A DNA stretch of 58,353 nt from Desulfotignum sp. (GTDB lineage Bacteria; Desulfobacterota; Desulfobacteria; Desulfobacterales; Desulfobacteraceae), in the NCBI GenBank assembly GCA_011389575.1, contig JAABUB010000010.1, positions 1 to 58,353 of the forward strand, written 5' to 3'. The stretch's first letter is position 1; each line of letters opens with the position of its first letter. Shown here piece by piece: positions 1-58,353 of this stretch. Under the pieces are notes generated by a model, which did no database searches, was not told the DNA's origin, and worked only from the letters and a program-made list of their open reading frames with translations. The translations under genes were made by a program, and so were the position numbers.

Positions 1-90
1 CTTTGTATTAACATGCTCCTGGGAAGACTTGAAATACTTGCCTGGTTGGTGATGGTATATCCCAAGACCTGGATCGGAAGGAGACTATAA
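1..90 (+). CDS. trkH: TrkH/KtrB potassium channel subunit, C-terminal end (partial)
   Basis: An open frame enters from the window edge and encodes 29 residues containing MLLGRLEILAWLVM before a TAA stop. Ion-transporting subunits of the Trk/Ktr family typically end with a motif of the type MxLGRLExxxxL, followed by a short polar tail. The stop lies 4 bases before the trkA start, and the trkA ribosome-binding site (AAGGAG) sits inside this coding end. This arrangement supports a trkH-trkA operon. Only the tail is visible, so the assignment rests on this motif and on the neighbour. Confidence 0.7.
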   Translation, partial: LCINMLLGRLEILAWLVMVYPKTWIGRRL

Positions 91-94
91 AAAA

Positions 95-784
95 ATGAGA
101 ATTGCTTTTGTAGGTGCCAGTGAATTCACTGTGAGGACCGCTGAATTATTGATAAAAAGAAGCCACGAAGTGATTATCATCGAAAAAGATGAAAACAAAA
201 TAGATGATCTCTCGGATTCCATGGATTGCAGCTTTTTGAAAGGGGATGGAAGTAATCCCGCCATCCTTCAGGAAGTCGGACCGGACCAGACCGATGTGCT
301 TTTCTGTCTGAGCGACAGCGATCAGGAAAATCTGATATCGAGCCTGGTGGGACGTTCTCTGGGTTTCAAGCGGGTCATTCCGAGTATCCAAAATCCCGAC
401 TTTGAGGTGATCTGCTCGGAACTAAAACTCCAGGACACTATTTTGCCATCCCGGACTATCAGCCGATACCTTGCCGACATGGTTGAAGGCCTGGATATTC
501 TGGAACTCTCCACGGTAATTAAAGGAGAAGCAAGATTTTTTACCTTCATAGTGGATGAAGAAAAGGGAAAAAAAATCATCGATCTCGATCTTCCGGACAA
601 TGCCAAGGTTGTTTGCTTTTATCGCGATGGGCATTTTATGCTGGCGCGCGATGAAACCAAGTTGAAAAAAGATGATGAGATTGTCATTTTGACCCACAGC
701 AAAAATCTCAGCGATTTGAAAGAAAGATGGAATAAAAACCAGCCTAACAATGGCAAGTCTAAAGAACCCCCTGTGTCAGAATAG
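95..784 (+). CDS. trkA: Trk/Ktr potassium uptake regulatory subunit (RCK protein)
   Basis: A cytoplasmic gating subunit that binds nucleotide and controls K+ uptake through TrkH. The protein has 229 residues, the size of single-RCK KtrA/TrkA proteins. An N-terminal Rossmann fold opens with MRIAFVGASEFT, and the acidic residue in IIIEKD at the end of the second strand is expected to contact the dinucleotide ribose. An RCK_C-like domain covers roughly residues 140-220 (LPDNAKVVCFYRDGHF, KKDDEIVILT). The start has AAGGAG upstream and follows the trkH stop by 4 bases. The family is certain; the nucleotide (NAD versus ATP) is not visible. Confidence 0.9.
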   Translation: MRIAFVGASEFTVRTAELLIKRSHEVIIIEKDENKIDDLSDSMDCSFLKGDGSNPAILQEVGPDQTDVLFCLSDSDQENLISSLVGRSLGFKRVIPSIQNPDFEVICSELKLQDTILPSRTISRYLADMVEGLDILELSTVIKGEARFFTFIVDEEKGKKIIDLDLPDNAKVVCFYRDGHFMLARDETKLKKDDEIVILTHSKNLSDLKERWNKNQPNNGKSKEPPVSE

Positions 785-1050
785 AGGTGTCACCGTTCGG
801 AAAACTCACCCTTATATAATTGAACCTGACCGATAATCTGCTCTGTGGAATGGCAGGATGCCAAAAGATCAGGCAGCTCATCCCGGAGAAAAAATTTTTA
901 CCAGGAGCCTGAATATGTCTGATACGCTGTTTGCATAGAGCCTCCCAGGATCAGGTCATGTCCGGCATATGTAATGGTGTTTTATATTCCAAACCGCCGG
1001 GGAATATGATATTTTATCAATTTTAAATTGCACAAATATGAAAAAGGCAT

Positions 1051-1557
1051 ATGTTGACACACATGGACACTTCAGACATCAAGATAGGCATGGGCACGGA
1101 TGTGCATGGGTTTGCCACAGGCCGGGACCTGATCCTGGGCGGGGTGAAGATCGACCATGACAATGGCCTGGCAGGGCATTCTGATGCAGATGTGCTGATC
1201 CATGCGGTGTGCGACGCGATCCTGGGTGCGGCCGGCTTAGGAGACATCGGGGACCTGTTTCCGGACACCGATCCAAAATACAAAGACATCGATTCCCGGA
1301 TCCTGCTGGCAACCTGCGCCCGGAATCTGGCACAGGCCGGATTCCGGATCATGAATCTGGACTGCACTGTATTTGCCCAGGTCCCGAAACTGGGGCCGAA
1401 AAGACAGGAGATGGCTGAAAGCATGGCTGAAACACTGGAAATCTCTTCTAAGTGCGTGAACGTGAAAGCCACCACCACCGAGCACCTGGGATTCATCGGC
1501 CGAAAAGAAGGCATTGCAGCCCAGGCCGTTGTTTTGATTGCAACCTGTTCCTTTTGA
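1051..1557 (+). CDS. ispF: 2-C-methyl-D-erythritol 2,4-cyclodiphosphate synthase
   Basis: Cytosolic enzyme of the MEP isoprenoid pathway. It converts CDP-methylerythritol 2-phosphate to the cyclic diphosphate with release of CMP. The 168 residues match the family length. The metal-binding motif is TDVHGF (D16, H18), followed by GHSDADVLIHAVCDAILGA, which carries the third metal-binding His, and by the C-terminal KATTTEHLGFIGRKEGIAA motif. The start at 1051 has AAGG just upstream; a second Met at 1063 is an alternative start. The stop is 16 bases before the cysS start, so the two are probably cotranscribed, a pairing seen in many bacteria. Confidence 0.95.
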   Translation: MLTHMDTSDIKIGMGTDVHGFATGRDLILGGVKIDHDNGLAGHSDADVLIHAVCDAILGAAGLGDIGDLFPDTDPKYKDIDSRILLATCARNLAQAGFRIMNLDCTVFAQVPKLGPKRQEMAESMAETLEISSKCVNVKATTTEHLGFIGRKEGIAAQAVVLIATCSF

Positions 1558-1573
1558 CATTCAGGAAAAAAAT

Positions 1574-3016
1574 ATGAACTTGAAAATATACAACACCCTT
1601 ACCGGTAAAAAAGAAACCTTTGTTCCCATCCAAAAAGACACGGTCAAGATGTACGTGTGCGGCCCCACAGTCTATGACACCAGCCATATCGGCCATGCAA
1701 GGTCTGTGGTGGTGTTTGACATGATCTTCCGGTGGCTGACCCGCATCGGGTATGCGGTCACCTATGTGCGCAACTTCACGGATGTGGATGACAAAATCAT
1801 CAAAAAATCCAATGAAACCGGAGAGGCGTGTGCTGTCATCACGGAAAAATATATCGATGAGTTCCACAATGAAATGGATGCGCTGAACGTGCTGCGGCCC
1901 ACCATGGAACCCAAAGCCACCGAGCATATCAACCACATCATCGAATTTGTGGAAAAGCTCATTGAAAAAGGCAAGGCCTATGCCGTGGATGACGGGAACG
2001 TGTATTTTTCCATTGACGCGTTTGAAAAATACGGCAAACTGTCGGGCAGAAACCCGGAAGACATGCGGGCCGGGTCACGCATCGCAGTGGAGGAAAAAAA
2101 GAAGAACCCCTTGGATTTCACCCTGTGGAAACCGACCAAACCTGAAGAACCCTATTGGGAAAGTCCCTGGGGCAACGGACGGCCCGGCTGGCACATCGAG
2201 TGCTCAGCCATGAGCCATGAATATTTAGGGGAAGGGTTTGACATCCACGGCGGGGGCAAGGACCTGATCTTTCCCCACCATGAAAACGAGATCGCCCAGA
2301 GCGAGGCTTTGTTCGGCACCCAGTTTGTGAAATACTGGATCCACAACGGGTTTGTGGACATCAACAACGAGAAGATGTCCAAATCCCTGGGCAACTTCAC
2401 CATGATCAAGGATGTGCTGGAACGGTATTCACCCGAGGTGATCCGGATGTTTCTTTTGTCCAATCACTACCGCAGCCCCATTGACTTCAGTGATCAGTCC
2501 ATGCATGAGGTGGGGATGGGCCTGGACCGGATCTACGGATTTCTGGAACGGCTGGAAAACCTGGGCATCATACCGGATGCTGATAACGGCCTGGGAGACG
2601 GGCCGCTGTGGCAGGCGTTTGCCGATGCCATGGACGATGACTTCAACTCAGCCAAAGCCCTGGCTGCCGTGTTTGAAACTGTAAAAAAAGGCAACAAGAC
2701 CCTGGACCAGGCCCCGGACCGGCCCGGTGATGCTGTTTTGACCGAAATGACACAGATCAGAACGGACATGGCCGCCATTGCAGGTATTCTGGGGATTTTC
2801 CTTGAAACGCCTTCTGCCTGGTTTGCCGCCAAAAAGGACAAGGGCATGGCGGACATGACCGTGACACCGGAACAGGTGGAGGCATTGATCGCGGAACGGG
2901 CCCAGGCCAGGAAGGACAGGAACTTTGCCCGGGCCGACGAGATCAGAGACCAGCTCCAGGAGATGAATATTATTCTGGAGGACGGTGCTGCCGGCACGAC
3001 CTGGCGGTTTGCATAG
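1574..3016 (+). CDS. cysS: Cysteinyl-tRNA synthetase
   Basis: Class I aminoacyl-tRNA synthetase that charges tRNA-Cys. The start was placed at the ATG at 1574 (MNLKIYNTLTG), because the open frame upstream of it overlaps ispF and does not match the family. The protein has 480 residues. The zinc ligand Cys29 lies in CGPTVYDTSHIGHARS together with the HIGH signature (residues 38-41). The KMSKSLGNF signature is near residue 267. Other zinc-site elements are GWHIECSAM and HHENEIAQSEA. An anticodon-binding helical domain ends the protein. It is complete and canonical. Confidence 0.97.
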   Translation: MNLKIYNTLTGKKETFVPIQKDTVKMYVCGPTVYDTSHIGHARSVVVFDMIFRWLTRIGYAVTYVRNFTDVDDKIIKKSNETGEACAVITEKYIDEFHNEMDALNVLRPTMEPKATEHINHIIEFVEKLIEKGKAYAVDDGNVYFSIDAFEKYGKLSGRNPEDMRAGSRIAVEEKKKNPLDFTLWKPTKPEEPYWESPWGNGRPGWHIECSAMSHEYLGEGFDIHGGGKDLIFPHHENEIAQSEALFGTQFVKYWIHNGFVDINNEKMSKSLGNFTMIKDVLERYSPEVIRMFLLSNHYRSPIDFSDQSMHEVGMGLDRIYGFLERLENLGIIPDADNGLGDGPLWQAFADAMDDDFNSAKALAAVFETVKKGNKTLDQAPDRPGDAVLTEMTQIRTDMAAIAGILGIFLETPSAWFAAKKDKGMADMTVTPEQVEALIAERAQARKDRNFARADEIRDQLQEMNIILEDGAAGTTWRFA

Positions 3017-3104
3017 CTCTTTTCAGGGGCCGGTCAGGCCTTGTTGGTGACTTACTCCTCAGTTTCTGTTAACTGGGTTGCCGATTTTCCGCGTTAGAAA
3101 AAGG

Positions 3105-5468
3105 CTATCCGGTCCGCATGGGAATGATGTTTTCCGTTTCCCGGGCCGACAGGTTCACCCCCACCCGGATCGCTTTGAGTCCCATGACATCGGGCAGGTC
3201 ATCCAGGTCCATAAGTTCCGGGTCGTTTTTCAGCTGGCCCAGGTCGGTGAGAAACCGGATGTGCTGCTCAATCTCCCTTTGCTCTGCGGAATTGGCATAC
3301 ACCAGGGCAATGCGGCCCGGCTGGGTGAGGCGCTCTCCGGATCCCTTGACCACGGCCTTGTCCAGGCGGGATTTGATGATCTCATGTCTCACATCATAGG
3401 CCCCGTCCACATCGAACCGTTTTTCATCATACCGGAACCGGATGGACAGCGGGGAGTGATTCACCAGGATGAGGTGGCAGGTGTCCAGCGGGATCTTCAG
3501 GTCCGGCTTGACTTTTTGTGTCTGCCGGGCCATGCCGCAGGCCACCATGATCTGCCACAGGGTCATGTCCTTGATGTGAAATCCTGACAGGGTGCCGCTT
3601 TCCATCATGGCGGCACCGATATACATCATATAATCCACCCCGTCGGTCTGGCGTTTTTCAAAATAATGGGAAAAGGTTTCCTGGATCCGGGCATCCTCTT
3701 TCTCCACATAGGAGGAGAGTGCAGAATTCAAGGCAGCCACGCTGTCCTCGTATTCCTTTTGCTTGTGATGGATCATGCCGCTCACCGGGTCCACGGCCCG
3801 GTTGTAGCGGTCGATCTTTTCCGCCATGTCCGGGGAGATGTCTTTCAGGGAATCAAAGGTGGCGGCCACCTCCTGGTTCAAAAGCTGGTACACGCTGTCC
3901 TCATCACTGGAGGTGATCCCGGCGGACAGGGTGTCGCTGAGTTTGTCGATGCGGTACACATACTCCTGGAGCAGGGGCCAGGGCCGTTCCTTCGCAGCAG
4001 ATGTCATGATCTCCCTGGCCAGGGCCAGCTGCCTGCTCAGGTCTTGCTGGATCCCCTGGTTCCTTGCCCGGGACGAACCCCGGATATCGGACTGCCCGTA
4101 GAACGGGACCACATCCTTGAACACAATGTCTTCCATTTTCGGGGAAGGATTTCCCTGATGCAGGGCATCCAGATGGGCCAGGGCCGCCTCTCTGAAACGC
4201 CATTCCACAGACGGATGCACAGCAGTGCACTGTTCTTTGATCACCGTCTGCACATGCTTTGCCAGTTCATCCTGGCCCCGCTTCAAGGCCACGGCAAACA
4301 GCGGGGAGATCTGCTCCATGAGGAGGGCTTCAAACGGCCCGAAATCATTGGGATGCGGGGAAAACACCTCCAGCAGGCCGATTATTTTCCCCTGATATAA
4401 CAGGGGTGTCAACAGCATGGAACGGATACCTGCGGACACCGCTTCCGACTCGGCACGACTCAAAGGATCTTTTCTGGACAGGTCCGCCACCCTGAACACT
4501 TTTTCCCCTTTAGCCGCCGCAATCCAGACCGAATCTTCCAGATCTTTCAGGCAGATGTGGTGGGAGTTGGAAAACAGGCAGTCCACTTTTGAATGGTGAT
4601 CGTTTTTGGTCACCATGATCTGGTCCCCCTTGAGGGAGGCAACGGACACGCCCAGATCCGGCCGGCGGAACAGCGACTGGATCCGGGATTCAATCTGCTG
4701 GATGCCCCGGGAAGAGAAAAAGGAGTTTTCATCCACCAGGTCCCGCTCCAGAAACGACAGGATCGCTTTTTCCGTCACATCCTGGACCCGGATAATGAGA
4801 AACCCCTTGAAGTGAAACCGGGACAGATCGATAAACCGGGACAGTTCGTCCAGGTCGGTCAGGTGATCCATTATCCATTCTTTGTCTGTTTCAGACAAAG
4901 CACGCGGGGTTTCCACCGGGGTCAATTCAACGAACCTATGATCGGGAAATTCTTCATAATAACGGTCCAGCCCGGTTTTCTCATCTGTTATCATCTGGGT
5001 GTTCAGGTTGCTGGAAAAAGGACCTGTAAATCCGTAAACCCGCTCCAGAACCATGTAGTAGGAGCTGAGGATTTTTTTGTTTATATCGAAATCACTGTTT
5101 TCAAGAAGCGTGGGTTTCAATGCATGGTTGTTGTCCAGAAACAGGCGTTGAAATTGTGGTGTGGCATAAAACCCGTCAAACGAACAAGGGGCAAATGCCG
5201 CGGTCAGCTCCTGGTCAAAGGATGCCGGAGATACCACCGCAGTCATCAGGGTGTGGAGAATATCAGCATGCTCTTTCAGCACGGTCATATCCTGAATATC
5301 TCCTTGAAGAGACCGGGGCATTTTCTCCATGATGCCGGCAAACAGGCCGGCCATATGGGGGCATCTGGGCACCAGATCGGTTTCCCAGAATTGTATCAGG
5401 GGTTCCAGGCTCAAGGTGGCATTGGCCTGCACACAATCAGGCCATTTCAAGGGCTGTGACCTTTCCAT
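3105..5468 (-). CDS. GAF domain protein, unknown signalling or sensory role
   Basis: A soluble 787-residue protein with no signal peptide or membrane segment. A GAF-like domain lies around residues 270-400 (IRSMLLTPLLYQGKIIGLLEVFSPHPNDFGPFEALLMEQISPLFAVAL), a fold that usually binds a small ligand. The flanking parts are helix-rich and match nothing recognised; the C-terminal 150 residues include a mixed segment with RFRYDEKRFDVDGAYD. No kinase, GGDEF, EAL or HTH motif was found, so the output is unknown. The start is supported by AGGAG eight bases upstream. It lies 71 bases downstream of the methyltransferase gene and is probably in the same transcript. Confidence 0.7.
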   Translation of the reverse strand: MERSQPLKWPDCVQANATLSLEPLIQFWETDLVPRCPHMAGLFAGIMEKMPRSLQGDIQDMTVLKEHADILHTLMTAVVSPASFDQELTAAFAPCSFDGFYATPQFQRLFLDNNHALKPTLLENSDFDINKKILSSYYMVLERVYGFTGPFSSNLNTQMITDEKTGLDRYYEEFPDHRFVELTPVETPRALSETDKEWIMDHLTDLDELSRFIDLSRFHFKGFLIIRVQDVTEKAILSFLERDLVDENSFFSSRGIQQIESRIQSLFRRPDLGVSVASLKGDQIMVTKNDHHSKVDCLFSNSHHICLKDLEDSVWIAAAKGEKVFRVADLSRKDPLSRAESEAVSAGIRSMLLTPLLYQGKIIGLLEVFSPHPNDFGPFEALLMEQISPLFAVALKRGQDELAKHVQTVIKEQCTAVHPSVEWRFREAALAHLDALHQGNPSPKMEDIVFKDVVPFYGQSDIRGSSRARNQGIQQDLSRQLALAREIMTSAAKERPWPLLQEYVYRIDKLSDTLSAGITSSDEDSVYQLLNQEVAATFDSLKDISPDMAEKIDRYNRAVDPVSGMIHHKQKEYEDSVAALNSALSSYVEKEDARIQETFSHYFEKRQTDGVDYMMYIGAAMMESGTLSGFHIKDMTLWQIMVACGMARQTQKVKPDLKIPLDTCHLILVNHSPLSIRFRYDEKRFDVDGAYDVRHEIIKSRLDKAVVKGSGERLTQPGRIALVYANSAEQREIEQHIRFLTDLGQLKNDPELMDLDDLPDVMGLKAIRVGVNLSARETENIIPMRTG

Positions 5469-5539
5469 GGGTATTCTCCTGCATTATCTATATTCCCAAA
5501 GATGTAAGCACCGGATACGAATTGTCAACACACCGCCGG

Positions 5540-6985
5540 TCAGTTCAGGCGCCTGGCCAGGGGCATGGTACTGCACTTTCTGGCTGTCACATAGGCGTTC
5601 AGGGCATCCTCCAGCCCCTGATCAATGGGGGGTTTTTCATAGGATTCCAGGCGGGGACCCAGCATATCAAAGGCCTGTTCCTCCACCCGTTTGCCCCCGC
5701 TTTTGTGCCAACGGGAAAAATCCTTGCGATTGAACATCCGGGAGGCGGAAAGATTCCTGAATTTTTCAAAAGTGGAAGGGTGGACCAGGTACTGGCCCCC
5801 GATACCCACCTGGTTGACCAGGTCTGTGTCAATAGTCTCTCCGGCCGGTATCAACGGAGTCATCATGCCCCTCACCAGGCGGCAGATCTCTTCATCCAGG
5901 AGCCATTTTTCATATCCCATGGAAATATAGGACCCCATCTGGCCGCAGGCATGGTAGATGAAATGGGCCCCGTTGCGCACCACTGTACTCAGCATGAGAC
6001 TGGCTTCAGCCAGGGCCTGGGCATCGGGCAGGTGGGCATCGGTGAGCCCGCCGCCGGCCCGGCAGGGCAGGTTGTAGAATCCGGCCATCTGGGCGGTGGC
6101 ACTGGCGATCTTGAGGGCTTCGGCCGTGCCCACGGCCGACACCATGGTGCGCATGTCAATGGGGGCGGAAGAAGACCCGTATAAAACCGGTGTGCCCGGA
6201 CTGACCAGCTGGGTCAGCACCACGCCGGCCAGGATTTCCGCGTTTTCCAGGGCCAGCAGTTCCGGCAGGGACACAGGGCCTGTCACCCCGGCCAGAATCA
6301 TGTTGGAGATCACCACAGGCTGACGCCAGCCGGCCATCTGAAGGATCACATCCCCTTCTTCTTTGGAAAACCGCAGCGGCGACATGGTATTGGCCACTGC
6401 CAGTACCACGGGTTTTTCCAGCATTTTTTCCCGGCCCCCGAAAATGATACCTGCCATTTCCAGGGTGTCTGCCGCTTCTTTGCCGCTGCCGGATGCCCCG
6501 AAAACGGGTTTGTCACACATGGTCATATAAGCCAGCATCATGTCCAGGTTGGCGGTGTCCCAGGGCAGGTCTGTGGGCTGCACCATGAGATACCCCCCGA
6601 TATCCAGCTGGTCTGATGTCTGCACCAGTTTGCAACAGGCCTTGAAATCTTCAAAAGTGGCCTGGCGCTGGGTACCGTCTGTTCCGGCAATGTTGGTAGC
6701 CCCGCCCGTGGGACTGAAAACAAAGCTTTCCTGGCCGATTTTTATATTGCTGGCCGGGTTTCTGGCATGCACGGTAAATGCCGGCCCTGTGGTGGAAAGG
6801 GCTTTATAAATATCGGTTTCTGCAAAATACACCCGGGTGCCATGGGTGGTAAATCCGTTGGCCTTGAACAGTCCGGCAATGCGCTCATGGTTGAAATCAA
6901 TGCCGGTCTGTTTTAAAATTTTTACGGATGCCTCGTGAATCAGTGTCAGATCCTGGAAGGAAAGCCGCTGCATCCTGTCGATCAT
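5540..6985 (-). CDS. MttB-family corrinoid methyltransferase without pyrrolysine
   Basis: Member of the trimethylamine:corrinoid methyltransferase family. These enzymes move a methyl group from a quaternary or tertiary amine to a corrinoid protein. The start was set at the ATG at 6985, which has GGAG six bases upstream; a TTG at 6997 is in frame but lacks a site. The 481 residues are close to the usual length. Family motifs are FSPTGGATNIAG, GGRAGGGLTDAHLPDAQA (here RAGGGLTDAHLPDAQA) and NGAHFIYHACGQM. The frame is uninterrupted, so no amber codon is read as pyrrolysine. It therefore belongs to the non-Pyl subgroup, which includes glycine betaine demethylases. No corrinoid protein is encoded nearby. 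The substrate is unknown. Confidence 0.85.
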   Translation of the reverse strand: MIDRMQRLSFQDLTLIHEASVKILKQTGIDFNHERIAGLFKANGFTTHGTRVYFAETDIYKALSTTGPAFTVHARNPASNIKIGQESFVFSPTGGATNIAGTDGTQRQATFEDFKACCKLVQTSDQLDIGGYLMVQPTDLPWDTANLDMMLAYMTMCDKPVFGASGSGKEAADTLEMAGIIFGGREKMLEKPVVLAVANTMSPLRFSKEEGDVILQMAGWRQPVVISNMILAGVTGPVSLPELLALENAEILAGVVLTQLVSPGTPVLYGSSSAPIDMRTMVSAVGTAEALKIASATAQMAGFYNLPCRAGGGLTDAHLPDAQALAEASLMLSTVVRNGAHFIYHACGQMGSYISMGYEKWLLDEEICRLVRGMMTPLIPAGETIDTDLVNQVGIGGQYLVHPSTFEKFRNLSASRMFNRKDFSRWHKSGGKRVEEQAFDMLGPRLESYEKPPIDQGLEDALNAYVTARKCSTMPLARRLN

Positions 6986-7003
6986 GGTTGTCTCCAAACA
7001 AAA

Positions 7004-8707
7004 TTAAGATGTTTTTTTTGCCTTGTTTTCCTGCTGGTTTCTGGTGAATCTGGCCCAGGCATCACGCAGGGTCACGGTGCGGTTGAAAACCGGCGCACCA
7101 TCTGTGCTGTCTTTGGCATCCAGACAGAAATATCCCAGCCGCTCGAACTGGAACACCTGTTCGGACCGGGCATCGGAAAGATTTTTTTCCAGTTTGCAGT
7201 CAAACAGGGTTTCCAGGGATGCCGGATTCAGATTCTTTGTAAATTCCTGTCCCCCTTTTTCCGGGTCTTCATCTTTGAACAACCGGTCATACAGCCGGAC
7301 CTGGGCGGACAGGCAGTCTTTTGCATTGACCCAGTGGATGGTGCCTTTCACCTTTCTGCCGTCCGGGGCATTGCCGCCCCTTGTTTCGGGATCATAGGTG
7401 CAGATCAGGGCAGTGACCCGGCCCTGATCATCCTTGACCACTTCTTTGCAGGTCACAAAATAGGCATTGCGCAGCCGCACTTCCCGTCCCGGCCCCAGTC
7501 GGAAGAATTTTTTGGGGGGATCTTCCATGAAATCGTCCTGCTCCACATAGATCTCCTTTGAAAAACTGATGTTCCGGATACCCATCTCCGGTTTCTGGGG
7601 ATGCACCATGGCTTCCAGGGTTTCAATCTTGTCTTCCGGATAATTTTCAATGATCACCTTTAGCGGCTTCAGCACCCCCATTACCCGGGGGGCTTTTTCA
7701 TTGAGGTCATCCCTGAGGCAGGATTCCAGCAGGCCCACGTCAATGCGGCTTTCTTTTTTGGATACCCCGATGGTGTCACAAAAGTTTCTGATGGAAGCCG
7801 GGGTGTAGCCCCGCCGGCGCATGCCTTCCAGGGTAGGCAGCCGGGGATCATCCCAGCCGGATACATGGCCCTGGTCCACCAGCAGCTGGAGCTTGCGCTT
7901 GGACAATACCGTGTAATTGATGTTCATGCGGGCAAATTCGATCTGCCGGGGATGGCAGGGCACGGACAGATTGTCCAGAAACCAGTCATACAGGGGCCGG
8001 TGGTCTTCAAATTCCAGGCTGCACAAGGAATGGGTGATGCCTTCCAGGGCATCGGATATGCAGTGGGTGAAATCATACATGGGATAAATGCACCATTTGT
8101 CCCCGGTTCTGGGGTGGGGGGCTTTTTTGATGCGGTATATCACCGGATCACGCAGGTTGATGTTGGGGGATGCCATGTCGATTCTGGCCCGCAGGGTATG
8201 GGATCCTTCTTCAAACTCCCCGTTTTTCATGCGCGCAAACAGGTCCAGGTTTTCAGCCACAGACCGGTCCCTGAACGGGCTGTTTGTGCCCGGTTCGGTC
8301 AATGTGCCCCGAAAGGCTTTGATGTCTTCGCCGGGCAGGCTGCACACATAGGCCAGACCTTTTTCTATGAGTTCTTCGGCAAATCCGTAGAGCCGGTCAA
8401 AATAATCCGAGGCAAACAACGCACTGCCATAATCAAATCCCAGCCAGTGCACGGTGGATTCAATGGAATCGATATAGATCTGTTTTTCCTTTGCCGGATT
8501 GGAATCATCAAACCGCAGGTTGCAGTGGCCATTGAATTTTTTGGCCATATTGAAATTCAGGCAGATGGATTTGGCATGGCCGATGTGCAGGTATCCGTTG
8601 GGTTCCGGAGGGAACCGGGTGGCCACCCTGCCGTCGTTTTTGTGGTTCTCCACATCCGTTCTGATGATGGATTCTATAAAATGGCTTTTACTGGTGATCT
8701 CTTCCAT
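7004..8707 (-). CDS. glnS: Glutaminyl-tRNA synthetase
   Basis: Class I synthetase that charges tRNA-Gln directly. The start was placed at the ATG at 8707 (MEEITSKSHF) because GAGGA lies six bases upstream and the longer frame adds an unrelated stretch. The protein has 567 residues. The signature FPPEPNGYLHIGHAKS holds HIGH at residues 41-44, and the KMSKS equivalent is VLSKRKL. The C-terminal anticodon-binding beta-barrels are present (GREVRLRNAYFVTC, VKGTIHWVNA). The stop is 18 bases before the methyltransferase start, an odd operon partner. Confidence 0.96.
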   Translation of the reverse strand: MEEITSKSHFIESIIRTDVENHKNDGRVATRFPPEPNGYLHIGHAKSICLNFNMAKKFNGHCNLRFDDSNPAKEKQIYIDSIESTVHWLGFDYGSALFASDYFDRLYGFAEELIEKGLAYVCSLPGEDIKAFRGTLTEPGTNSPFRDRSVAENLDLFARMKNGEFEEGSHTLRARIDMASPNINLRDPVIYRIKKAPHPRTGDKWCIYPMYDFTHCISDALEGITHSLCSLEFEDHRPLYDWFLDNLSVPCHPRQIEFARMNINYTVLSKRKLQLLVDQGHVSGWDDPRLPTLEGMRRRGYTPASIRNFCDTIGVSKKESRIDVGLLESCLRDDLNEKAPRVMGVLKPLKVIIENYPEDKIETLEAMVHPQKPEMGIRNISFSKEIYVEQDDFMEDPPKKFFRLGPGREVRLRNAYFVTCKEVVKDDQGRVTALICTYDPETRGGNAPDGRKVKGTIHWVNAKDCLSAQVRLYDRLFKDEDPEKGGQEFTKNLNPASLETLFDCKLEKNLSDARSEQVFQFERLGYFCLDAKDSTDGAPVFNRTVTLRDAWARFTRNQQENKAKKTS

Positions 8708-8938
8708 TGGTTCCTCTTTTGTCAGCAGGCATCCCTGCCTGTTATCCCCATACCGCCCGCCCAAAACAATCTATGCGGCGGCGGCGACTCTCACAATATA
8801 TGGCAATGCATTCAAAACTTTTATAAATAACATATTCACAATCGGGTTAAAAGAGATAAAGCATCCTTTATGAATAGAAAATTAACAAACCAGTGCAGGA
8901 TTGACAACCGGCTGTATTGCCGATAGGATCTTAGAAAA

Positions 8939-9655
8939 ATGAAAGACATGGTCATGAAAAAAAAACAGCAGCGTTCATTTTCCAGATGGATTCTCAAAAG
9001 CCTTTTAAAGCTTTTTCTGCTTCTGGCCTGCCTGTCTTTGTTCCAGGTTGCGGTATTGAAATACATTGATCCGCCGTTCACCATCAATATGGTCTGGGAG
9101 CGGCTGCGCCATGAATTGTTTGATGCCCCTTATGTTGTGCCTGCCTACGGATGGCAGAACCTTTCCAAGATTTCTCCCCATTTAAAACAGGCAGTGATTG
9201 CTGCTGAAGACCAGCGGTTTCTGACCCACCATGGATTTGATTTTGCAGAGATAAAAATTGTTTTTAGAAATGTCCTGGAAGGAAAATCCTTCAGAGGTGC
9301 CAGCACCATCACCATGCAGGCTGCCAGATCCGTGTTTTTGCCGGCCACCCGGAATCCTTTGCGAAAACTGGCAGAAGCCTGGTACACGGTGCTCATTGAA
9401 GTGGTATGGGACAAAGCGCGTATCCTGGAAATCTATTTGAACACCGTGGACTGGGGCACCGGGATTGTGGGTGCCCAGGCAGGGGCACGCGCCTATTTTG
9501 CAAAAGATGCCGCCGTTCTGACCAGAGAGCAGGCAGCCCTGATGGCAGCGATCCTGCCCAGCCCCCACAAATGGTCACCCATTGATCCCAGCCCGCACCT
9601 GAAAAAAAGACAGCAGCGGATTCTTGCAGCCATGCCGGCCATGCCCCTGCTGTAG
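8939..9655 (+). CDS. mtgA: Monofunctional biosynthetic peptidoglycan transglycosylase
   Basis: Inner-membrane glycosyltransferase (GT51) that polymerises lipid II into glycan strands. The 238 residues fit the MtgA family. A single membrane anchor covers about residues 20-42 (FLLLACLSLFQVAVL), and the catalytic Glu90 sits in AAEDQRFLTHHGF. The second motif is RGASTITMQAARSVFL, followed by KARILEIYLNTVDWGTGIVGAQAGARAYF. No transpeptidase domain follows. The first Met (8939) is used; Met codons at 8948 and 8954 are alternatives. It is transcribed divergently from glnS. Confidence 0.95.
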   Translation: MKDMVMKKKQQRSFSRWILKSLLKLFLLLACLSLFQVAVLKYIDPPFTINMVWERLRHELFDAPYVVPAYGWQNLSKISPHLKQAVIAAEDQRFLTHHGFDFAEIKIVFRNVLEGKSFRGASTITMQAARSVFLPATRNPLRKLAEAWYTVLIEVVWDKARILEIYLNTVDWGTGIVGAQAGARAYFAKDAAVLTREQAALMAAILPSPHKWSPIDPSPHLKKRQQRILAAMPAMPLL

Positions 9656-9771
9656 GAAACACCGGTCACGCTGGCTGCAGGCCTTTGCAAGGATGGATCA
9701 ATGATCTGGTCAGCTAATATATATGTCTATACGATTAAACCGAACAATTATATAATATTTTGTATATTTGC

Positions 9772-9801
9772 TTGACAAATCTATATGAAATCCTGTATAT
9801 T
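9772..9801 (+). promoter_or_regulatory. Strong sigma-70-type promoter with overlapping dyad
   Basis: A perfect TTGACA at 9772-9777 is followed after 18 bases by TATATT at 9796-9801. A 7-bp inverted repeat (ATGAAAT 9785-9791, ATTTCAT 9799-9805) straddles the -10 box. The nonamer TGTATATTT occurs twice, at 9761 and 9795. These are likely operator elements for the downstream HTH protein. The expected transcription start falls at about 9808-9810, right at the next ATG. Confidence 0.7.
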
Positions 9802-9809
9802 TCATTTTC

Positions 9810-9953
9810 ATGAAACCGGTTATTTTTAATTTCACTGCCCAAAAAGATATCAAAGCTTTCCAAAAAAAAACACAAAAGACCCCGAAAAAGGACATTGCCG
9901 TGGCACAGCAAAGGCTGAAACAACTTGAACAGGAAAGGAGACACCTGCCATGA
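9810..9953 (+). CDS. 47-residue basic protein coupled to an HTH gene
   Basis: A very small, Lys/Gln-rich frame (MKPVIFNFTAQKDIKAF at the N-terminus, ending LEQERRHLP). It starts 9 bases after the -10 box of a strong promoter, so its message may be leaderless. Its TGA overlaps the ATG of the HTH gene (ATGA), a sign of translational coupling. By position it corresponds to the toxin slot of HigB/HigA-type pairs, but it is too short for a RelE/HigB fold and I do not recognise the family. It could be a truncated toxin, a novel small partner or a coupling leader peptide. Confidence 0.5.
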   Translation: MKPVIFNFTAQKDIKAFQKKTQKTPKKDIAVAQQRLKQLEQERRHLP

Positions 9954-10228
9954 CCCAACCATACGAAAACGTGTTTGCCGCACTGGAAGAGGATTCCGCC
10001 ACTGCAAAAAATCTCTTTATCAGAAGCCGGCTGATGCTGGAGATCCGCAAATATATCCAGGAAAAAAAGATGACCCAGAAGGAAGCAAGCCTGAAAATGG
10101 GCGTCACTCAGCCCAGAATCAGCGACCTGATGCGGGGGAAAATTGATCTGTTCACCATTGATATGCTGGTATCAATGCTGGAGAAAATCGGGATTGATGT
10201 CAAAGTGTCGCTGAGCAGAGCGGCATGA
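9950..10228 (+). CDS. XRE-family HTH protein, HigA-like antitoxin type
   Basis: A 92-residue DNA-binding protein. The helix-turn-helix lies at about residues 40-65 (KKMTQKEASLKMGVTQPRISDLMRG), followed by KIDLFTIDMLVSMLEKIGIDVKVSLS. This is the typical layout of the short XRE antitoxins that pair with phage-type HigB toxins. Such proteins usually repress their own operon, and the dyad over the promoter at 9785-9805 fits this. The ATG overlaps the stop of the 47-residue frame. No toxin gene follows, so it may be an orphan antitoxin. Confidence 0.8.
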   Translation: MTQPYENVFAALEEDSATAKNLFIRSRLMLEIRKYIQEKKMTQKEASLKMGVTQPRISDLMRGKIDLFTIDMLVSMLEKIGIDVKVSLSRAA

Positions 10229-10526
10229 ACAAACCGAAGGTATAGTGGACCCCATTGTCAAGGCAGTTTTTCGCTCAAAGTAAGCGGCAATATGGATAAA
10301 TTATGCGATCAAATTTTATCCAATTTCTACCCGTTTTTTTTAACCTCCATTTTTATGTTTCAATGATTGACTGCTTCTAATTATGACTGATTTTGATAAT
10401 ATGTCCGAACCAGAACGGAGGATAGGGCAACGACTGGGAAGCGACCCGAGCGCCGCATCTGGTAACTGAAGCATGGGGCAAGAAAGCTAAGCGATTGAAA
10501 ATACAAGGAAAGTAATGGGGTGAGTG
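10229..10526. other. Non-coding stretch with possible IS and RNA remnants
   Basis: No open frame of note. Near 10240 the bases TATAGTGGACCCCATTGTCA resemble terminal repeats of IS3-type elements, but no partner end or transposase was found. Bases 10400-10520 are G/A-rich with several short self-complementary segments and could be a remnant of a structured RNA; I could not assign it to a family. No promoter or terminator is evident. Confidence 0.3.
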
Positions 10527-10646
10527 AATAAAGTCGAGGCATACATAACTAAGCATTCAGAAGCACAATTCAGCCATAGTATTTGTAAGGAATGCGCAAA
10601 AAAATATTATCCGGATATAGATTTTTATGGTGAGGATGAAAGTTAA
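10527..10646 (+). pseudogene. C-terminal fragment of a PAS histidine kinase-type protein
   Basis: The frame starting NKVEAYITKHSEAQFSHSIC and continuing with KECAKKYYPD to a TAA matches the tail (…WNxIExYIxxHSxAxFSHxICPECxxKxYP…) that ends many sensory PAS and histidine-kinase proteins of Desulfobacterales. Upstream, the expected GYW codons read GGG TGA GTG, so the frame is broken. No kinase domain precedes it. It is interpreted as a gene fragment, not a working gene. Confidence 0.6.
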
Positions 10647-10873
10647 CCATCCCATGGCTATTAATTCAGGGGTCGAAAATGTTTGGGATATCATTAGAAT
10701 TCAAAACCTGATATGGTCGATTTGTTTAGGGATGATGGTTGCAAGATGGTTGAGTTTTGAAAAGGGTATCTTTCCTCAGGGTAAGCTTGGGTGAACTCAA
10801 AAGCAGTATCCTCTGCAAGAAATATCAGGCACATCTAAAAATGCATTTTTCCGACATTTAAAAAGGGCTTAGT

Positions 10874-10966
10874 ATGGCTGAAAAACCCACTTATGAAGAA
10901 CTGGAAAGACGGGTTCAGGAACTGCAAGAAAGCGAGATTTATTATCGTACTAAAGTTTCTTATTGA
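10874..10966 (+). pseudogene. N-terminal fragment of a PAS sensor protein
   Basis: The 30-residue frame begins MAEKPTYEELERRVQELQES, the hallmark N-terminal coiled coil (MxxKPTYEELExRVxELE) of multi-PAS sensor kinases in sulfate reducers. It then runs into unrelated sequence and stops at TGA. With the tail fragment about 230 bases upstream, this suggests repeated rearrangement of related kinase genes here. Confidence 0.6.
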
Positions 10967-11128
10967 TGTGGGTGTAAAGGGATAGAAAATTATCTCCATG
11001 CAGAGGGCTATGATATCAAAGCTGTTCGGGACATTGATCCCTGTCTGGAAGATGAGAAAATTATTCTGATCGTATCAAAAACTGTTTTTGTGTTTTCCAG
11101 AATGATAAATTCAGAATTAGAAAAATAA
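10953..11128 (+). pseudogene. Frameshifted DUF5615 (PIN-like) gene remnant
   Basis: Two adjacent frames together spell a DUF5615-type sequence: KFLIDVGV at 10953-10976, then after a +1 shift KGIENYLHAEGYDIKAVRDI and DPCLEDEKIILI to about 11075. After that the sequence no longer fits, and it ends at TAA 11128. DUF5615 proteins are predicted PIN-like toxins that normally follow a DUF433 antitoxin gene; no such partner is seen. The start overlaps the PAS fragment, which marks a fusion junction. Confidence 0.55.
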
Positions 11129-11183
11129 ATCGCTAAAAAATATCAATGCTTATGCTTTATTGTGAGGTCAAAAAAATAATGAT

Positions 11184-11560
11184 CAATTGTCTATCCTCGG
11201 GTTTGGATGCATGCGGCTTCCCCAAAAAAAAAGGTAGCCCCGGTGAGGGCAAAATTGATGAAAGCCCTGCAACAGATCTGATCCGTATGGCCGTTGATCA
11301 GGGAGTCAATTATTTGGATACTGCATTGCCCTATCATATGGGAGGTTGCGAAGCCTTTCTGGGAAAAGCACTTTCGCATGAATACCGGGAAAAAGTAAAA
11401 CTGGCGACAAAACTTCCCCTATAATTATCTTGACCGTAAAAATCAGGCGAAAACAAAGGGGCTGAAACATGCGGCATTTAAGGATTTGGGAGTGATCATA
11501 ATGGAACCATTGCGCGGCGGTCTATTGGGCAGAAAGCCGCCGCCCGCTTTCTCTTCTTGA
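11184..11560 (+). pseudogene. Aldo/keto reductase pseudogene (frameshift and internal deletion)
   Basis: The reductase N-terminus QLSILGFGCMRLP is read from 11184 in one frame. It passes into another frame at the A-run near 11222-11231, giving KIDESPATDLIRMAVDQGVN and YLDTALPYHMGG, which carries the catalytic Asp and Tyr region, up to VKLATKLPL and a stop at 11424. A further frame shift then gives [20 protein letters not shown] and [19 protein letters not shown], which belongs roughly 120 residues further on in intact family members. The middle and the Fe-S-type C-terminus are missing. It is clearly non-functional. Confidence 0.75.
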
Positions 11561-11632
11561 CAAAAAGCGGGGTTTTGGCTTAAATTTTATATAAAAATTT
11601 CAACGGGTAAAGAGAAGTGGGTTCAGAGAACT

Positions 11633-11854
11633 ATGAATAAATTAGGTGAATTGAAAAATCAATTGTATAATTTTATGAGAAACCTTTCACATGAGAAACC
11701 TTCCGATGAAAAGCTGGACAGCATGATCAAAATCATGGGACAGATGGAAGATGTGCTCTACGAGATTAAAAAGCCCACGGTATGCGAGCTCAGAAAGGCC
11801 AATATGGAAATGATCCAGCGCCTGAGAGCTCAGCCCGGCAAAAAAGCGGGATGA
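11633..11854 (+). CDS. Small hypothetical protein, helical
   Basis: A 73-residue, charged and probably all-helical protein (MNKLGELKNQLYNFMRNLSH, then DEKLDSMIKIMGQMEDVLYE). It has no signal peptide or motif that I recognise. The ribosome-binding site is weak. It stands alone between decayed genes, so it could be a surviving accessory gene or itself a fragment. No function is proposed. Confidence 0.45.
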   Translation: MNKLGELKNQLYNFMRNLSHEKPSDEKLDSMIKIMGQMEDVLYEIKKPTVCELRKANMEMIQRLRAQPGKKAG

Positions 11855-12152
11855 TACGGACGGTATCCTTTCCTATATCAGTTCATCCAAATCCGGGTTG
11901 CACGTATCCACATGGGCTAATCAGGAATTATCCAGTTCCTCTATGGACTACCGTAGAGCTGGCCTGGCGCTGATTGAGCAGGGTTTCTCCGACATCTTAT
12001 GTTCTTTGGATCCGAATTTGATTTCCTGGATGCTTTTCTGTTGGTTGCCGATGCCCAGGCACACCGGCCGTTTGATGCAGTTCTTCCCAAACCATATTCT
12101 TTGAGAGTGCTTTTTGAGATGGTGCAGAACGCTTTATCTCCCACAGGTGTTT
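11855..12152. other. Degenerate coding remnants, unassigned
   Basis: Both strands contain short interrupted frames. On the plus strand, 11999-12169 encodes a 56-residue piece with AVLPKPYSLRVLFEMVQNAL, which is reminiscent of the KP-containing end of a response-regulator receiver domain. It has no intact upstream half, and its 3' end overlaps the BREX-like remnant on the other strand. I see no promoter, terminator or intact gene. Confidence 0.35.
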
Positions 12153-12377
12153 TTATACCAGCATCTTAAAATGGCCTGGTATCCTCATGGGTTTGCAGAC
12201 TTTATCCGGTTCTTCTCCGCCCAGTTCTGCAACCAGCGGATCAAGCAGACACAGGCGGTCACGCAGTTCCTGTGCGGATGCGCCCATGGGCACATGGATA
12301 TCATCGGTGGTCAGGCGGTGGACGGACAAGGCTTGAATCAACCGCAAAGCCATGGGTTTGTACTGTTTCCAGATCAT
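12153..12377 (-). pseudogene. Fragment of a BREX-type P-loop protein (BrxC/PglY, DUF6079-like)
   Basis: The 74-residue frame carries [20 protein letters not shown] and [20 protein letters not shown]. From memory this segment is strongly like large BREX ATPases (…[42 protein letters not shown]…). The intact family has about 1200 residues, so this is a small remnant. Just upstream on the same strand lies a Walker A remnant. Recognition is from pattern memory and was not confirmed by search. Confidence 0.5.
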
Positions 12378-12490
12378 CAGCGGCCTTCTGGAGCACGTCC
12401 GTTTTGCCGGAACCGGATTCCCCCGTCAGAAGTAACAGGCGGTGGTACAGGCCATCGGTTGCATGTAAAAAAAGGCCTTTGTTTTAACAA
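12378..12490 (-). pseudogene. Walker A ATPase fragment, possibly BrxF-like
   Basis: In the minus-strand frame next to the BrxC-like remnant, the translation reads [20 protein letters not shown] followed by [24 protein letters not shown] is a P-loop. BREX type 3 loci carry a small P-loop protein BrxF (YxRLxLLxGxSGSGKT near the N-terminus) directly upstream of brxC, the same order as seen here. The frame stops after about 60 residues and shifts into the BrxC-like frame, so both genes appear collapsed together by deletion. Confidence 0.45.
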
Positions 12491-12613
12491 CCATATCCGT
12501 ATCAGCGGCGTTGTGGAAAGCTGTTCTGGTATTGCGCATATTCACTATCATTGCCTTTTTCCCAAACCATGCTTATTGTTTTTCTCATAACCTTCTAAAA
12601 AAGTACATGGAAA

Positions 12614-12832
12614 ATGAAATATCGGTATATGGCAACCCTGCTGAAATATATGATAATATCAATGTTCATGGTTTTCCCGGCTTTTTCAGCCGCCACATGT
12701 CTCAACGGGTATGCCGGGTGCACCGGCACCAGGGAACTGCTTTTGCGTGAGACTCACCTGCTGGGACTGGATGATACCGAAAAAAGGTGCTGGAGAAACT
12801 TGTGGGCGTATAGAATTAACAAAGGGGGATAA
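12614..12832 (+). CDS. Small putative secreted protein
   Basis: A 72-residue frame with a plausible signal peptide (MATLLKYMIISMFMVFPAFS then AAT) and a mature part with three cysteines (CLNGYAGC and KRCWRN). Its stop is one base before the start of the next gene. The ribosome-binding site is poor and I do not recognise the family. It may be a genuine small periplasmic protein or a chance frame. Confidence 0.3.
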   Translation: MKYRYMATLLKYMIISMFMVFPAFSAATCLNGYAGCTGTRELLLRETHLLGLDDTEKRCWRNLWAYRINKGG

Positions 12833-12833
12833 C

Positions 12834-13160
12834 ATGCAGGAAAAGTGGACATATAAGAATTATGAGATCCAGGAAGGGTTAAAGCCCGGAAGTAAGACCT
12901 TCCGTTATTTTTTTAAAATTCTCAAAGATGGCGAGAAAAAATGTAATTACTGTGTCTGGATTGCGGATGACGCGATCGAAAAGTTTGATCTGTCCCGAAA
13001 ATTTGATGCTGTAATCACCTCACAAAAAGATGTCTGGCACGCATGGGTAAAAGAAAAAATTGATGACCAGGACTTTCGGAACCGGGCTTTGAAAATCGAA
13101 AAACAGGGCCAGCAGGAGATCAACCTGTCCGAGATGTCCGATCATATCAGGCCTGATTAA
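12834..13160 (+). CDS. Hypothetical protein, 108 residues
   Basis: The start at 12834 has a clear GGGGGAT site upstream. The cytosolic protein begins MQEKWTYKNYEIQEGLKPGS, is rich in aromatic and charged residues and contains CNYCVWIADDAIEKFDLSRK. There is no signal peptide, and no recognised domain beyond a single CNYC pair. Codon use looks like the chromosomal genes, and it may be conserved in related bacteria. No function is proposed. Confidence 0.6.
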   Translation: MQEKWTYKNYEIQEGLKPGSKTFRYFFKILKDGEKKCNYCVWIADDAIEKFDLSRKFDAVITSQKDVWHAWVKEKIDDQDFRNRALKIEKQGQQEINLSEMSDHIRPD

Positions 13161-13229
13161 AAAAATCATTGTAACCCGGACCTCTATAAAAAACAGCGGT
13201 GCAGAAAATGTCAGGGATGACTTTTCTTG

Positions 13230-13258
13230 TTGACAGGATCTGGTCTGACCTTTATATT
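13230..13258 (+). promoter_or_regulatory. Promoter of tetR-RND operon
   Basis: Perfect TTGACA (13230-13235), a 17-base spacer and TATATT (13253-13258), about 30 bases before the tetR start. The spacer contains CAGGATCTGGTCTGAC (13234-13249), which recurs exactly inverted at 13317-13332 inside the tetR coding start. This is likely the site of TetR autoregulation. Confidence 0.7.
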
Positions 13259-13290
13259 TCTGGACTGAATATTCATTCCGAGCAGGAAAT

Positions 13291-13887
13291 ATGATGGAGA
13301 CACCAACAAAAAACAAGTCAGACCAGATCCTGGAAGCAGCTTTGCACCTTTTTGCGGAAAACGGCTTCCACTCCGCTCCCATGTCCCGCCTGGCACAGAT
13401 GGCCGGGGTCGGGGTGGGCAGCATTTACCGCTACTTCAGTGACAAGGAGCATCTGGTGCACGCGGTTTTCGAACATGTGGACCAGGCTTTAACCACCATG
13501 CTGGCGGCCTCATTTGATCCGGACCTGTCCGGCCGGGATCAGCTGATCCGCATGCTGACACAGCTGATATACTATCTGCATTCCCATCCCCGGGAATTTA
13601 GATTTTTGGAACAATATTATTACTCCCCCTATGGCCTTGAAAAAAAACGGGGGGAAATGCTCCAGGAAAATAAAAAAAATCTGTCTGACCCCCTGCGCAA
13701 ATTTTTCTTCGGTGAACTGGATGGGTCTGTCAAAAAGCTGCCCTGGCCGGTGTACCAGGCATTGATTTTTGGGCCGGCCACTTTTTTGGTGCGCGATTCT
13801 TTGGCCGGGCTCGTCACCTTGAATGATGAAATGGTGCAGTCTTTGGCCCGGGCCTGCTGGGATGCATTAACAATAAAGGAGTTTTGA
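13291..13887 (+). CDS. TetR-family transcriptional repressor of the efflux operon
   Basis: A 198-residue regulator. The N-terminal DNA-binding domain covers about residues 10-57 (ILEAALHLFAENGFHSAPMS, then GVGVGSIYRYFSDKEHLVHA). The C-terminal part is a helical ligand and dimerisation domain. It is the first gene of an operon with the three RND efflux genes (4 bases to the next start), the usual arrangement of local efflux repressors. It probably senses a toxic substrate of the pump and binds near its own promoter. The ATG at 13294 is an alternative start. Confidence 0.9.
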   Translation: MMETPTKNKSDQILEAALHLFAENGFHSAPMSRLAQMAGVGVGSIYRYFSDKEHLVHAVFEHVDQALTTMLAASFDPDLSGRDQLIRMLTQLIYYLHSHPREFRFLEQYYYSPYGLEKKRGEMLQENKKNLSDPLRKFFFGELDGSVKKLPWPVYQALIFGPATFLVRDSLAGLVTLNDEMVQSLARACWDALTIKEF

Positions 13888-13891
13888 TCAC

Positions 13892-15016
13892 ATGCTGCAA
13901 AAAAACCTGTCAGGAAAAATCATCCCCTTCACCGTGATATTATTGTGCTGCCTGTTTTTAACCAGCGCAACAATTGCACAGGAACCGCCCGTACCCCGGG
14001 TGCGGGTGCTTACCGTCACGGAACAGGATGTTGTGCCGGCAGACGAATATGTGGGCCATGTGGAAGCGATTCAAAGCGTGGATTTGCGTGCCCGGGTGGA
14101 GGGGTTTCTGGAAGAGGTGAGTTTCAAAGAAGGCGATTATGTCAAAAAAGACCAGGTGCTTTACCGCATTGAACAAGATGGCTATGCTGCAAAAGTGGCC
14201 TTGGAAAAAGCCAGGGTGGCCCAGGCAGAAGCGGAACTGACAAGGGCCAAAAGCCATCTGAATCGCCTGCAGTCGGTAAGCCGCCAGAGCATTTCCGCCA
14301 TGGACATGGACAATGCCGTGGCAGCCGAGCTTGCGGCCCGGGCAAACCTGGCAGCTGCCAATGCAGCCCTGGACACCAGTGAACTGAATCTGGCCTATAC
14401 CACCATAAAGGCACCGATTTCCGGCCGCATCGGCAGAACCGCCTATACAAGGGGCAACCTTGTGAATCCGGCATCCGGGGTTCTGGCAACCATTGTACAG
14501 ACAGATCCTGTCCGGGTGGCCTATGCCATCAGCGAAAACGATTTCACCGCTGTGCAAAAAGCAATAACGGAAATGGACGAACCGAACTCACGCCTGCTGG
14601 TCCCCCACCTGATACTGCCTGGCACCGGCCCTTATCCTGAGCAGGGCAGAGTAATATTTGTTGACAACCGCGTGGATGCCGCCACCGGAACCATTACGGT
14701 CCGGGCACAGTTCAACAATCCCGAGGGCTGGCTTCTTCCCGGGCAGTATGTCACGGTCCAGGTCAAAGCGGCTGCATCAAAGCTGTTGCCGGTGGTGCCC
14801 CAGTCTGCTGTTCTGATCAATCAGGATGGGCGTTATGTACTGGTTGTCAAGGACGGCATTGCCACCCCGCAGCCTATTGTAACCGGCCCTGCCCTGGACC
14901 GGATGTGGGCGGTGGAATCAGGGCTGGCCGCCGGAGACCGGGTGATCGTCAGCGGTATTCAGAAGGTGCAGCCCGGACAGCCGGTAGATGCGGTTCCTGC
15001 TGAACTGGAGAACTGA
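13892..15016 (+). CDS. RND efflux periplasmic adaptor (membrane fusion protein)
   Basis: AcrA/MexA-type adaptor that links the inner-membrane pump to the outer-membrane channel. It has 374 residues. A Sec signal peptide at residues 1-30 has core IIPFTVILLCCLFLTSATIA. Next come the lipoyl-like half motifs (VEAIQSVDLRARVEGFLEEV and GDYVKKDQVLYRI), an alpha-hairpin at about 95-160, and the second lipoyl half TTIKAPISGRIGRTAYTRGN. The beta-barrel and membrane-proximal domains follow. No lipobox is seen. It lies 3 bases before the permease gene. Confidence 0.92.
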   Translation: MLQKNLSGKIIPFTVILLCCLFLTSATIAQEPPVPRVRVLTVTEQDVVPADEYVGHVEAIQSVDLRARVEGFLEEVSFKEGDYVKKDQVLYRIEQDGYAAKVALEKARVAQAEAELTRAKSHLNRLQSVSRQSISAMDMDNAVAAELAARANLAAANAALDTSELNLAYTTIKAPISGRIGRTAYTRGNLVNPASGVLATIVQTDPVRVAYAISENDFTAVQKAITEMDEPNSRLLVPHLILPGTGPYPEQGRVIFVDNRVDAATGTITVRAQFNNPEGWLLPGQYVTVQVKAAASKLLPVVPQSAVLINQDGRYVLVVKDGIATPQPIVTGPALDRMWAVESGLAAGDRVIVSGIQKVQPGQPVDAVPAELEN

Positions 15017-15019
15017 TTC

Positions 15020-18000
15020 ATGATTTCCAATATTTTCATCCACCGCCCCCGCCTGGCAGGTGTCATTTCCATTGTCATCACCCTGGCGGGTTTTCTGGCC
15101 CTTATTTCCATTCCTGTGGCCCAGTATCCCCGGATCACCCCACCTGAAATTACGGTATCCGCCTTTTACCCCGGTGCCAGCTCTGAAGTGCTGGCCCAGA
15201 CCGTGGCCGCCCCCCTGGAAAAGGAAGTCAACGGCGTGGATAACATGCTGTACATGTCCTCTTCCAGTTCCAATACCGGAAGCTATAGCCTGCGGGTCAC
15301 CTTTGAGGTGGGCAGTGATCCGGATATCAATCAGGTGAACCTGCAGAACCGGATTCAGCTGGCAACACCCAGACTGCCGGCAGAGGTGGTGGCCCAGGGC
15401 ATCAGTGTGCGCAAGCGCTCCAGTGACATGATGGCGGCCATCAGCTTTTTTTCTCCAAACAAATCCCATGAAATGCTGTATTTGAGCAATTATATCAGTG
15501 ACCAGATCAAGGACACCCTGATACGGATCAACGGTGTCAGTGATGCCATGATCTTTGGTGAAAAAGAATACAGCCTGCGCATATGGATGAATCCCGAGCG
15601 CATGACAGCCCTGGGCCTGACTGCAAATGACATCATCTCTGCCGTGCGCACCCAGAATGTCCAGGCATCACTGGGTGCGGTGGGCACGGAACCTCTTGAA
15701 AACAAACAATCGGTGCAGTTTTCTCTGCGCGCCAAGGGCCGGTTGGTCAAGGTGGAGGATTTTGAAAATATCATTGTCAGGGCCAACAATCAGGGAGGGT
15801 TGGTGCGGATCAGGGATGTGGCCCGGGTGGAACTGGCAGCCCAGTCCTATGCCACCGAATCCATTCTCAACGGCAACCCTGCTGCCACCCTGGCCGTCTA
15901 CCGGGCATCTGATGCCAATGCCCTGGAAACCATGGAAAATGTCCGGGCAGAACTCAAAAATCTGGAATCAGGCATGCCCGAAGATGTGGCCTATGAAATC
16001 ATTCTGGACACCACCCGGTATGTGTCCGCAGCCATTGATGAAATCATTTTAACCCTGTCTCTGGTGACCCTGCTGGTAATTGCCGTAATTTTTGCCTTTC
16101 TCCAGAACTGGCGGGCCACCCTGATCCCGGCCGTGGCCATCCCGGTCTCCCTGATCGGTACCTTTGCCATACTCATGGCGTTGGGATACAATGCCAATAC
16201 CATCACCCTGTTTGCCCTGATCATGGCCATCGGCCTGGTGGTGGATGATGCCATTGTGGTGGTGGAAAATGTGCACCGGGTCATGCATGAAGAAAACCTG
16301 CCCGCACCTGCGGCCACAAAAAAAGCCATGGCCCAGGTGGTTGGTCCCATTATTTCCACTACCCTGGTGCTGTTTTCCGTGTTTGTGCCGGTGGCGTTCA
16401 TGCCGGGAATAACCGGTCAGCTCTACCGCCAGTTCGCCGTGACCATGTGCAGTGCTGTACTGCTTTCCGCCACCTGCGCTCTGACCCTGAGTCCGGCCCT
16501 GTGTGCCACCTTTCTCACACAGCACCGACAGTCTGCAAGAGGTCCTTTGGCCTGGTTCAACAGTCTGGTTGGTGTCAGCCGCAAAGGGTATGTAGCGGGT
16601 TCCGCCTGGATGATCCGCTGGCTGGTGGTTCCCATACTATTGTTTGCCGGGGTTATAACGGCTACTGTCATGCTGTTTAACAGCACACCCACCAGTTTTC
16701 TTCCTTCGGAAGATCAGGGATATTTCCTTATCAATGTACAGCTGCCCCAGTCTGCTTCCCTGTCCCGCACCGCTGCGGTGCTCGATGATATCACCAGGCA
16801 AATGCGCAGCATCGACGGGGTGGCCAACATGATCGGGGTGTCCGGTTTCAGCTTGCTCAGCGGGAATGCCGGCAATGTCGGGTTTGCCCTGGGAATTCTC
16901 AAACCCTGGGATGAACGGCGCCTGCCGCACCAGCATCTGGATGCTGTCGTGGGCCAGGCCCAGGGAAAACTGGCCGCCTTGTCCGATGCCAATGCTTTTG
17001 CTTTTGTGCCGCCCCCCATCTCAGGACTGGGCGCCAGCAGCGGCTTCACTTTTCAATTGCTTGCCAAAAAAGGTCAGGATCCCAAAGAGTTGTTCGGTAT
17101 GGCCCTTAACCTGATGATGGCTGCCAACCAGGATCCGGTACTGGAACAGGTATTCACCACCTATACGGCAGATACCCCCCAGATTTTTGTGGATGTGGAC
17201 CGGACCAGAGCGGAATATCTCAAGGTACCGGTGGCACGGATTTTTTCAACCCTTCAGGCCCACCTGGGATCTGCCTATGTCAATGACTTCAATCTCGGGG
17301 GCCGGACCTACCAGGTCAAGGTCCAGGCAGACGGACCCTTCCGGGATACGGCAGAAGATATCAAACGTCTGTATGTGCGCAGCAATGACCAGAAGATGGT
17401 TCCCCTCACCAGCCTGGTAACGCTTCGCACTGTTCTGGGACCCCAGCTTATAAAACGGTATAACCAGTTCACCAGTGCGGATTTCAACGGCAATGCCGCC
17501 CCGGGATTTTCGTCCGGACAGGCCATGGCCGCCATGGAACAGGTGGCTGCAAAAGAGCTGGCCACAGGTTTTGACTATGAGTGGTCTGCCCTGTCATACC
17601 AGGAAAAACGTACCGGGGGCCAGGTTGTGTGGCTCTTTGCCCTGGCCCTGGTCTTTGCCTATCTATTCCTGGTGGCCCAGTATGAAAGCTGGAACCTTCC
17701 CTTGTCCATTGTTTTGACCATACCGGTGGGTACCCTGGGGGCCATGGCCGGGCTATGGCTGATGGGAATGCCTTTGTCCATTTACGCCCAGATCGGTCTG
17801 GTGCTGCTGGTGGGTCTGGCAGCGAAAAATGCTATTCTTATTGTTGAATTTGCCAGGGGTCAGCGTCTGGCAGGCCTTTCCATTGCAGAGGCGGCTGTGA
17901 CCGGCGGGGCCATCCGTTTTCGGCCGGTACTCATGACCTCTTTGACTTTTATTTTCGGACTGGTTCCCATGCTCATCGCCACCGGGGCCGGTGCCGGCAG

Positions 18001-18193
18001 CCGCCGGGCCATCGGCACCGCGGTTTTTTCCGGTATGTGTGTGGCCACTTTTCTGGGTATTTTTTTGATTCCCTCTTTGTATTATATTTTCCAGACAATC
18101 AGTGAAAAAGGCCGGGCCAGAAGGCTGTCAAGGCAGCAACAGGATTTGCCGGACATGGCAGCACCGGAAACAAGAACAAAAGAATCGAGGTAA
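15020..18193 (+). CDS. RND multidrug efflux permease (AcrB/HAE1 family)
   Basis: A 1057-residue inner-membrane proton/drug antiporter. The hallmark N-terminus is MISNIFIHRPRLAGVISIVI. Twelve membrane segments surround two large periplasmic loops. The proton-relay aspartates are in GLVVDDAIVVVENVHRVM in TM4, and the TM10 Lys lies in GLAAKNAILIVEFARGQR. Length and motifs fit the hydrophobe/amphiphile class rather than the heavy-metal class. Substrates cannot be read from sequence. It forms a tripartite system with the flanking adaptor and outer-membrane genes. Confidence 0.95.
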   Translation: MISNIFIHRPRLAGVISIVITLAGFLALISIPVAQYPRITPPEITVSAFYPGASSEVLAQTVAAPLEKEVNGVDNMLYMSSSSSNTGSYSLRVTFEVGSDPDINQVNLQNRIQLATPRLPAEVVAQGISVRKRSSDMMAAISFFSPNKSHEMLYLSNYISDQIKDTLIRINGVSDAMIFGEKEYSLRIWMNPERMTALGLTANDIISAVRTQNVQASLGAVGTEPLENKQSVQFSLRAKGRLVKVEDFENIIVRANNQGGLVRIRDVARVELAAQSYATESILNGNPAATLAVYRASDANALETMENVRAELKNLESGMPEDVAYEIILDTTRYVSAAIDEIILTLSLVTLLVIAVIFAFLQNWRATLIPAVAIPVSLIGTFAILMALGYNANTITLFALIMAIGLVVDDAIVVVENVHRVMHEENLPAPAATKKAMAQVVGPIISTTLVLFSVFVPVAFMPGITGQLYRQFAVTMCSAVLLSATCALTLSPALCATFLTQHRQSARGPLAWFNSLVGVSRKGYVAGSAWMIRWLVVPILLFAGVITATVMLFNSTPTSFLPSEDQGYFLINVQLPQSASLSRTAAVLDDITRQMRSIDGVANMIGVSGFSLLSGNAGNVGFALGILKPWDERRLPHQHLDAVVGQAQGKLAALSDANAFAFVPPPISGLGASSGFTFQLLAKKGQDPKELFGMALNLMMAANQDPVLEQVFTTYTADTPQIFVDVDRTRAEYLKVPVARIFSTLQAHLGSAYVNDFNLGGRTYQVKVQADGPFRDTAEDIKRLYVRSNDQKMVPLTSLVTLRTVLGPQLIKRYNQFTSADFNGNAAPGFSSGQAMAAMEQVAAKELATGFDYEWSALSYQEKRTGGQVVWLFALALVFAYLFLVAQYESWNLPLSIVLTIPVGTLGAMAGLWLMGMPLSIYAQIGLVLLVGLAAKNAILIVEFARGQRLAGLSIAEAAVTGGAIRFRPVLMTSLTFIFGLVPMLIATGAGAGSRRAIGTAVFSGMCVATFLGIFLIPSLYYIFQTISEKGRARRLSRQQQDLPDMAAPETRTKESR

Positions 18194-18201
18194 TACAGCA
18201 T

Positions 18202-19674
18202 ATGCATTGTTTTTTGGAAACAGATACCTGTCATAAACCCGGATTTTTCCCCAAAGCATTTACCCTTAGTGTCTATCCGGCAATAATACTGGTACTGATA
18301 ATCATGTCCGGATGTGCTGCAGTGGGGCCTGACTTCCAGAAACCGGAACTGTCCGCTCCAGGCACCTGGCACACGGAAACGGCCGGCGGGCTGACTGTTT
18401 CAGAAACAATGCCTGATGACCGCGGTGCCTGGTGGCAGGTTTTTCAGGATCCTTTGCTGACCCGGTTGATTGAAAATGCGGCAGCGGGTAATCTAAATCT
18501 GCAGAAAGCGGTGGTCCGGATTCAGGAAGCCCGGGCCCTGTACGGCATCAGAAAGGCAGGTGATTACCCGGTCCTGAACAGCACTGGTGTGATACAAAGA
18601 CTGCAGCCCAGTGAGAAAACCGGTTTCGAAACAGCCTCCGGCTTTTACCAGGCCGGTTTTGATACTGCCTGGGAAATGGATATCTTTGGCAAGATCCATC
18701 GTTCACAACAGGCAGCCCTGGCAGAGGTGGAAACCCGTCAGGAAGCGCTGGCCGCAATGCTGGTAAGTCTGCAGGCGGAAGTGGCTCTCAATTATCTGGA
18801 GCTGCGCACCTTTCAGGAACGGCTGATTGCGGCCCGGGGAAATCTGGATGTGCAAGAGGAAACCTATGAAATCAATTTGTCCCGGTTCAATGCCGGATTG
18901 ATCGGGGAACTGGCAGTACATCAGGCCCAATATATTCTGGAGCAGACCCGGTCCCAGATTCCGCTGCTCCAGGACGGCCTTGGCAGGGCGGCAAACCGTC
19001 TGGCTGTGCTGGTGGGCAAACGTCCCGGCACCCTGCATGAAGAATTGACTGAAAAACACGCCATCCCCTGCATTCCCCTGGAAGTTGTCATGGGTATTCC
19101 TGCCCACACCCTGCGTCAGCGTCCGGATATCCGCCGGGCAGAACGTGCCCTGGCCCGGGAAACCGCCCTGGTGGGAGTGGCCATGGCAGACCTGTACCCG
19201 CAATTTCACCTGACCGGCACCTTTGGTCTGGAAGCCCTGTCAATCGGGGATTTTTTCAATAGCTCCAGCCGGTTCTGGTCGATCGGTCCCCGGGTATCCT
19301 GGCGGCTTTTTGACGGTGGCAGGATCCGGCAGGCTGTTGCCGCCCAGTCCGCCCGTCAGGAACAGGCCATGATCGATTACCAGGCCGCATTGCTGACAGC
19401 CCGGGAAGAAATTGAAAATGCAATCCTGGCATTTGCCAAGGAACAGCTGCGCCGTGATTCCCTGGTAAAGGCCACAGCAGCAGCCCGCAATGCCGACCGT
19501 ATTGCCAGAGACCAGTACCGGGCCGGGCTGGTGGACTTCAGCAATGTGCTGGATGCCCAGCGGTCCCTGCTTTCCTTTGAAGACCAGCTGGCCCAAAGCC
19601 GGGGCACGGTGAGTGCCAACCTGGTGCGCCTGTACAAAGCCCTGGGCGGCGGGTGGCAGCATATGGAGCGGTAA
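18202..19674 (+). CDS. RND outer-membrane channel lipoprotein (NodT/OprM type)
   Basis: TolC-like outer-membrane factor of 490 residues with a lipoprotein signal ([20 protein letters not shown], Cys about residue 37). The family motifs are [49 protein letters not shown] and the coiled-coil repeats of both halves. The first Met gives an unusually long signal n-region, so a later start is possible, but no better one with a ribosome-binding site was found. It completes the tripartite pump with the two genes before it. Confidence 0.92.
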
Positions 19675-19714
19675 TGCAGGCGCACATAGATGCAGGAACA
19701 AGAAAGAAGATGTG

Positions 19715-20455
19715 ATGAGCAGACCTGATTCGCCCTCCCGGACAAACCCTTCCAGGGTGTCCCTTTTTTTTGAAGGGGCAAAGGACACTTTTCCGCTGGT
19801 TGTGGGTGCGGTACCCTTCGGTATTATCTTCGGGGCCCTGGCTGATACGGCCGGGCTTTCCTTTGGCGCTGCAATGGGGATGTCCTTGTTTGTTTTTGCG
19901 GGCTCTGCACAGTTTGTGGCCCTGGGCCTGGCAGCCTCAGGCACTCCGTGGCCCATGATAGTGGTAACCACCTTTGTGGTCAACCTGCGGCACATGCTCT
20001 ACAGCGCGACCATGGTGCCTTTTTATAAACACCTGGCCCATGCCTGGAAAATGCTACTGGCCTTTGGTTTGACCGATGAAACCTTTGCAGTGGCCGTCAC
20101 CCGGTACAGCAAACATGATGGTGTAAGCGGCAAGCGCTATTACAACCTGGGTTCCATGGTGTTCATGTACCTCAACTGGAATCTGTGTACCCTGATCGGA
20201 CTTTCCGCGGGAAAAACCTTTCCGGAAATATCCCGGTGGGGGCTTGATTTTGCCATGCCTGCCACCTTCATCGGCATTGTCATTCCGTATCTTGTTTCAA
20301 GGCCCATGTGGGCTGCAGTGATCACCGCCGGATCGGTTTCCATTCTCGCCCATGGGCTTCCCCACAAGCTGGGTTTGATGGCCGCCGCCCTTGCCGGTGT
20401 CATGGCGGGGGTGGTGTGTGAAAAACTATTCTCTGACAAGAAGAAGGGAATGTGA
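19715..20455 (+). CDS. azlC: AzlC-family branched-chain amino acid exporter, large subunit
   Basis: Membrane subunit of the AzlC/AzlD (LIV-E class) exporter. The start was placed at the ATG at 19715 (MSRPDSPS); the open frame before it overlaps the outer-membrane channel gene. The protein has 246 residues and several membrane segments. Family motifs are [33 protein letters not shown] and [12 protein letters not shown]. It begins 40 bases after the efflux operon and may be cotranscribed with it. Its TGA overlaps the GTG of azlD. The substrate is inferred only from the family. Confidence 0.88.
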
Positions 20456-20805
20456 ATATGTTCGAAATTGGTATAACATTATCTGAAATCTATATGGTCG
20501 CGGGAATGGCTGCGGTGACCTTTGGCATACGCTATATTCTTTTTCCTGTTTCCGGACGGATGCAGTTTCCCCGGCTGTTTGAAAAAGGGCTGAGATATGT
20601 GCCTCCTGCCGTACTCACAGCCATCATTGTGCCCTCTGTGCTGATGCCCGATGGAAAAACACTTGATCTGACCCTGGATAATCCGTATCTCATAGGTGCC
20701 ATTGCCGCCTGTATCATCGGCGGTGTGTTTAAAAATCTGCTCTTGACCATTGTTTTGAGCATGGTGGTTTTTCTGGGCGCCCAGTGGGTTTTTGCAATGG
20801 GATAA
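20452..20805 (+). CDS. azlD: AzlD-family exporter small subunit
   Basis: A 117-residue membrane protein with about four hydrophobic segments. It has the AzlD signature near the middle ([20 protein letters not shown]) and [20 protein letters not shown] later. It pairs with AzlC to form the exporter. The start is either the GTG at 20452, which overlaps the azlC stop, or the ATG at 20458; AGAAGGGA is usable for both. Translational coupling with azlC is likely. Confidence 0.85.
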
Positions 20806-20929
20806 ACAGCTGCCCGCAGACTGCCGCGTTATCATTAACCCTGTCAGAAGAGATCCCATAACAGGTGTCCGAAGGGCGAAAACCAGCACACATATCCTCT
20901 AATGATCTCTTCATCCAGGCCGAATTTAT

Positions 20930-21006
20930 ATGAAAGTGTTAAGTGTTAAACTAATACCTGGCGGCTAACGGCTAACGGCTAACAGCTAACAGCTAAAAAC
21001 TTTCAT
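20930..21006. repeat. Tandem GCTAACG-type heptamers inside an inverted repeat
   Basis: At 20961-20998 a 7-base unit (GGCTAAC, then AGCTAAC and a final AGCTAAA) repeats about five times. It is bracketed by ATGAAAGT (20930-20937) and ACTTTCAT (20999-21006), an exact inverted repeat. A second small direct repeat, GTGTTAA twice, lies at 20936-20949. The island fills the gap between the convergent azlD and pxpC genes. Units are too short and lack spacers, so it is not a CRISPR. Confidence 0.75.
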
Positions 21007-21063
21007 CATTTGTTGTGGCCTCTCAGGGCATGGATGTTATATGGATGTCCGATTTTATAGACG

Positions 21064-22002
21064 CTACATGCGCTTCAGGATCTGTGCCAGTTTTTTCTTT
21101 TCATCGCGATAGATCTGGTGGGCGGTTTTCAGATCGATCCTTTCAAATGAAATGGTGTCTCCGGGGGTGGCCTGGGCCACCTTCGGGATATCTGTGGAGA
21201 TCACGGTGGCGATTTTGGCATATCCCCCCACGGTCTGCTCCACCAAAAGGATTATGGGCTGTTCATCCGCCGGGATCTGGATGCTCCCGGGCATGGAGGT
21301 TTCCGATACAATGCTTTTGGGCATACCCTGTTTGATGGGGATTTTTTCTCCCTGCAGCCGGTATCCCATGCGGTCCGCCCTGGGGGTGACCATATACCGG
21401 GTGGTGAACAGGGTGGTTGCGCCCTGGTCAAAAAAGCCATCCTGGGGGCCGGGAACCGCACGCAGCAGCACATGGGACGGATACTCCGGCACCAGGGCTT
21501 TCGGCACCACCCGTTCCCGGGCCAGCAGGGGGGCTTTATGGGCATCCAGGATATCACCGGCCGTCAGGGGCCTGCCCATGAATCCGCCGAAACCGCCGCC
21601 CACATATGTGGAACAGGACCCCATGACAGGGGGTACCTTAATCCCGCCGGTGACGGCCAGACAGGCCCGGCAGCCGGTCTGGACCTGGGAAACGGTCAGC
21701 ACGTCACCGGGCTTCACCCGGATGGACCGCCACTGCTCCGTGGGTTGGTCGTTCAGGGTCATGTCCATTTTCGCACCGGTGACGGCAATGTCCATGGATG
21801 AGAGAAATTTGAGGGTCGGTCCCATGACCGTGATTTCCAGCACAGCCCGGTCGCTGTCGTTGCCCACCAGCAGGTTGGCAGTGTCAGAGGAAAAGGTGTC
21901 CAGAACCCCGCAGACAGGCACCCCCATCTGCTGGAACCCGAACCTGCCTTTGTCCTGCACCGTGGTAAATCCGCCGGGGGCCAGCACTTCAAATGCGTTC
22001 AT
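21064..22002 (-). CDS. pxpC: 5-oxoprolinase subunit C (KipA/biotin-dependent carboxyltransferase family)
   Basis: A subunit of the prokaryotic ATP-dependent 5-oxoprolinase PxpABC, which opens pyroglutamate to glutamate. The 312 residues cover the AHS2 domain. Motifs are FEVLAPGGFTTVQDKGRFGF, GVPVCGVLDTFSSDTANLLV, and LRAVPGPQDGFF. The start overlaps the pxpB stop (ATGA) and has AGGAG eight bases upstream. The family is also named a biotin-dependent carboxyltransferase, which is notable given the biotin genes at 24.4-26.0 kb. Confidence 0.9.
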   Translation of the reverse strand: MNAFEVLAPGGFTTVQDKGRFGFQQMGVPVCGVLDTFSSDTANLLVGNDSDRAVLEITVMGPTLKFLSSMDIAVTGAKMDMTLNDQPTEQWRSIRVKPGDVLTVSQVQTGCRACLAVTGGIKVPPVMGSCSTYVGGGFGGFMGRPLTAGDILDAHKAPLLARERVVPKALVPEYPSHVLLRAVPGPQDGFFDQGATTLFTTRYMVTPRADRMGYRLQGEKIPIKQGMPKSIVSETSMPGSIQIPADEQPIILLVEQTVGGYAKIATVISTDIPKVAQATPGDTISFERIDLKTAHQIYRDEKKKLAQILKRM

Positions 22003-22709
22003 CAGACATTCTCCTTTTGGGCCAGCCGGTTATATTCAGATTCGGATATTGGCACAAATTTTAGCTTATCCCCAGCCCGGTAAAGAAAAGGATCTTTTTT
22101 CCAGGGGGCAAACAGGTTCAGCGGGGTTCTGCCGATGATCTGCCACCCGCCCGGGCTGGCAATGGGATACATGCCGGTCTGGTTGTTGGCAATGCCCACA
22201 GACCCCTTTGGTACATGCATGCGCGGGGTGTTCAGCCGGGAGGTGTTCAGCCTTTCATCCAGTCCCCCTAAAAACGCAAACCCCGGTGTGAACCCCACCA
22301 TGTAAATCAGGTATTCCCGGGCCGCATGCACCTGGATCACCTGTTCCTGTGTCAGGCCGGAGGCCTTCTGGACATTGCCGATATCCGGACCGAACTCCCC
22401 GCCATAGCACACCGGAATCTCCACCACCTTTACCGACTCTGCAGCCAGCTCGTCCCGGCCGTCATCCAGATTTTCCACCAGTTTGTACAGGCGGTCCGGA
22501 TCCATGAGATCCGGGTCATAGATAAACAGCAGGGACCGGTAGGTGGGAATCACCTCCAGAATGCCTGGTGGAAGATTTTTTTCCATGGCCCGGGCCATGG
22601 CCCGCACCTGTGCATTGATCCTTGGATCAATGCCGTCACCGAATTCCACGAGAAATCCTTTGTCACCGGCCAGACGGCAGACCGGTCTGTCATACACCTG
22701 TGCGGTCAT
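22002..22709 (-). CDS. pxpB: 5-oxoprolinase subunit B (KipI family)
   Basis: Partner of PxpC in the 5-oxoprolinase complex. The 235 residues form the AHS1 domain: GDKGFLVEFGDGIDPRINAQ near the N-terminus, VIPTYRSLLFIYDP, VCYGGEFGPDIGNV and YMVGFTPGFAFLGGL, then GSVGIANNQTGMYPIASPGG. In Bacillus the homologue KipI also inhibits a sporulation kinase, which is not expected here. Its start lies inside the last 20 bases of pxpA and its stop overlaps the pxpC start, so the three genes are tightly coupled. Confidence 0.9.
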   Translation of the reverse strand: MTAQVYDRPVCRLAGDKGFLVEFGDGIDPRINAQVRAMARAMEKNLPPGILEVIPTYRSLLFIYDPDLMDPDRLYKLVENLDDGRDELAAESVKVVEIPVCYGGEFGPDIGNVQKASGLTQEQVIQVHAAREYLIYMVGFTPGFAFLGGLDERLNTSRLNTPRMHVPKGSVGIANNQTGMYPIASPGGWQIIGRTPLNLFAPWKKDPFLYRAGDKLKFVPISESEYNRLAQKENV

Positions 22710-23484
22710 AACGCTGAATTTCCCCCATGGGTGTCACCTGCACACCACTGGTTTCCAGAATGTTTCTGATAGTCTTCACCAGGGCCACGGCAGCCGGGTT
22801 GTCTCCGTGCACGCACAGGGAGTGTACCTCCAGGTCGATGCGGCTGCCGTCCACAGTAATGACATATCCATTGGCCATGTCCAGGGCCCGCTGTGCCACT
22901 GTATCCGGATCAGAAATAACCGCCCCGGGCTGTTTTCTGGGCAACAGTGTCCCTTCGGGAGTATAGGCCCGGTCAGGAAAGGCTTCATATGCCACCTTGA
23001 GTCCCAGCTCCGCTCCCATGCGCCGCATGGGTTCCCCTTTTTTTCCTGCCAGGGCCACAAACAAAAGATCCGGGTCAATGGCCAGGATGCCGTGGGCAAC
23101 CCCTCTGGCAACGGTATCATTTTCCACCGCATCCAGGTACAGGGCACCATGGGGTTTGACATGCTGCATTTGCGCCCCGTGTGCCCGGCAGAATCCCTGC
23201 AGTGCCCCCACCTGGTATATGACATATTGCTGGATCTCGGTTTCTAAACAGGCCATATGCCGCCGGCCGAATCCCAACAGGTCCGGATATCCGGGATGAG
23301 CCCCGATGCCCACTTTTTTTTCCTTTGCCAGTTTCACGGTCCGGTCCATAACCAGAGGATCCCCGGCATGGAACCCGCAGGCAATATTGGCCGAGGTGAT
23401 ATGGTCCATGACCTCTGTGTCCATGCCGATAGTATAGGCACCAAAGCTTTCTCCCATATCACAGTTCAAGTCAATCTGTTTCAT
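22690..23484 (-). CDS. pxpA: 5-oxoprolinase subunit A (LamB/YcsF family)
   Basis: The 264-residue protein opens with the family signature MKQIDLNCDMGESFGAYTIG and continues with SANIACGFHAGDPLVMDRTV and GIGAHPGYPDLLGFGRR. The fold is a TIM-like barrel. With PxpB and PxpC it hydrolyses ATP to cleave 5-oxoproline, a damage product of glutamine and glutathione. It is first in the pxpABC transcript, with the GntR gene 58 bases upstream on the same strand. Confidence 0.92.
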   Translation of the reverse strand: MKQIDLNCDMGESFGAYTIGMDTEVMDHITSANIACGFHAGDPLVMDRTVKLAKEKKVGIGAHPGYPDLLGFGRRHMACLETEIQQYVIYQVGALQGFCRAHGAQMQHVKPHGALYLDAVENDTVARGVAHGILAIDPDLLFVALAGKKGEPMRRMGAELGLKVAYEAFPDRAYTPEGTLLPRKQPGAVISDPDTVAQRALDMANGYVITVDGSRIDLEVHSLCVHGDNPAAVALVKTIRNILETSGVQVTPMGEIQRYDRTGV

Positions 23485-23542
23485 GGTTCACCTTTTTTGG
23501 GGATAAAAACATGGTTTTGCGGTTTTGCGCATGAACAGCCTG

Positions 23543-24235
23543 TCAGGAGGTCATGAACACAAGGATCCTTTCCCTGAAAGTCAATATATGGTCTGTTATC
23601 AGTTTTTTTACATGGTGTGCATCCCTTTGGGCAAGGCCGTCAATGATCTGGTCATGTTCACCCACCACGGATGCATAATGGATTTCCAGGGGCCGTTGGG
23701 GATCAATGATATTGTCATAGGACAGGTAGGACAGCCGTTTGGCTTCTGTTCTGATGTCTTTTACCGCCCGGATGAGAAACTCATTCCGGGAGCACCTGGC
23801 AAAATGCATGTGAAATTCATGGTTTGCCTCCACCAGGTCAAACACATCATTGGCCATGATGGCTTTTTGTGCCCGGAGGTTGGCTGTTTTCATTTTATCC
23901 AGAAAAACAGTGCAGTCCTTATCCACGGCAATATCCACAATCCCCAGCTCAATCAGTTTCATGCTCTCGAACATAGCCTTGGTGTTCTGCAGGGTGATGG
24001 GCCGGACAATGACACCTTTTTTGGGGTGAGATTCCACCATTTTTTCACCGTGCAGCCGCACCAGCGCTTCCCGGATAGGGGTCCGCCCGATGCCCAGATC
24101 TTCCACCAGCTGGCTTTCCTCCAGATGCTGGCTGGGCTGGTATTCCAGGCAGATGATCTTTTTCACCAGGGTTTCATAGGCTTTTACAGCCAGGGGCTGT
24201 TTGGGAATTTTCTGCACTTTTACTGGGTTCCCCAT
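23543..24235 (-). CDS. GntR-family regulator, FadR/FCD subfamily
   Basis: A 230-residue transcription factor. The N-terminal winged helix (about residues 15-80) includes LEYQPSQHLEESQLVEDLGI and GRTPIREALVRLHGEKMV. The C-terminal FCD helical domain carries the usual metal-binding positions (DLVEANHEFHMHFARCS and VGEHDQIIDGLAQRDAHHVK). It sits between pxpA (same strand, downstream) and the divergent biotin carrier gene. It probably controls both units by binding the large palindrome at 24286-24320. The ligand is unknown; 5-oxoproline or a related acid is an inference. Confidence 0.88.
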   Translation of the reverse strand: MGNPVKVQKIPKQPLAVKAYETLVKKIICLEYQPSQHLEESQLVEDLGIGRTPIREALVRLHGEKMVESHPKKGVIVRPITLQNTKAMFESMKLIELGIVDIAVDKDCTVFLDKMKTANLRAQKAIMANDVFDLVEANHEFHMHFARCSRNEFLIRAVKDIRTEAKRLSYLSYDNIIDPQRPLEIHYASVVGEHDQIIDGLAQRDAHHVKKLITDHILTFRERILVFMTS

Positions 24236-24285
24236 ATTACGATGCCCTCTGTATCATTACAATAAATGGTGTGGCCAGTAAAAAT

Positions 24286-24320
24286 ATACTTGACATAGAT
24301 TCAAAATATATGTCAAGTAT
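24286..24320. promoter_or_regulatory. Large palindromic operator in the gntR/biotin carrier gap
   Basis: ATACTTGACATA (24286-24297) and TATGTCAAGTAT (24309-24320) form a perfect 12-bp inverted repeat with an 11-base centre. Each arm contains TTGACA, so the site could mask a -35 box on either strand. Its place between the divergent regulator and biotin genes makes it the best GntR binding site candidate. Confidence 0.7.
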
Positions 24321-24379
24321 TTTTATAAAATAAAATGCGGAATGCAAAAGCGAGATAATACAAAAAGGGAGATAAAATC

Positions 24380-24631
24380 ATGGACAACACCATTCACACT
24401 GTCACCTCACCGGTCATGGGCACTTTTTACCGGTCATCTACACCGGATGCGCCCCCGCTGGTGGAAATCGGGCAGTCTGTCACACCTGAAGACATTGTCT
24501 GCATGATTGAATCCATGAAGATTTTTACGGAAATCCGGTGCGGCAAGGCGGGCGTGGTGAAAAAAATCCTGGTGGAAAACGAGGAGCCGGTCATGAAGAA
24601 CCAGGCTTTGATGGAAATCGAGATGAAATAG
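24380..24631 (+). CDS. accB: Biotin carboxyl carrier protein, minimal form
   Basis: An 83-residue biotinyl/lipoyl domain protein with almost nothing outside the domain. The biotinylation site is the Lys in CMIESMKIFTEIRCGKAGVV, a variant of the usual EAMKM. TSPVMGTFYRSSTPDAPPLV matches the N-terminus of the AccB domain. The start has GGGAG eight bases upstream. It is followed by the biotin carboxylase gene. It lacks the Ala/Pro linker of normal acetyl-CoA carboxylase AccB, and no transcarboxylase accA/accD is in the window, so it may serve the neighbouring Pxp-type proteins. Confidence 0.88.
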   Translation: MDNTIHTVTSPVMGTFYRSSTPDAPPLVEIGQSVTPEDIVCMIESMKIFTEIRCGKAGVVKKILVENEEPVMKNQALMEIEMK

Positions 24632-24689
24632 CATGCAAACACGTGTCCAGGCTGGAAGCATGACCAGGGGGGCAGACAAAGGAAAAAAT

Positions 24690-26036
24690 ATGACATTCAA
24701 AAAAATTCTTGTTGCCAACAGAGGGGAGATTGCCCTGCGGATCATTCGGACCTGCCGGGAAATGGGAATTAAAACCGTTGCCGTATATTCCGATGCAGAC
24801 ATGGACAGCCTCCCTGTCAAACAGGCGGATGAAGCAATGCATATCGGCCCGGCCTTGAGCCGGAAAAGCTACCTGAACCAGGATGCCGTCATTGCAGCGG
24901 CCCGGGAAACCGGTGCAGATGCCGTTCACGCGGGATATGGATTTCTGTCTGAAAGCGCCTCCTTTGCACAGGCCTGTCATGACAATGGGATCATCTTTAT
25001 CGGTCCGTCCAGCCGGACAATAGCCAGGGCCGGTGACAAATCAGCAGCCCGGCAGATCCTTATCAAAATGGGTATTCCGGTCATTCCGGGCAGTGACGAT
25101 GTGATCGCAACCCCTGAGGCAGCCTGTGATGCAGCGGATCAGGTGGGGTATCCCGTGATCCTCAAGGCTGCCGGCGGCGGTGGCGGCCGGGGCATGCGCA
25201 TCGCCAGGAACCAAAAGGACCTGCTGGCCGCTTTTTCCGTGGCATCTGCCGAGGCCGGGGCCGCATTCGGCAACCCGGCCCTGTACCTGGAAAAATATAT
25301 TGAAAAGCCCCGGCATATAGAGATCCAGATCCTGGGGGATCACTTCGGCAATTATGTGCACCTGGGGGAACGGGAATGCAGCATCCAGATGCGGTACCAG
25401 AAACTCATCGAAGAAGCTCCCTCCTTCTTTGTGGATGAATCCCTGAGAGAACAGTTGGGCAGCACCGCCATCCGCATTGCCAGGGCCTTTGAATATTTTA
25501 ATGCCGGCACCATGGAATTTCTGGTGGACAAGGACAAAAACTTTTATTTCATGGAGGTGAATGCAAGGGTCCAGGTGGAACATCCGGTCACAGAACTGAT
25601 TACCGGCATCGATATTGTCAGAAAACAGATCGAAATTGCCGCCGGAAACGAACTGGGACTGGCCCAGGCCGATATCCTTCTGAACGGCTGGGCCATGGAG
25701 TGCCGCATCAATGCATCAGATCCGACCGACAATTTCATGCCCTCCCCGGGTGAGATCACATCGGTGATTTTCCCCGGCGGTCCCGGGGTACGCCTGGACA
25801 CCCATATCCACGACAGGTACATGGTCTCCCCGTTTTATGATTCCCTCCTCGGCAAGCTGTGTGTATGGGCACCTGAACGTTTCCAGGCTGTCCGCCGCAT
25901 GAAACGGGCCCTGGATGAATTTGAGATCACCGGGATCGCCACCACCATTGATTTTTACAAAAAAGTGATGACAGATGATCGGTTTCAAAATGGAGATATT
26001 GACACCCATTTTCTGGAACATATGGTCAGTTTGTGA
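24690..26036 (+). CDS. accC: Biotin carboxylase
   Basis: ATP-grasp enzyme that carboxylates biotin on the carrier protein. The start was placed at the ATG at 24690 (MTFKKILVANRGEIALRII) with AGGA eight bases upstream; the longer frame adds non-family residues. The protein has 448 residues. Motifs are VHAGYGFLSESASFAQAC, the glycine-rich loop AAGGGGGRGMRI, HIEIQILGD, ERECSIQMRYQKLIEEAP and the catalytic MEVNARVQVEHPVTE. It forms a two-gene unit with the carrier protein. Its physiological acceptor is not obvious. Confidence 0.93.
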   Translation: MTFKKILVANRGEIALRIIRTCREMGIKTVAVYSDADMDSLPVKQADEAMHIGPALSRKSYLNQDAVIAAARETGADAVHAGYGFLSESASFAQACHDNGIIFIGPSSRTIARAGDKSAARQILIKMGIPVIPGSDDVIATPEAACDAADQVGYPVILKAAGGGGGRGMRIARNQKDLLAAFSVASAEAGAAFGNPALYLEKYIEKPRHIEIQILGDHFGNYVHLGERECSIQMRYQKLIEEAPSFFVDESLREQLGSTAIRIARAFEYFNAGTMEFLVDKDKNFYFMEVNARVQVEHPVTELITGIDIVRKQIEIAAGNELGLAQADILLNGWAMECRINASDPTDNFMPSPGEITSVIFPGGPGVRLDTHIHDRYMVSPFYDSLLGKLCVWAPERFQAVRRMKRALDEFEITGIATTIDFYKKVMTDDRFQNGDIDTHFLEHMVSL

Positions 26037-26112
26037 TAGACTGTTTTGATGGATAATAACAAACATGCCCAGCAGGTACAACAAAGAATGAAACAGTTGG
26101 ACTGTCAATCGG

Positions 26113-26733
26113 TTATTTCCGGCGGCTTTCATCAGGACAGATTTTGGATACCGGGGGAGGTCCGGCCGGACGTACCAGCTTGAGCAGGACAATGGCCCCG
26201 CTGGTGGTGAGCTGAAAAACGGCAAAGACCATGATGGATATATCCTGCTGAATGAAAGAATAGAGACCCCAGACCAGGCCGTCGGACATGGACAGCAGCC
26301 AGGTGCCCAGGGAAAGATCGGCCAGGCTGGGCTCCTTCCAGGCTACCCGGATCTGGGGAATATTGGACACCAGGATGGAGACAGGCAGTACCATCCCCAG
26401 GCCCCGGGCTTTCCAGGCCATGGCTCCGATGACAAGGACACAGAGCCATACCGGGGCGATTTTTAATTCTCTTGCGTTGCGCCCGAACCGCAGGGCAAAT
26501 ACTGTCACCAGCAGAAAAACAATTCCTGATGCGCCTGTTGCCAGGGCCACGTATGGCTGGGCGGTCCACAGACCGTAGACCGCCCAGCCGAAACTGACAA
26601 TGGCAGAGGTGGCCGCCGTATCAAGAGAAACCCCTGCAGACCCCCTGGCGCGCAACAGTCCTGTAAGCTGGGGCATGGCCCGGACCAGGCCTATGACGGT
26701 GCCGGCAAGCCCCAGTATGGATACTGGATCCAT
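26113..26733 (-). CDS. PQ-loop (SWEET-like) membrane protein
   Basis: A 206-residue protein with about six to seven membrane segments and two PQ motifs, in VRAMPQLTGLLRARGSAGVS and VSNIPQIRVAWKEPSLADLS. This is the duplicated three-helix layout of PQ-loop and SemiSWEET-type proteins, which carry sugars or small metabolites. The second repeat ends with SMSDGLVWGLYSFIQQD. The substrate is unknown. It is 46 bases downstream of the acyl-CoA dehydrogenase gene on the same strand and converges with accC. Confidence 0.8.
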   Translation of the reverse strand: MDPVSILGLAGTVIGLVRAMPQLTGLLRARGSAGVSLDTAATSAIVSFGWAVYGLWTAQPYVALATGASGIVFLLVTVFALRFGRNARELKIAPVWLCVLVIGAMAWKARGLGMVLPVSILVSNIPQIRVAWKEPSLADLSLGTWLLSMSDGLVWGLYSFIQQDISIMVFAVFQLTTSGAIVLLKLVRPAGPPPVSKICPDESRRK

Positions 26734-26778
26734 CAGACAGACACCTGTTCAATGGGATAGATCCACAGGATCGGCTGC

Positions 26779-28581
26779 TTAATCGGTAAAGAATTCATGG
26801 TCCATGTCCAGGGTCAGATGATCTCTATCCATGAGCCGCATAGACAGACCATGGATTTTGGGAAGTTCATATCTGAAAAAATAGTGCATGGCAAACAGCT
26901 TGCCCCTGTAGAACCGCTCCTCTTTTCTGGAAGGTTTTCCAGCCAGTGCCTTTTCTGCCGCGATTCCCTGGATCAGCCACTGCCAGGAAATCACGATCAG
27001 CCCGAAAAATTCCAGAAACAGGGTGGCATCGGCTAAAAAGGCATCAATTTTCCTTTCTCCGGCCATTTTAAAGAGCACTCCGGCAACGGTCTCAAGCTGT
27101 TTTTTTGCATCTGCGAGGGCCTGAACCGCATGTGCCAGTCCGGGAAATGGTTGTGCCGTTTGAATGCTTTGATCCAGTTCTTCAAGAAAAAGGAGCCCGG
27201 CCTTTCCATTTTTCATGACCAGTTTTCGGCCCAGAAGGTCCATTGCCTGTATGCCGGTAGTCCCTTCATGGATGGGGTGGATCCGGATATCACGCAGATA
27301 CTGTTCCACCGGAAAATCCTCACAATACCCGTATCCCCCGAAACACTGGATGGCGCTGTTGGTGGCCAGAAATCCGTATTCAGAGGGAAATGTTTTGGCA
27401 ACCGGTGTCAACAGATCCAGCAGCAGCTGGTATTGTTCCTTTTCATCCCCGGCGGATACCCGAATAAGGTCCGCATACATGGCGCATTGCAGAATCAGGG
27501 AAAACCCGCCCTCGACGACCGATCGCTGAAACAGCAGCATCCGCTTGACATCGGCATGTTCTATAATGGGAACCGGAGGGGCCATGGGATCTTTCCGGGT
27601 GACCGGTCTGCCCTGGGGTCTGTTTTTTGCGTAATCCAGGGCCGCATAACAGGCAGCCGAGGCAATGGCGCATGCGCCCAGACCCACCAGGATTCTGGCC
27701 TCATTCATCATCTGGAACATATGGGAAAGGCCTTTGTTTTCCTCCCCCACCAGCCATCCATGGCAGTCATCTTTTTCCCCCATGGACAACTCCAAAGCAG
27801 GGATACCCCGTCCCCCCAGCTTATGGTAAACAGCTGCGGTGGTGACATCATTGGAAACCAGATGTCCCTTGTCATCCAGCCGTTTTTTGGGCACCACGAA
27901 CAAAGAGATGCCTTTGGCGCCGGGAGGTGCATTTTCGATCCGTGCCAGCATCAGATGCACCACATTCTCCACCCCGTCATGGTCTCCGGCGGATATAAAG
28001 ATTTTGATTCCTTTGATTTTAAACCGCCCATTGCCGTCCCTGGAAGCGGTGGTGGTGATATCGGACAGGGAACTTCCCGCCTGGGGCTCGGTCAGGGCCA
28101 TGGTGCCCTGCCAACGGCCGGCCAGCATGTTGGGCACATAGGAATCTATCAGGTGCCTGCTGCCGAAAGAGGTGATCAGTTCCGCTGCGCCGGCGGTCAG
28201 CTCGGGATAGGCAGACGCTGAATAATTGGCAGCCGCAAACACAAAGCTTGCGGCAGACCGGATAATCAGCGGTATCTGCTCCCCGCCATGGGATTCCGGG
28301 AACCCGGAGGCAATCCACCCGCCCTGACCGAATTCGGCCATGATTTTTTTCACGGACTTGTGAACCTTTACCTGTCCATTTTCAAGCACCGGCGGATTTC
28401 GGTCCATCTCTGCCAGAACCGGATACATCAGCTGGGTGGCCATCTTTACCGCTGCATCCGTCACCATATCAAACATTTTAGGGGTATGCCGGTCATAGTA
28501 GGGATACGTCGTCAGTGAGTCTGCATCAAACACCTCCCTGATCATGAACCGGATATTCCGGGTGCTGACAAATCGGGTCAT
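26779..28581 (-). CDS. Acyl-CoA dehydrogenase
   Basis: FAD flavoenzyme that introduces a 2,3-double bond into an acyl-CoA. It has 600 residues, longer than classic enzymes because of the C-terminal extension found in the AcdA/DmdC-type branch. Motifs are MALTEPQAGSSLSDITTTAS (flavin site), GDHDGVENVVHLMLARI, and the catalytic Glu in RIHPIHEGTTGIQAMDLLGR. AAGGGGG seven bases upstream supports the start. The acyl substrate is not evident from neighbours, so this is called only to family. Confidence 0.9.
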   Translation of the reverse strand: MTRFVSTRNIRFMIREVFDADSLTTYPYYDRHTPKMFDMVTDAAVKMATQLMYPVLAEMDRNPPVLENGQVKVHKSVKKIMAEFGQGGWIASGFPESHGGEQIPLIIRSAASFVFAAANYSASAYPELTAGAAELITSFGSRHLIDSYVPNMLAGRWQGTMALTEPQAGSSLSDITTTASRDGNGRFKIKGIKIFISAGDHDGVENVVHLMLARIENAPPGAKGISLFVVPKKRLDDKGHLVSNDVTTAAVYHKLGGRGIPALELSMGEKDDCHGWLVGEENKGLSHMFQMMNEARILVGLGACAIASAACYAALDYAKNRPQGRPVTRKDPMAPPVPIIEHADVKRMLLFQRSVVEGGFSLILQCAMYADLIRVSAGDEKEQYQLLLDLLTPVAKTFPSEYGFLATNSAIQCFGGYGYCEDFPVEQYLRDIRIHPIHEGTTGIQAMDLLGRKLVMKNGKAGLLFLEELDQSIQTAQPFPGLAHAVQALADAKKQLETVAGVLFKMAGERKIDAFLADATLFLEFFGLIVISWQWLIQGIAAEKALAGKPSRKEERFYRGKLFAMHYFFRYELPKIHGLSMRLMDRDHLTLDMDHEFFTD

Positions 28582-28703
28582 TTTGGCCCCCTTTCAGATT
28601 GTATAGTAGGATGCATCAAACTCGGGCCGGCCGCAGGCGGCCGGCAGGGGCGGCAATCTTGCAGAACAGCGACTGCCTGCCCGCCGGGGTAATCAAAATT
28701 AAA

Positions 28704-28744
28704 CTGGCGGGGTTCTGGTCCGTTATGGTCCGGAACCCCGCCAG
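28704..28744 (-). terminator. Intrinsic terminator of the importer/KamA operon
   Basis: Arms CTGGCGGGGTTCTGG (28704-28718) and CCGGAACCCCGCCAG (28730-28744) pair over 15 bp with one G-U. On the minus strand the stem is followed by TTTAATTTTG. It sits 24 bases past the stop of the M23 gene and so ends the long minus-strand operon. Confidence 0.8.
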
Positions 28745-28768
28745 GGATTTTAGCTGACAGGTTATCTG

Positions 28769-29431
28769 CTAAATTCTGAACAGGGACAGCGGAGACGGAC
28801 AAAGCTGGTCCATGACTGCCAGGTCGTTCTTTGAACAATAGCCTTTGGACACCCAGCCCTGGTCATATCCTTTCTGTGTGATGACCTGGAGATGGGTGTG
28901 GTAGAACCAGTAGCCGTTTTCATGAAAATCGCCGATGGTTGCAAACACATCTCCTGCGGCAAACCGGTCCCCGGGGGCGGGCAGCTTTTCTTTGTTCAGA
29001 TGTCCGTAAAGGCTGTAAAAGGTTTCAAATCCTGGGCTGTCGTGCCTTAGCAGCACATTGCCCCCGTAATTGCCCTGGCCTTCTTCATACCCGCTTTCCT
29101 GGACCACACTGTCCAGGGGGGCATGCAACGGGGTACCCAGGTCCACGATGATATCCAGGCCCAGATGAAAATACCGGGATTCCTCTTTCATCTGGGGATA
29201 CCGGGACAATATGGTTTCTCTGTCTTCCAGGTAGGAGGCCAGTCCCCAGGAATGCCGGTCTTTCATGGTCTGGTCCAGCCAGACCTGGAAGGCTTTCTGA
29301 TCCATCACATTCACCGTATCGAACACAGGGGATCCCACAGACAGGTCCACAACCAGGGGATTGCCTTTCAATCCCCTGAACACCGGTGCAATTTCAACAT
29401 CTTCACAATAGGCGATATACGGGTATTTCAT
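28769..29431 (-). CDS. M23-type metallopeptidase-like protein
   Basis: A 220-residue protein with the LytM/M23 zinc motifs: HLGLDI (H89, D93), YGHL (H144) and HTHLQV (H178, H180). It has no signal peptide or membrane segment, unlike secreted cell-wall hydrolases. The C-terminal end LCPSPLSLF is like the LCPDPN motif after the M23 domain in fusion proteins that join a kinase-like domain, an M23 domain and a class III aminotransferase. This suggests a cytosolic metabolic or modifying role rather than wall cleavage. It is last in the operon with the KamA-like gene (36 bases downstream). Confidence 0.75.
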   Translation of the reverse strand: MKYPYIAYCEDVEIAPVFRGLKGNPLVVDLSVGSPVFDTVNVMDQKAFQVWLDQTMKDRHSWGLASYLEDRETILSRYPQMKEESRYFHLGLDIIVDLGTPLHAPLDSVVQESGYEEGQGNYGGNVLLRHDSPGFETFYSLYGHLNKEKLPAPGDRFAAGDVFATIGDFHENGYWFYHTHLQVITQKGYDQGWVSKGYCSKNDLAVMDQLCPSPLSLFRI

Positions 29432-29467
29432 GCCGTGTTTCCTTATGAATATCTGTATCGGTTTTTG

Positions 29468-31936
29468 TTACGACACCACAAAATCATTGGTTTTTATCAT
29501 CCCGGGCACAGGTACCACCGGGTGCCCGTCATCTGATACTGTGACGTCTTCAGGATACTGAAACTGCGGATCCATGCTTTTGTAGTAGGTGTCATCATAG
29601 CAGCCCAGTTTTGCTTTCACAACATCGCCTTCCCTGATAAAAGAGGAGGTCAGGCCATAATCCACCTCTCCCAGGGGGGTGGCAATGATATACCGGGGGA
29701 TCTCTCTGCCGGACCCTTCCCGCCGGACCCTGGTGGCAATGTCGATAACATCGTAGGAGTCGATGGGATGATCCGCATTCCAGTCTGCCTGGACCGGCAG
29801 GCCGGCCACATACAGGTGGTGAAATTCAATGCCTGCACTGCGCAGGGCATAGGCCAGGTCATGGATCTTTGCATCATTGTCATTGACCCCGCCCAGCAGG
29901 GGCACATTGGCATACACGGTTATGCCCTTGTGATTCAGGCGGCGGGTGACAGTGGCATGATCCGGTGTCAGATCGGTATGCACCACAAACCAGGTGTCTA
30001 TCTCCAGGCGCAGGGGCTGCACCACGGACAGCCTGTTAATATCCCCCAGGAAATTTACCTTTGACCGGGTATAAGTCATGGGATCAGTGGCCAGTTTCAT
30101 GGACCGCACCCGCAGGGCATTGACATGGGGAATCTTTGAGAGCTGGTCAGCAATATATTGGATCTCAAACAGATTGTCCACCGCCTCTCCTGCCACCAGG
30201 ACATCGGTGATCCGGTGATCCTGGGCAATATAGACCATTTCTGCTTCTCCGGCCCAGGGCTGGATGCACACCCGGGTTTCATGCACCCGGGACAGGCCGG
30301 TAAGGCCGGTGTGCACAATGGATGAACCGGTCTGGAGATTTTCAACCAAAGATGCCTGGAGGCGGTCCAGATCTTCCGGGGATGCAAAAGGATTCACCGG
30401 TGCCGTCTTTTTGGGGCGGTTGCCCACCAGGTACTCATCATTGCCGATTTTGGCCATGTACTGGATATCAATGGTACCTTCGTCATTGACCCGGATATTG
30501 GTCAAAGAATTGGCCAGGGGCGCAAACGCCTTGAAATATGCCGGGGTATAGGGGGTTCTGATCCAGATGAAATTCTCATTGCCGGCCACTTTTTCCACGG
30601 CCCAGCCGCTGGAATACCAGTCCATTTTGCCGATGGGCGTGGCGGTGCAGATTCTGGGTATCACCCGGTCGGACAGGTGGGCCCGCAGCTGCATGGCCAT
30701 GTCAATGCCGCCGGACAAGGGTTTCCAGTAAATGGAATTGCCGTGGATGGGACTGCAGGGAATATAGATATAGTGCAGCTCGGCCCCGGCCCCCCGCAGC
30801 AGGCCGAACAGCCGCACCAGTTCCGGGCCGGTGTCATTGCAGTCACTCAGAAAAGGGGTCTGGATGTACACGGCAATCCCGTTTTTCACCAGATCGGAGA
30901 TAATGTCCAGGCTTTCCGGGGATACCTCATCCGGATGAATAAAATGGGTGGCCACTTCCATGCGCTTGCCGTTCCGGTTCAACTCCAGACTTTTCTGTTT
31001 GATATATTTGAGATATTCTCCTTCCTTTTCCAGGAACAGTTCCGGATAGTAGGCAATGGACCGGGTGGCCAGGCGCAGGGTCTGGACATGCTCCACTGCC
31101 ATGAGGCCGTCAATGGTGGCAGCCATGTTTTTTTTGTTCATGAAGGGATCACCGCCGGTAATGACGATCTCCTTGATGGAGGGGGACGCTTCTACATGGG
31201 CCACCGCTTTCATGACATCTTTTGGGGTGGGATTTTGCTCGTTCCTGGAATCTTTGTGTTTTCTGAAACAGAACCTGCAGTACACCGGGCAGCTCATGTT
31301 CAGCAGAAAAATTACCCGGTTCTGGTACATCTGCTCCAGCAGGCCGTCATGGAACTGGCCGATCCAGGTATTGGTGTGGCCGATATTTTCCAGTTCCTCC
31401 ACAAAGGGCAGGTACTGGTAGGCCACGTCTTTTGACACCATCATCTGCCGGACGGTATGCCGGGACAGGCGTACCGGATATTTTTCGATCACTGCCTGGA
31501 GATCAGCCCTGTCCGCATCTGGAATGGCATGGTTTGTCAACGTCACCAGCTGGTCTGTGTTTTTTACGGACACATATCCATGGCCGGTAATCACCTGCTC
31601 AAGCATGGCCACCAGCAGCATATGGGGCAGGGTTACCCCGTTGATGGTCAATGTCTGCCCCTCGCCTTTGGCAATGGCGGACAATACGGCCTTGAAAAAA
31701 TCTTCGGAATATCCCTCAAACCCTGTAGCGGCCAGAAGGTTTTCCCATTTGGTTTGGCCATTTCCCTGTCTGATGATTTTTACAAATTCGCTGCCGCAGA
31801 ACTGGGCATTGCCGTAAATTTCCAGAAATTCCCGGGCACCTTCCTCCAATTGAGAAAGCGGCACAGATCTTTGTTCTTTTGAATAATCAAACCGGATGTC
31901 TATGTTTGTGTCTGTTATGGTTCTGTTCGTTTTCAT
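29468..31936 (-). CDS. KamA-like radical SAM protein with a second degenerate barrel
   Basis: An 822-residue protein, about twice the length of lysine 2,3-aminomutase. The start at 31936 has GAGG six bases upstream, and the preceding stop overlaps closely (TGACATG). The N-terminal half (about 1-470) has the radical SAM CxxxCxxC (C216, C220, C223 in CPVYCRFCFRKH), VITGGDPF and a candidate PLP Lys437 (ATPIGKMDW). The two aspartates that bind the lysine side chain in LAM appear replaced. Residues about 555-770 repeat the barrel pattern (VVHTDLTPDH, GIEFHHLYVAGLPVQ, RYIIATPLGEVDY) without the cysteines or the Lys. The substrate is unknown, probably an amine or amino acid taken up by the linked importer. 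Confidence 0.8.
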   Translation of the reverse strand: MKTNRTITDTNIDIRFDYSKEQRSVPLSQLEEGAREFLEIYGNAQFCGSEFVKIIRQGNGQTKWENLLAATGFEGYSEDFFKAVLSAIAKGEGQTLTINGVTLPHMLLVAMLEQVITGHGYVSVKNTDQLVTLTNHAIPDADRADLQAVIEKYPVRLSRHTVRQMMVSKDVAYQYLPFVEELENIGHTNTWIGQFHDGLLEQMYQNRVIFLLNMSCPVYCRFCFRKHKDSRNEQNPTPKDVMKAVAHVEASPSIKEIVITGGDPFMNKKNMAATIDGLMAVEHVQTLRLATRSIAYYPELFLEKEGEYLKYIKQKSLELNRNGKRMEVATHFIHPDEVSPESLDIISDLVKNGIAVYIQTPFLSDCNDTGPELVRLFGLLRGAGAELHYIYIPCSPIHGNSIYWKPLSGGIDMAMQLRAHLSDRVIPRICTATPIGKMDWYSSGWAVEKVAGNENFIWIRTPYTPAYFKAFAPLANSLTNIRVNDEGTIDIQYMAKIGNDEYLVGNRPKKTAPVNPFASPEDLDRLQASLVENLQTGSSIVHTGLTGLSRVHETRVCIQPWAGEAEMVYIAQDHRITDVLVAGEAVDNLFEIQYIADQLSKIPHVNALRVRSMKLATDPMTYTRSKVNFLGDINRLSVVQPLRLEIDTWFVVHTDLTPDHATVTRRLNHKGITVYANVPLLGGVNDNDAKIHDLAYALRSAGIEFHHLYVAGLPVQADWNADHPIDSYDVIDIATRVRREGSGREIPRYIIATPLGEVDYGLTSSFIREGDVVKAKLGCYDDTYYKSMDPQFQYPEDVTVSDDGHPVVPVPGMIKTNDFVVS

Positions 31937-31937
31937 G

Positions 31938-32258
31938 TCACGCCTCTTTTGCCTTGTATAAATAATAGACCGTATCTTTTGGAAACCCGTATCCCATGAC
32001 CTGGCCCAGCACTTCATCTTCATTGCCCGTTCCGATGCACACCACCAGATATTCTCTTTGCAGGTCTGCATCCATGACCTTTTTCCAGGTGTAGGCATGT
32101 GCCGCAAAATAGGCATACGCTGCATGGGATGGATCAAAAAGAGATCCATCTGCCTGTTTCAGGTCATTTTCAAAAATAATGTAACTGGCCCCTGGATCCA
32201 GGGTTTGTTTGATCCACACAAAACTGCCGTGGATGGGGCTTTTATGTAAGTTATCCAT
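31938..32258 (-). CDS. Hypothetical protein between importer and KamA-like gene
   Basis: A 106-residue soluble protein starting MDNLHKSPIHGSFVWIKQTL and ending with YGFPKDTVYYLYKAKEA. The start at 32258 was chosen because the longer frame is not protein-like. Upstream, GGAGG and CCTCC can pair with each other (32263-32279 region), which might hide the ribosome-binding site. The stop is one base before the KamA-like start, so translation is probably coupled. I do not recognise the family; conservation with the double KamA gene would be informative. Confidence 0.7.
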   Translation of the reverse strand: MDNLHKSPIHGSFVWIKQTLDPGASYIIFENDLKQADGSLFDPSHAAYAYFAAHAYTWKKVMDADLQREYLVVCIGTGNEDEVLGQVMGYGFPKDTVYYLYKAKEA

Positions 32259-32371
32259 CACCGGAGGTCCATTCCCTCCTTTGCCGCGCACAACTCTCCT
32301 GTGAGAATGGCGCAAGGCTCTACACATTCTTTCGTAATTCCTGCTCCTGCACAAAAAACTGCTGTGCTATG

Positions 32372-33469
32372 TTATAATTTCAACAATCTGCAGTGGAACG
32401 GATCCACCCTGATAAAGACCTCGTCACCCCGACGATACGGGCTCCGTTTAACAAAATTGATCACATGCAGCAGCTGTCCGTCGGGAAGTTCCACAAAATA
32501 ACTGACCTCTCCCCCCATATAGCTGCGGTCCTTTATCGTGCCGAAGAAATCATTCATGCCCTCTTCTTCGGCATAGTCTTTTTTGTGTCCCAGGGTCATT
32601 TTCTGGGCCCGGATCACGATTTCGGCTTTTTCTTCAACATCAAATTCTCCCACCGGACTGGCAATGCAGATGCTGCCGTCTGCCAGTTCTGCTTCATAAT
32701 TTCCATTTTTCCGGGTTTTAACCCGGGCATTCAGGAAATTGGAATGGCCCAGAAAATCGGCCACAAAATGGTTGACGGAATTATTGTAGACCTCTTCGGG
32801 CTCTCCTTCCTGCTGGATGAATCCGTCTTTCATGACCACCACCTTGTCGGACATGGACAAGGCTTCTCGCTGGTCATGGGTAACAAAAATGGTGGTTACC
32901 CCCAATTCCATCTGGAGGTTATCGATCTCCCGGCGCATGTCTTCTCTCAGATTTTCATCCAGGGCAGACAACGGTTCATCCATCAGCAGCACATCCGGTT
33001 CAATCACAATGGCCCGGGCCAGGGCGATGCGCTGCTGCTGGCCGCCTGAAAGCTGGGAGGGCATCCGGTTTCCAACCCCTGGCAGCCGGACGGTTTCCAG
33101 GGCTTTTTCCACCTTTTCCTTCATCACGGTTTTGGACACATCCCGGTATTTGAGGCCGAAGGCCACATTATCAAAAATCGTTTTGTGGGGAAACAATGCA
33201 TAGTTTTGGAATATCATGCCCAGGTTGCGTTTATGAATCGGGGTGTCGTTAATGCGCTTTCCCTTGATGAATATGTCCCCCCGGGTAGGAGGTTCAAGCC
33301 CGGCCAGCATCCGGAGCAGGGTAGTTTTCCCGCATCCTGACGGACCCAGCAGGGTGACAAAGGATCCTTCGGGAATATCCAGATCCATGGGCTGCACTGC
33401 CACCAGATCACCAAACCGTTTTTCAATACCCTGGAACCTGACAAAGGCCGGGTCTTTTGCGTGTGTCAA
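32372..33469 (-). CDS. potA: Polyamine-type ABC importer ATPase
   Basis: ATPase of a spermidine/putrescine-type importer. Walker A is GPSGCGKTT, the signature LSGGQQQRIALARAI, Walker B LLMDEPLSALD and the switch His VTHDQREAL. A C-terminal TOBE domain (about 270-365) follows. The first Met of the frame (33514) lies in the loop of a GC-rich hairpin. The TTG at 33469 with GGGAG nine bases upstream is the better start, giving 365 residues beginning LTHAKDPAFVRFQGIEKRFG. The gene is fourth in the potB-potC-potD-potA order. Confidence 0.88.
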   Translation of the reverse strand: MTHAKDPAFVRFQGIEKRFGDLVAVQPMDLDIPEGSFVTLLGPSGCGKTTLLRMLAGLEPPTRGDIFIKGKRINDTPIHKRNLGMIFQNYALFPHKTIFDNVAFGLKYRDVSKTVMKEKVEKALETVRLPGVGNRMPSQLSGGQQQRIALARAIVIEPDVLLMDEPLSALDENLREDMRREIDNLQMELGVTTIFVTHDQREALSMSDKVVVMKDGFIQQEGEPEEVYNNSVNHFVADFLGHSNFLNARVKTRKNGNYEAELADGSICIASPVGEFDVEEKAEIVIRAQKMTLGHKKDYAEEEGMNDFFGTIKDRSYMGGEVSYFVELPDGQLLHVINFVKRSPYRRGDEVFIRVDPFHCRLLKL

Positions 33470-33501
33470 ACCAGTTATCTCCCAATTTTTATGGAAAAGG
33501 C

Positions 33502-33524
33502 CCCCGGCAGCCATGCTGCCGGGG
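33502..33524 (-). promoter_or_regulatory. GC-rich hairpin between potD and potA
   Basis: CCCCGGCAGC and GCTGCCGGGG form a perfect 10-bp stem with a 3-base loop, followed on the minus strand by GCCTTTTCC. It lies just after the binding-protein gene. Such intercistronic hairpins often protect the upstream mRNA or partly end transcription, which would give more binding protein than ATPase. Confidence 0.65.
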
Positions 33525-33551
33525 TACCAGGTTCATTTCATTTACCCGTAT

Positions 33552-34712
33552 TTATGCACCTGCCATAATCCGGTCCCATTTTTCAGCCCATTCCAGCTGG
33601 TGTTTATTCCAGTAAGCAGGATCTGCAAACAGATAGCCATTTAGCTTGCCTGTGGGGTCAAAGGCCGGCAGTTTCTTGACTTCCTCGGGCATTTCCACTT
33701 TGGTGGGATCCAGGGCCGGTGGATATTTCTGTCCCTTGGCCACGGCGATGGAAGCTTCCGGCGCAAGCATGAAATTGAGCAGTTTCTGGGCCACTTCCAG
33801 GTCCGTGCCCTTGAGTACATACATGTATTCCATCCATGAATAGGTGCCGTCCGGGGCCAGGTATCCAATGGGGTGTCCCTGATCCTGGAGAGCCGCCACC
33901 CGTCCGGACCATGCCACTGTCGCAGCTATTTCACCATTGGCCAGGAGACTCATGAGTTCCGATCCGGATGCCCAGTATTTTTTCATCATGCTCCGCTGTT
34001 CTGTCAAGACATCCCATACCGCATCCACATCTGTTATGTTGTTGGGGCTTTGTCCGGTGTGCAAAGCTGCATACCACATGTTTGTTCTGAAATCCCCGCC
34101 CCAGGAGCCCAGTTTGCCTTTCAGGCTCTTGTCATAGAGAAGAGAGGCACCCAGTTCCTCTGCTTTCTCCTTGGAAACATCGTTTGTGTTATAGGCGATG
34201 CCGGTCTGGCCCAGATCATAGGGGACTGCAGACAATGTGCCGTTGGTGATGCCCCGGAGGGTATCGGTCATTTTTGTCATGACATTCTTGAGATTGGGGA
34301 TTTTGCTTTCATCCAGGACCACACCGAATCCCAGATCCGTATACCGGGCATAATCATACACCGCACTCAGATGGGCGATATTGAATTCTCCGCCGGGTGG
34401 ATAGGAGGCCTTTACCTGGGTTAAAAATGCATCCATGCCGGTGAACGCCGCATCAATGACTTCAATGCCGGTGGCTTTGGTAAAGGGATCAAAGGCAAAT
34501 TTACGCAATGCTTCTGATGTGGTTCCTCCCCAGGAATGGACAGTAATGGATTTACTGGCAAAAGCGTTGCCCATCAGGCCGAAAGGTCCGCCTGCCAGCC
34601 CCAGCGCGGCGCCGGCGATGCCGGCAAATTTGACAAAATCCCGGCGGGTGATGTTTCCTTCCAGATAGTTTTGATACACATCATCCAGCCGTTTTTTCAA
34701 TTCTTTTCCCAT
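33552..34712 (-). CDS. potD: Polyamine-type ABC substrate-binding protein, Tat-exported
   Basis: A 386-residue periplasmic binding protein of the spermidine/putrescine (PotD/PotF) group. The signal contains a twin-arginine motif, ITRRDFVKFAGIAGAALGLA, at about residues 21-40, so it is probably folded before export by Tat. The mature part starts near ASKSITVHSWGG. The C-terminal WNKHQLEWAEKWDRIMAG is typical of the family. The ligand is not certain: homologues bind polyamines, opines or other cationic amines. It is probably the most strongly expressed gene of the operon. Confidence 0.88.
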   Translation of the reverse strand: MGKELKKRLDDVYQNYLEGNITRRDFVKFAGIAGAALGLAGGPFGLMGNAFASKSITVHSWGGTTSEALRKFAFDPFTKATGIEVIDAAFTGMDAFLTQVKASYPPGGEFNIAHLSAVYDYARYTDLGFGVVLDESKIPNLKNVMTKMTDTLRGITNGTLSAVPYDLGQTGIAYNTNDVSKEKAEELGASLLYDKSLKGKLGSWGGDFRTNMWYAALHTGQSPNNITDVDAVWDVLTEQRSMMKKYWASGSELMSLLANGEIAATVAWSGRVAALQDQGHPIGYLAPDGTYSWMEYMYVLKGTDLEVAQKLLNFMLAPEASIAVAKGQKYPPALDPTKVEMPEEVKKLPAFDPTGKLNGYLFADPAYWNKHQLEWAEKWDRIMAGA

Positions 34713-34787
34713 TGTCTTCTCCTTTGTCTCTCGCGTTAAAATACCGGATGCACACCGACCAAAAAGCCGGGTGCTGTCATATTCGAC

Positions 34788-35588
34788 TCAGGGGGTGTTT
34801 CCCCTGGCAAATCGCCGTGCCACATAGCCTGCCGCCAGAGGAATCGAGACGGTCAATACAATCATAACCGCTCCCAGGGCGTTGATTTCCGGGCTGATGG
34901 AGGTTCTGAGCATACTGAAAATCTGGACCGGCACTGTCTGGTTCTGGGCCGTTGCCCAGAACAGGGTGGCGGTGACATCATCAAATGAAATGGTAAAGGC
35001 AAACAGCATGCCCGCAAATATGGCCGGTGCCAGCAGCGGGAAAGTGATTTCCCTGAAAGTCTGAAACGGACTGGCGCCAAGGGACAGGGCTGCTTCTTCA
35101 TACTCGCGTTTGATCCCCACCAGCCGGGCCTGGACAATGAGCAGTACATAGGGCAGGGTAAGCACCACATGGCCGATGAGAAGCAATGCAAAGCTTTTGG
35201 GCTGCTGCAGCCACCGGATAAACAAAAGCAGTGCCACTCCCAGGATTACCTCCGGGATCATGATGGGCGCAATGAGCAGGGTATTTATAAATTCTTTTCC
35301 TTTGAATTCATACCGGATAAAAGCCAGGGCAGCGGGCACGCCGATGGCGGTGGAAAATATGGCCGTCAAAGACCCCAACACCAGTGAATTTTGAAAGGCC
35401 TCCAGGATGGTGGAGTTCTGGGAAAGTTTGACAAACCATTTGAAGCTGAATCCCTCCATGGGAAAAGTGCCGAACTGCTGGGGATTGAATGCCAGGATTA
35501 CCACGGCCACAATGGGGGCGAACATCCAGACATACACCAGTATGGTATAGAGTTTGATCAGGGTCCAGCCGGAAATCAGTTTTTTCAT
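34788..35588 (-). CDS. potC: Polyamine-type ABC permease, PotC-like
   Basis: A 266-residue inner-membrane permease with six predicted membrane segments. The N-terminal segment is LYTILVYVWMFAPIVAVVIL, and the EAA-type coupling loop is EYEEAALSLGASPFQTFREI, which docks on PotA. It starts 11 bases after the potB stop. With PotB it forms the membrane channel of the importer. Confidence 0.9.
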   Translation of the reverse strand: MKKLISGWTLIKLYTILVYVWMFAPIVAVVILAFNPQQFGTFPMEGFSFKWFVKLSQNSTILEAFQNSLVLGSLTAIFSTAIGVPAALAFIRYEFKGKEFINTLLIAPIMIPEVILGVALLLFIRWLQQPKSFALLLIGHVVLTLPYVLLIVQARLVGIKREYEEAALSLGASPFQTFREITFPLLAPAIFAGMLFAFTISFDDVTATLFWATAQNQTVPVQIFSMLRTSISPEINALGAVMIVLTVSIPLAAGYVARRFARGNTP

Positions 35589-35599
35589 ATCTTTTCCCT

Positions 35600-36466
35600 T
35601 TACCCTTTGCTCAGGGATTTGAATATCTGGTTAATGCCCATGTACCGATTATAGGTATAGACGATGATGACCAGCAGCAGCAGGAGAATGACGGAAATCG
35701 CCGACCCGAACGGCCAGTCCAGGGTGCCGATGACCCGCTTGAAAATCAGGTTGGCAATCATTTCATTGCCAGGCCCCCCCAGGATCATGGGTGGCAGATA
35801 GGTGCCGCAGGTGAGCACGAATACCAAAAGGCACCCGGCACTGACCCCGGGCAGGCTCAAAGGCAGCGTTATTTCCCTGAATGCCTGCCATTCCGTGCAT
35901 CCCAGGCTTTGGGCCGCCTCGGTCAGGCTCTTGTCTATACCGTCCAGGCTCACATAAATATTTAAAATCATAAAAGGCAGAAGATACTGGATCAACCCCA
36001 TGATCACGGCCCCTTCATTGTAGAGCATGGGAAGGGGTGTGGTAATCATGCCGTATTTCAACAGCAGGTGGTTGATCAGACCGGAATCTCCAAGAATATT
36101 GATCCAGCTTAAGGTACGGATGATAAAGCTGATCCAGAAGGGCAGCATCACCAGAATCATGAGAAAGGGTTTTAACCGGGATTCGGTGCGGTAAAAAAAA
36201 TAGGCGGGAATATACCCCATGACCAGACAGAGGAAAACGGTTTCCAGGGCGACCCGTATGGTATTGAGCAGGATGACCGGATAAAATGAATCGGCAAAGA
36301 ATTTGGCATAATTACCGAACTGAAACGCCGGGATATCCATGCCTGAGGGCGCCCTGAGCCAGAAACTGTAGACCACCACAAAGCAGACCGGTACGATGAG
36401 CAGCAAAAACACGGCTGTCAGAGATGGTGACAGCAGCAGCCAGGGTTTCCACGGTTTTTCTTTCAT
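35600..36466 (-). CDS. potB: Polyamine-type ABC permease, PotB-like
   Basis: A 288-residue inner-membrane permease with about six membrane segments. The first is WLLLSPSLTAVFLLLIVPVC. The coupling loop is SLTEAAQSLGCTEWQAFREI. It is the first gene of the operon and lies about 65 bases after the predicted start point of a sigma-54 promoter. The order potB-potC-potD-potA differs from the enteric potABCD order. Confidence 0.9.
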   Translation of the reverse strand: MKEKPWKPWLLLSPSLTAVFLLLIVPVCFVVVYSFWLRAPSGMDIPAFQFGNYAKFFADSFYPVILLNTIRVALETVFLCLVMGYIPAYFFYRTESRLKPFLMILVMLPFWISFIIRTLSWINILGDSGLINHLLLKYGMITTPLPMLYNEGAVIMGLIQYLLPFMILNIYVSLDGIDKSLTEAAQSLGCTEWQAFREITLPLSLPGVSAGCLLVFVLTCGTYLPPMILGGPGNEMIANLIFKRVIGTLDWPFGSAISVILLLLLVIIVYTYNRYMGINQIFKSLSKG

Positions 36467-36541
36467 AGATCAATACCTTAATTGGGTTTTCAATCATTCA
36501 TATGCAACATATCGGATCTATTTAATAATAGATTTTGAGAA

Positions 36542-36557
36542 TACAAGATATGTGCCA
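36542..36557 (-). promoter_or_regulatory. Sigma-54 (-24/-12) promoter
   Basis: On the minus strand the sequence reads TGGCACATATCTTGTA. It matches the TGGCAC-N5-TTGC consensus at every core base except the last C, here T, with the exact 10-base GG-to-GT spacing. It lies about 75 bases before potB, and a sigma-54 activator gene is the next gene upstream. Confidence 0.75.
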
Positions 36558-36642
36558 GGCTTTGTATTATTTTTATAACATATTGTAAATAATGGTATTG
36601 TGCTAATTCAAGCCAAAGAGATTTTTTGGAATTCCGGCATTT

Positions 36643-36785
36643 TGATTCATATTCGAATCTAAAAAACAAAGTAACTTGTTATTATCAAAGCAAATATGAT
36701 ATGATTCAAAGGCAAATCAAAGGGATTGAGTTTAAAATCCCTTCAGATAAAGAAAAAAATCTTCATTTGATTCAAAATTAAATCA
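36643..36785. promoter_or_regulatory. Three similar 18-bp dyads, likely activator binding sites
   Basis: TGATTCATATTCGAATCT (36643-36660), TGATTCAAAGGCAAATCA (36702-36719) and TGATTCAAAATTAAATCA (36768-36785) share the pattern TGATTC-N6-GAATCA/AAATCA. Their centres are about 59 and 66 bases apart and 85-230 bases upstream of the sigma-54 promoter. This is the usual distance for enhancer sites. Confidence 0.65.
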
Positions 36786-36803
36786 TAAGTACAAACCCGG
36801 GGG

Positions 36804-38195
36804 TCATGATTTCAGGACAATGCCGTGTTTTTTAAATTTTCTTACCACCGTGGGCTGGCTTGTCCCCAGAAAGGAGGCTGCTTCCCGGGTGGTCCGGCAG
36901 TGGGTGGCTGCCTGCATGAGCATGTCATGCTCCACTGCCTGGACAGCCTGGGCCAGGCCGGTACTGGCGCTCATGGTGCCGGCCCTGACAGCCGGATTTT
37001 CCGGTGCTTCCGTAAACCGGATCAGATAATCATCCAGCTGCCGCCGGTCACACATGGCCACTGCCTGTTTAACCATATTGATCAGTTCCCGGACATTGCC
37101 GGCAAAAGAATGGGCTTTCAATGCCTGCAGGGCCTTGTAGCCGATATGGGCCCGGCGGTTGTATTTTTTGTTGTAGCGTTTCAGGCAGAGCCGGGTCAGC
37201 TCCAGAATGTCTTCAGGCCGGTTGCGCAGGGGCGGGATGGAAAGGGTAAAGGTATTGAGCCGGTGGAGCAGGTCCAGGCGGAACTGTTTTTTACGGGTCA
37301 GCTGCTCCAGGTCCTGGTTGGTGGCGGCAAGTATGGAACAGTCGATTTTTTTGGATTTTGTGCCCCCCACCGGCATTATTTCCTGGTCATCCAGGTATTT
37401 GAGCAGCTTGGCCTGGACTCCCGGCGACAGTTCACCGATTTCATCCAGAAAAAGCGTGCCTCCGGCAGCCAGTTCAAACAGACCTGCCTTACCGGTTTCC
37501 TTGGCGCCGGTAAACGCCCCTTTTTCATATCCGAACAATTCCGCTTCCAGCAGGTTTTCCGGCAGGGCCGCACAATTGATCTGGATAAAGGGGTTGCAGG
37601 CCCGCTGGCTGTGTTTATGGATGAACTTTGCCAGAAGCCCTTTGCCGGTACCTGATTCTCCCTGGAGCAGAATATTGGAGGCACCGATGCGGGCCAGCTT
37701 GAGTGCCAGGTGCATCGCCTGTTTCATGGAAGGGCTCTTGGCCACAATATTGTTATCCTCCAACTCCCGCAAGGTCAACTCGGTAAGTTCTTCGCGCATT
37801 TTTTCCGATTCCTGGCGCACCTGGGCCAGTTTGCGCTTCATATCCCTGATAAGGGAGATATCCCGCTCGTTCACCACCACAAAGGCGATGTCTCCGGCAT
37901 CGTTAAATACAGGCGTGCCGGTCACCAGCAGAGAGTAACCGGACTTCGGGGTGGTCTGGACCAGGCTGACCTGGCGCCGGGTTTCCAGAACCTCCTGGGT
38001 GGCGGACCGGTTGATCTGGCCTTCTGTCACCAGGGCTCTGACATCCTTTCCCACAACCTCTGATGCCTTGATACCGTTGAGCCGCTCTGCTGCCTGGTTC
38101 ATTTTCAAAATCCTGCCCTGGCCGTCACATATCATCAGGCCGTCGGCAGACCGGGTGAAAATGGTTTCCAGAAAAAACAGGTTTTTATCCTTCAT
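36804..38195 (-). CDS. Sigma-54-dependent activator with PAS sensor domain
   Basis: A 463-residue enhancer-binding protein. The PAS domain covers about residues 5-115 ([20 protein letters not shown]), followed by a coiled linker. The AAA+ domain has Walker A GESGTGKG (179-186), the sigma-54 contact loop GAFTGA (226-231), Walker [13 protein letters not shown] and the arginine-finger region. A Fis-type HTH ends it ([20 protein letters not shown]). It resembles RocR-type regulators of amino acid use. It overlaps the amidohydrolase stop by 11 bases and lies next to the importer's sigma-54 promoter, which it most likely activates. The signal is unknown. Confidence 0.92.
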
Positions 38196-39825
38196 AAACG
38201 ATCTTCCCGTTGAAAAGGGTCAGCTTCACCCGGGCGGCGGCTATCTCATCCGGATTGATCATAAAGATATTGCGGTCCGTCACAATGAGGTCGGCCAGTT
38301 TCCCTGCAGCCAGGCTGCCCAGGCAATCCTCTGTGCCGGACGTCCGGGCCGGGGTGAGGGTATAACCCTGTACTGCCTGGTCCACCGTCAGGCACTGGTC
38401 CGGATACCAGCCGTTTTCCGGGGTCTGGTTCATGCGTTTGCGGGTGACAGCCGAATAAATCCCGCTAAAGGGATTGGGATCCGCCACAGGAGCATCGGAA
38501 CTGAACATGGTGGGAATACCTGTGTCCAGGATATTTTTGAAAGTATAGGCATATTTGCCCCGTTCTCCGGCACACTGGTCGATCATGGAAATATCCAGGC
38601 TCATGTTGTTGGGTTGACAGGAGACAGCCAGGTTTTTCAGCCGGCCCAGGGCTTTCAGGTCTTCGGGCAGAATCATCTGGGCATGTTCCAGCCGGTGGGG
38701 AATACGGCAGCGGCTCTGCTGCAGTGCCTCCACCCGGGCAAACACAGAGATCACCTCATGCACGGCCCGGTCTCCCACGGCATGGACCATGCAGGAAAGA
38801 CCGTTCCGGTCCGCCTGGATAACCGCCTGTTCGATATCCGCCACCGGGGTCAGGGGCATGCCGTAGGCCGCATCCAGATAGGGTTCTGTCACCCACGCTG
38901 TTCTGGCTCCCATACCGCCGTCACTGAAAAACTTCACATGCCCGATGCGCAGCAGATCATCCCCGAATCCGGTACACAGCCCCAGATCCACCGCCCGGGC
39001 GGTCATTTCACCGGGCAGGGTCACATGACACCGCAAAGCCAGTTTTCCGGCGGCATGGAGGGCCTGCCACGCCTGCAAAGCGACAGCCCCTTCTTTTCCC
39101 CCCATGAGCCGGATGTCATGGATGCCGGTCAACCCTAATGCATGGGCATGGGCCATGGCTTTTTCCATATTGTCCAGGAGCTGGCCAAAGGTCAGTTCCG
39201 GTACTACAGCCCGGATCATGTTGGGGGCTGTTTCCTTGAGTACCCCGGTGGGAAGCCCGCTGCCGTCCCGGACAATCACACCTTCCTCCGGATCACGGGT
39301 CAATGAATCGATGCCTGCCAGGGACAGGGCCATGGAATTGGCCACTGCCAGGTGCAGGTCACACCGCCAGATGCACACCGGATTGTCCGGGGCCGCCTTG
39401 TCCAGATCCAGCCGGTCAGGCATGCGGTTTTCCGGCCAGTCCGACTCATTGAATCCCTGTCCCAGAATCCACTGCCCCGGCCCCAGCAGTGCGGCTTTTT
39501 CCCTGATGGCGGTCTGCATGCCGGCAAAATCCCGGGTTTTTGAAAAATCGATGCTGTTGAGGTTCACGGCCCATTCATAAAAATGAAAATGGGTGTCAGT
39601 GAAACCGGGCAATACCAGTTTTTTGTCCAGATCCAGAACCCGGGTATCGGGTCCTGCCATGGCCATGATGGCTGTATCATCCCCCATGGCTGCAATATGC
39701 CGGCCTGTAACAGCCAGGGCAGTGACAGTGTCCTGCCCGGCTGCCGGAACAAATCCTGACCCGGCAATATACACGGATTCAGGGGTATATAAATGTGCGT
39801 TGTGTAAAATCAGATCCGGTGTCAT
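38185..39825 (-). CDS. Amidohydrolase, YtcJ/AepA-like family
   Basis: A 546-residue metal-dependent hydrolase. The N-terminal metal motif is [17 protein letters not shown], with further ligands in [14 protein letters not shown] and [12 protein letters not shown], and a late Asp in [20 protein letters not shown]. Family members cleave amides or N-acyl groups of diverse small molecules. The start overlaps the stop of the racemase gene (TAATG) and the stop overlaps the regulator start, so the three are one unit. The substrate is unknown. Confidence 0.88.
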
Positions 39826-40865
39826 TAAACCAGGTATCCTTGTTGAAAGGGGTCGGTTTTTTCCACAATAAAATGGTGCACCCCGGTGATCCAGGCTTTT
39901 CCGGTGATCCGGGTGACACAGGCTTTTGTGGTGCCGATGTGGGTTTCTTCCACCAGTTCGGCCCCAAAGGTGGTGTTCAGGGGACTGGCATTTATATAGG
40001 GCTGGTGCAGGGCAATTTTTTTGTGATGGTGCAGCAGGGCCAGTTTGGCAGCTGTGCCGGTACCGCAGGGTGAGCGGTCCATATGGGATTCTCCATAAAC
40101 CACCATGCCTCTGCCTTCTGAATGGCCATCCCGGGTTGCTGACTCATAAAATTCGGTCACATCTACGGTATTGACATCCGGGCGCTCCGGGTGAACCACG
40201 GTGAGCTGGGCATTGGCGGCATCAATAATCTTCATGCCCAGATCCACCAGCACAGCCTTGTTTTCCAAAACCGGCGCCAGATTGATCTGTCTGGTATCCA
40301 CCATGGCAAAAAAACCACCGGTGCAGACCAGGTCCACAAAAATTGGTCCGAATCCTTCCACATGGATCTGCTGATCCGTGGCCAGCACAAAAGAGGGCAC
40401 CATTTTAATGGAAACCGATGTTACCCCGCCATTTTGCACATGGGCCAGGGCGTGCATGATGCCGGACGGGGTATCAATGACCACCTGGTTTTCGCCTTCT
40501 TCCAGTACCAGGGTACCGGTGCGGGCCAGGGTGGTCACCGCCCCGATGGTGCCATGGCCGCACAGAAAAGGATATCTTCTGGCATCCATATAGATCAGTC
40601 CAAAGGCGGCATCTCTGGTGACCGGTTCTGTTACCAGGGCGGCCAGCACCTGGCGGGAGCCCCGGGGTTCTTTGGTCATCAGGCAGCGCACATGGTCATG
40701 ACGGGTTTTAAAACAGGTGAGTTTTTCCATCATGGTATTGCCAGGAATCTCAGGAACACCATCCACAATCAGGCGGGTGATTTCTCCTTCGGTGTGGGAA
40801 TCAATGGTGGTAATAACAGGATCGCCGTTGTCATATATTTTTGAAATATCAGGGGAAGGAATCAT
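39825..40865 (-). CDS. Proline racemase/4-hydroxyproline epimerase family
   Basis: A 346-residue cofactor-independent racemase. The start was set at the ATG at 40865 with AGGA ten bases upstream; the GTG at 40874 lacks spacing. Both catalytic cysteines are present, Cys102 in PFLCGHGTIGA and Cys267 in DRSPCGTGTAAK. This favours a racemase or epimerase over the dehydratase branch, where the first Cys is Thr or Ser. IDSHTEGEITRLIVDGVP is the family N-terminus. It sits in a unit with the amidohydrolase and the sigma-54 activator. Confidence 0.9.
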   Translation of the reverse strand: MIPSPDISKIYDNGDPVITTIDSHTEGEITRLIVDGVPEIPGNTMMEKLTCFKTRHDHVRCLMTKEPRGSRQVLAALVTEPVTRDAAFGLIYMDARRYPFLCGHGTIGAVTTLARTGTLVLEEGENQVVIDTPSGIMHALAHVQNGGVTSVSIKMVPSFVLATDQQIHVEGFGPIFVDLVCTGGFFAMVDTRQINLAPVLENKAVLVDLGMKIIDAANAQLTVVHPERPDVNTVDVTEFYESATRDGHSEGRGMVVYGESHMDRSPCGTGTAAKLALLHHHKKIALHQPYINASPLNTTFGAELVEETHIGTTKACVTRITGKAWITGVHHFIVEKTDPFQQGYLV

Positions 40866-40895
40866 AAAGCACACATCCTTTGCAAAAATCGCAGG

Positions 40896-43800
40896 TTATT
40901 GGTCATGGATATTTTCACACGTTTGTACCACCGGAATATCGGGCATCACCCCATTGCCCGGTTTTGGTGCATCAGGCATGAGAATCGCCTGGGAGGTCTT
41001 TCCGTCCACCCGGATATGCAGTCCCTCTTCAAAGTGGATATGTTTCAGATGGGTGGTGGTGGTATTGCATGTCCGGCACCTGAAAAACGCATAGTCAATG
41101 AAGTCCTGTGTGTTTTCCGACACCGTGATATAGGGAATGCCAAGGGAGGTGATGTTCTGGAAAAAATGGGATCCCTGGGACGGGTCTGCCTTGATGCTCT
41201 CGATGGTGGTCTCCACCATGACCCCTACATTGGAAATATCGTTCCAGGCAACAGGAATACCCAGCCACCGGTCAGATGATCCCCAGCGGCCAGGGCCGAT
41301 GAGCACATACTTTTTACCTGAATCATTGAAAAGGGCGTTGATCCTGTTGATCTCTCCAACTATTTCCATGGTTCTGGCCGGATCAAAAGTTTCAGGATCC
41401 ACATACACCAGATCAAAAATGCCTTTGTATTCACCATTGCCAAGGGAATGGGCGGAATAGCAGAATGCATTGTCCTTGTCTTTTGTGGTGATTTTGACCT
41501 CCAGATTCTGTTTGTACCGGCCCATGGGCCGGATCTGGAGCAGGGAAAACCGGGGTTTTTCCTTTTCATCCACAGGCAGGTTTACAGCAAATTCCACTTC
41601 CACCGAAGACCCCATCCAGCGGCTGCCGATCCGGCTGACCTCCGAGAGAATCTGTGCCAGCGGAAAGCTGTTGTGTTTCAGAATATTGGCAAAGGTGAGA
41701 ACCGGAAATCCTTTTTTCGAAAAGATATCCCTGATCCGGTTGTCCTGTACATGAAAGGTGGAACACAGCTTCTGCACCGCCGGGTGGTCCCGGGCATCCA
41801 TCAGTTCCAGTTTTTCCAGTGTGGGATCTTCTGCCGGATCTGCACAGAATGCATCAGGCTGTGGAAAAACATCCATTCTCAGGGCATAAAAGTATTTCTG
41901 GGCGTTTTCCAGAATATCATTCACCATGGAAAACTGGGGCAGAAACTGGGGGTATTTCGGGCAGAACCGCAGGGTCTGGCCTCCTTCCATGACAATTTTC
42001 CCCAACCCCAGCGCAATGTAGGAAATGCCCTCTTCCGCCTTGAGGTGGGCAATGGGATAAAAATTATAGGACTGTGCCACGCCGGCAATGGAGGGGTAAA
42101 AATAATTTTTATATTGGATGCCGGTGAGTTCCTGGAGAATCACGGCCATTTCCTCGTCTTCGGTCCTGTGCATGGTGCTTTTCGCATAGGATCTGGGGGC
42201 TTTCATATATGTGGAGGCATAGACCATCTTTACGGCCATGATGAGCCGGTCCAGGCGTTTTTCCAGGCTGTCGTCCGCATTGGGCAGCATATAGGTTTTG
42301 TAAAGACCGGCAAAAGGCTGGTAATGGGCATCTTCAAACAATGAGGATGACCGGATCGCAATGGGGTACCGGACATGGCGCAGGTACACCTTCAGGTTCT
42401 GTTTGAGCCAGTCTGGAAACCGGGCCTGTACAAACGCTTTTACCACCTGCTCATCTTTCAGCTCTCCGGGGGAATCCAGCAGCCGCGCCAGTTTGTTGTC
42501 CTCGATGAACCTTTTAAATCCGTCCGTGGCAATGACAAATGTCTGGGGGATGTGGATATCCACATCTGGAAATTTTTTGATCAATTCCTCATCCCGCTTG
42601 ATCTGGGATGCCATGAAAGCCAGCCCCCTGGCCTTGCCCCCCAGAGAGCCGGTGCCGATCTTTATAAATCCGGTGTCTGAATCAAATTTTTTTGAATCAA
42701 ATTCAATGACCTGGCCCTGGCGGGTTCCTTTGCGCCTGGCCCGGATACTGTCGAGGAGGAATCGCTTCAGGCTTTTGGGGTCGGGAAAATCATCGATGGT
42801 ATAGGGTTTGAGGCTCAAAGCAAAGTTGATTTCACTGCGGGCCATGAGCCACCGGGAAAAATCATTGTTCTTGGCATGAAATACAATGGACGTATCCGGA
42901 ATTTCAGGCAGAATCTTTTCAATGGCCCGCAGATTGCTGGCCCTGGCAATTTCATCACCATTGGGCATCCGGAAAACAAAGGCCCCGAATCCCAGACACC
43001 CTACAAAAAAGGTTTTGATCCGGTCATTGAGGTTGGTGGAATTCTTGTTGACAAATACTGCCGGAATCTGGTGGGCCAGGTCCCGGCTGCGCTCTTCCGT
43101 GCTCAGCACCAGCAGGGGCAGATCCGGTATTTCCTTTTTGATCCGGGTCAACAGGGTGAAGCCGGCATTTTCATCCTCCTTGCCGTTCCTGGGATACCGC
43201 ATATCGGAAAACACGGACAGCACATAGGGTTTGTATTTTTCATACAGGGCCATGGCCTGTTCATAGGTATGGGCCAGAAGCACCTTGGGTCTGCCCCGCA
43301 TTTTGAGAAGCCGGTGTTCTTCATTGATAGATTCATCTATAACCGACTGGGTCTGGAAAACGATCTGCTTGTATATCACCGGAAGAATCGCAGAATAGTG
43401 ATGGGGAGAATCCTCCACCATGATGACTACCCGGACCTGGGCATTACTGGTGTCAAAGGCTACATTTTTTTCATCTTCAAAATTTTTGATGATGGCCAGC
43501 AGCAGGTCGGCATTTCCCCCCCAGATATAGGCCCGGTCAATGGCGGTGGCGTTGTCAAGGCAGATATACTGGTTGATGTCGCAGGTGTTGTGAAGCAGCA
43601 TGAAAAACGGCAGATCTGCATACTGCTGCTTGACTTTTTCTCCGAAATCATGGACCTCCATACCGTCCAGACTGGGCATGGCCAGGATAAGGTCGAATTT
43701 TTTGTTTTCCAGGCGCTCAAAGGCTTCCTCAGCTGAAGACACCCAGGTGAGCCTGGGGGGTTTTGACAGGTTCAGCCCCTTGTATTCATTGATTATCCGA

Positions 43801-43934
43801 TTGGAAAGTCTGCCTTCCTCCTCCATGATAAAGGCATCATAGGGACTGGAGACCAGCAGGATATCGCCGACCTTGTTGGCCATGAGTTCATGGTAAATCT
43901 TGATGCCTGATTCCTGGTTAGCGGAAATATCCAT
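40896..43934 (-). CDS. Receiver domain/PEP-synthase-like ATP-grasp hybrid protein
   Basis: A 1012-residue cytosolic protein. The ATG at 43934 with AGGA seven bases upstream is used; a TTG further up overlaps the methyltransferase stop. Residues about 20-150 are a degenerate receiver-like domain. Residues about 165-310 look like a full receiver: VVIMVEDSP, phospho-acceptor Asp in SVFSDMRYP, LVLSTEE and VNKNS. Residues about 425-805 are the PEP/pyruvate-binding ATP-grasp domain (GTGSLGGKARGLAFM, RYPIAIRSSSLFEDAHYQPF, LLQIRPMG). The swivelling His domain and C-terminal PEP domain of PEP synthase are missing, so it is unlikely to make PEP alone. Confidence 0.8.
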   Translation of the reverse strand: MDISANQESGIKIYHELMANKVGDILLVSSPYDAFIMEEEGRLSNRIINEYKGLNLSKPPRLTWVSSAEEAFERLENKKFDLILAMPSLDGMEVHDFGEKVKQQYADLPFFMLLHNTCDINQYICLDNATAIDRAYIWGGNADLLLAIIKNFEDEKNVAFDTSNAQVRVVIMVEDSPHHYSAILPVIYKQIVFQTQSVIDESINEEHRLLKMRGRPKVLLAHTYEQAMALYEKYKPYVLSVFSDMRYPRNGKEDENAGFTLLTRIKKEIPDLPLLVLSTEERSRDLAHQIPAVFVNKNSTNLNDRIKTFFVGCLGFGAFVFRMPNGDEIARASNLRAIEKILPEIPDTSIVFHAKNNDFSRWLMARSEINFALSLKPYTIDDFPDPKSLKRFLLDSIRARRKGTRQGQVIEFDSKKFDSDTGFIKIGTGSLGGKARGLAFMASQIKRDEELIKKFPDVDIHIPQTFVIATDGFKRFIEDNKLARLLDSPGELKDEQVVKAFVQARFPDWLKQNLKVYLRHVRYPIAIRSSSLFEDAHYQPFAGLYKTYMLPNADDSLEKRLDRLIMAVKMVYASTYMKAPRSYAKSTMHRTEDEEMAVILQELTGIQYKNYFYPSIAGVAQSYNFYPIAHLKAEEGISYIALGLGKIVMEGGQTLRFCPKYPQFLPQFSMVNDILENAQKYFYALRMDVFPQPDAFCADPAEDPTLEKLELMDARDHPAVQKLCSTFHVQDNRIRDIFSKKGFPVLTFANILKHNSFPLAQILSEVSRIGSRWMGSSVEVEFAVNLPVDEKEKPRFSLLQIRPMGRYKQNLEVKITTKDKDNAFCYSAHSLGNGEYKGIFDLVYVDPETFDPARTMEIVGEINRINALFNDSGKKYVLIGPGRWGSSDRWLGIPVAWNDISNVGVMVETTIESIKADPSQGSHFFQNITSLGIPYITVSENTQDFIDYAFFRCRTCNTTTTHLKHIHFEEGLHIRVDGKTSQAILMPDAPKPGNGVMPDIPVVQTCENIHDQ

Positions 43935-43948
43935 TTTCCCATCCTGTA

Positions 43949-45148
43949 TCAATAGAGTTCATATTTCACAAGCTTTCCGTCCAGACCGCCGATTGTCAGG
44001 GATTTTTTCCAGGACGGGGCCAGGGGCACATGTTTGATATATTTTGGTTCTCCAAAATATACCAGGGCCGAAGACCGGGTGCACCGCTCCCGCAGAAAAA
44101 GACCCAGATCCTGGTAGAACCCCTTGAGGTCCTTGTCTTTTCCCATGCGGATGCCATAGGGCGGGTTGGCGACAACAAGGCTGTCTGCAATGCCCGGGAT
44201 TTGCCGAAAGTCTTTCTGGTCAACAGACACGTTTCCGCCGTAGTGCAGACCCATGAGATTGGTTTTTGCCGCAGTCACCGCATGCTCTGAAATGTCGCTG
44301 CCGGCAATCAGTTCCGGGGGCAGGGGCTGTATCTCCTGTTTTGCCGAAGCCTGGATATCTTCCCACAGCCGGGGATTGAAATCCGGCAGCTGCATAAACC
44401 CGAAACGGGTGCGGAACACCTGGGCCGGTATCCGGCAATAGGCCATCAGGGCTTCAGCCAGAAGGGTGCCGGAACCGCACATGGGGTCGTACAGCGGCAT
44501 GGTGCCGTCCCACCCGCTCATGCGGATGATGGCGGCAGCCACGGTTTCCTGCATGGGGGCGGAGACCGATGCCTCTCTGTATCCGCGCTTGTACAGCGGC
44601 CCTGTTGATGCATCCAGAGACAGTGTGGCAGTGTCTCTGTGGATGTGCAGATTGATTATAAGATCCGGATCTTTGGCATCCACGTTGGGACGGCGGTTGG
44701 TTCTGTCCCTGAAATAATCTGCAATGGCATCCTTGATCCGCAACCCTGCAAAATTGGAATGGGTAATGCCGGACTCAGACACATTTGCCACAATGGAAAA
44801 GGTCTGTTTTACGGTCATGAATTCTTCCCACCGGATTTTCCTGGCTTCCCTGTAAAGGTCGTCCTTTCCTGTGCAGGCAAAGGATACCAGGGGCGCCAGC
44901 ACCCGGGACAAGAGTCTGGACTGGTAAGTGATCCGGTAAAAATCCTTTTTAGCGGCAGTGAACCAGATTCCGCGAAAAACAAAGGACAGGTCCCTGGCAC
45001 CCAGTTCCAGCAGTTCTTCTCCGGCCATCTCCTTGGCGGTTTCCGCCACCTGGGCAAAATACCGGGATTCCCGTTCATAAATGTATGCAAGCTTGGCAAG
45101 TTTTCTGGTCCTGCCCTGGCCTTTCTGCAGAATGCTTTTTCTGTTCAC
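43949..45148 (-). CDS. THUMP-domain SAM-dependent RNA methyltransferase (RlmL-like)
   Basis: A 399-residue enzyme with an N-terminal ferredoxin/THUMP region (about 50-170) and a C-terminal Rossmann methyltransferase. The motifs are LYDPMCGSGTLLAEALMAYC (SAM binding) and VVANPPYGIRMGKD, whose NPPY marks N-methyltransferases acting on bases. By homology it is the N2-guanine class acting on 23S rRNA (as the N-terminal half of RlmKL) or tRNA. The target cannot be told from sequence. The stop overlaps the possible TTG of the next gene. Confidence 0.88.
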   Translation of the reverse strand: MNRKSILQKGQGRTRKLAKLAYIYERESRYFAQVAETAKEMAGEELLELGARDLSFVFRGIWFTAAKKDFYRITYQSRLLSRVLAPLVSFACTGKDDLYREARKIRWEEFMTVKQTFSIVANVSESGITHSNFAGLRIKDAIADYFRDRTNRRPNVDAKDPDLIINLHIHRDTATLSLDASTGPLYKRGYREASVSAPMQETVAAAIIRMSGWDGTMPLYDPMCGSGTLLAEALMAYCRIPAQVFRTRFGFMQLPDFNPRLWEDIQASAKQEIQPLPPELIAGSDISEHAVTAAKTNLMGLHYGGNVSVDQKDFRQIPGIADSLVVANPPYGIRMGKDKDLKGFYQDLGLFLRERCTRSSALVYFGEPKYIKHVPLAPSWKKSLTIGGLDGKLVKYELY

Positions 45149-45195
45149 ACCGGTATTCCTGGCAAAGGTTGATGTATCATGAATCTTTTATACCA

Positions 45196-46092
45196 TTAAT
45201 TGCCTGTTTTGCAAACGGTCCCTATCCCCAGCAGGTCTGCAATATTTGCCTTAGGGTCCTGTCCGGGCACAATCAGGCCGGCAGGAGAGGTCATGAGGGT
45301 GGTGATGCCCGGTCCGTGTCCTGCCAGGCGGCAATCGGAATGCACAACGATTCCGATGCTCACCGCCCCTTTTCTGTAAGCCCTGCCATAGGAGTTGTCA
45401 TGGTCCATCAGAGCAACGAAATCGCCGAACCGTATGCGGTCCAGGTGATACTGCCTTACCGTGTCCGGATCCGAAGTCATGACATCATAATCCCCTGCCC
45501 CCACATGGGGCCGGCCAAGGCCCGATCCCATGCAGGATGCCGGCACCATGGTGGTGACCGGTACAATCAGTTTGTCCTTGCCGTCGGGCTGGATCTGCAT
45601 TTTATGCAGCAGGTCCGGGGACAGATTGAACAACCGGATATCAGGAAAATCCAAAAGCGCAAGTCCCTGGCCCCGCACCCTGATCCGGATTCTGTCATCA
45701 TACCCCATCTGCTCTTTTACCTTTCTGGCAAACTCCACAATGATATGTTCCGATCCGCCGTGGTGGCCGATGACCACACCGGTTTTTCCTTTTGCATCCC
45801 CGGAAAGGATCTTTGCCTCATTGCCTGCACAGGCCAGAAACTGCAGAGAGTTGTTGGGAAATTCATTGGGCTTGTCTGCATTGGCTGTGCAGGAAACCCC
45901 GGGCTCGATATGGTCTCCGGCCAGACCGAATGCCGGATCTCCCACCCCCACATTCAACGTGATTCCCCCGATTCCCGGCAAAAGAAACGGCACGCCGTTG
46001 TGGTCTACTTTCCAGCCCGGTCCCACCCTGGGAGGTCCGGGTTTGCACTCCATGAACATTTCCACCACAAGGTCTTCATTTGTTTTAAGCAT
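45196..46092 (-). CDS. DUF4438 family protein
   Basis: A 298-residue soluble protein of the DUF4438 family, whose function is not known to me. The start at 46092 was chosen because GGAG lies six bases upstream. Recognisable stretches are [37 protein letters not shown] and [20 protein letters not shown]; several conserved His and Asp suggest a metal or hydrolase fold. It lies between the MFS transporter and the RNA methyltransferase with gaps of about 50 bases. Confidence 0.75.
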
Positions 46093-46142
46093 TGTTTTCT
46101 CCTGCATTATTGGTCATTTTTTATGGATTATCGATGTTGGAT

Positions 46143-47285
46143 CTATCGGGTCAGTTTTATCAAAAAAGGGAGGGCGAAAAAGCCGGCCAGGGCACTTGCG
46201 GCAAACATGTTCTCCATGCCGGCCACATCCCCGATGCCGCCCACTACCACAACGGCAAGGGACCGCACAAAAAAAGAGACCATCATGAACAGGCCGTTGG
46301 CAGCAGAGGGATATTTTTGGGCATTTTCCTGAACAATGGCCAGCATCACCGGGGTGGTGGATAACACGGAAAACCCCACCACCAGCATCATGGGGATTTT
46401 ATACACCCCGGGGGTATATACAAAGAGCAGCAGGGCCACAGGAGCCGTAACCAGGGCCCAGAACAGCACCTTTCTGCGGCCCATCCAGTCGGAAAGGGTG
46501 CCGGCTGACAATACCCCTGCCACACCGAATGCTTCATACAGGGCCAGGGCAGCCCCGCCATACCACAGGCTGCCGGTCTGCTGCTCAACAAAAACCCCCA
46601 GAAATATGCCCATGGATGCATGCATACATGCCCTGGCAGCCAATATGCCGGAGAGGGGCACCAGCACGTGGCGGATTTCCGTATAGGCCTGTTTCAGGGA
46701 GCTGGAGCGGGCAAATCCGATTTTTTCCTGCTGGGGTTCAAGGGTAAGCCACAGCAGCACAGAAGTACAGACCGCCAATACCAGAACCAGATAAAAATGG
46801 TCCGGCCCCAGCCAGGACAGGGCTGCCACGGCAAAAATCGGTCCCAGGGTCCGGGCCAGTTCCCCGCCGGACATGAACAGGCTCATGCCCCGGCCTTTCC
46901 AGGGTCCGGAATACCCGGCCACCAGCACCGGGGTGGGCACATGGTACAAAGCCACGGAAATGCCGCACAAAAACAATAAAATCAGCAAAAACAAATAGGA
47001 CGGGGCCATGACGATCAGGCTCATGGGCAGGGCTGTCAATGTGGGTGCCAGTATCACCAGCCATCTTGCCAAACCTTTGTTGTCGGCAAACAGGCCGATG
47101 AATGGATTGAAAACCGCAGGCACCTGCATCACAAAGGAAAGTAGGCCTGCCTGGCTCAGGCTCAAAGACAGTTTTTCAATAATCAGGGGCAACAGCGGGG
47201 GCAGAAAACTGGTGTATGCATCATGGACAAAGTGTGAAAAGGATATCAGGGCCACCCGGGGTGTATCAAAAGCGTTTTTTTTCAT
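46143..47285 (-). CDS. Major facilitator superfamily transporter
   Basis: A 380-residue inner-membrane transporter with about 12 hydrophobic segments. The first half begins ALISFSHFVHDAYTSFLPPL, resembling the fosmidomycin-resistance-like branch of the family. The loop 2-3 signature is present in variant form (GLFADNKGLARWLVIL). The substrate is unknown. It is the first gene of a minus-strand run with DUF4438 and diverges from the AcuI gene across the MITE-like element. Confidence 0.85.
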   Translation of the reverse strand: MKKNAFDTPRVALISFSHFVHDAYTSFLPPLLPLIIEKLSLSLSQAGLLSFVMQVPAVFNPFIGLFADNKGLARWLVILAPTLTALPMSLIVMAPSYLFLLILLFLCGISVALYHVPTPVLVAGYSGPWKGRGMSLFMSGGELARTLGPIFAVAALSWLGPDHFYLVLVLAVCTSVLLWLTLEPQQEKIGFARSSSLKQAYTEIRHVLVPLSGILAARACMHASMGIFLGVFVEQQTGSLWYGGAALALYEAFGVAGVLSAGTLSDWMGRRKVLFWALVTAPVALLLFVYTPGVYKIPMMLVVGFSVLSTTPVMLAIVQENAQKYPSAANGLFMMVSFFVRSLAVVVVGGIGDVAGMENMFAASALAGFFALPFLIKLTR

Positions 47286-47392
47286 GGCCTTTCATACCAT
47301 TATATGGAAAAAAAGTAAGGCAAAAACAATTGCCGGAAATATTTAAGACTTGATCCATTATCAGATCGGTATTAAATTTACAATACAGGCGC

Positions 47393-47507
47393 GGATAAAA
47401 CCCAGGGTAATCGCATGTAGAAGCAGCGTCATATATATTGCATAGCCCTCTGCGGGTATACGCTGCTGAACAGGATGTGGTTACATGCGATGCCCTGGGA
47501 TAAAACC
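47393..47507. mobile_element. MITE-like element with terminal inverted and direct repeats
   Basis: The segment has terminal inverted repeats CAGGGTAATCGCATGTA (47403-47419) and TACATGCGATGCCCTG (47482-47497), and an inner pair AGCAGCGT (47422-47429)/ACGCTGCT (47460-47467). Ten-base direct repeats GGATAAAACC flank it (47393-47402 and 47498-47507). The core is about 95 bp and non-coding. This is the structure of a miniature inverted-repeat transposable element with its target duplication. It sits 15 bases before the AcuI start and can fold into a long hairpin in the leader RNA. Confidence 0.7.
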
Positions 47508-47521
47508 ATAAGGAGTCCCTC

Positions 47522-48511
47522 ATGACAGATCAGGCGTTTGATGCATTTATCGTGGAAGAAACCGCTGACCGCCAATACAGGGGCAGTGTAAAACACGCCC
47601 GTATCCAGGACCTGCCTGAAGGGGATGTATTGATCCGGGTGCGGTATTCCTCTCTCAACTTCAAGGATGCCCTGTCCGCCTCGGGCAACAAAGGGGTCAC
47701 CCAAAACTATCCCCACACCCCGGGCATTGATGCCGCAGGCATTGTTGAAAAAAGCAATACCCCTGATATTGCCAAGGGTGATTCTGTCATTGTCACCTCC
47801 TATGACCTGGGCATGAACACGGCCGGGGGATTCGGTCAGTATATCCGGGTGCCCAAAGACTGGGTGGTGCCCCTGCCCGACGGCCTGACCCTGGAAGAAA
47901 GCATGATCCTGGGAACCGCCGGGTTCACCGCAGCCATGTCTGTTGAAAAAATTGCAGACATCCCCACCAATGCCGGTCCGGTGCTGGTCACCGGCGCCAC
48001 CGGCGGGGTGGGATCCCTGGCTGTGGCCATTCTGGCAAAATTCGGATATACGGTGGCAGCGGTGTCAGGCAAATCAGAAACAGATTTTCTCAGTCAATTG
48101 GGGGCATCAGAAATTATCAATCGCCAGTCGTTTGTGGAAAACAACAAAGCCCCCATACTCAAAGCCCGGTGGGCCGGTGTTATCGATACTGTAGGGGGAG
48201 ACATTCTGGCTACGGCCATCAAATCCACCCGGCAATGGGGAAAAGTGACCTGCTGCGGCCTTGTGGCATCCCCTGATCTGCCGGTTACGGTATTTCCCTT
48301 TATCTTGCGGGGCGTGTCCCTGCACGGTATTGATTCCCAGCATTACCCCAAAGACCCCAGGCAGACTTTGTGGAAAAAGCTGGCCCATGAGTGGAAGCCG
48401 GATAACCTTCTAAAGATGGCATCCCATATTTCCCTGGACCAGTTGAACCCTGCCATTGAAAATATGCGCAAAGGCCGGCTCAAGGGCCGGACCGTTGTGG
48501 ATCTTACATAA
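47522..48511 (+). CDS. acuI: YhdH/AcuI-type quinone oxidoreductase (acryloyl-CoA reductase family)
   Basis: A 329-residue medium-chain dehydrogenase/reductase without the catalytic zinc ligands. Family motifs are VRYSSLNFKDALSASGNKGV, PHTPGIDAAGIVE, and the NADPH fold VLVTGATGGVGSLAVAILAK. AcuI/YhdH enzymes reduce acryloyl-CoA to propionyl-CoA and protect cells from acrylate. The start has AGGAG six bases upstream, immediately after the mobile-element-like sequence. The symbol reflects the family; activity on acryloyl-CoA is an inference. Confidence 0.88.
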   Translation: MTDQAFDAFIVEETADRQYRGSVKHARIQDLPEGDVLIRVRYSSLNFKDALSASGNKGVTQNYPHTPGIDAAGIVEKSNTPDIAKGDSVIVTSYDLGMNTAGGFGQYIRVPKDWVVPLPDGLTLEESMILGTAGFTAAMSVEKIADIPTNAGPVLVTGATGGVGSLAVAILAKFGYTVAAVSGKSETDFLSQLGASEIINRQSFVENNKAPILKARWAGVIDTVGGDILATAIKSTRQWGKVTCCGLVASPDLPVTVFPFILRGVSLHGIDSQHYPKDPRQTLWKKLAHEWKPDNLLKMASHISLDQLNPAIENMRKGRLKGRTVVDLT

Positions 48512-48624
48512 TCTGCCCGGGTGCCTGTGACCATCTGAAATACCCGGGTACCAGGCCTTGACAATGGCCGTAAATCCGAATAGACAAAGAACAGATACAC
48601 CAACCTGCAAAAAAGGAGACCATC

Positions 48625-48813
48625 ATGAGCACACCCCAGCACTGTCCCGGATTCCAAGACTTTAAACACCTGAAATCCTTTACCTGTAATTGTCCTGCAT
48701 GCGATGCATCCAAGGAAATTTTTTCGGATGAATTTGATAAATCCCATAAATGCAGCAAATGCGGCGCAGAAATTGATTTTACCACCTGTGCCTATGAGGC
48801 AGGAACAGAATAA
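48625..48813 (+). CDS. Small zinc-ribbon-like protein
   Basis: A 62-residue soluble protein with paired cysteines CNCPAC and CSKCG about 20 residues apart, the layout of a small zinc ribbon or rubredoxin-like site. It starts MSTPQHCPGFQDFKHLKSFT. AGGAG lies seven bases upstream. Similar small cysteine-rich proteins are frequent in sulfate reducers; the function is not known to me. Confidence 0.7.
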   Translation: MSTPQHCPGFQDFKHLKSFTCNCPACDASKEIFSDEFDKSHKCSKCGAEIDFTTCAYEAGTE

Positions 48814-48830
48814 CTTGTCTGTTTTTCTCA

Positions 48831-48859
48831 GCCCTGCCGGAAACCGTTTCCGGCAGGGC
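48831..48859 (+). terminator. Hairpin terminator after the zinc-ribbon gene
   Basis: GCCCTGCCGGAAA and TTTCCGGCAGGGC make a perfect 13-bp stem with a 3-base loop, 18 bases after the stop codon. The T-run is delayed (AAATTATAGGGTTTTT), so termination may be partial. Confidence 0.6.
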
Positions 48860-48891
48860 AAATTATAGGGTTTTTGTTTTGAAAAACAACA

Positions 48892-49374
48892 ATGATGATT
48901 GAAAAACAGCCCGGAATGAAATACCGGTACAGTTTCCCTGATTTTTTATATTACAGTGCTCTGCTGGCAATTCCTGTTGTGACTGCCTTTACTGCCGTTC
49001 TGGAGCAGTCCGGCGCAGCCGCCCTGGTTTACCTGCTGGTTCTGCTGGGGTCTGTGCCGGTGATGCTCCGGTTTTTCTGCACCCACTGCCCCCATTACTG
49101 CAGAGAAGAAAACACATTGAAATGTATTTTCTTCTGGGGACTGCCCAAATTTTTCAGGCAGCGGCCGGGCCCGCTTGGTGTCATGGAAAAATGTCTCAGT
49201 GTTGCATCACCAGTCCTGATTATACTCTTTCCAATGTACTGGCTGGTGCATACCCCGGGGTTTCTCATCATTTATCTTTTATCAATCATGGTGTTCGGCG
49301 CATCAGTCCGAAGGAACGAATGCCCCCGCTGCATTTATACTGACTGTCCCGCCAACAAGGCCAAACAACAGTAA
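48892..49374 (+). CDS. Cysteine-rich membrane protein
   Basis: A 160-residue protein with about four membrane segments. Two cysteine clusters, CTHCPHYC plus a later Cys (LKC), and CPRCIYTDCP near the C-terminus, probably face the same side and could bind a metal or Fe-S centre. The pattern recalls small membrane proteins near redox genes in anaerobes, but I do not recognise the family. Alternative starts are at 48895 and 48916. No clear operon partner except the zinc-ribbon gene upstream. Confidence 0.65.
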   Translation: MMIEKQPGMKYRYSFPDFLYYSALLAIPVVTAFTAVLEQSGAAALVYLLVLLGSVPVMLRFFCTHCPHYCREENTLKCIFFWGLPKFFRQRPGPLGVMEKCLSVASPVLIILFPMYWLVHTPGFLIIYLLSIMVFGASVRRNECPRCIYTDCPANKAKQQ

Positions 49375-49402
49375 AAAGTTGGAAATATCTCCTGAAAAGC
49401 CC

Positions 49403-49433
49403 TTGACGCGGCTGGGAAGATCCCGTATATGAT
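49403..49433 (+). promoter_or_regulatory. Promoter of the riboswitch-cobT transcript
   Basis: TTGACG (49403-49408) is followed by TATATG (17-base spacing) or TATGAT (19-base spacing), just before the cobalamin riboswitch. No better promoter was found in the gap. Confidence 0.5.
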
Positions 49434-49439
49434 CAGATC

Positions 49440-49600
49440 ATAATCTGCGGGTATCCGGCAAACGGAACACGGTGCAATCCCGTGACGGTCCCGCCGCTGT
49501 AATCGGAAATATCTGTTTTTTTCACAACGCCACTGCGCAAGCGGGAAGGCTGGAAAAGCAGATCTAATGCCGAAAGTCAGAAGACGTGCCGGAAGCCCTA
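49440..49600 (+). ncRNA. Cobalamin riboswitch
   Basis: Conserved aptamer blocks in order: GGAACACGGTGCAATCCCGTG, more exactly ACGGTGCAATCCCGTGACGG, then CCCGCCGCTGTAATCGG, GCCACTG written as CGCCACTGCGCAAGCGGGAAGG and the B12 box AGTCAGAAGACGTGCC (49575-49590). It sits upstream of cobT and is followed by a terminator stem, so B12 excess should switch the gene off. Confidence 0.9.
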
Positions 49601-49620
49601 TGAATGTAAAATCTGATGGA

Positions 49621-49661
49621 AAAGGGTTTTGCAGGAATTTTATGTCCTGTGAAACCCTTTT
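49621..49661 (+). terminator. Riboswitch expression-platform terminator
   Basis: AAAGGGTTTTGCAGGA and TCCTGTGAAACCCTTT form an interrupted stem with loop ATTTTATG, followed by TTTGTGTTTT. It lies 20 bases past the aptamer and 35 bases before cobT, the expected place of a regulated terminator. Confidence 0.75.
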
Positions 49662-49694
49662 TGTGTTTTACAGGCAAATTATAGCGAGGACACT

Positions 49695-50777
49695 ATGACA
49701 ACACAAAAAAAAGGCCTGTTATTGCTTGAAAACACCATTGCAGGTATCAGAAAAGAACTGGACCAGACCGCCCTGGCAGCGGCCAGAGACCGGCTGCGCA
49801 ACCAGGCCAAGCCCCCGGGAAGCCTGGGGGTAATGGAAGATATCGCATCCCGGCTGGCCGCCATCAAAGGCACCATTGACGTCAGACTGACCGGCAAGCG
49901 CATCGTGACATGCGCCGGGGACCACGGCGTGGTGGAAGAAGGGGTCAGCCTGTTCCCGGCCGAGGTCACCCCCCAGATGGTACTCAATTTTGCCGGGGGC
50001 GGGGCATCGGTGAACGTGATTGCGAAACACGCCGGCGCCGCTGTCAAGGCTGCAGATATAGGGGTTAACTATGATTTTGACCCGGCATTGCCCATTTTCC
50101 ATAAAAAGGTGCGCCACGGCACCGCCAATTTCACCAGAGAACCGGCCATGACCCGGGATGAAGCCATCCAGTCCATCGAAGCCGGCATTGAAATTGTGGA
50201 GGAGCTTGCAGCCGAATCTGCTGTGGACCTGCTGGGAACCGGGGATATGGGCATTGGCAACACAACACCCTCCACCGCTGTCATCGCCGCATTTTCCGGT
50301 CTTCCTGTGGAAAAACTCACCGGCCGAGGCACCGGCATTGATGACAGCGGGTTGGCCAACAAGATCGCTGTCATCAAAAAAGGCCTGGATCTGCACAGAC
50401 CCGACCCCACGGATCCCCTGGATATTTTGTCCAAAGTCGGTGGTCTGGAAATCGGGGCTTTGGCTGGTCTGGTTCTGGGGGCTGCGGCCCGGGGTATCCC
50501 GGTGATTTGTGACGGCTTTATTTCCACGGCCGGGGCTCTGATCGCCTGTGAGCTGGCCCCGGCGGCCAAAAACTATCTGTTTGTGAGCCATAAATCCGTT
50601 GAGATCGGCCACACATACATGCACGACCGCCTGGGGCTGGAACCGCTCATCGACTTGAAATTCCGGCTGGGAGAAGGCACGGGTGCGGCAGTGTGCATGG
50701 AGCTGCTGGATCTGGCCACACGGATTCTGGCGGACATCAAAACCTTTGACGAGGTGGGGGTAACCAATATCGATTGA
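49695..50777 (+). CDS. cobT: Nicotinate-nucleotide-dimethylbenzimidazole phosphoribosyltransferase
   Basis: Late cobalamin pathway enzyme that transfers phosphoribose from nicotinate mononucleotide to the lower-ligand base. It has 360 residues. Motifs are QAKPPGSLGVMEDIASRLAA, CAGDHGVVEEGVSLFPAEVT, LLGTGDMGIGNTTPS and the catalytic Glu in DLKFRLGEGTGAAVCMELLD (near residue 325). It is under the cobalamin riboswitch. This fits an organism that depends on corrinoids, in line with the MttB-type gene at 5.5 kb. Confidence 0.95.
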   Translation: MTTQKKGLLLLENTIAGIRKELDQTALAAARDRLRNQAKPPGSLGVMEDIASRLAAIKGTIDVRLTGKRIVTCAGDHGVVEEGVSLFPAEVTPQMVLNFAGGGASVNVIAKHAGAAVKAADIGVNYDFDPALPIFHKKVRHGTANFTREPAMTRDEAIQSIEAGIEIVEELAAESAVDLLGTGDMGIGNTTPSTAVIAAFSGLPVEKLTGRGTGIDDSGLANKIAVIKKGLDLHRPDPTDPLDILSKVGGLEIGALAGLVLGAAARGIPVICDGFISTAGALIACELAPAAKNYLFVSHKSVEIGHTYMHDRLGLEPLIDLKFRLGEGTGAAVCMELLDLATRILADIKTFDEVGVTNID

Positions 50778-50800
50778 CATCCTCCCCCACTTGAAGGAAG
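50774..50800 (+). mobile_element. Possible IS200/IS605-type end remnant
   Basis: TTGACATCCTCCCCCACTTG followed by AAGGAAG, directly after cobT, resembles the conserved end of IS200/IS605-family elements (TTGACATCCTCCCC…). No transposase or second end is present. It is only a short similarity recognised by eye. Confidence 0.35.
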
Positions 50801-50887
50801 TATCTTTTCGGTACTTTGGATAAAGTGGTTTTCCGGGATCCGGCCAGACGGGTCCTGGAAAACATAACCAGCTCTTTCCAGCCGAAT

Positions 50888-52168
50888 CTATTCCCCCAGC
50901 ATCATGCGGATAATTTCCCGGTCGGTTTCCCGCATGCCGTCCCGGCCAAGCCGGCCGATATTGGCAATGGTGTTTTCCACCCCTTTTTTCACGATCCCGT
51001 CCCCGTCGTAAAACTGCTGGCCTTTCTGGAACATGTAAAACCCCAGAAGCCCTGCTTCCACGGAAACAGCAATCTTTGCAGCGCAGGAGGGTTTGGCCCC
51101 GTCACAGATAATGCCAGACACCATGGCAAGGGCATTGACGATGGTGTGGGCCACTTCACTGAACCTGCCTCCGTGGAGCCATGCAATGCCGGCAGCTGCA
51201 CCGACCCCTGCACTGACTGCACCGCAGTAGGCAGACAGCCTGCCTATACCTGTTTTCTGGTGAATGGTGACAAGGCTGGATACCACCAGTGCCCTGAGCA
51301 GTGTTTCTTTGTCAACCCCCATGTGCCGGGCATACACGATGACAGGCACGGAAGCGGCGATTCCCTGATTTCCACTGCCTGATACGATCACCACCGGCAG
51401 TTCACACCCGCTCATCCTGGCATCTGACCCTGCTGCAGCCATGGCTCTGGCCCGGACCTTTATGTCATCACCCCAGGTTTCCAGCAGCACGGATCCGATG
51501 TTGGCCCCCCAGTCACCTGTGATCCCCGCTTCTGCGATTTTTGAATTATAATCTATCTGTTTTTGGATCAGGGTCTCTATATCATCAGGCAATACAGATG
51601 CTGCAAATTCAAGGATATTTTTTACATTCAGTATGGACCGGTCTGTAAGAATGGTTGTATTGATTTCATCGCAGTCCTGGTTCTGATACACAATGCGTTC
51701 ATTTTTTTTTATCAGAACAATATTGGTATGAAAATGGGAAATCTGGACCATGGCACTTGCATTACCATTGTAAACCGTCACTGCCAGATCAAATATGAGG
51801 CTGGTTTGTATTTTTTTGACCTTTATTTCTCCGGCCGCAAGAAAATCTGCAATTTTCTTTTTTCCTGCCGCATCCACACAGGAAATGACTTCCAGGGTCT
51901 TGTCTGCATCTCCTGCGGCAATGCCGGCTGCAGCTGCTGCTGCAATACCCCGCAGTCCGCCTGTATTGGGCACTACCACGCTTTTTACGTTTTTGATGAT
52001 ATTGTCACTGGCTTCGACCAGGACCCGGTCCGGTGCGCATCCCAGTACTGCTGCTGCCTTTGCTGCTGCATAGGCAACGGCAATGGGCTCTGTGCACCCC
52101 ATTGCCGGAACAAGCTCTTCGTGCAAAATTCCAAGATATGCACCATACGGTTTATCTGTCTTTTTCAT
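50888..52168 (-). CDS. L-cysteine desulfidase family protein (CdsB/YhaM, UPF0597)
   Basis: A 426-residue member of the serine dehydratase-like desulfidase family. These enzymes carry a [4Fe-4S] cluster and break L-cysteine into sulfide, pyruvate and ammonia. The N-terminal EELVPAMGCTEPIAVAYAAA (Cys25) is the diagnostic motif. Other parts are SVVVPNTGGLRGIAAAAAAG and AMVSGIICDGAKPSCAAKIA, with candidate cluster cysteines (CDGAKPSC). It is 245 bases downstream of the ABC transporter genes on the same strand, which may import its substrate. Confidence 0.85.
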   Translation of the reverse strand: MKKTDKPYGAYLGILHEELVPAMGCTEPIAVAYAAAKAAAVLGCAPDRVLVEASDNIIKNVKSVVVPNTGGLRGIAAAAAAGIAAGDADKTLEVISCVDAAGKKKIADFLAAGEIKVKKIQTSLIFDLAVTVYNGNASAMVQISHFHTNIVLIKKNERIVYQNQDCDEINTTILTDRSILNVKNILEFAASVLPDDIETLIQKQIDYNSKIAEAGITGDWGANIGSVLLETWGDDIKVRARAMAAAGSDARMSGCELPVVIVSGSGNQGIAASVPVIVYARHMGVDKETLLRALVVSSLVTIHQKTGIGRLSAYCGAVSAGVGAAAGIAWLHGGRFSEVAHTIVNALAMVSGIICDGAKPSCAAKIAVSVEAGLLGFYMFQKGQQFYDGDGIVKKGVENTIANIGRLGRDGMRETDREIIRMMLGE

Positions 52169-52413
52169 ATGAATTTCCGATGTATATCCCTTATTATAAT
52201 AAAAAATGAATCGTACCCTGATCAGCTTGAAAATACAATGGAAATTCAGGCGCTTCCAGACCTTTGACTTTCAAGGCGTTTTCGCTTTTCAGAATGTGAT
52301 TGGTCAGCTATACATCACAGCTGATGTCTTCCGGAATGGTCTGGTGTTTAAACCGCTTGCTGATGTGACGGGTTTTATATCCATGGGATATCCGACAGAT
52401 GGTGTCTTTAGGA

Positions 52414-53133
52414 TCATGGGTATATTTTTTTTAAAAATTGTCTGATTCGCGGGTCGGCGTCAGCTGTCAGGGCATCGAAGGTGCCGTCAAAAAAGATGGC
52501 CCCGTTTTCCAGAAACAAAACCCGGGCAGCAAAATTTTTCACCATGTTCATCTGATGGGTGACCAGCAGCAGGGTCATGTGGCTGCGGGCCAGGGCCTGA
52601 ATGGTGTCAAACACCTCATGGGCCAGTTCCGGGTCAAGGGAAGAGGTGGGTTCGTCAAACAGCATGATGTCCGGGGACATGGACAGGGCCCTGGCAATGG
52701 CCAGGCGCTGCTGCTGCCCACCGGACAGGGTGGACGGATACTGACCGGCCTTGTCCGCCAGTTTCACCGACTCCAGCAGTTCGGCGGCCCGGTCACGGGC
52801 CTGGGGGCGGGGCATGTTCTTGATGGTCCGCAATGGGGCGGCGATATTGTCAATGGCCGTGTAATGGGGGAACAGGTTGAACTGCTGGAACACCATGCCC
52901 ACCCGGCCTGCCACGCTGGTGACGGAGGTGACGGGCTGGCCGGCCACGGTTACAGATCCCCTGTCCACCTGTTCCAGTCCGTTGAGGCACCGGATAAAGG
53001 TGCTTTTCCCGGCGCCGGAGGGACCAATGACCGCCAGGATTTCGCCCTGGCGGACTTCCAGGCTGATATCGTTGAGAACCATATGGCTGCCATAGGATTT
53101 GCTGATGCGGTCCACACGGATCAGGGGGTCCAT
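52414..53133 (-). CDS. Polar amino acid ABC transporter ATPase (GlnQ-like)
   Basis: A 239-residue ATPase. Walker A is GPSGAGKSTFIRCLNGLEQV, the signature LSGGQQQRLAIARALSM, Walker B MLFDEPTSSLDPEL and switch His VTHQMNMV. It belongs to the polar amino acid uptake group, and its start overlaps the permease gene end by 13 bases. It is the last gene of the importer. Confidence 0.92.
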   Translation of the reverse strand: MDPLIRVDRISKSYGSHMVLNDISLEVRQGEILAVIGPSGAGKSTFIRCLNGLEQVDRGSVTVAGQPVTSVTSVAGRVGMVFQQFNLFPHYTAIDNIAAPLRTIKNMPRPQARDRAAELLESVKLADKAGQYPSTLSGGQQQRLAIARALSMSPDIMLFDEPTSSLDPELAHEVFDTIQALARSHMTLLLVTHQMNMVKNFAARVLFLENGAIFFDGTFDALTADADPRIRQFLKKIYP

Positions 53134-53783
53134 TTGATTCCCTTTTTTTCAACCCACCGGCAAAGCAGTGCCACACTGTAGGTCATGACAAAATAGACAG
53201 CCCCGATGGTGATATAGATCTCAAAAGGACTCAGGGTCCGGGCATAAATCTGGCTGCCCACCCGGGTGAGCTCTGCAATGGACAAAACCGAGACCAGGGA
53301 GGTTTCTTTGATCATGGTGGTGAAGTAGTTCATCAGGGTGGGTAAGGCTATGCGGAAGGCCTGGGGCAGAACGATATGGAGAAATACCTGATACCGGTTG
53401 TACCCCAGGCAGAAGGCAGCCTCGTACTGCCCTTTGTTCACCGAGCTGATGGCAGCCCGCACCACTTCGGACATATAGGCCCCGGAGTTCAGGGACAGGC
53501 CGATTACCGCCGCCGTGACAGGGGTCAGGACAATGCCGAAGGTGGGCAGGCCGTAGTAGATGAAAAACAGCTGGATCAGCAGCGGCGTGTTCCTGAAGAT
53601 CTCCACGTAGATCCCCAGCAGGAAATTCACGATCCAGGGCAGCCGCCCGGAACGAAGCACCCCCACCAGCACGGAAACGGCCAGGGCCAGCACAAAGGAG
53701 AACACGCCGATGGTGAGAGTAACCCGGGCAGCCGCTGCCAGCTGGGGGAGGTAGGGTATCAGAAACGAAAAATCAAGGGACAT
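53121..53783 (-). CDS. Polar amino acid ABC transporter permease
   Basis: A 220-residue inner-membrane permease of the HisM/GlnP class with about five membrane segments. The typical coupling motif EAAFCLGYNRYQVFLHIVLP and GVLRSGRLPWIVNFLLGIYVEIFRNTPLLIQ-type N-terminal half are present (EIFRNTPLLIQLFFIYYGLP). A single permease gene is present, so it probably works as a homodimer. Confidence 0.92.
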   Translation of the reverse strand: MSLDFSFLIPYLPQLAAAARVTLTIGVFSFVLALAVSVLVGVLRSGRLPWIVNFLLGIYVEIFRNTPLLIQLFFIYYGLPTFGIVLTPVTAAVIGLSLNSGAYMSEVVRAAISSVNKGQYEAAFCLGYNRYQVFLHIVLPQAFRIALPTLMNYFTTMIKETSLVSVLSIAELTRVGSQIYARTLSPFEIYITIGAVYFVMTYSVALLCRWVEKKGIKWTP

Positions 53784-53789
53784 GGTATG

Positions 53790-54578
53790 CTACAGGGCCA
53801 GCCATTTGTCATGGATACGGTCAAATTCGCCATTGGACTTCACGGTGGTGATGGCCTGGTTGATCTTTTCCGTCAATGTTTCTTCCCCGTGATCCAGGAC
53901 CACCACGATATCTACGGACCGCACCGGGTCATTGATGATTTTCAGGTCCGGGCTGTCCTTGACCTTGGTGGCGGCATAGGCAAATCCCACCACCACGGCA
54001 TCCACCCGCTTGTTTTTCAGGTCGATGAGCGCTTCGGAGTTGCGGTTGTAGCGCCGGATATCCTTGACTTTAATGCCCATGTCCGCCAGGCTGTCACCTG
54101 CCACCTCACTGGTGCTGTTGGCCTGGACCCCCACGATTCTGCCGGCCAGGTCTTCCTTGGCGGTGATGTCCGTGACATCGGACCGGGTGACGATGATTTC
54201 ACTGAGGCGGTAGTAAGGTTTGCTCATGTTCACGCTGTCGGATGCCTGGGTGGCTTCCTCCGGGGACATGCAGGAGATGATGATGTCATGGTCGCCTTTT
54301 TTCATGCCGGCCACCAGGCCTTCCCAGGCCGTATCCTTCATGACCACCTCAACTCCCAGGGCATTTCCCAGTGCCCGGGCAAAATCAGAGTCAAACCCTT
54401 CCACCTGTCCGCTGGTATTCCTGAATGAAAATGGCGGGTATTCCGGGCAGTTGCCCACGGTGATGCTGCCGCTTTGTTCGATTTTCGACCACTGGCTGTC
54501 CTCGGCTGCGGCAAGGTTCCAGGTGGCAGCAATGACGGCCAGGGCCAGGATCAATGAGATAAACAGGTTTTTCTTCAT
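53790..54578 (-). CDS. Polar amino acid ABC transporter substrate-binding protein
   Basis: A 262-residue periplasmic binding protein. Its Sec signal is MKKNLFISLILALAVIAATW plus NLAAAEDSQ. The mature part has GSITVGNCPEYPPFSFRNTS and GFDSDFARALGNALGVEVVM, the typical SBP_bac_3 layout. YYRLSEIIVTR and LAGRIVGVQANSTSEVAGDS line the ligand cleft. The ligand is not known; a sulfur amino acid or its methylated form is an inference from neighbours. It starts the importer unit, just after the URO-D-like gene. Confidence 0.9.
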   Translation of the reverse strand: MKKNLFISLILALAVIAATWNLAAAEDSQWSKIEQSGSITVGNCPEYPPFSFRNTSGQVEGFDSDFARALGNALGVEVVMKDTAWEGLVAGMKKGDHDIIISCMSPEEATQASDSVNMSKPYYRLSEIIVTRSDVTDITAKEDLAGRIVGVQANSTSEVAGDSLADMGIKVKDIRRYNRNSEALIDLKNKRVDAVVVGFAYAATKVKDSPDLKIINDPVRSVDIVVVLDHGEETLTEKINQAITTVKSNGEFDRIHDKWLAL

Positions 54579-54626
54579 AACGGTGTTCCTTTCATCGTTG
54601 GATTAATATTTTTTGGGTGCCGCCGG

Positions 54627-55724
54627 TCATCGGCAGGCGTTATAGACGCGATCAACAGCATGACGGGCCTGGTCAGGAGATGAAAAACGGGGTTCAAACA
54701 TCAGGTACAGGCCGTCCGGGCCCAGGGTCCGGGCCGCCAGCACGGCATCGTCAACCCGGTGACAGACAATCTCCAGCAGCATGCCTTTGTCTTTGATTGT
54801 TTCAAGTTCCGGCAGATAGTCCCGGATACCTTCCAGGTAGGGTTCAGGATTCCAGAAAATCCCGTCCAGGGATGGAATGGCCGCCAGGTCGTCAATGAAC
54901 CGGGCATGCCGCACCGAACACATGTTGAACAGGGTGTGATCCATATGGTCACACACCTGGGTCAGTTCCGGCACCACAAATTCACAAAACATTTCCCGGG
55001 ACAGCATGACGCTGAAATCACAGCGGACACTTTCAAATTTTCCTTCACAGAATACCTGGAACCAGGAGCCGGACTGGCCGTATCCGTTTTCAACCAGAAG
55101 ATTATAAAAATAATCATAAAAGGCCAGACTGGCATCGGTCATCTCCCTGACCCGCTGTCTGACCCGGTCTTTTTTCTGCACCAGATCCAGCAGAAAAGTC
55201 CGGCTTCCCCGGAGGCCGTAAAGGGATGACAGCGCATCCAGGGTCATTGGGGTGTTGACAAAGGCCCGGTCTCGAACCTGGGGGATGACGGTTTCATAAC
55301 ACTGCTTCAGGGCTACCGCCAAGGGATGGTCCGGGGTGAAGTCCGGAATCGGCTGTGCCAGGTCAAAATCACCGCATTTGAAATCGATGAAATCCCCTGT
55401 GCTGCAGTAGTCATAATCCCCACCGGCCAGGACGGCCGTATTGGTGATATCCAAACCCACCAAGAGGCTGGCCAAGGGCATGGCATCACCGAAAAAGCAG
55501 GTGCCTTCCAGAAAATTGTCGATCCGGTTCAGGTGCCAGTCAGGCATCAGGTCCCACTCTTTCCTGGGAAGGGAGTTTTTCCACGGTACCTTTGTGAATC
55601 CGGGGTTGTCTGAAACAGCAAACACCAGCGGGACCCCGTTAGAGCTGTTCTCCCAGAACATCCGGTGCCGGCTCCGGCTTTCAGTGTCACAGATTTTGTC
55701 ACTACAGAGCATTTGTTTTGGCAT
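54627..55724 (-). CDS. Uroporphyrinogen decarboxylase-like (methyltransferase-type) protein
   Basis: A 365-residue URO-D superfamily barrel. This superfamily includes corrinoid and coenzyme M methyltransferases. The segment RHARFIDDLAAIPSLDGIFW corresponds to the LxHLDxLLxIPxLDGIQW element of the group sometimes called trimethylamine corrinoid protein 2. The HxC zinc-binding His of MtaA/MtbA is replaced (FNMC), though Cys residues remain (MCS and EIVCH). It may thus demethylate or modify a substrate rather than act like MtaA. Start codons at 55715 and 55664 are alternatives. It is the first gene of the importer unit. Confidence 0.75.
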   Translation of the reverse strand: MPKQMLCSDKICDTESRSRHRMFWENSSNGVPLVFAVSDNPGFTKVPWKNSLPRKEWDLMPDWHLNRIDNFLEGTCFFGDAMPLASLLVGLDITNTAVLAGGDYDYCSTGDFIDFKCGDFDLAQPIPDFTPDHPLAVALKQCYETVIPQVRDRAFVNTPMTLDALSSLYGLRGSRTFLLDLVQKKDRVRQRVREMTDASLAFYDYFYNLLVENGYGQSGSWFQVFCEGKFESVRCDFSVMLSREMFCEFVVPELTQVCDHMDHTLFNMCSVRHARFIDDLAAIPSLDGIFWNPEPYLEGIRDYLPELETIKDKGMLLEIVCHRVDDAVLAARTLGPDGLYLMFEPRFSSPDQARHAVDRVYNACR

Positions 55725-55855
55725 CCCCTTTGAAAATGGAGATTTTATGGACCGGGAACCAAACAGTCAAATTGTTAATATGGATGGAAATGAACGGATC
55801 TATAGAAAAAAATAATAGACAGATCGGGACATCCTGCAGACCGGATGAACCGGAC

Positions 55856-56452
55856 TTATCGTGTTAACACCGGGGACAGTGTCTTGAACAGGCTGGAAAG
55901 AGACGAGTCGATCCCGGTTTCATCCACTGCGAAAAAATCCAGAGACAGGTTGTTTTCCACCAGCAGTGCCTGGAATATTTCCATGAAAATGCCGGGTTCG
56001 GCAGACCATTCCAGGCTCTGGATTTTTTCCCAGGTGTCTTCTTTGTCCAGAAAATCACCGGACCACCGGGTTGACCGGCAGGTTTTATGTACCCCGCAGC
56101 TGGGGCTGCCGTCTACTCCGATGACCCCTTTGAGAAGATAGCCGTTATCCCGGTACATGTGAATCTGACGGATGAACGGGGCCAGCAGGCGCCGGCATCG
56201 GTCTTTAAAAAACGGATATGCAAGCTGGTTTTTTACATGGCCCCACCGGCACAGCCCCAGGATTTCAGATTCCGGGCAGGGAAGCTGGACCATGGCGGTG
56301 TCATGGTCCATCAGAAAACAGACCAGTTCCCTGACCGCACCCGGGTGGGCGGCCAGGCCCATCACCTTGACATTGGCGTTCAACAGGCAATGGGACACAA
56401 AAATGATTTTTTTTCCCCTTTTCACGGGCCGGCTCCTGATACTGGTAATCAT
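55856..56452 (-). CDS. TudS-related putative desulfidase
   Basis: A 198-residue protein related to DUF523/TudS thiouracil desulfidases. Three conserved cysteines suited to bind a [4Fe-4S] cluster are visible: Cys22 (VSHCLLNANV), Cys59 (QLPCPESE) and Cys119 (DGSPSCGVHKTC). It lies 131 bases upstream of the URO-D-like gene on the same strand and may lead that transcript. With the cysteine desulfidase at the other end it points to sulfur removal from an organic substrate. Confidence 0.8.
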   Translation of the reverse strand: MITSIRSRPVKRGKKIIFVSHCLLNANVKVMGLAAHPGAVRELVCFLMDHDTAMVQLPCPESEILGLCRWGHVKNQLAYPFFKDRCRRLLAPFIRQIHMYRDNGYLLKGVIGVDGSPSCGVHKTCRSTRWSGDFLDKEDTWEKIQSLEWSAEPGIFMEIFQALLVENNLSLDFFAVDETGIDSSLSSLFKTLSPVLTR

Positions 56453-56582
56453 CCCCTATCTTGAACCCGGATTCAGGTCTCTGTCAAGGGAGATTTCTTT
56501 TTGGAGCAGTATTGACTGTGTTGGTGTTATTGTGCATATTGAATATTGAAGAATGAAAAAATCACTGTGATTGGAGGTATCC

Positions 56583-56663
56583 ATGAGCCAGCTCACCATC
56601 ACCCTTGATGAAGACCTCCACCAGGCCCTTAAAGAAACGACTGCCCGCCATGGACGCAGCTGA
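56583..56663 (+). pseudogene. Truncated VapB-type antitoxin
   Basis: The frame reads MSQLTITLDEDLHQALKETT then ARHGRS and stops. This is the N-terminal half of a ribbon-helix-helix type antitoxin (…LDEDLxxALKExAARxGRSxxxII…). It ends at the point where the toxin frame begins, so the C-terminal half and the toxin start are missing. Confidence 0.65.
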
Positions 56664-56930
56664 CCCTCCCGGTCTTTATCATTGGCACCAATGTGGTTGC
56701 AGCAGGGCTGATCACTTCCAGGAAAAAAGCCCCGCGGCACAGGTTCTGGACGGCATGATCAATGGACGGCTGGTTTTTCTTCTCTCGCCGGACCTTCAGG
56801 ATGCCCACCTGTGGACGCTTCTGGCATCAGCGCCGTCAGCGGTTCTGCTCACGGGGGATCAACTGCTCATTGAAAAACCCAGACCCCGAAGATCAGTCAT
56901 ATCTCCGGCAGCCTGGCTGGTTCATTTTGC
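56664..56930 (+). pseudogene. PIN-domain toxin remnant (frameshift and deletion)
   Basis: PVFIIGTNVVAAGLITSRKK is the PIN N-terminus, but the first acidic residue of the active site reads Gly instead of Asp (IIGTN for IIDTN). After the A-run near 56707 the next frame continues with SPAAQVLDGMINGRLVFLLS and PDLQDAHLWTLLASAPSAVL, then LLTGDQLLIE and RRSVISPAAW. About 60 central residues of a normal toxin are missing. It is not functional. Confidence 0.65.
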
Positions 56931-57370
56931 CGGGTGGCTGCATCATTGAACTGAAACAGGGTTTTGGAAAACTGAATTGAAAAAAATGCATGCTTGACCT
57001 GAATGTCATTTTCTATGGCTTGTTTTTTCGAAACAAAATGTTTTTTGTTCTGATCATCGATGACACGATGGCCCCAGTCCGCCCGGACCGCTGTCAATGC
57101 CGGAGGTGCAGGGGTCTGAAACACCACCCGGTGTTTGCGTTTCTCGCGAACCACGGGCAGCGGCGAGCCGTACCTGTCAAATGCCAGAACCCGTGTGATG
57201 GATCCGGTGTCATAGGCATGGAGGTCGTCGGGCATCCGGCCCCGCAGCACAGCATGGTTCTCCTGCCCGGCCATGGTCCATAGATCGTGCCCATGGCCGG
57301 GCAGGGTCCATGCCGTCACCAGGCCGAAAACCAGAAACAGTTTGAAAAGCCTCATTATTTTCTTCCTCAT
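56897..57370 (-). CDS. DUF4198-like periplasmic protein, apparently truncated
   Basis: A 157-residue protein with a signal peptide (LFKLFLVFGLVTAWTLPGHG) and the DUF4198 start HDLWTMAGQENHAVLR. DUF4198 proteins usually have about 230-260 residues and accompany TonB receptors for metal uptake. This one ends with SKTLFQFNDAATRQNEPARL shortly before the stop, and its last residues are antisense to the PIN remnant. It thus seems cut at the junction near 56930. It is 17 bases downstream of the TonB receptor gene. Confidence 0.65.
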   Translation of the reverse strand: MRKKIMRLFKLFLVFGLVTAWTLPGHGHDLWTMAGQENHAVLRGRMPDDLHAYDTGSITRVLAFDRYGSPLPVVREKRKHRVVFQTPAPPALTAVRADWGHRVIDDQNKKHFVSKKQAIENDIQVKHAFFSIQFSKTLFQFNDAATRQNEPARLPEI

Positions 57371-57387
57371 GGGACTGGGGGTTTCAT

Positions 57388-58353
57388 TCAGAAATGAAGG
57401 CGGATGCCGGCGGTGACGATCAGCCCCGGGGCAATGGTATCTTCACGTCCCTGGCTGCGGAACATGGCATATTCTTCATCAAAAATATTTTCTGCATTCA
57501 CAAATGCGGTGACATGGTCCACCAGTTTTCTTGATACAGAGGCATCCACGGTAAAATACCCATTTTCATTAAGGGTGTTTTCATTGTCAAAATAGATGTC
57601 GCCATAATAATTGGCTGTCACCGACAGGTTTATGATATCGGGATTGGTGTACCGGAACCCGAAATGGGCATTGTGACGGGGGTCATTGGACAGGTAATTG
57701 CCCTCCAGGGCCGCGTTGTTGTCATCTTCTTTGATTTCAGACACATTGTATGCATAATTGGCAAACAGGGTCAGGGTTTGGGTGGGATACCATTCCAGTT
57801 CCGCTTCAACCCCATGGATATCCACCTCGCTGATATTGTCCAGAATACGTTCAACCCGGGTTTTGGTCCCCCCGTCAAACGGGACTTTGCCGGTAACGCG
57901 GTCCCCGATGTAATCTTTGGCAAAGGACTGGTAAAAGGTCAACCGGCCCCACAGGGTGTCGGCGAGGAAGCGCTCGACACCGATGTCATAGGACCAGATC
58001 TCTTCCGGATCAAGTTCGGGATTGGCTTCCCGGTAATAGGTGCCCCCGCCCCGGACATGAACCTTGTACATCTCGAACAGGCTGGGTGCCCGGAACCCCT
58101 TGCCGCCGGAGGCCCGCACCGTGGTTTTGTCATCCAGATGCCAGGTGATGCCGGCCTTGGGAGAAAAGCTGCCCTCTGAACTGGAATCAAAGGTGTTGTC
58201 GTAAGCCGGCTTGCCTGCACTGCCGGTAGTGTCCCAGTTGGCACCGTCCGATGTCTCGACCCAGTCATACCGGGCACCGATATTGACGATCACCCGTTCT
58301 TCCATAAACCGCAGATCCAGGTTGGCAAATGGGGAGACAAACTGCTGGCTGCC
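57388..58353 (-). CDS. TonB-dependent outer-membrane receptor, C-terminal part
   Basis: The frame is open through the window edge (about 321 residues visible). It shows the beta-barrel pattern of TonB-dependent receptors: FSPKAGITWHLDDKTTVRAS then GGKGFRAPSLFEMYKVH, alternating aromatic strands (LTLFANYAYNVSEI, ARHNAHFGFRY in variant form) and an end of GLIVTAGIRLHF with the terminal Phe needed for barrel assembly. The N-terminal plug is outside the window. The ligand is unknown; the DUF4198 neighbour hints at a metal or metal complex. Confidence 0.88.
   Translation of the reverse strand, partial: GSQQFVSPFANLDLRFMEERVIVNIGARYDWVETSDGANWDTTGSAGKPAYDNTFDSSSEGSFSPKAGITWHLDDKTTVRASGGKGFRAPSLFEMYKVHVRGGGTYYREANPELDPEEIWSYDIGVERFLADTLWGRLTFYQSFAKDYIGDRVTGKVPFDGGTKTRVERILDNISEVDIHGVEAELEWYPTQTLTLFANYAYNVSEIKEDDNNAALEGNYLSNDPRHNAHFGFRYTNPDIINLSVTANYYGDIYFDNENTLNENGYFTVDASVSRKLVDHVTAFVNAENIFDEEYAMFRSQGREDTIAPGLIVTAGIRLHF

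Follow-up and report, generated by a model that had tools for sequence, protein, structure and literature searches.

Organization of the KamA2 locus

The window (the whole stretch of 58,353 nucleotides that was analyzed), which comes from a sulfate-reducing bacterium, encodes on its minus strand an 822-residue two-barrel KamA-like radical SAM protein, designated here as KamA2, within the following row of genes.

28769..29431 (-), M23-peptidase-like protein without a recognisable signal peptide, resembling the middle part of PRK06148 proteins
29468..31936 (-), KamA2, 822 aa, a single ORF; member of a family of at least 116 species
31938..32258 (-), small conserved protein wS, about 106 aa, between importer and KamA2
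32372..33514 (-), ABC importer ATPase, PotA-like (profile match)
33552..34712 (-), ABC importer substrate-binding protein, PotD-like, with a Tat-type signal (profile match)
34788..35588 (-), ABC importer permease, PotC-like (profile match)
35600..36466 (-), ABC importer permease in the PotB position (conserved synteny and co-occurrence)
36804..38195 (-), PAS and sigma-54 activator (best model PrdR, with a score under its cut-off)
38185..39825 (-), amidohydrolase, PF07969 (profile match)
39825..40874 (-), proline-racemase family epimerase with both cysteine motifs, LCGHG and DRSPCGTG (profile match and sequence)

The four importer genes of this operon are of the spermidine/putrescine type. The M23-like protein seems to be cytosolic, that segment of PRK06148 proteins being its best match, and no Pfam or NCBIfam match was found for wS. 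Elsewhere in the window, a 5-oxoprolinase-like set (PxpA/B/C-like, minus strand) lies beside a plus-strand gene resembling biotin carboxylase (21064-26036).

The features of KamA2 itself, compared with lysine 2,3-aminomutase (LAM; AblA/KamA; PDB 2a5h), are as follows.

31613..31936 (-), N-terminal extension, residues 1-108, preceding the LAM-matching part; the structural match to 2a5h begins at residue 108
30500..31351 (-), first barrel, residues 196-479, with a complete radical SAM/PLP core (profile and structure matches)
31268..31291 (-), CPVYCRFC (C216, C220, C223), the [4Fe-4S]/SAM site, invariant in 71/71 family members and 15/15 paralogues
30626..30628 (-), K437 in TATPIGK, the presumed PLP lysine (LAM K337), by alignment; invariant
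29567..30295 (-), second barrel, residues 548-790, without cluster loop or PLP lysine (profiles, predicted fold)
29666..29668 (-), E757, in place of the PLP lysine in the second barrel (alignment)

Catalytic core of the first barrel

A sequence-only reading of this DNA had described a complete radical SAM half at the N-terminus, and this description held. CPVYCRFC, TGGDPF and K437 are all present, and C216, C220, C223, R225, G262, Q359 and K437 are invariant in the first barrel of all 71 close family members and all 15 paralogues, the 86 proteins on which the invariance counts are based. K437 aligns with the ...GGGGK and ...LGK ends of AblA and the arginine 2,3-aminomutase BlsG, while R225 occupies the position of the Arg that follows the cluster motif in AblA, BlsG and glutamate 2,3-aminomutase (GAM)-like proteins. 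In LAM this Arg (R134) binds the substrate carboxylate. KamA2 and LAM therefore share the radical SAM core, the cluster and GGD motifs, the position of the PLP Lys and this Arg.

The N-terminal half matched the KamA family model TIGR00238 with an E value of 7.6e-44, and residues 201-436 matched LAM in the PDB at 5.3e-17. Although all KamA-type NCBIfam models matched the first barrel, the whole chain scored below the curated cut-off in every case: TIGR00238, 150 bits against 199.2; TIGR03820 (lysine 2,3-aminomutase), 140.5 against 525.4; TIGR04368 (glutamate 2,3-aminomutase), 135.7 against 650; arginine 2,3-aminomutase, 134.3 against 600; and EpmB, 118.9 against 369.3. Identity to single-barrel KamA proteins was about 24-31%. 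The features of the KamA family are nevertheless present, namely CxxxCxxC (86/86), the PLP-lysine position (86/86) and a LAM-like predicted fold, and as judged by these profiles KamA2 is a relative within the KamA superfamily that lies outside curated TIGR00238 membership.

With respect to the substrate pocket, D293 and D330 of LAM bind the lysine side chain, and K337 is its PLP lysine. In the alignment D293 corresponds to S395 of KamA2 and D330 to A432, so that the Asp pair is absent from the first half, as had been suspected from inspection of the sequence. His replaces Ser at the D293 position in 12 of the 15 paralogues. KamA2 further differs from LAM in a 2-residue deletion ahead of the PLP Lys, in its second, inactive barrel, in its N-terminal extension of about 108 residues (mainly helical in the predicted whole-chain model) and in being about twice as long. 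BlsG has a short PLP loop (...TTT-LGK) like that of KamA2 (...TATPIGK) and both are without D330; unlike KamA2, BlsG has a single barrel and retains the D293 equivalent (CD). GAM-like proteins of the same phylum, also of one KamA barrel, have Lys and Asn, respectively, where LAM has the two Asp.

Evidence for a second KamA-like barrel

Pfam detects the first radical SAM domain only, so the second barrel would escape routine annotation. When residues 480-822 were scanned alone they matched KamA-family models, with TIGR04368 scoring highest (2.4e-14) and TIGR00238 at 7.1e-11. Profiles built from 49 relatives and split into N-barrel and C-barrel aligned with each other over 244-271 columns at 23% identity (E 7.6e-28 to 1.9e-33). 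Reversing either half gave E values of 0.14-0.25, compared with 7.6e-28 for the forward profiles under the same settings; the likeness of the halves is therefore beyond chance, and chance resemblance was ruled out.

An AlphaFold2 model of the second half alone (61 sequences) had a pLDDT of 90.3. Foldseek placed LAM 2a5h first for this model (E 1.1e-13, with the following entries at about 5e-4), and VIA-align superposed it on LAM with Z 18.9 and 2.6 A over 225 residues, the next entry being RlmN at Z 11.2. Residues 500-822 are thus predicted to contain a TIM-like barrel, the LAM fold being common to both halves of KamA2. The check attached to the sequence-only reading, which asked whether this part is TIM-like and superposable, thus did not contradict it, and the motif pairings by which that reading had recognized a repeat of KamA-like elements proved essentially right. 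Prediction of the whole chain (pLDDT 89.4, pTM 0.92) gave a model which aligned with the LAM monomer over 341 residues (Z 27.9) and whose final aligned residue, 813, lies within the second half. By profile comparison and predicted fold, residues ~548-790 are a second KamA-like barrel homologous to the first.

This barrel differs from the first in its catalytic parts. The stretch between beta1 and beta2, 44 residues in the first half, is 19-23 residues in the second, from which it follows that the cluster loop is absent. The loss of CxxxCxxC and Lys claimed earlier was confirmed, with the refinement that the whole loop is deleted rather than mutated in place and that the PLP Lys position is Glu or Asp in every protein (Glu 69/71 and Asp 2/71 in the family, Glu 14/15 and Asp 1/15 in the paralogues; Glu 83/86 and Asp 3/86 in both subfamilies). 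R550-H552 was considered as the match for the Arg that follows the cluster motif and rejected, as predicted strands and the multiple alignment put it at strand beta1, leaving no evident carboxylate-binding Arg counterpart. With a homologous fold from which the catalytic motifs are gone, the second barrel answers to the description of a pseudoenzyme, and the alignments support its description as a dead barrel, devoid of what radical SAM/PLP chemistry requires.

Elsewhere in the second half, residues have been kept. H552, T554, D578, R609, E645, N685, Q716, R744 and D759 show no variation across the 86 proteins of the two subfamilies; E647 is Glu or Asp in 86/86, and H706 and H707 are conserved in 83/86 and 84/86. 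Among close relatives dN/dS was 0.06-0.10 for the first barrel and 0.16-0.20 for the C half. These ratios indicate that the second half is under purifying selection and, with its own invariant residues, that it is maintained; a decaying second half was ruled out by the dN/dS of 0.16-0.20.

Distribution and origin of the two-barrel protein

Among 395 phylum-wide genomes KamA2 was found in the window's own genome only, this being a sparse sample without other members of its bacterial family. Within that family 52 of 86 genomes gave a match, in two groups which often occur together in one genome, one at 52-95% and the other at about 40-45% identity. Run against 84,980 species, the profile of the second half picked up 116 relatives, so the family comprises at least 116 species; 80 of these were kept for locus comparison. 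Almost all are Desulfobacterota, the remainder being UASB270 and one MAG each from Acidobacteria, Muiribacteriota and Eremiobacterota.

Each of the 80 loci encodes the two-barrel protein, either whole or as a portion cut by a contig end or frameshift. A frameshift or an assembly join of two genes was rejected as the source of the window protein, since the single full-length ORF recurs in 70 genome records. In one MAG (L148:8406-10882) KamA2 is in two ORFs of 564 and 244 aa, through frameshift or assembly error.

In an unrooted, quick maximum-likelihood tree the N-halves, the C-halves and the single-barrel KamA proteins formed three separate sides, for which a single origin of the architecture is the simplest reading. 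The tree would accommodate equally the intragenic duplication proposed at the outset and a fusion of two separate copies. Viral contigs yielded no relative of the C-half and plasmid matches were ordinary single-barrel KamA proteins, and a phage or plasmid origin was set aside. The architecture is that of an old family with two paralogous branches. No published description of the family was found in the open-access literature, and we regard KamA2 as an undescribed variant of a known enzyme family.

The window's genome also encodes a single-barrel AblA-like KamA protein with both LAM Asp (G000:C134; L159:7785-9212, minus strand). Its gene lines up with two ATP-grasp ligase-like genes and a gene for a 769-aa protein (L159:3438-7788), a row which may represent a separate beta-amino-acid pathway.

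Linkage of KamA2 to an importer operon

The order epimerase, amidohydrolase, PAS/sigma-54 activator, four importer genes, ~106-aa protein, KamA2 and M23-like gene is a recurring one within the family. Homologues of wS cluster in 22 loci and are conserved between importer and KamA2 in many loci, and the M23-like gene is near KamA2 in 43 of 80. In loci further removed, an IclR regulator and the importer operon are oriented divergently to KamA2 and the M23-like gene, and at L104 and L136 (L106 is similar) an importer of the polar-amino-acid type takes the place of the spermidine/putrescine type. Of the genomes compared, 35 have both the importer permease and KamA2, 2 have the permease alone, 8 have KamA2 alone and 41 have neither (Fisher p 9e-14, counted within one bacterial family and so partly reflecting shared ancestry). 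In both permease-only genomes the contig ends before the KamA2 position.

Ornithine aminotransferase and an MttB-type methyltransferase were each near KamA2 in 2/80 loci. The window itself has an MttB-superfamily methyltransferase gene distant from the operon (5540-6997, minus strand), relatives of which are found within the region of the KamA2 operon at L142 and L144. The paralogous two-barrel subfamily (L032-L045, L051; 39-45% identity) is tied to cupin/XRE-type regulator genes (6/15) instead of the importer, and another amidohydrolase is found at 3/15 of its loci.

Taken together, the importer, the inducible-type regulators, the amidohydrolase and the epimerase point to a setting of uptake and breakdown of a nitrogen compound.

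Discussion

As the first barrel has everything needed, it can be read as catalyzing a radical SAM, PLP-dependent 2,3-amino shift, in which the amino group of an alpha-amino acid would be moved between C2 and C3. Our preferred reading, to which we give roughly even chances, is that KamA2 is a PLP- and SAM-dependent 2,3-aminomutase whose active subunit is joined in one chain to its own inactive copy and which serves an uptake-and-breakdown pathway. LAM is a domain-swapped dimer. The second barrel would stand in for the partner chain of this dimer, so that KamA2 would be a pseudo-heterodimer in itself, with a single active site; the predicted fold, the fusion and the end-point of one alignment at residue 813 fit this idea without proving it. 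The substrate would be, or derive from, the compound brought in by the linked importer, with its side chain held without the Asp pair, and the racemase-like, amidohydrolase and M23-like proteins may act on the same compound. A precedent for two radical SAM-type barrels in one chain is FO synthase in the form of CofG-CofH fusions; there both barrels are active, whereas in KamA2 one is without the cluster loop.

The second barrel may in addition bind a ligand in a conserved pocket of its own, and the substrate-binding or regulatory module of the sequence-only reading is a possible role for it. Were that ligand the substrate, the product or SAM, and were its binding to activate or silence the first barrel, the second would be a sensor, which would suit both a catabolic setting with sigma-54 or IclR regulators and the invariance of nine residues in a C half that evolves faster than the first barrel. 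As these residues might equally be needed for folding or for contact with the first barrel, and the ligand is putative, we regard a sensor as possible but on balance improbable. Slightly less probable is that the N-terminal half has evolved from KamA to another PLP/radical SAM activity; its distance from single-barrel KamA proteins, and its failure to reach any equivalog cut-off, would allow this, and the retention of every chemistry-defining residue without exception (86/86) argues against it.

Whether the aminomutase acts on lysine depends on two lines of evidence which pull in opposite directions. With both lysine-binding Asp lost, the evidence speaks against free lysine, whereas AblB (beta-lysine N-acetyltransferase), encoded directly upstream of KamA2 or in an adjoining operon at 9 of 80 loci, argues for a substrate close to lysine. 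A substrate other than lysine, as the sequence-only reading proposed, is thus supported by the lost Asp pair, while lysine or a derivative of it is kept in play by the AblB neighbours. In the form most favourable to lysine, KamA2 would be a plain lysine 2,3-aminomutase feeding AblB for the osmolyte N-epsilon-acetyl-beta-lysine: AblB near KamA2 scores above its curated cut-off in several lineages, one genome (G480) has AblB and KamA2 with no other AblA-like match, and Desulfospira (G455) has KamA2-type proteins only. We consider this distinctly unlikely. Apart from the missing Asp pair, the window's genome has no AblB, yet has the separate AblA-like protein with that pair, and in an Acidobacteria MAG (L158:5256-10065, minus strand) true AblA, AblB and KamA2 stand side by side, so that KamA2 is no replacement for AblA there. 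In G448 (L153:4057-7237, minus strand) AblB adjoins genes resembling ethanolamine ammonia-lyase EutB/EutC, and the AblB model may therefore not be specific for beta-lysine metabolism. Our guess is that a masked side-chain amine on lysine would reconcile the lost Asp pair with the AblB neighbours; a modified or N-acylated basic amino acid, e.g. N-epsilon-acyl-lysine or its beta isomer, is one specific candidate, and a speculative one of low probability.

The high conservation of some second-barrel residues could also mean a new activity there, but a bifunctional protein performing consecutive steps, with a different, e.g. metal-dependent, enzyme built around E645/E647 and H706/H707, seems very doubtful despite the conservation of these residues and the well-predicted barrel, because no known metal motif is present, the Glu and His residues would have to meet in space, and the operon suggests no second activity.

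Beyond the preferred reading of an active subunit fused to its inactive copy, we tentatively suggest that the aminomutase has an obligatory pseudo-subunit built into its chain and that the conserved pocket of this pseudo-subunit is newly used, for ligand sensing or a second chemistry, as part of an undescribed and, among marine sulfate reducers, widespread pathway for taking up and breaking down a modified amino acid. Pseudoenzyme domains are familiar from kinases and proteases; no paper describing one in PLP/radical SAM aminomutases was found in the open-access literature. In the KamA2 family, which is old, a fold that has the cluster and the PLP lysine can be compared with its natural counterpart lacking both, in the same chain. 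Desulfobacterota are a main group of anaerobic sediment bacteria, and the tight link to an importer provides a direct route to the substrate of KamA2 and to a missing amino-acid pathway of this phylum.
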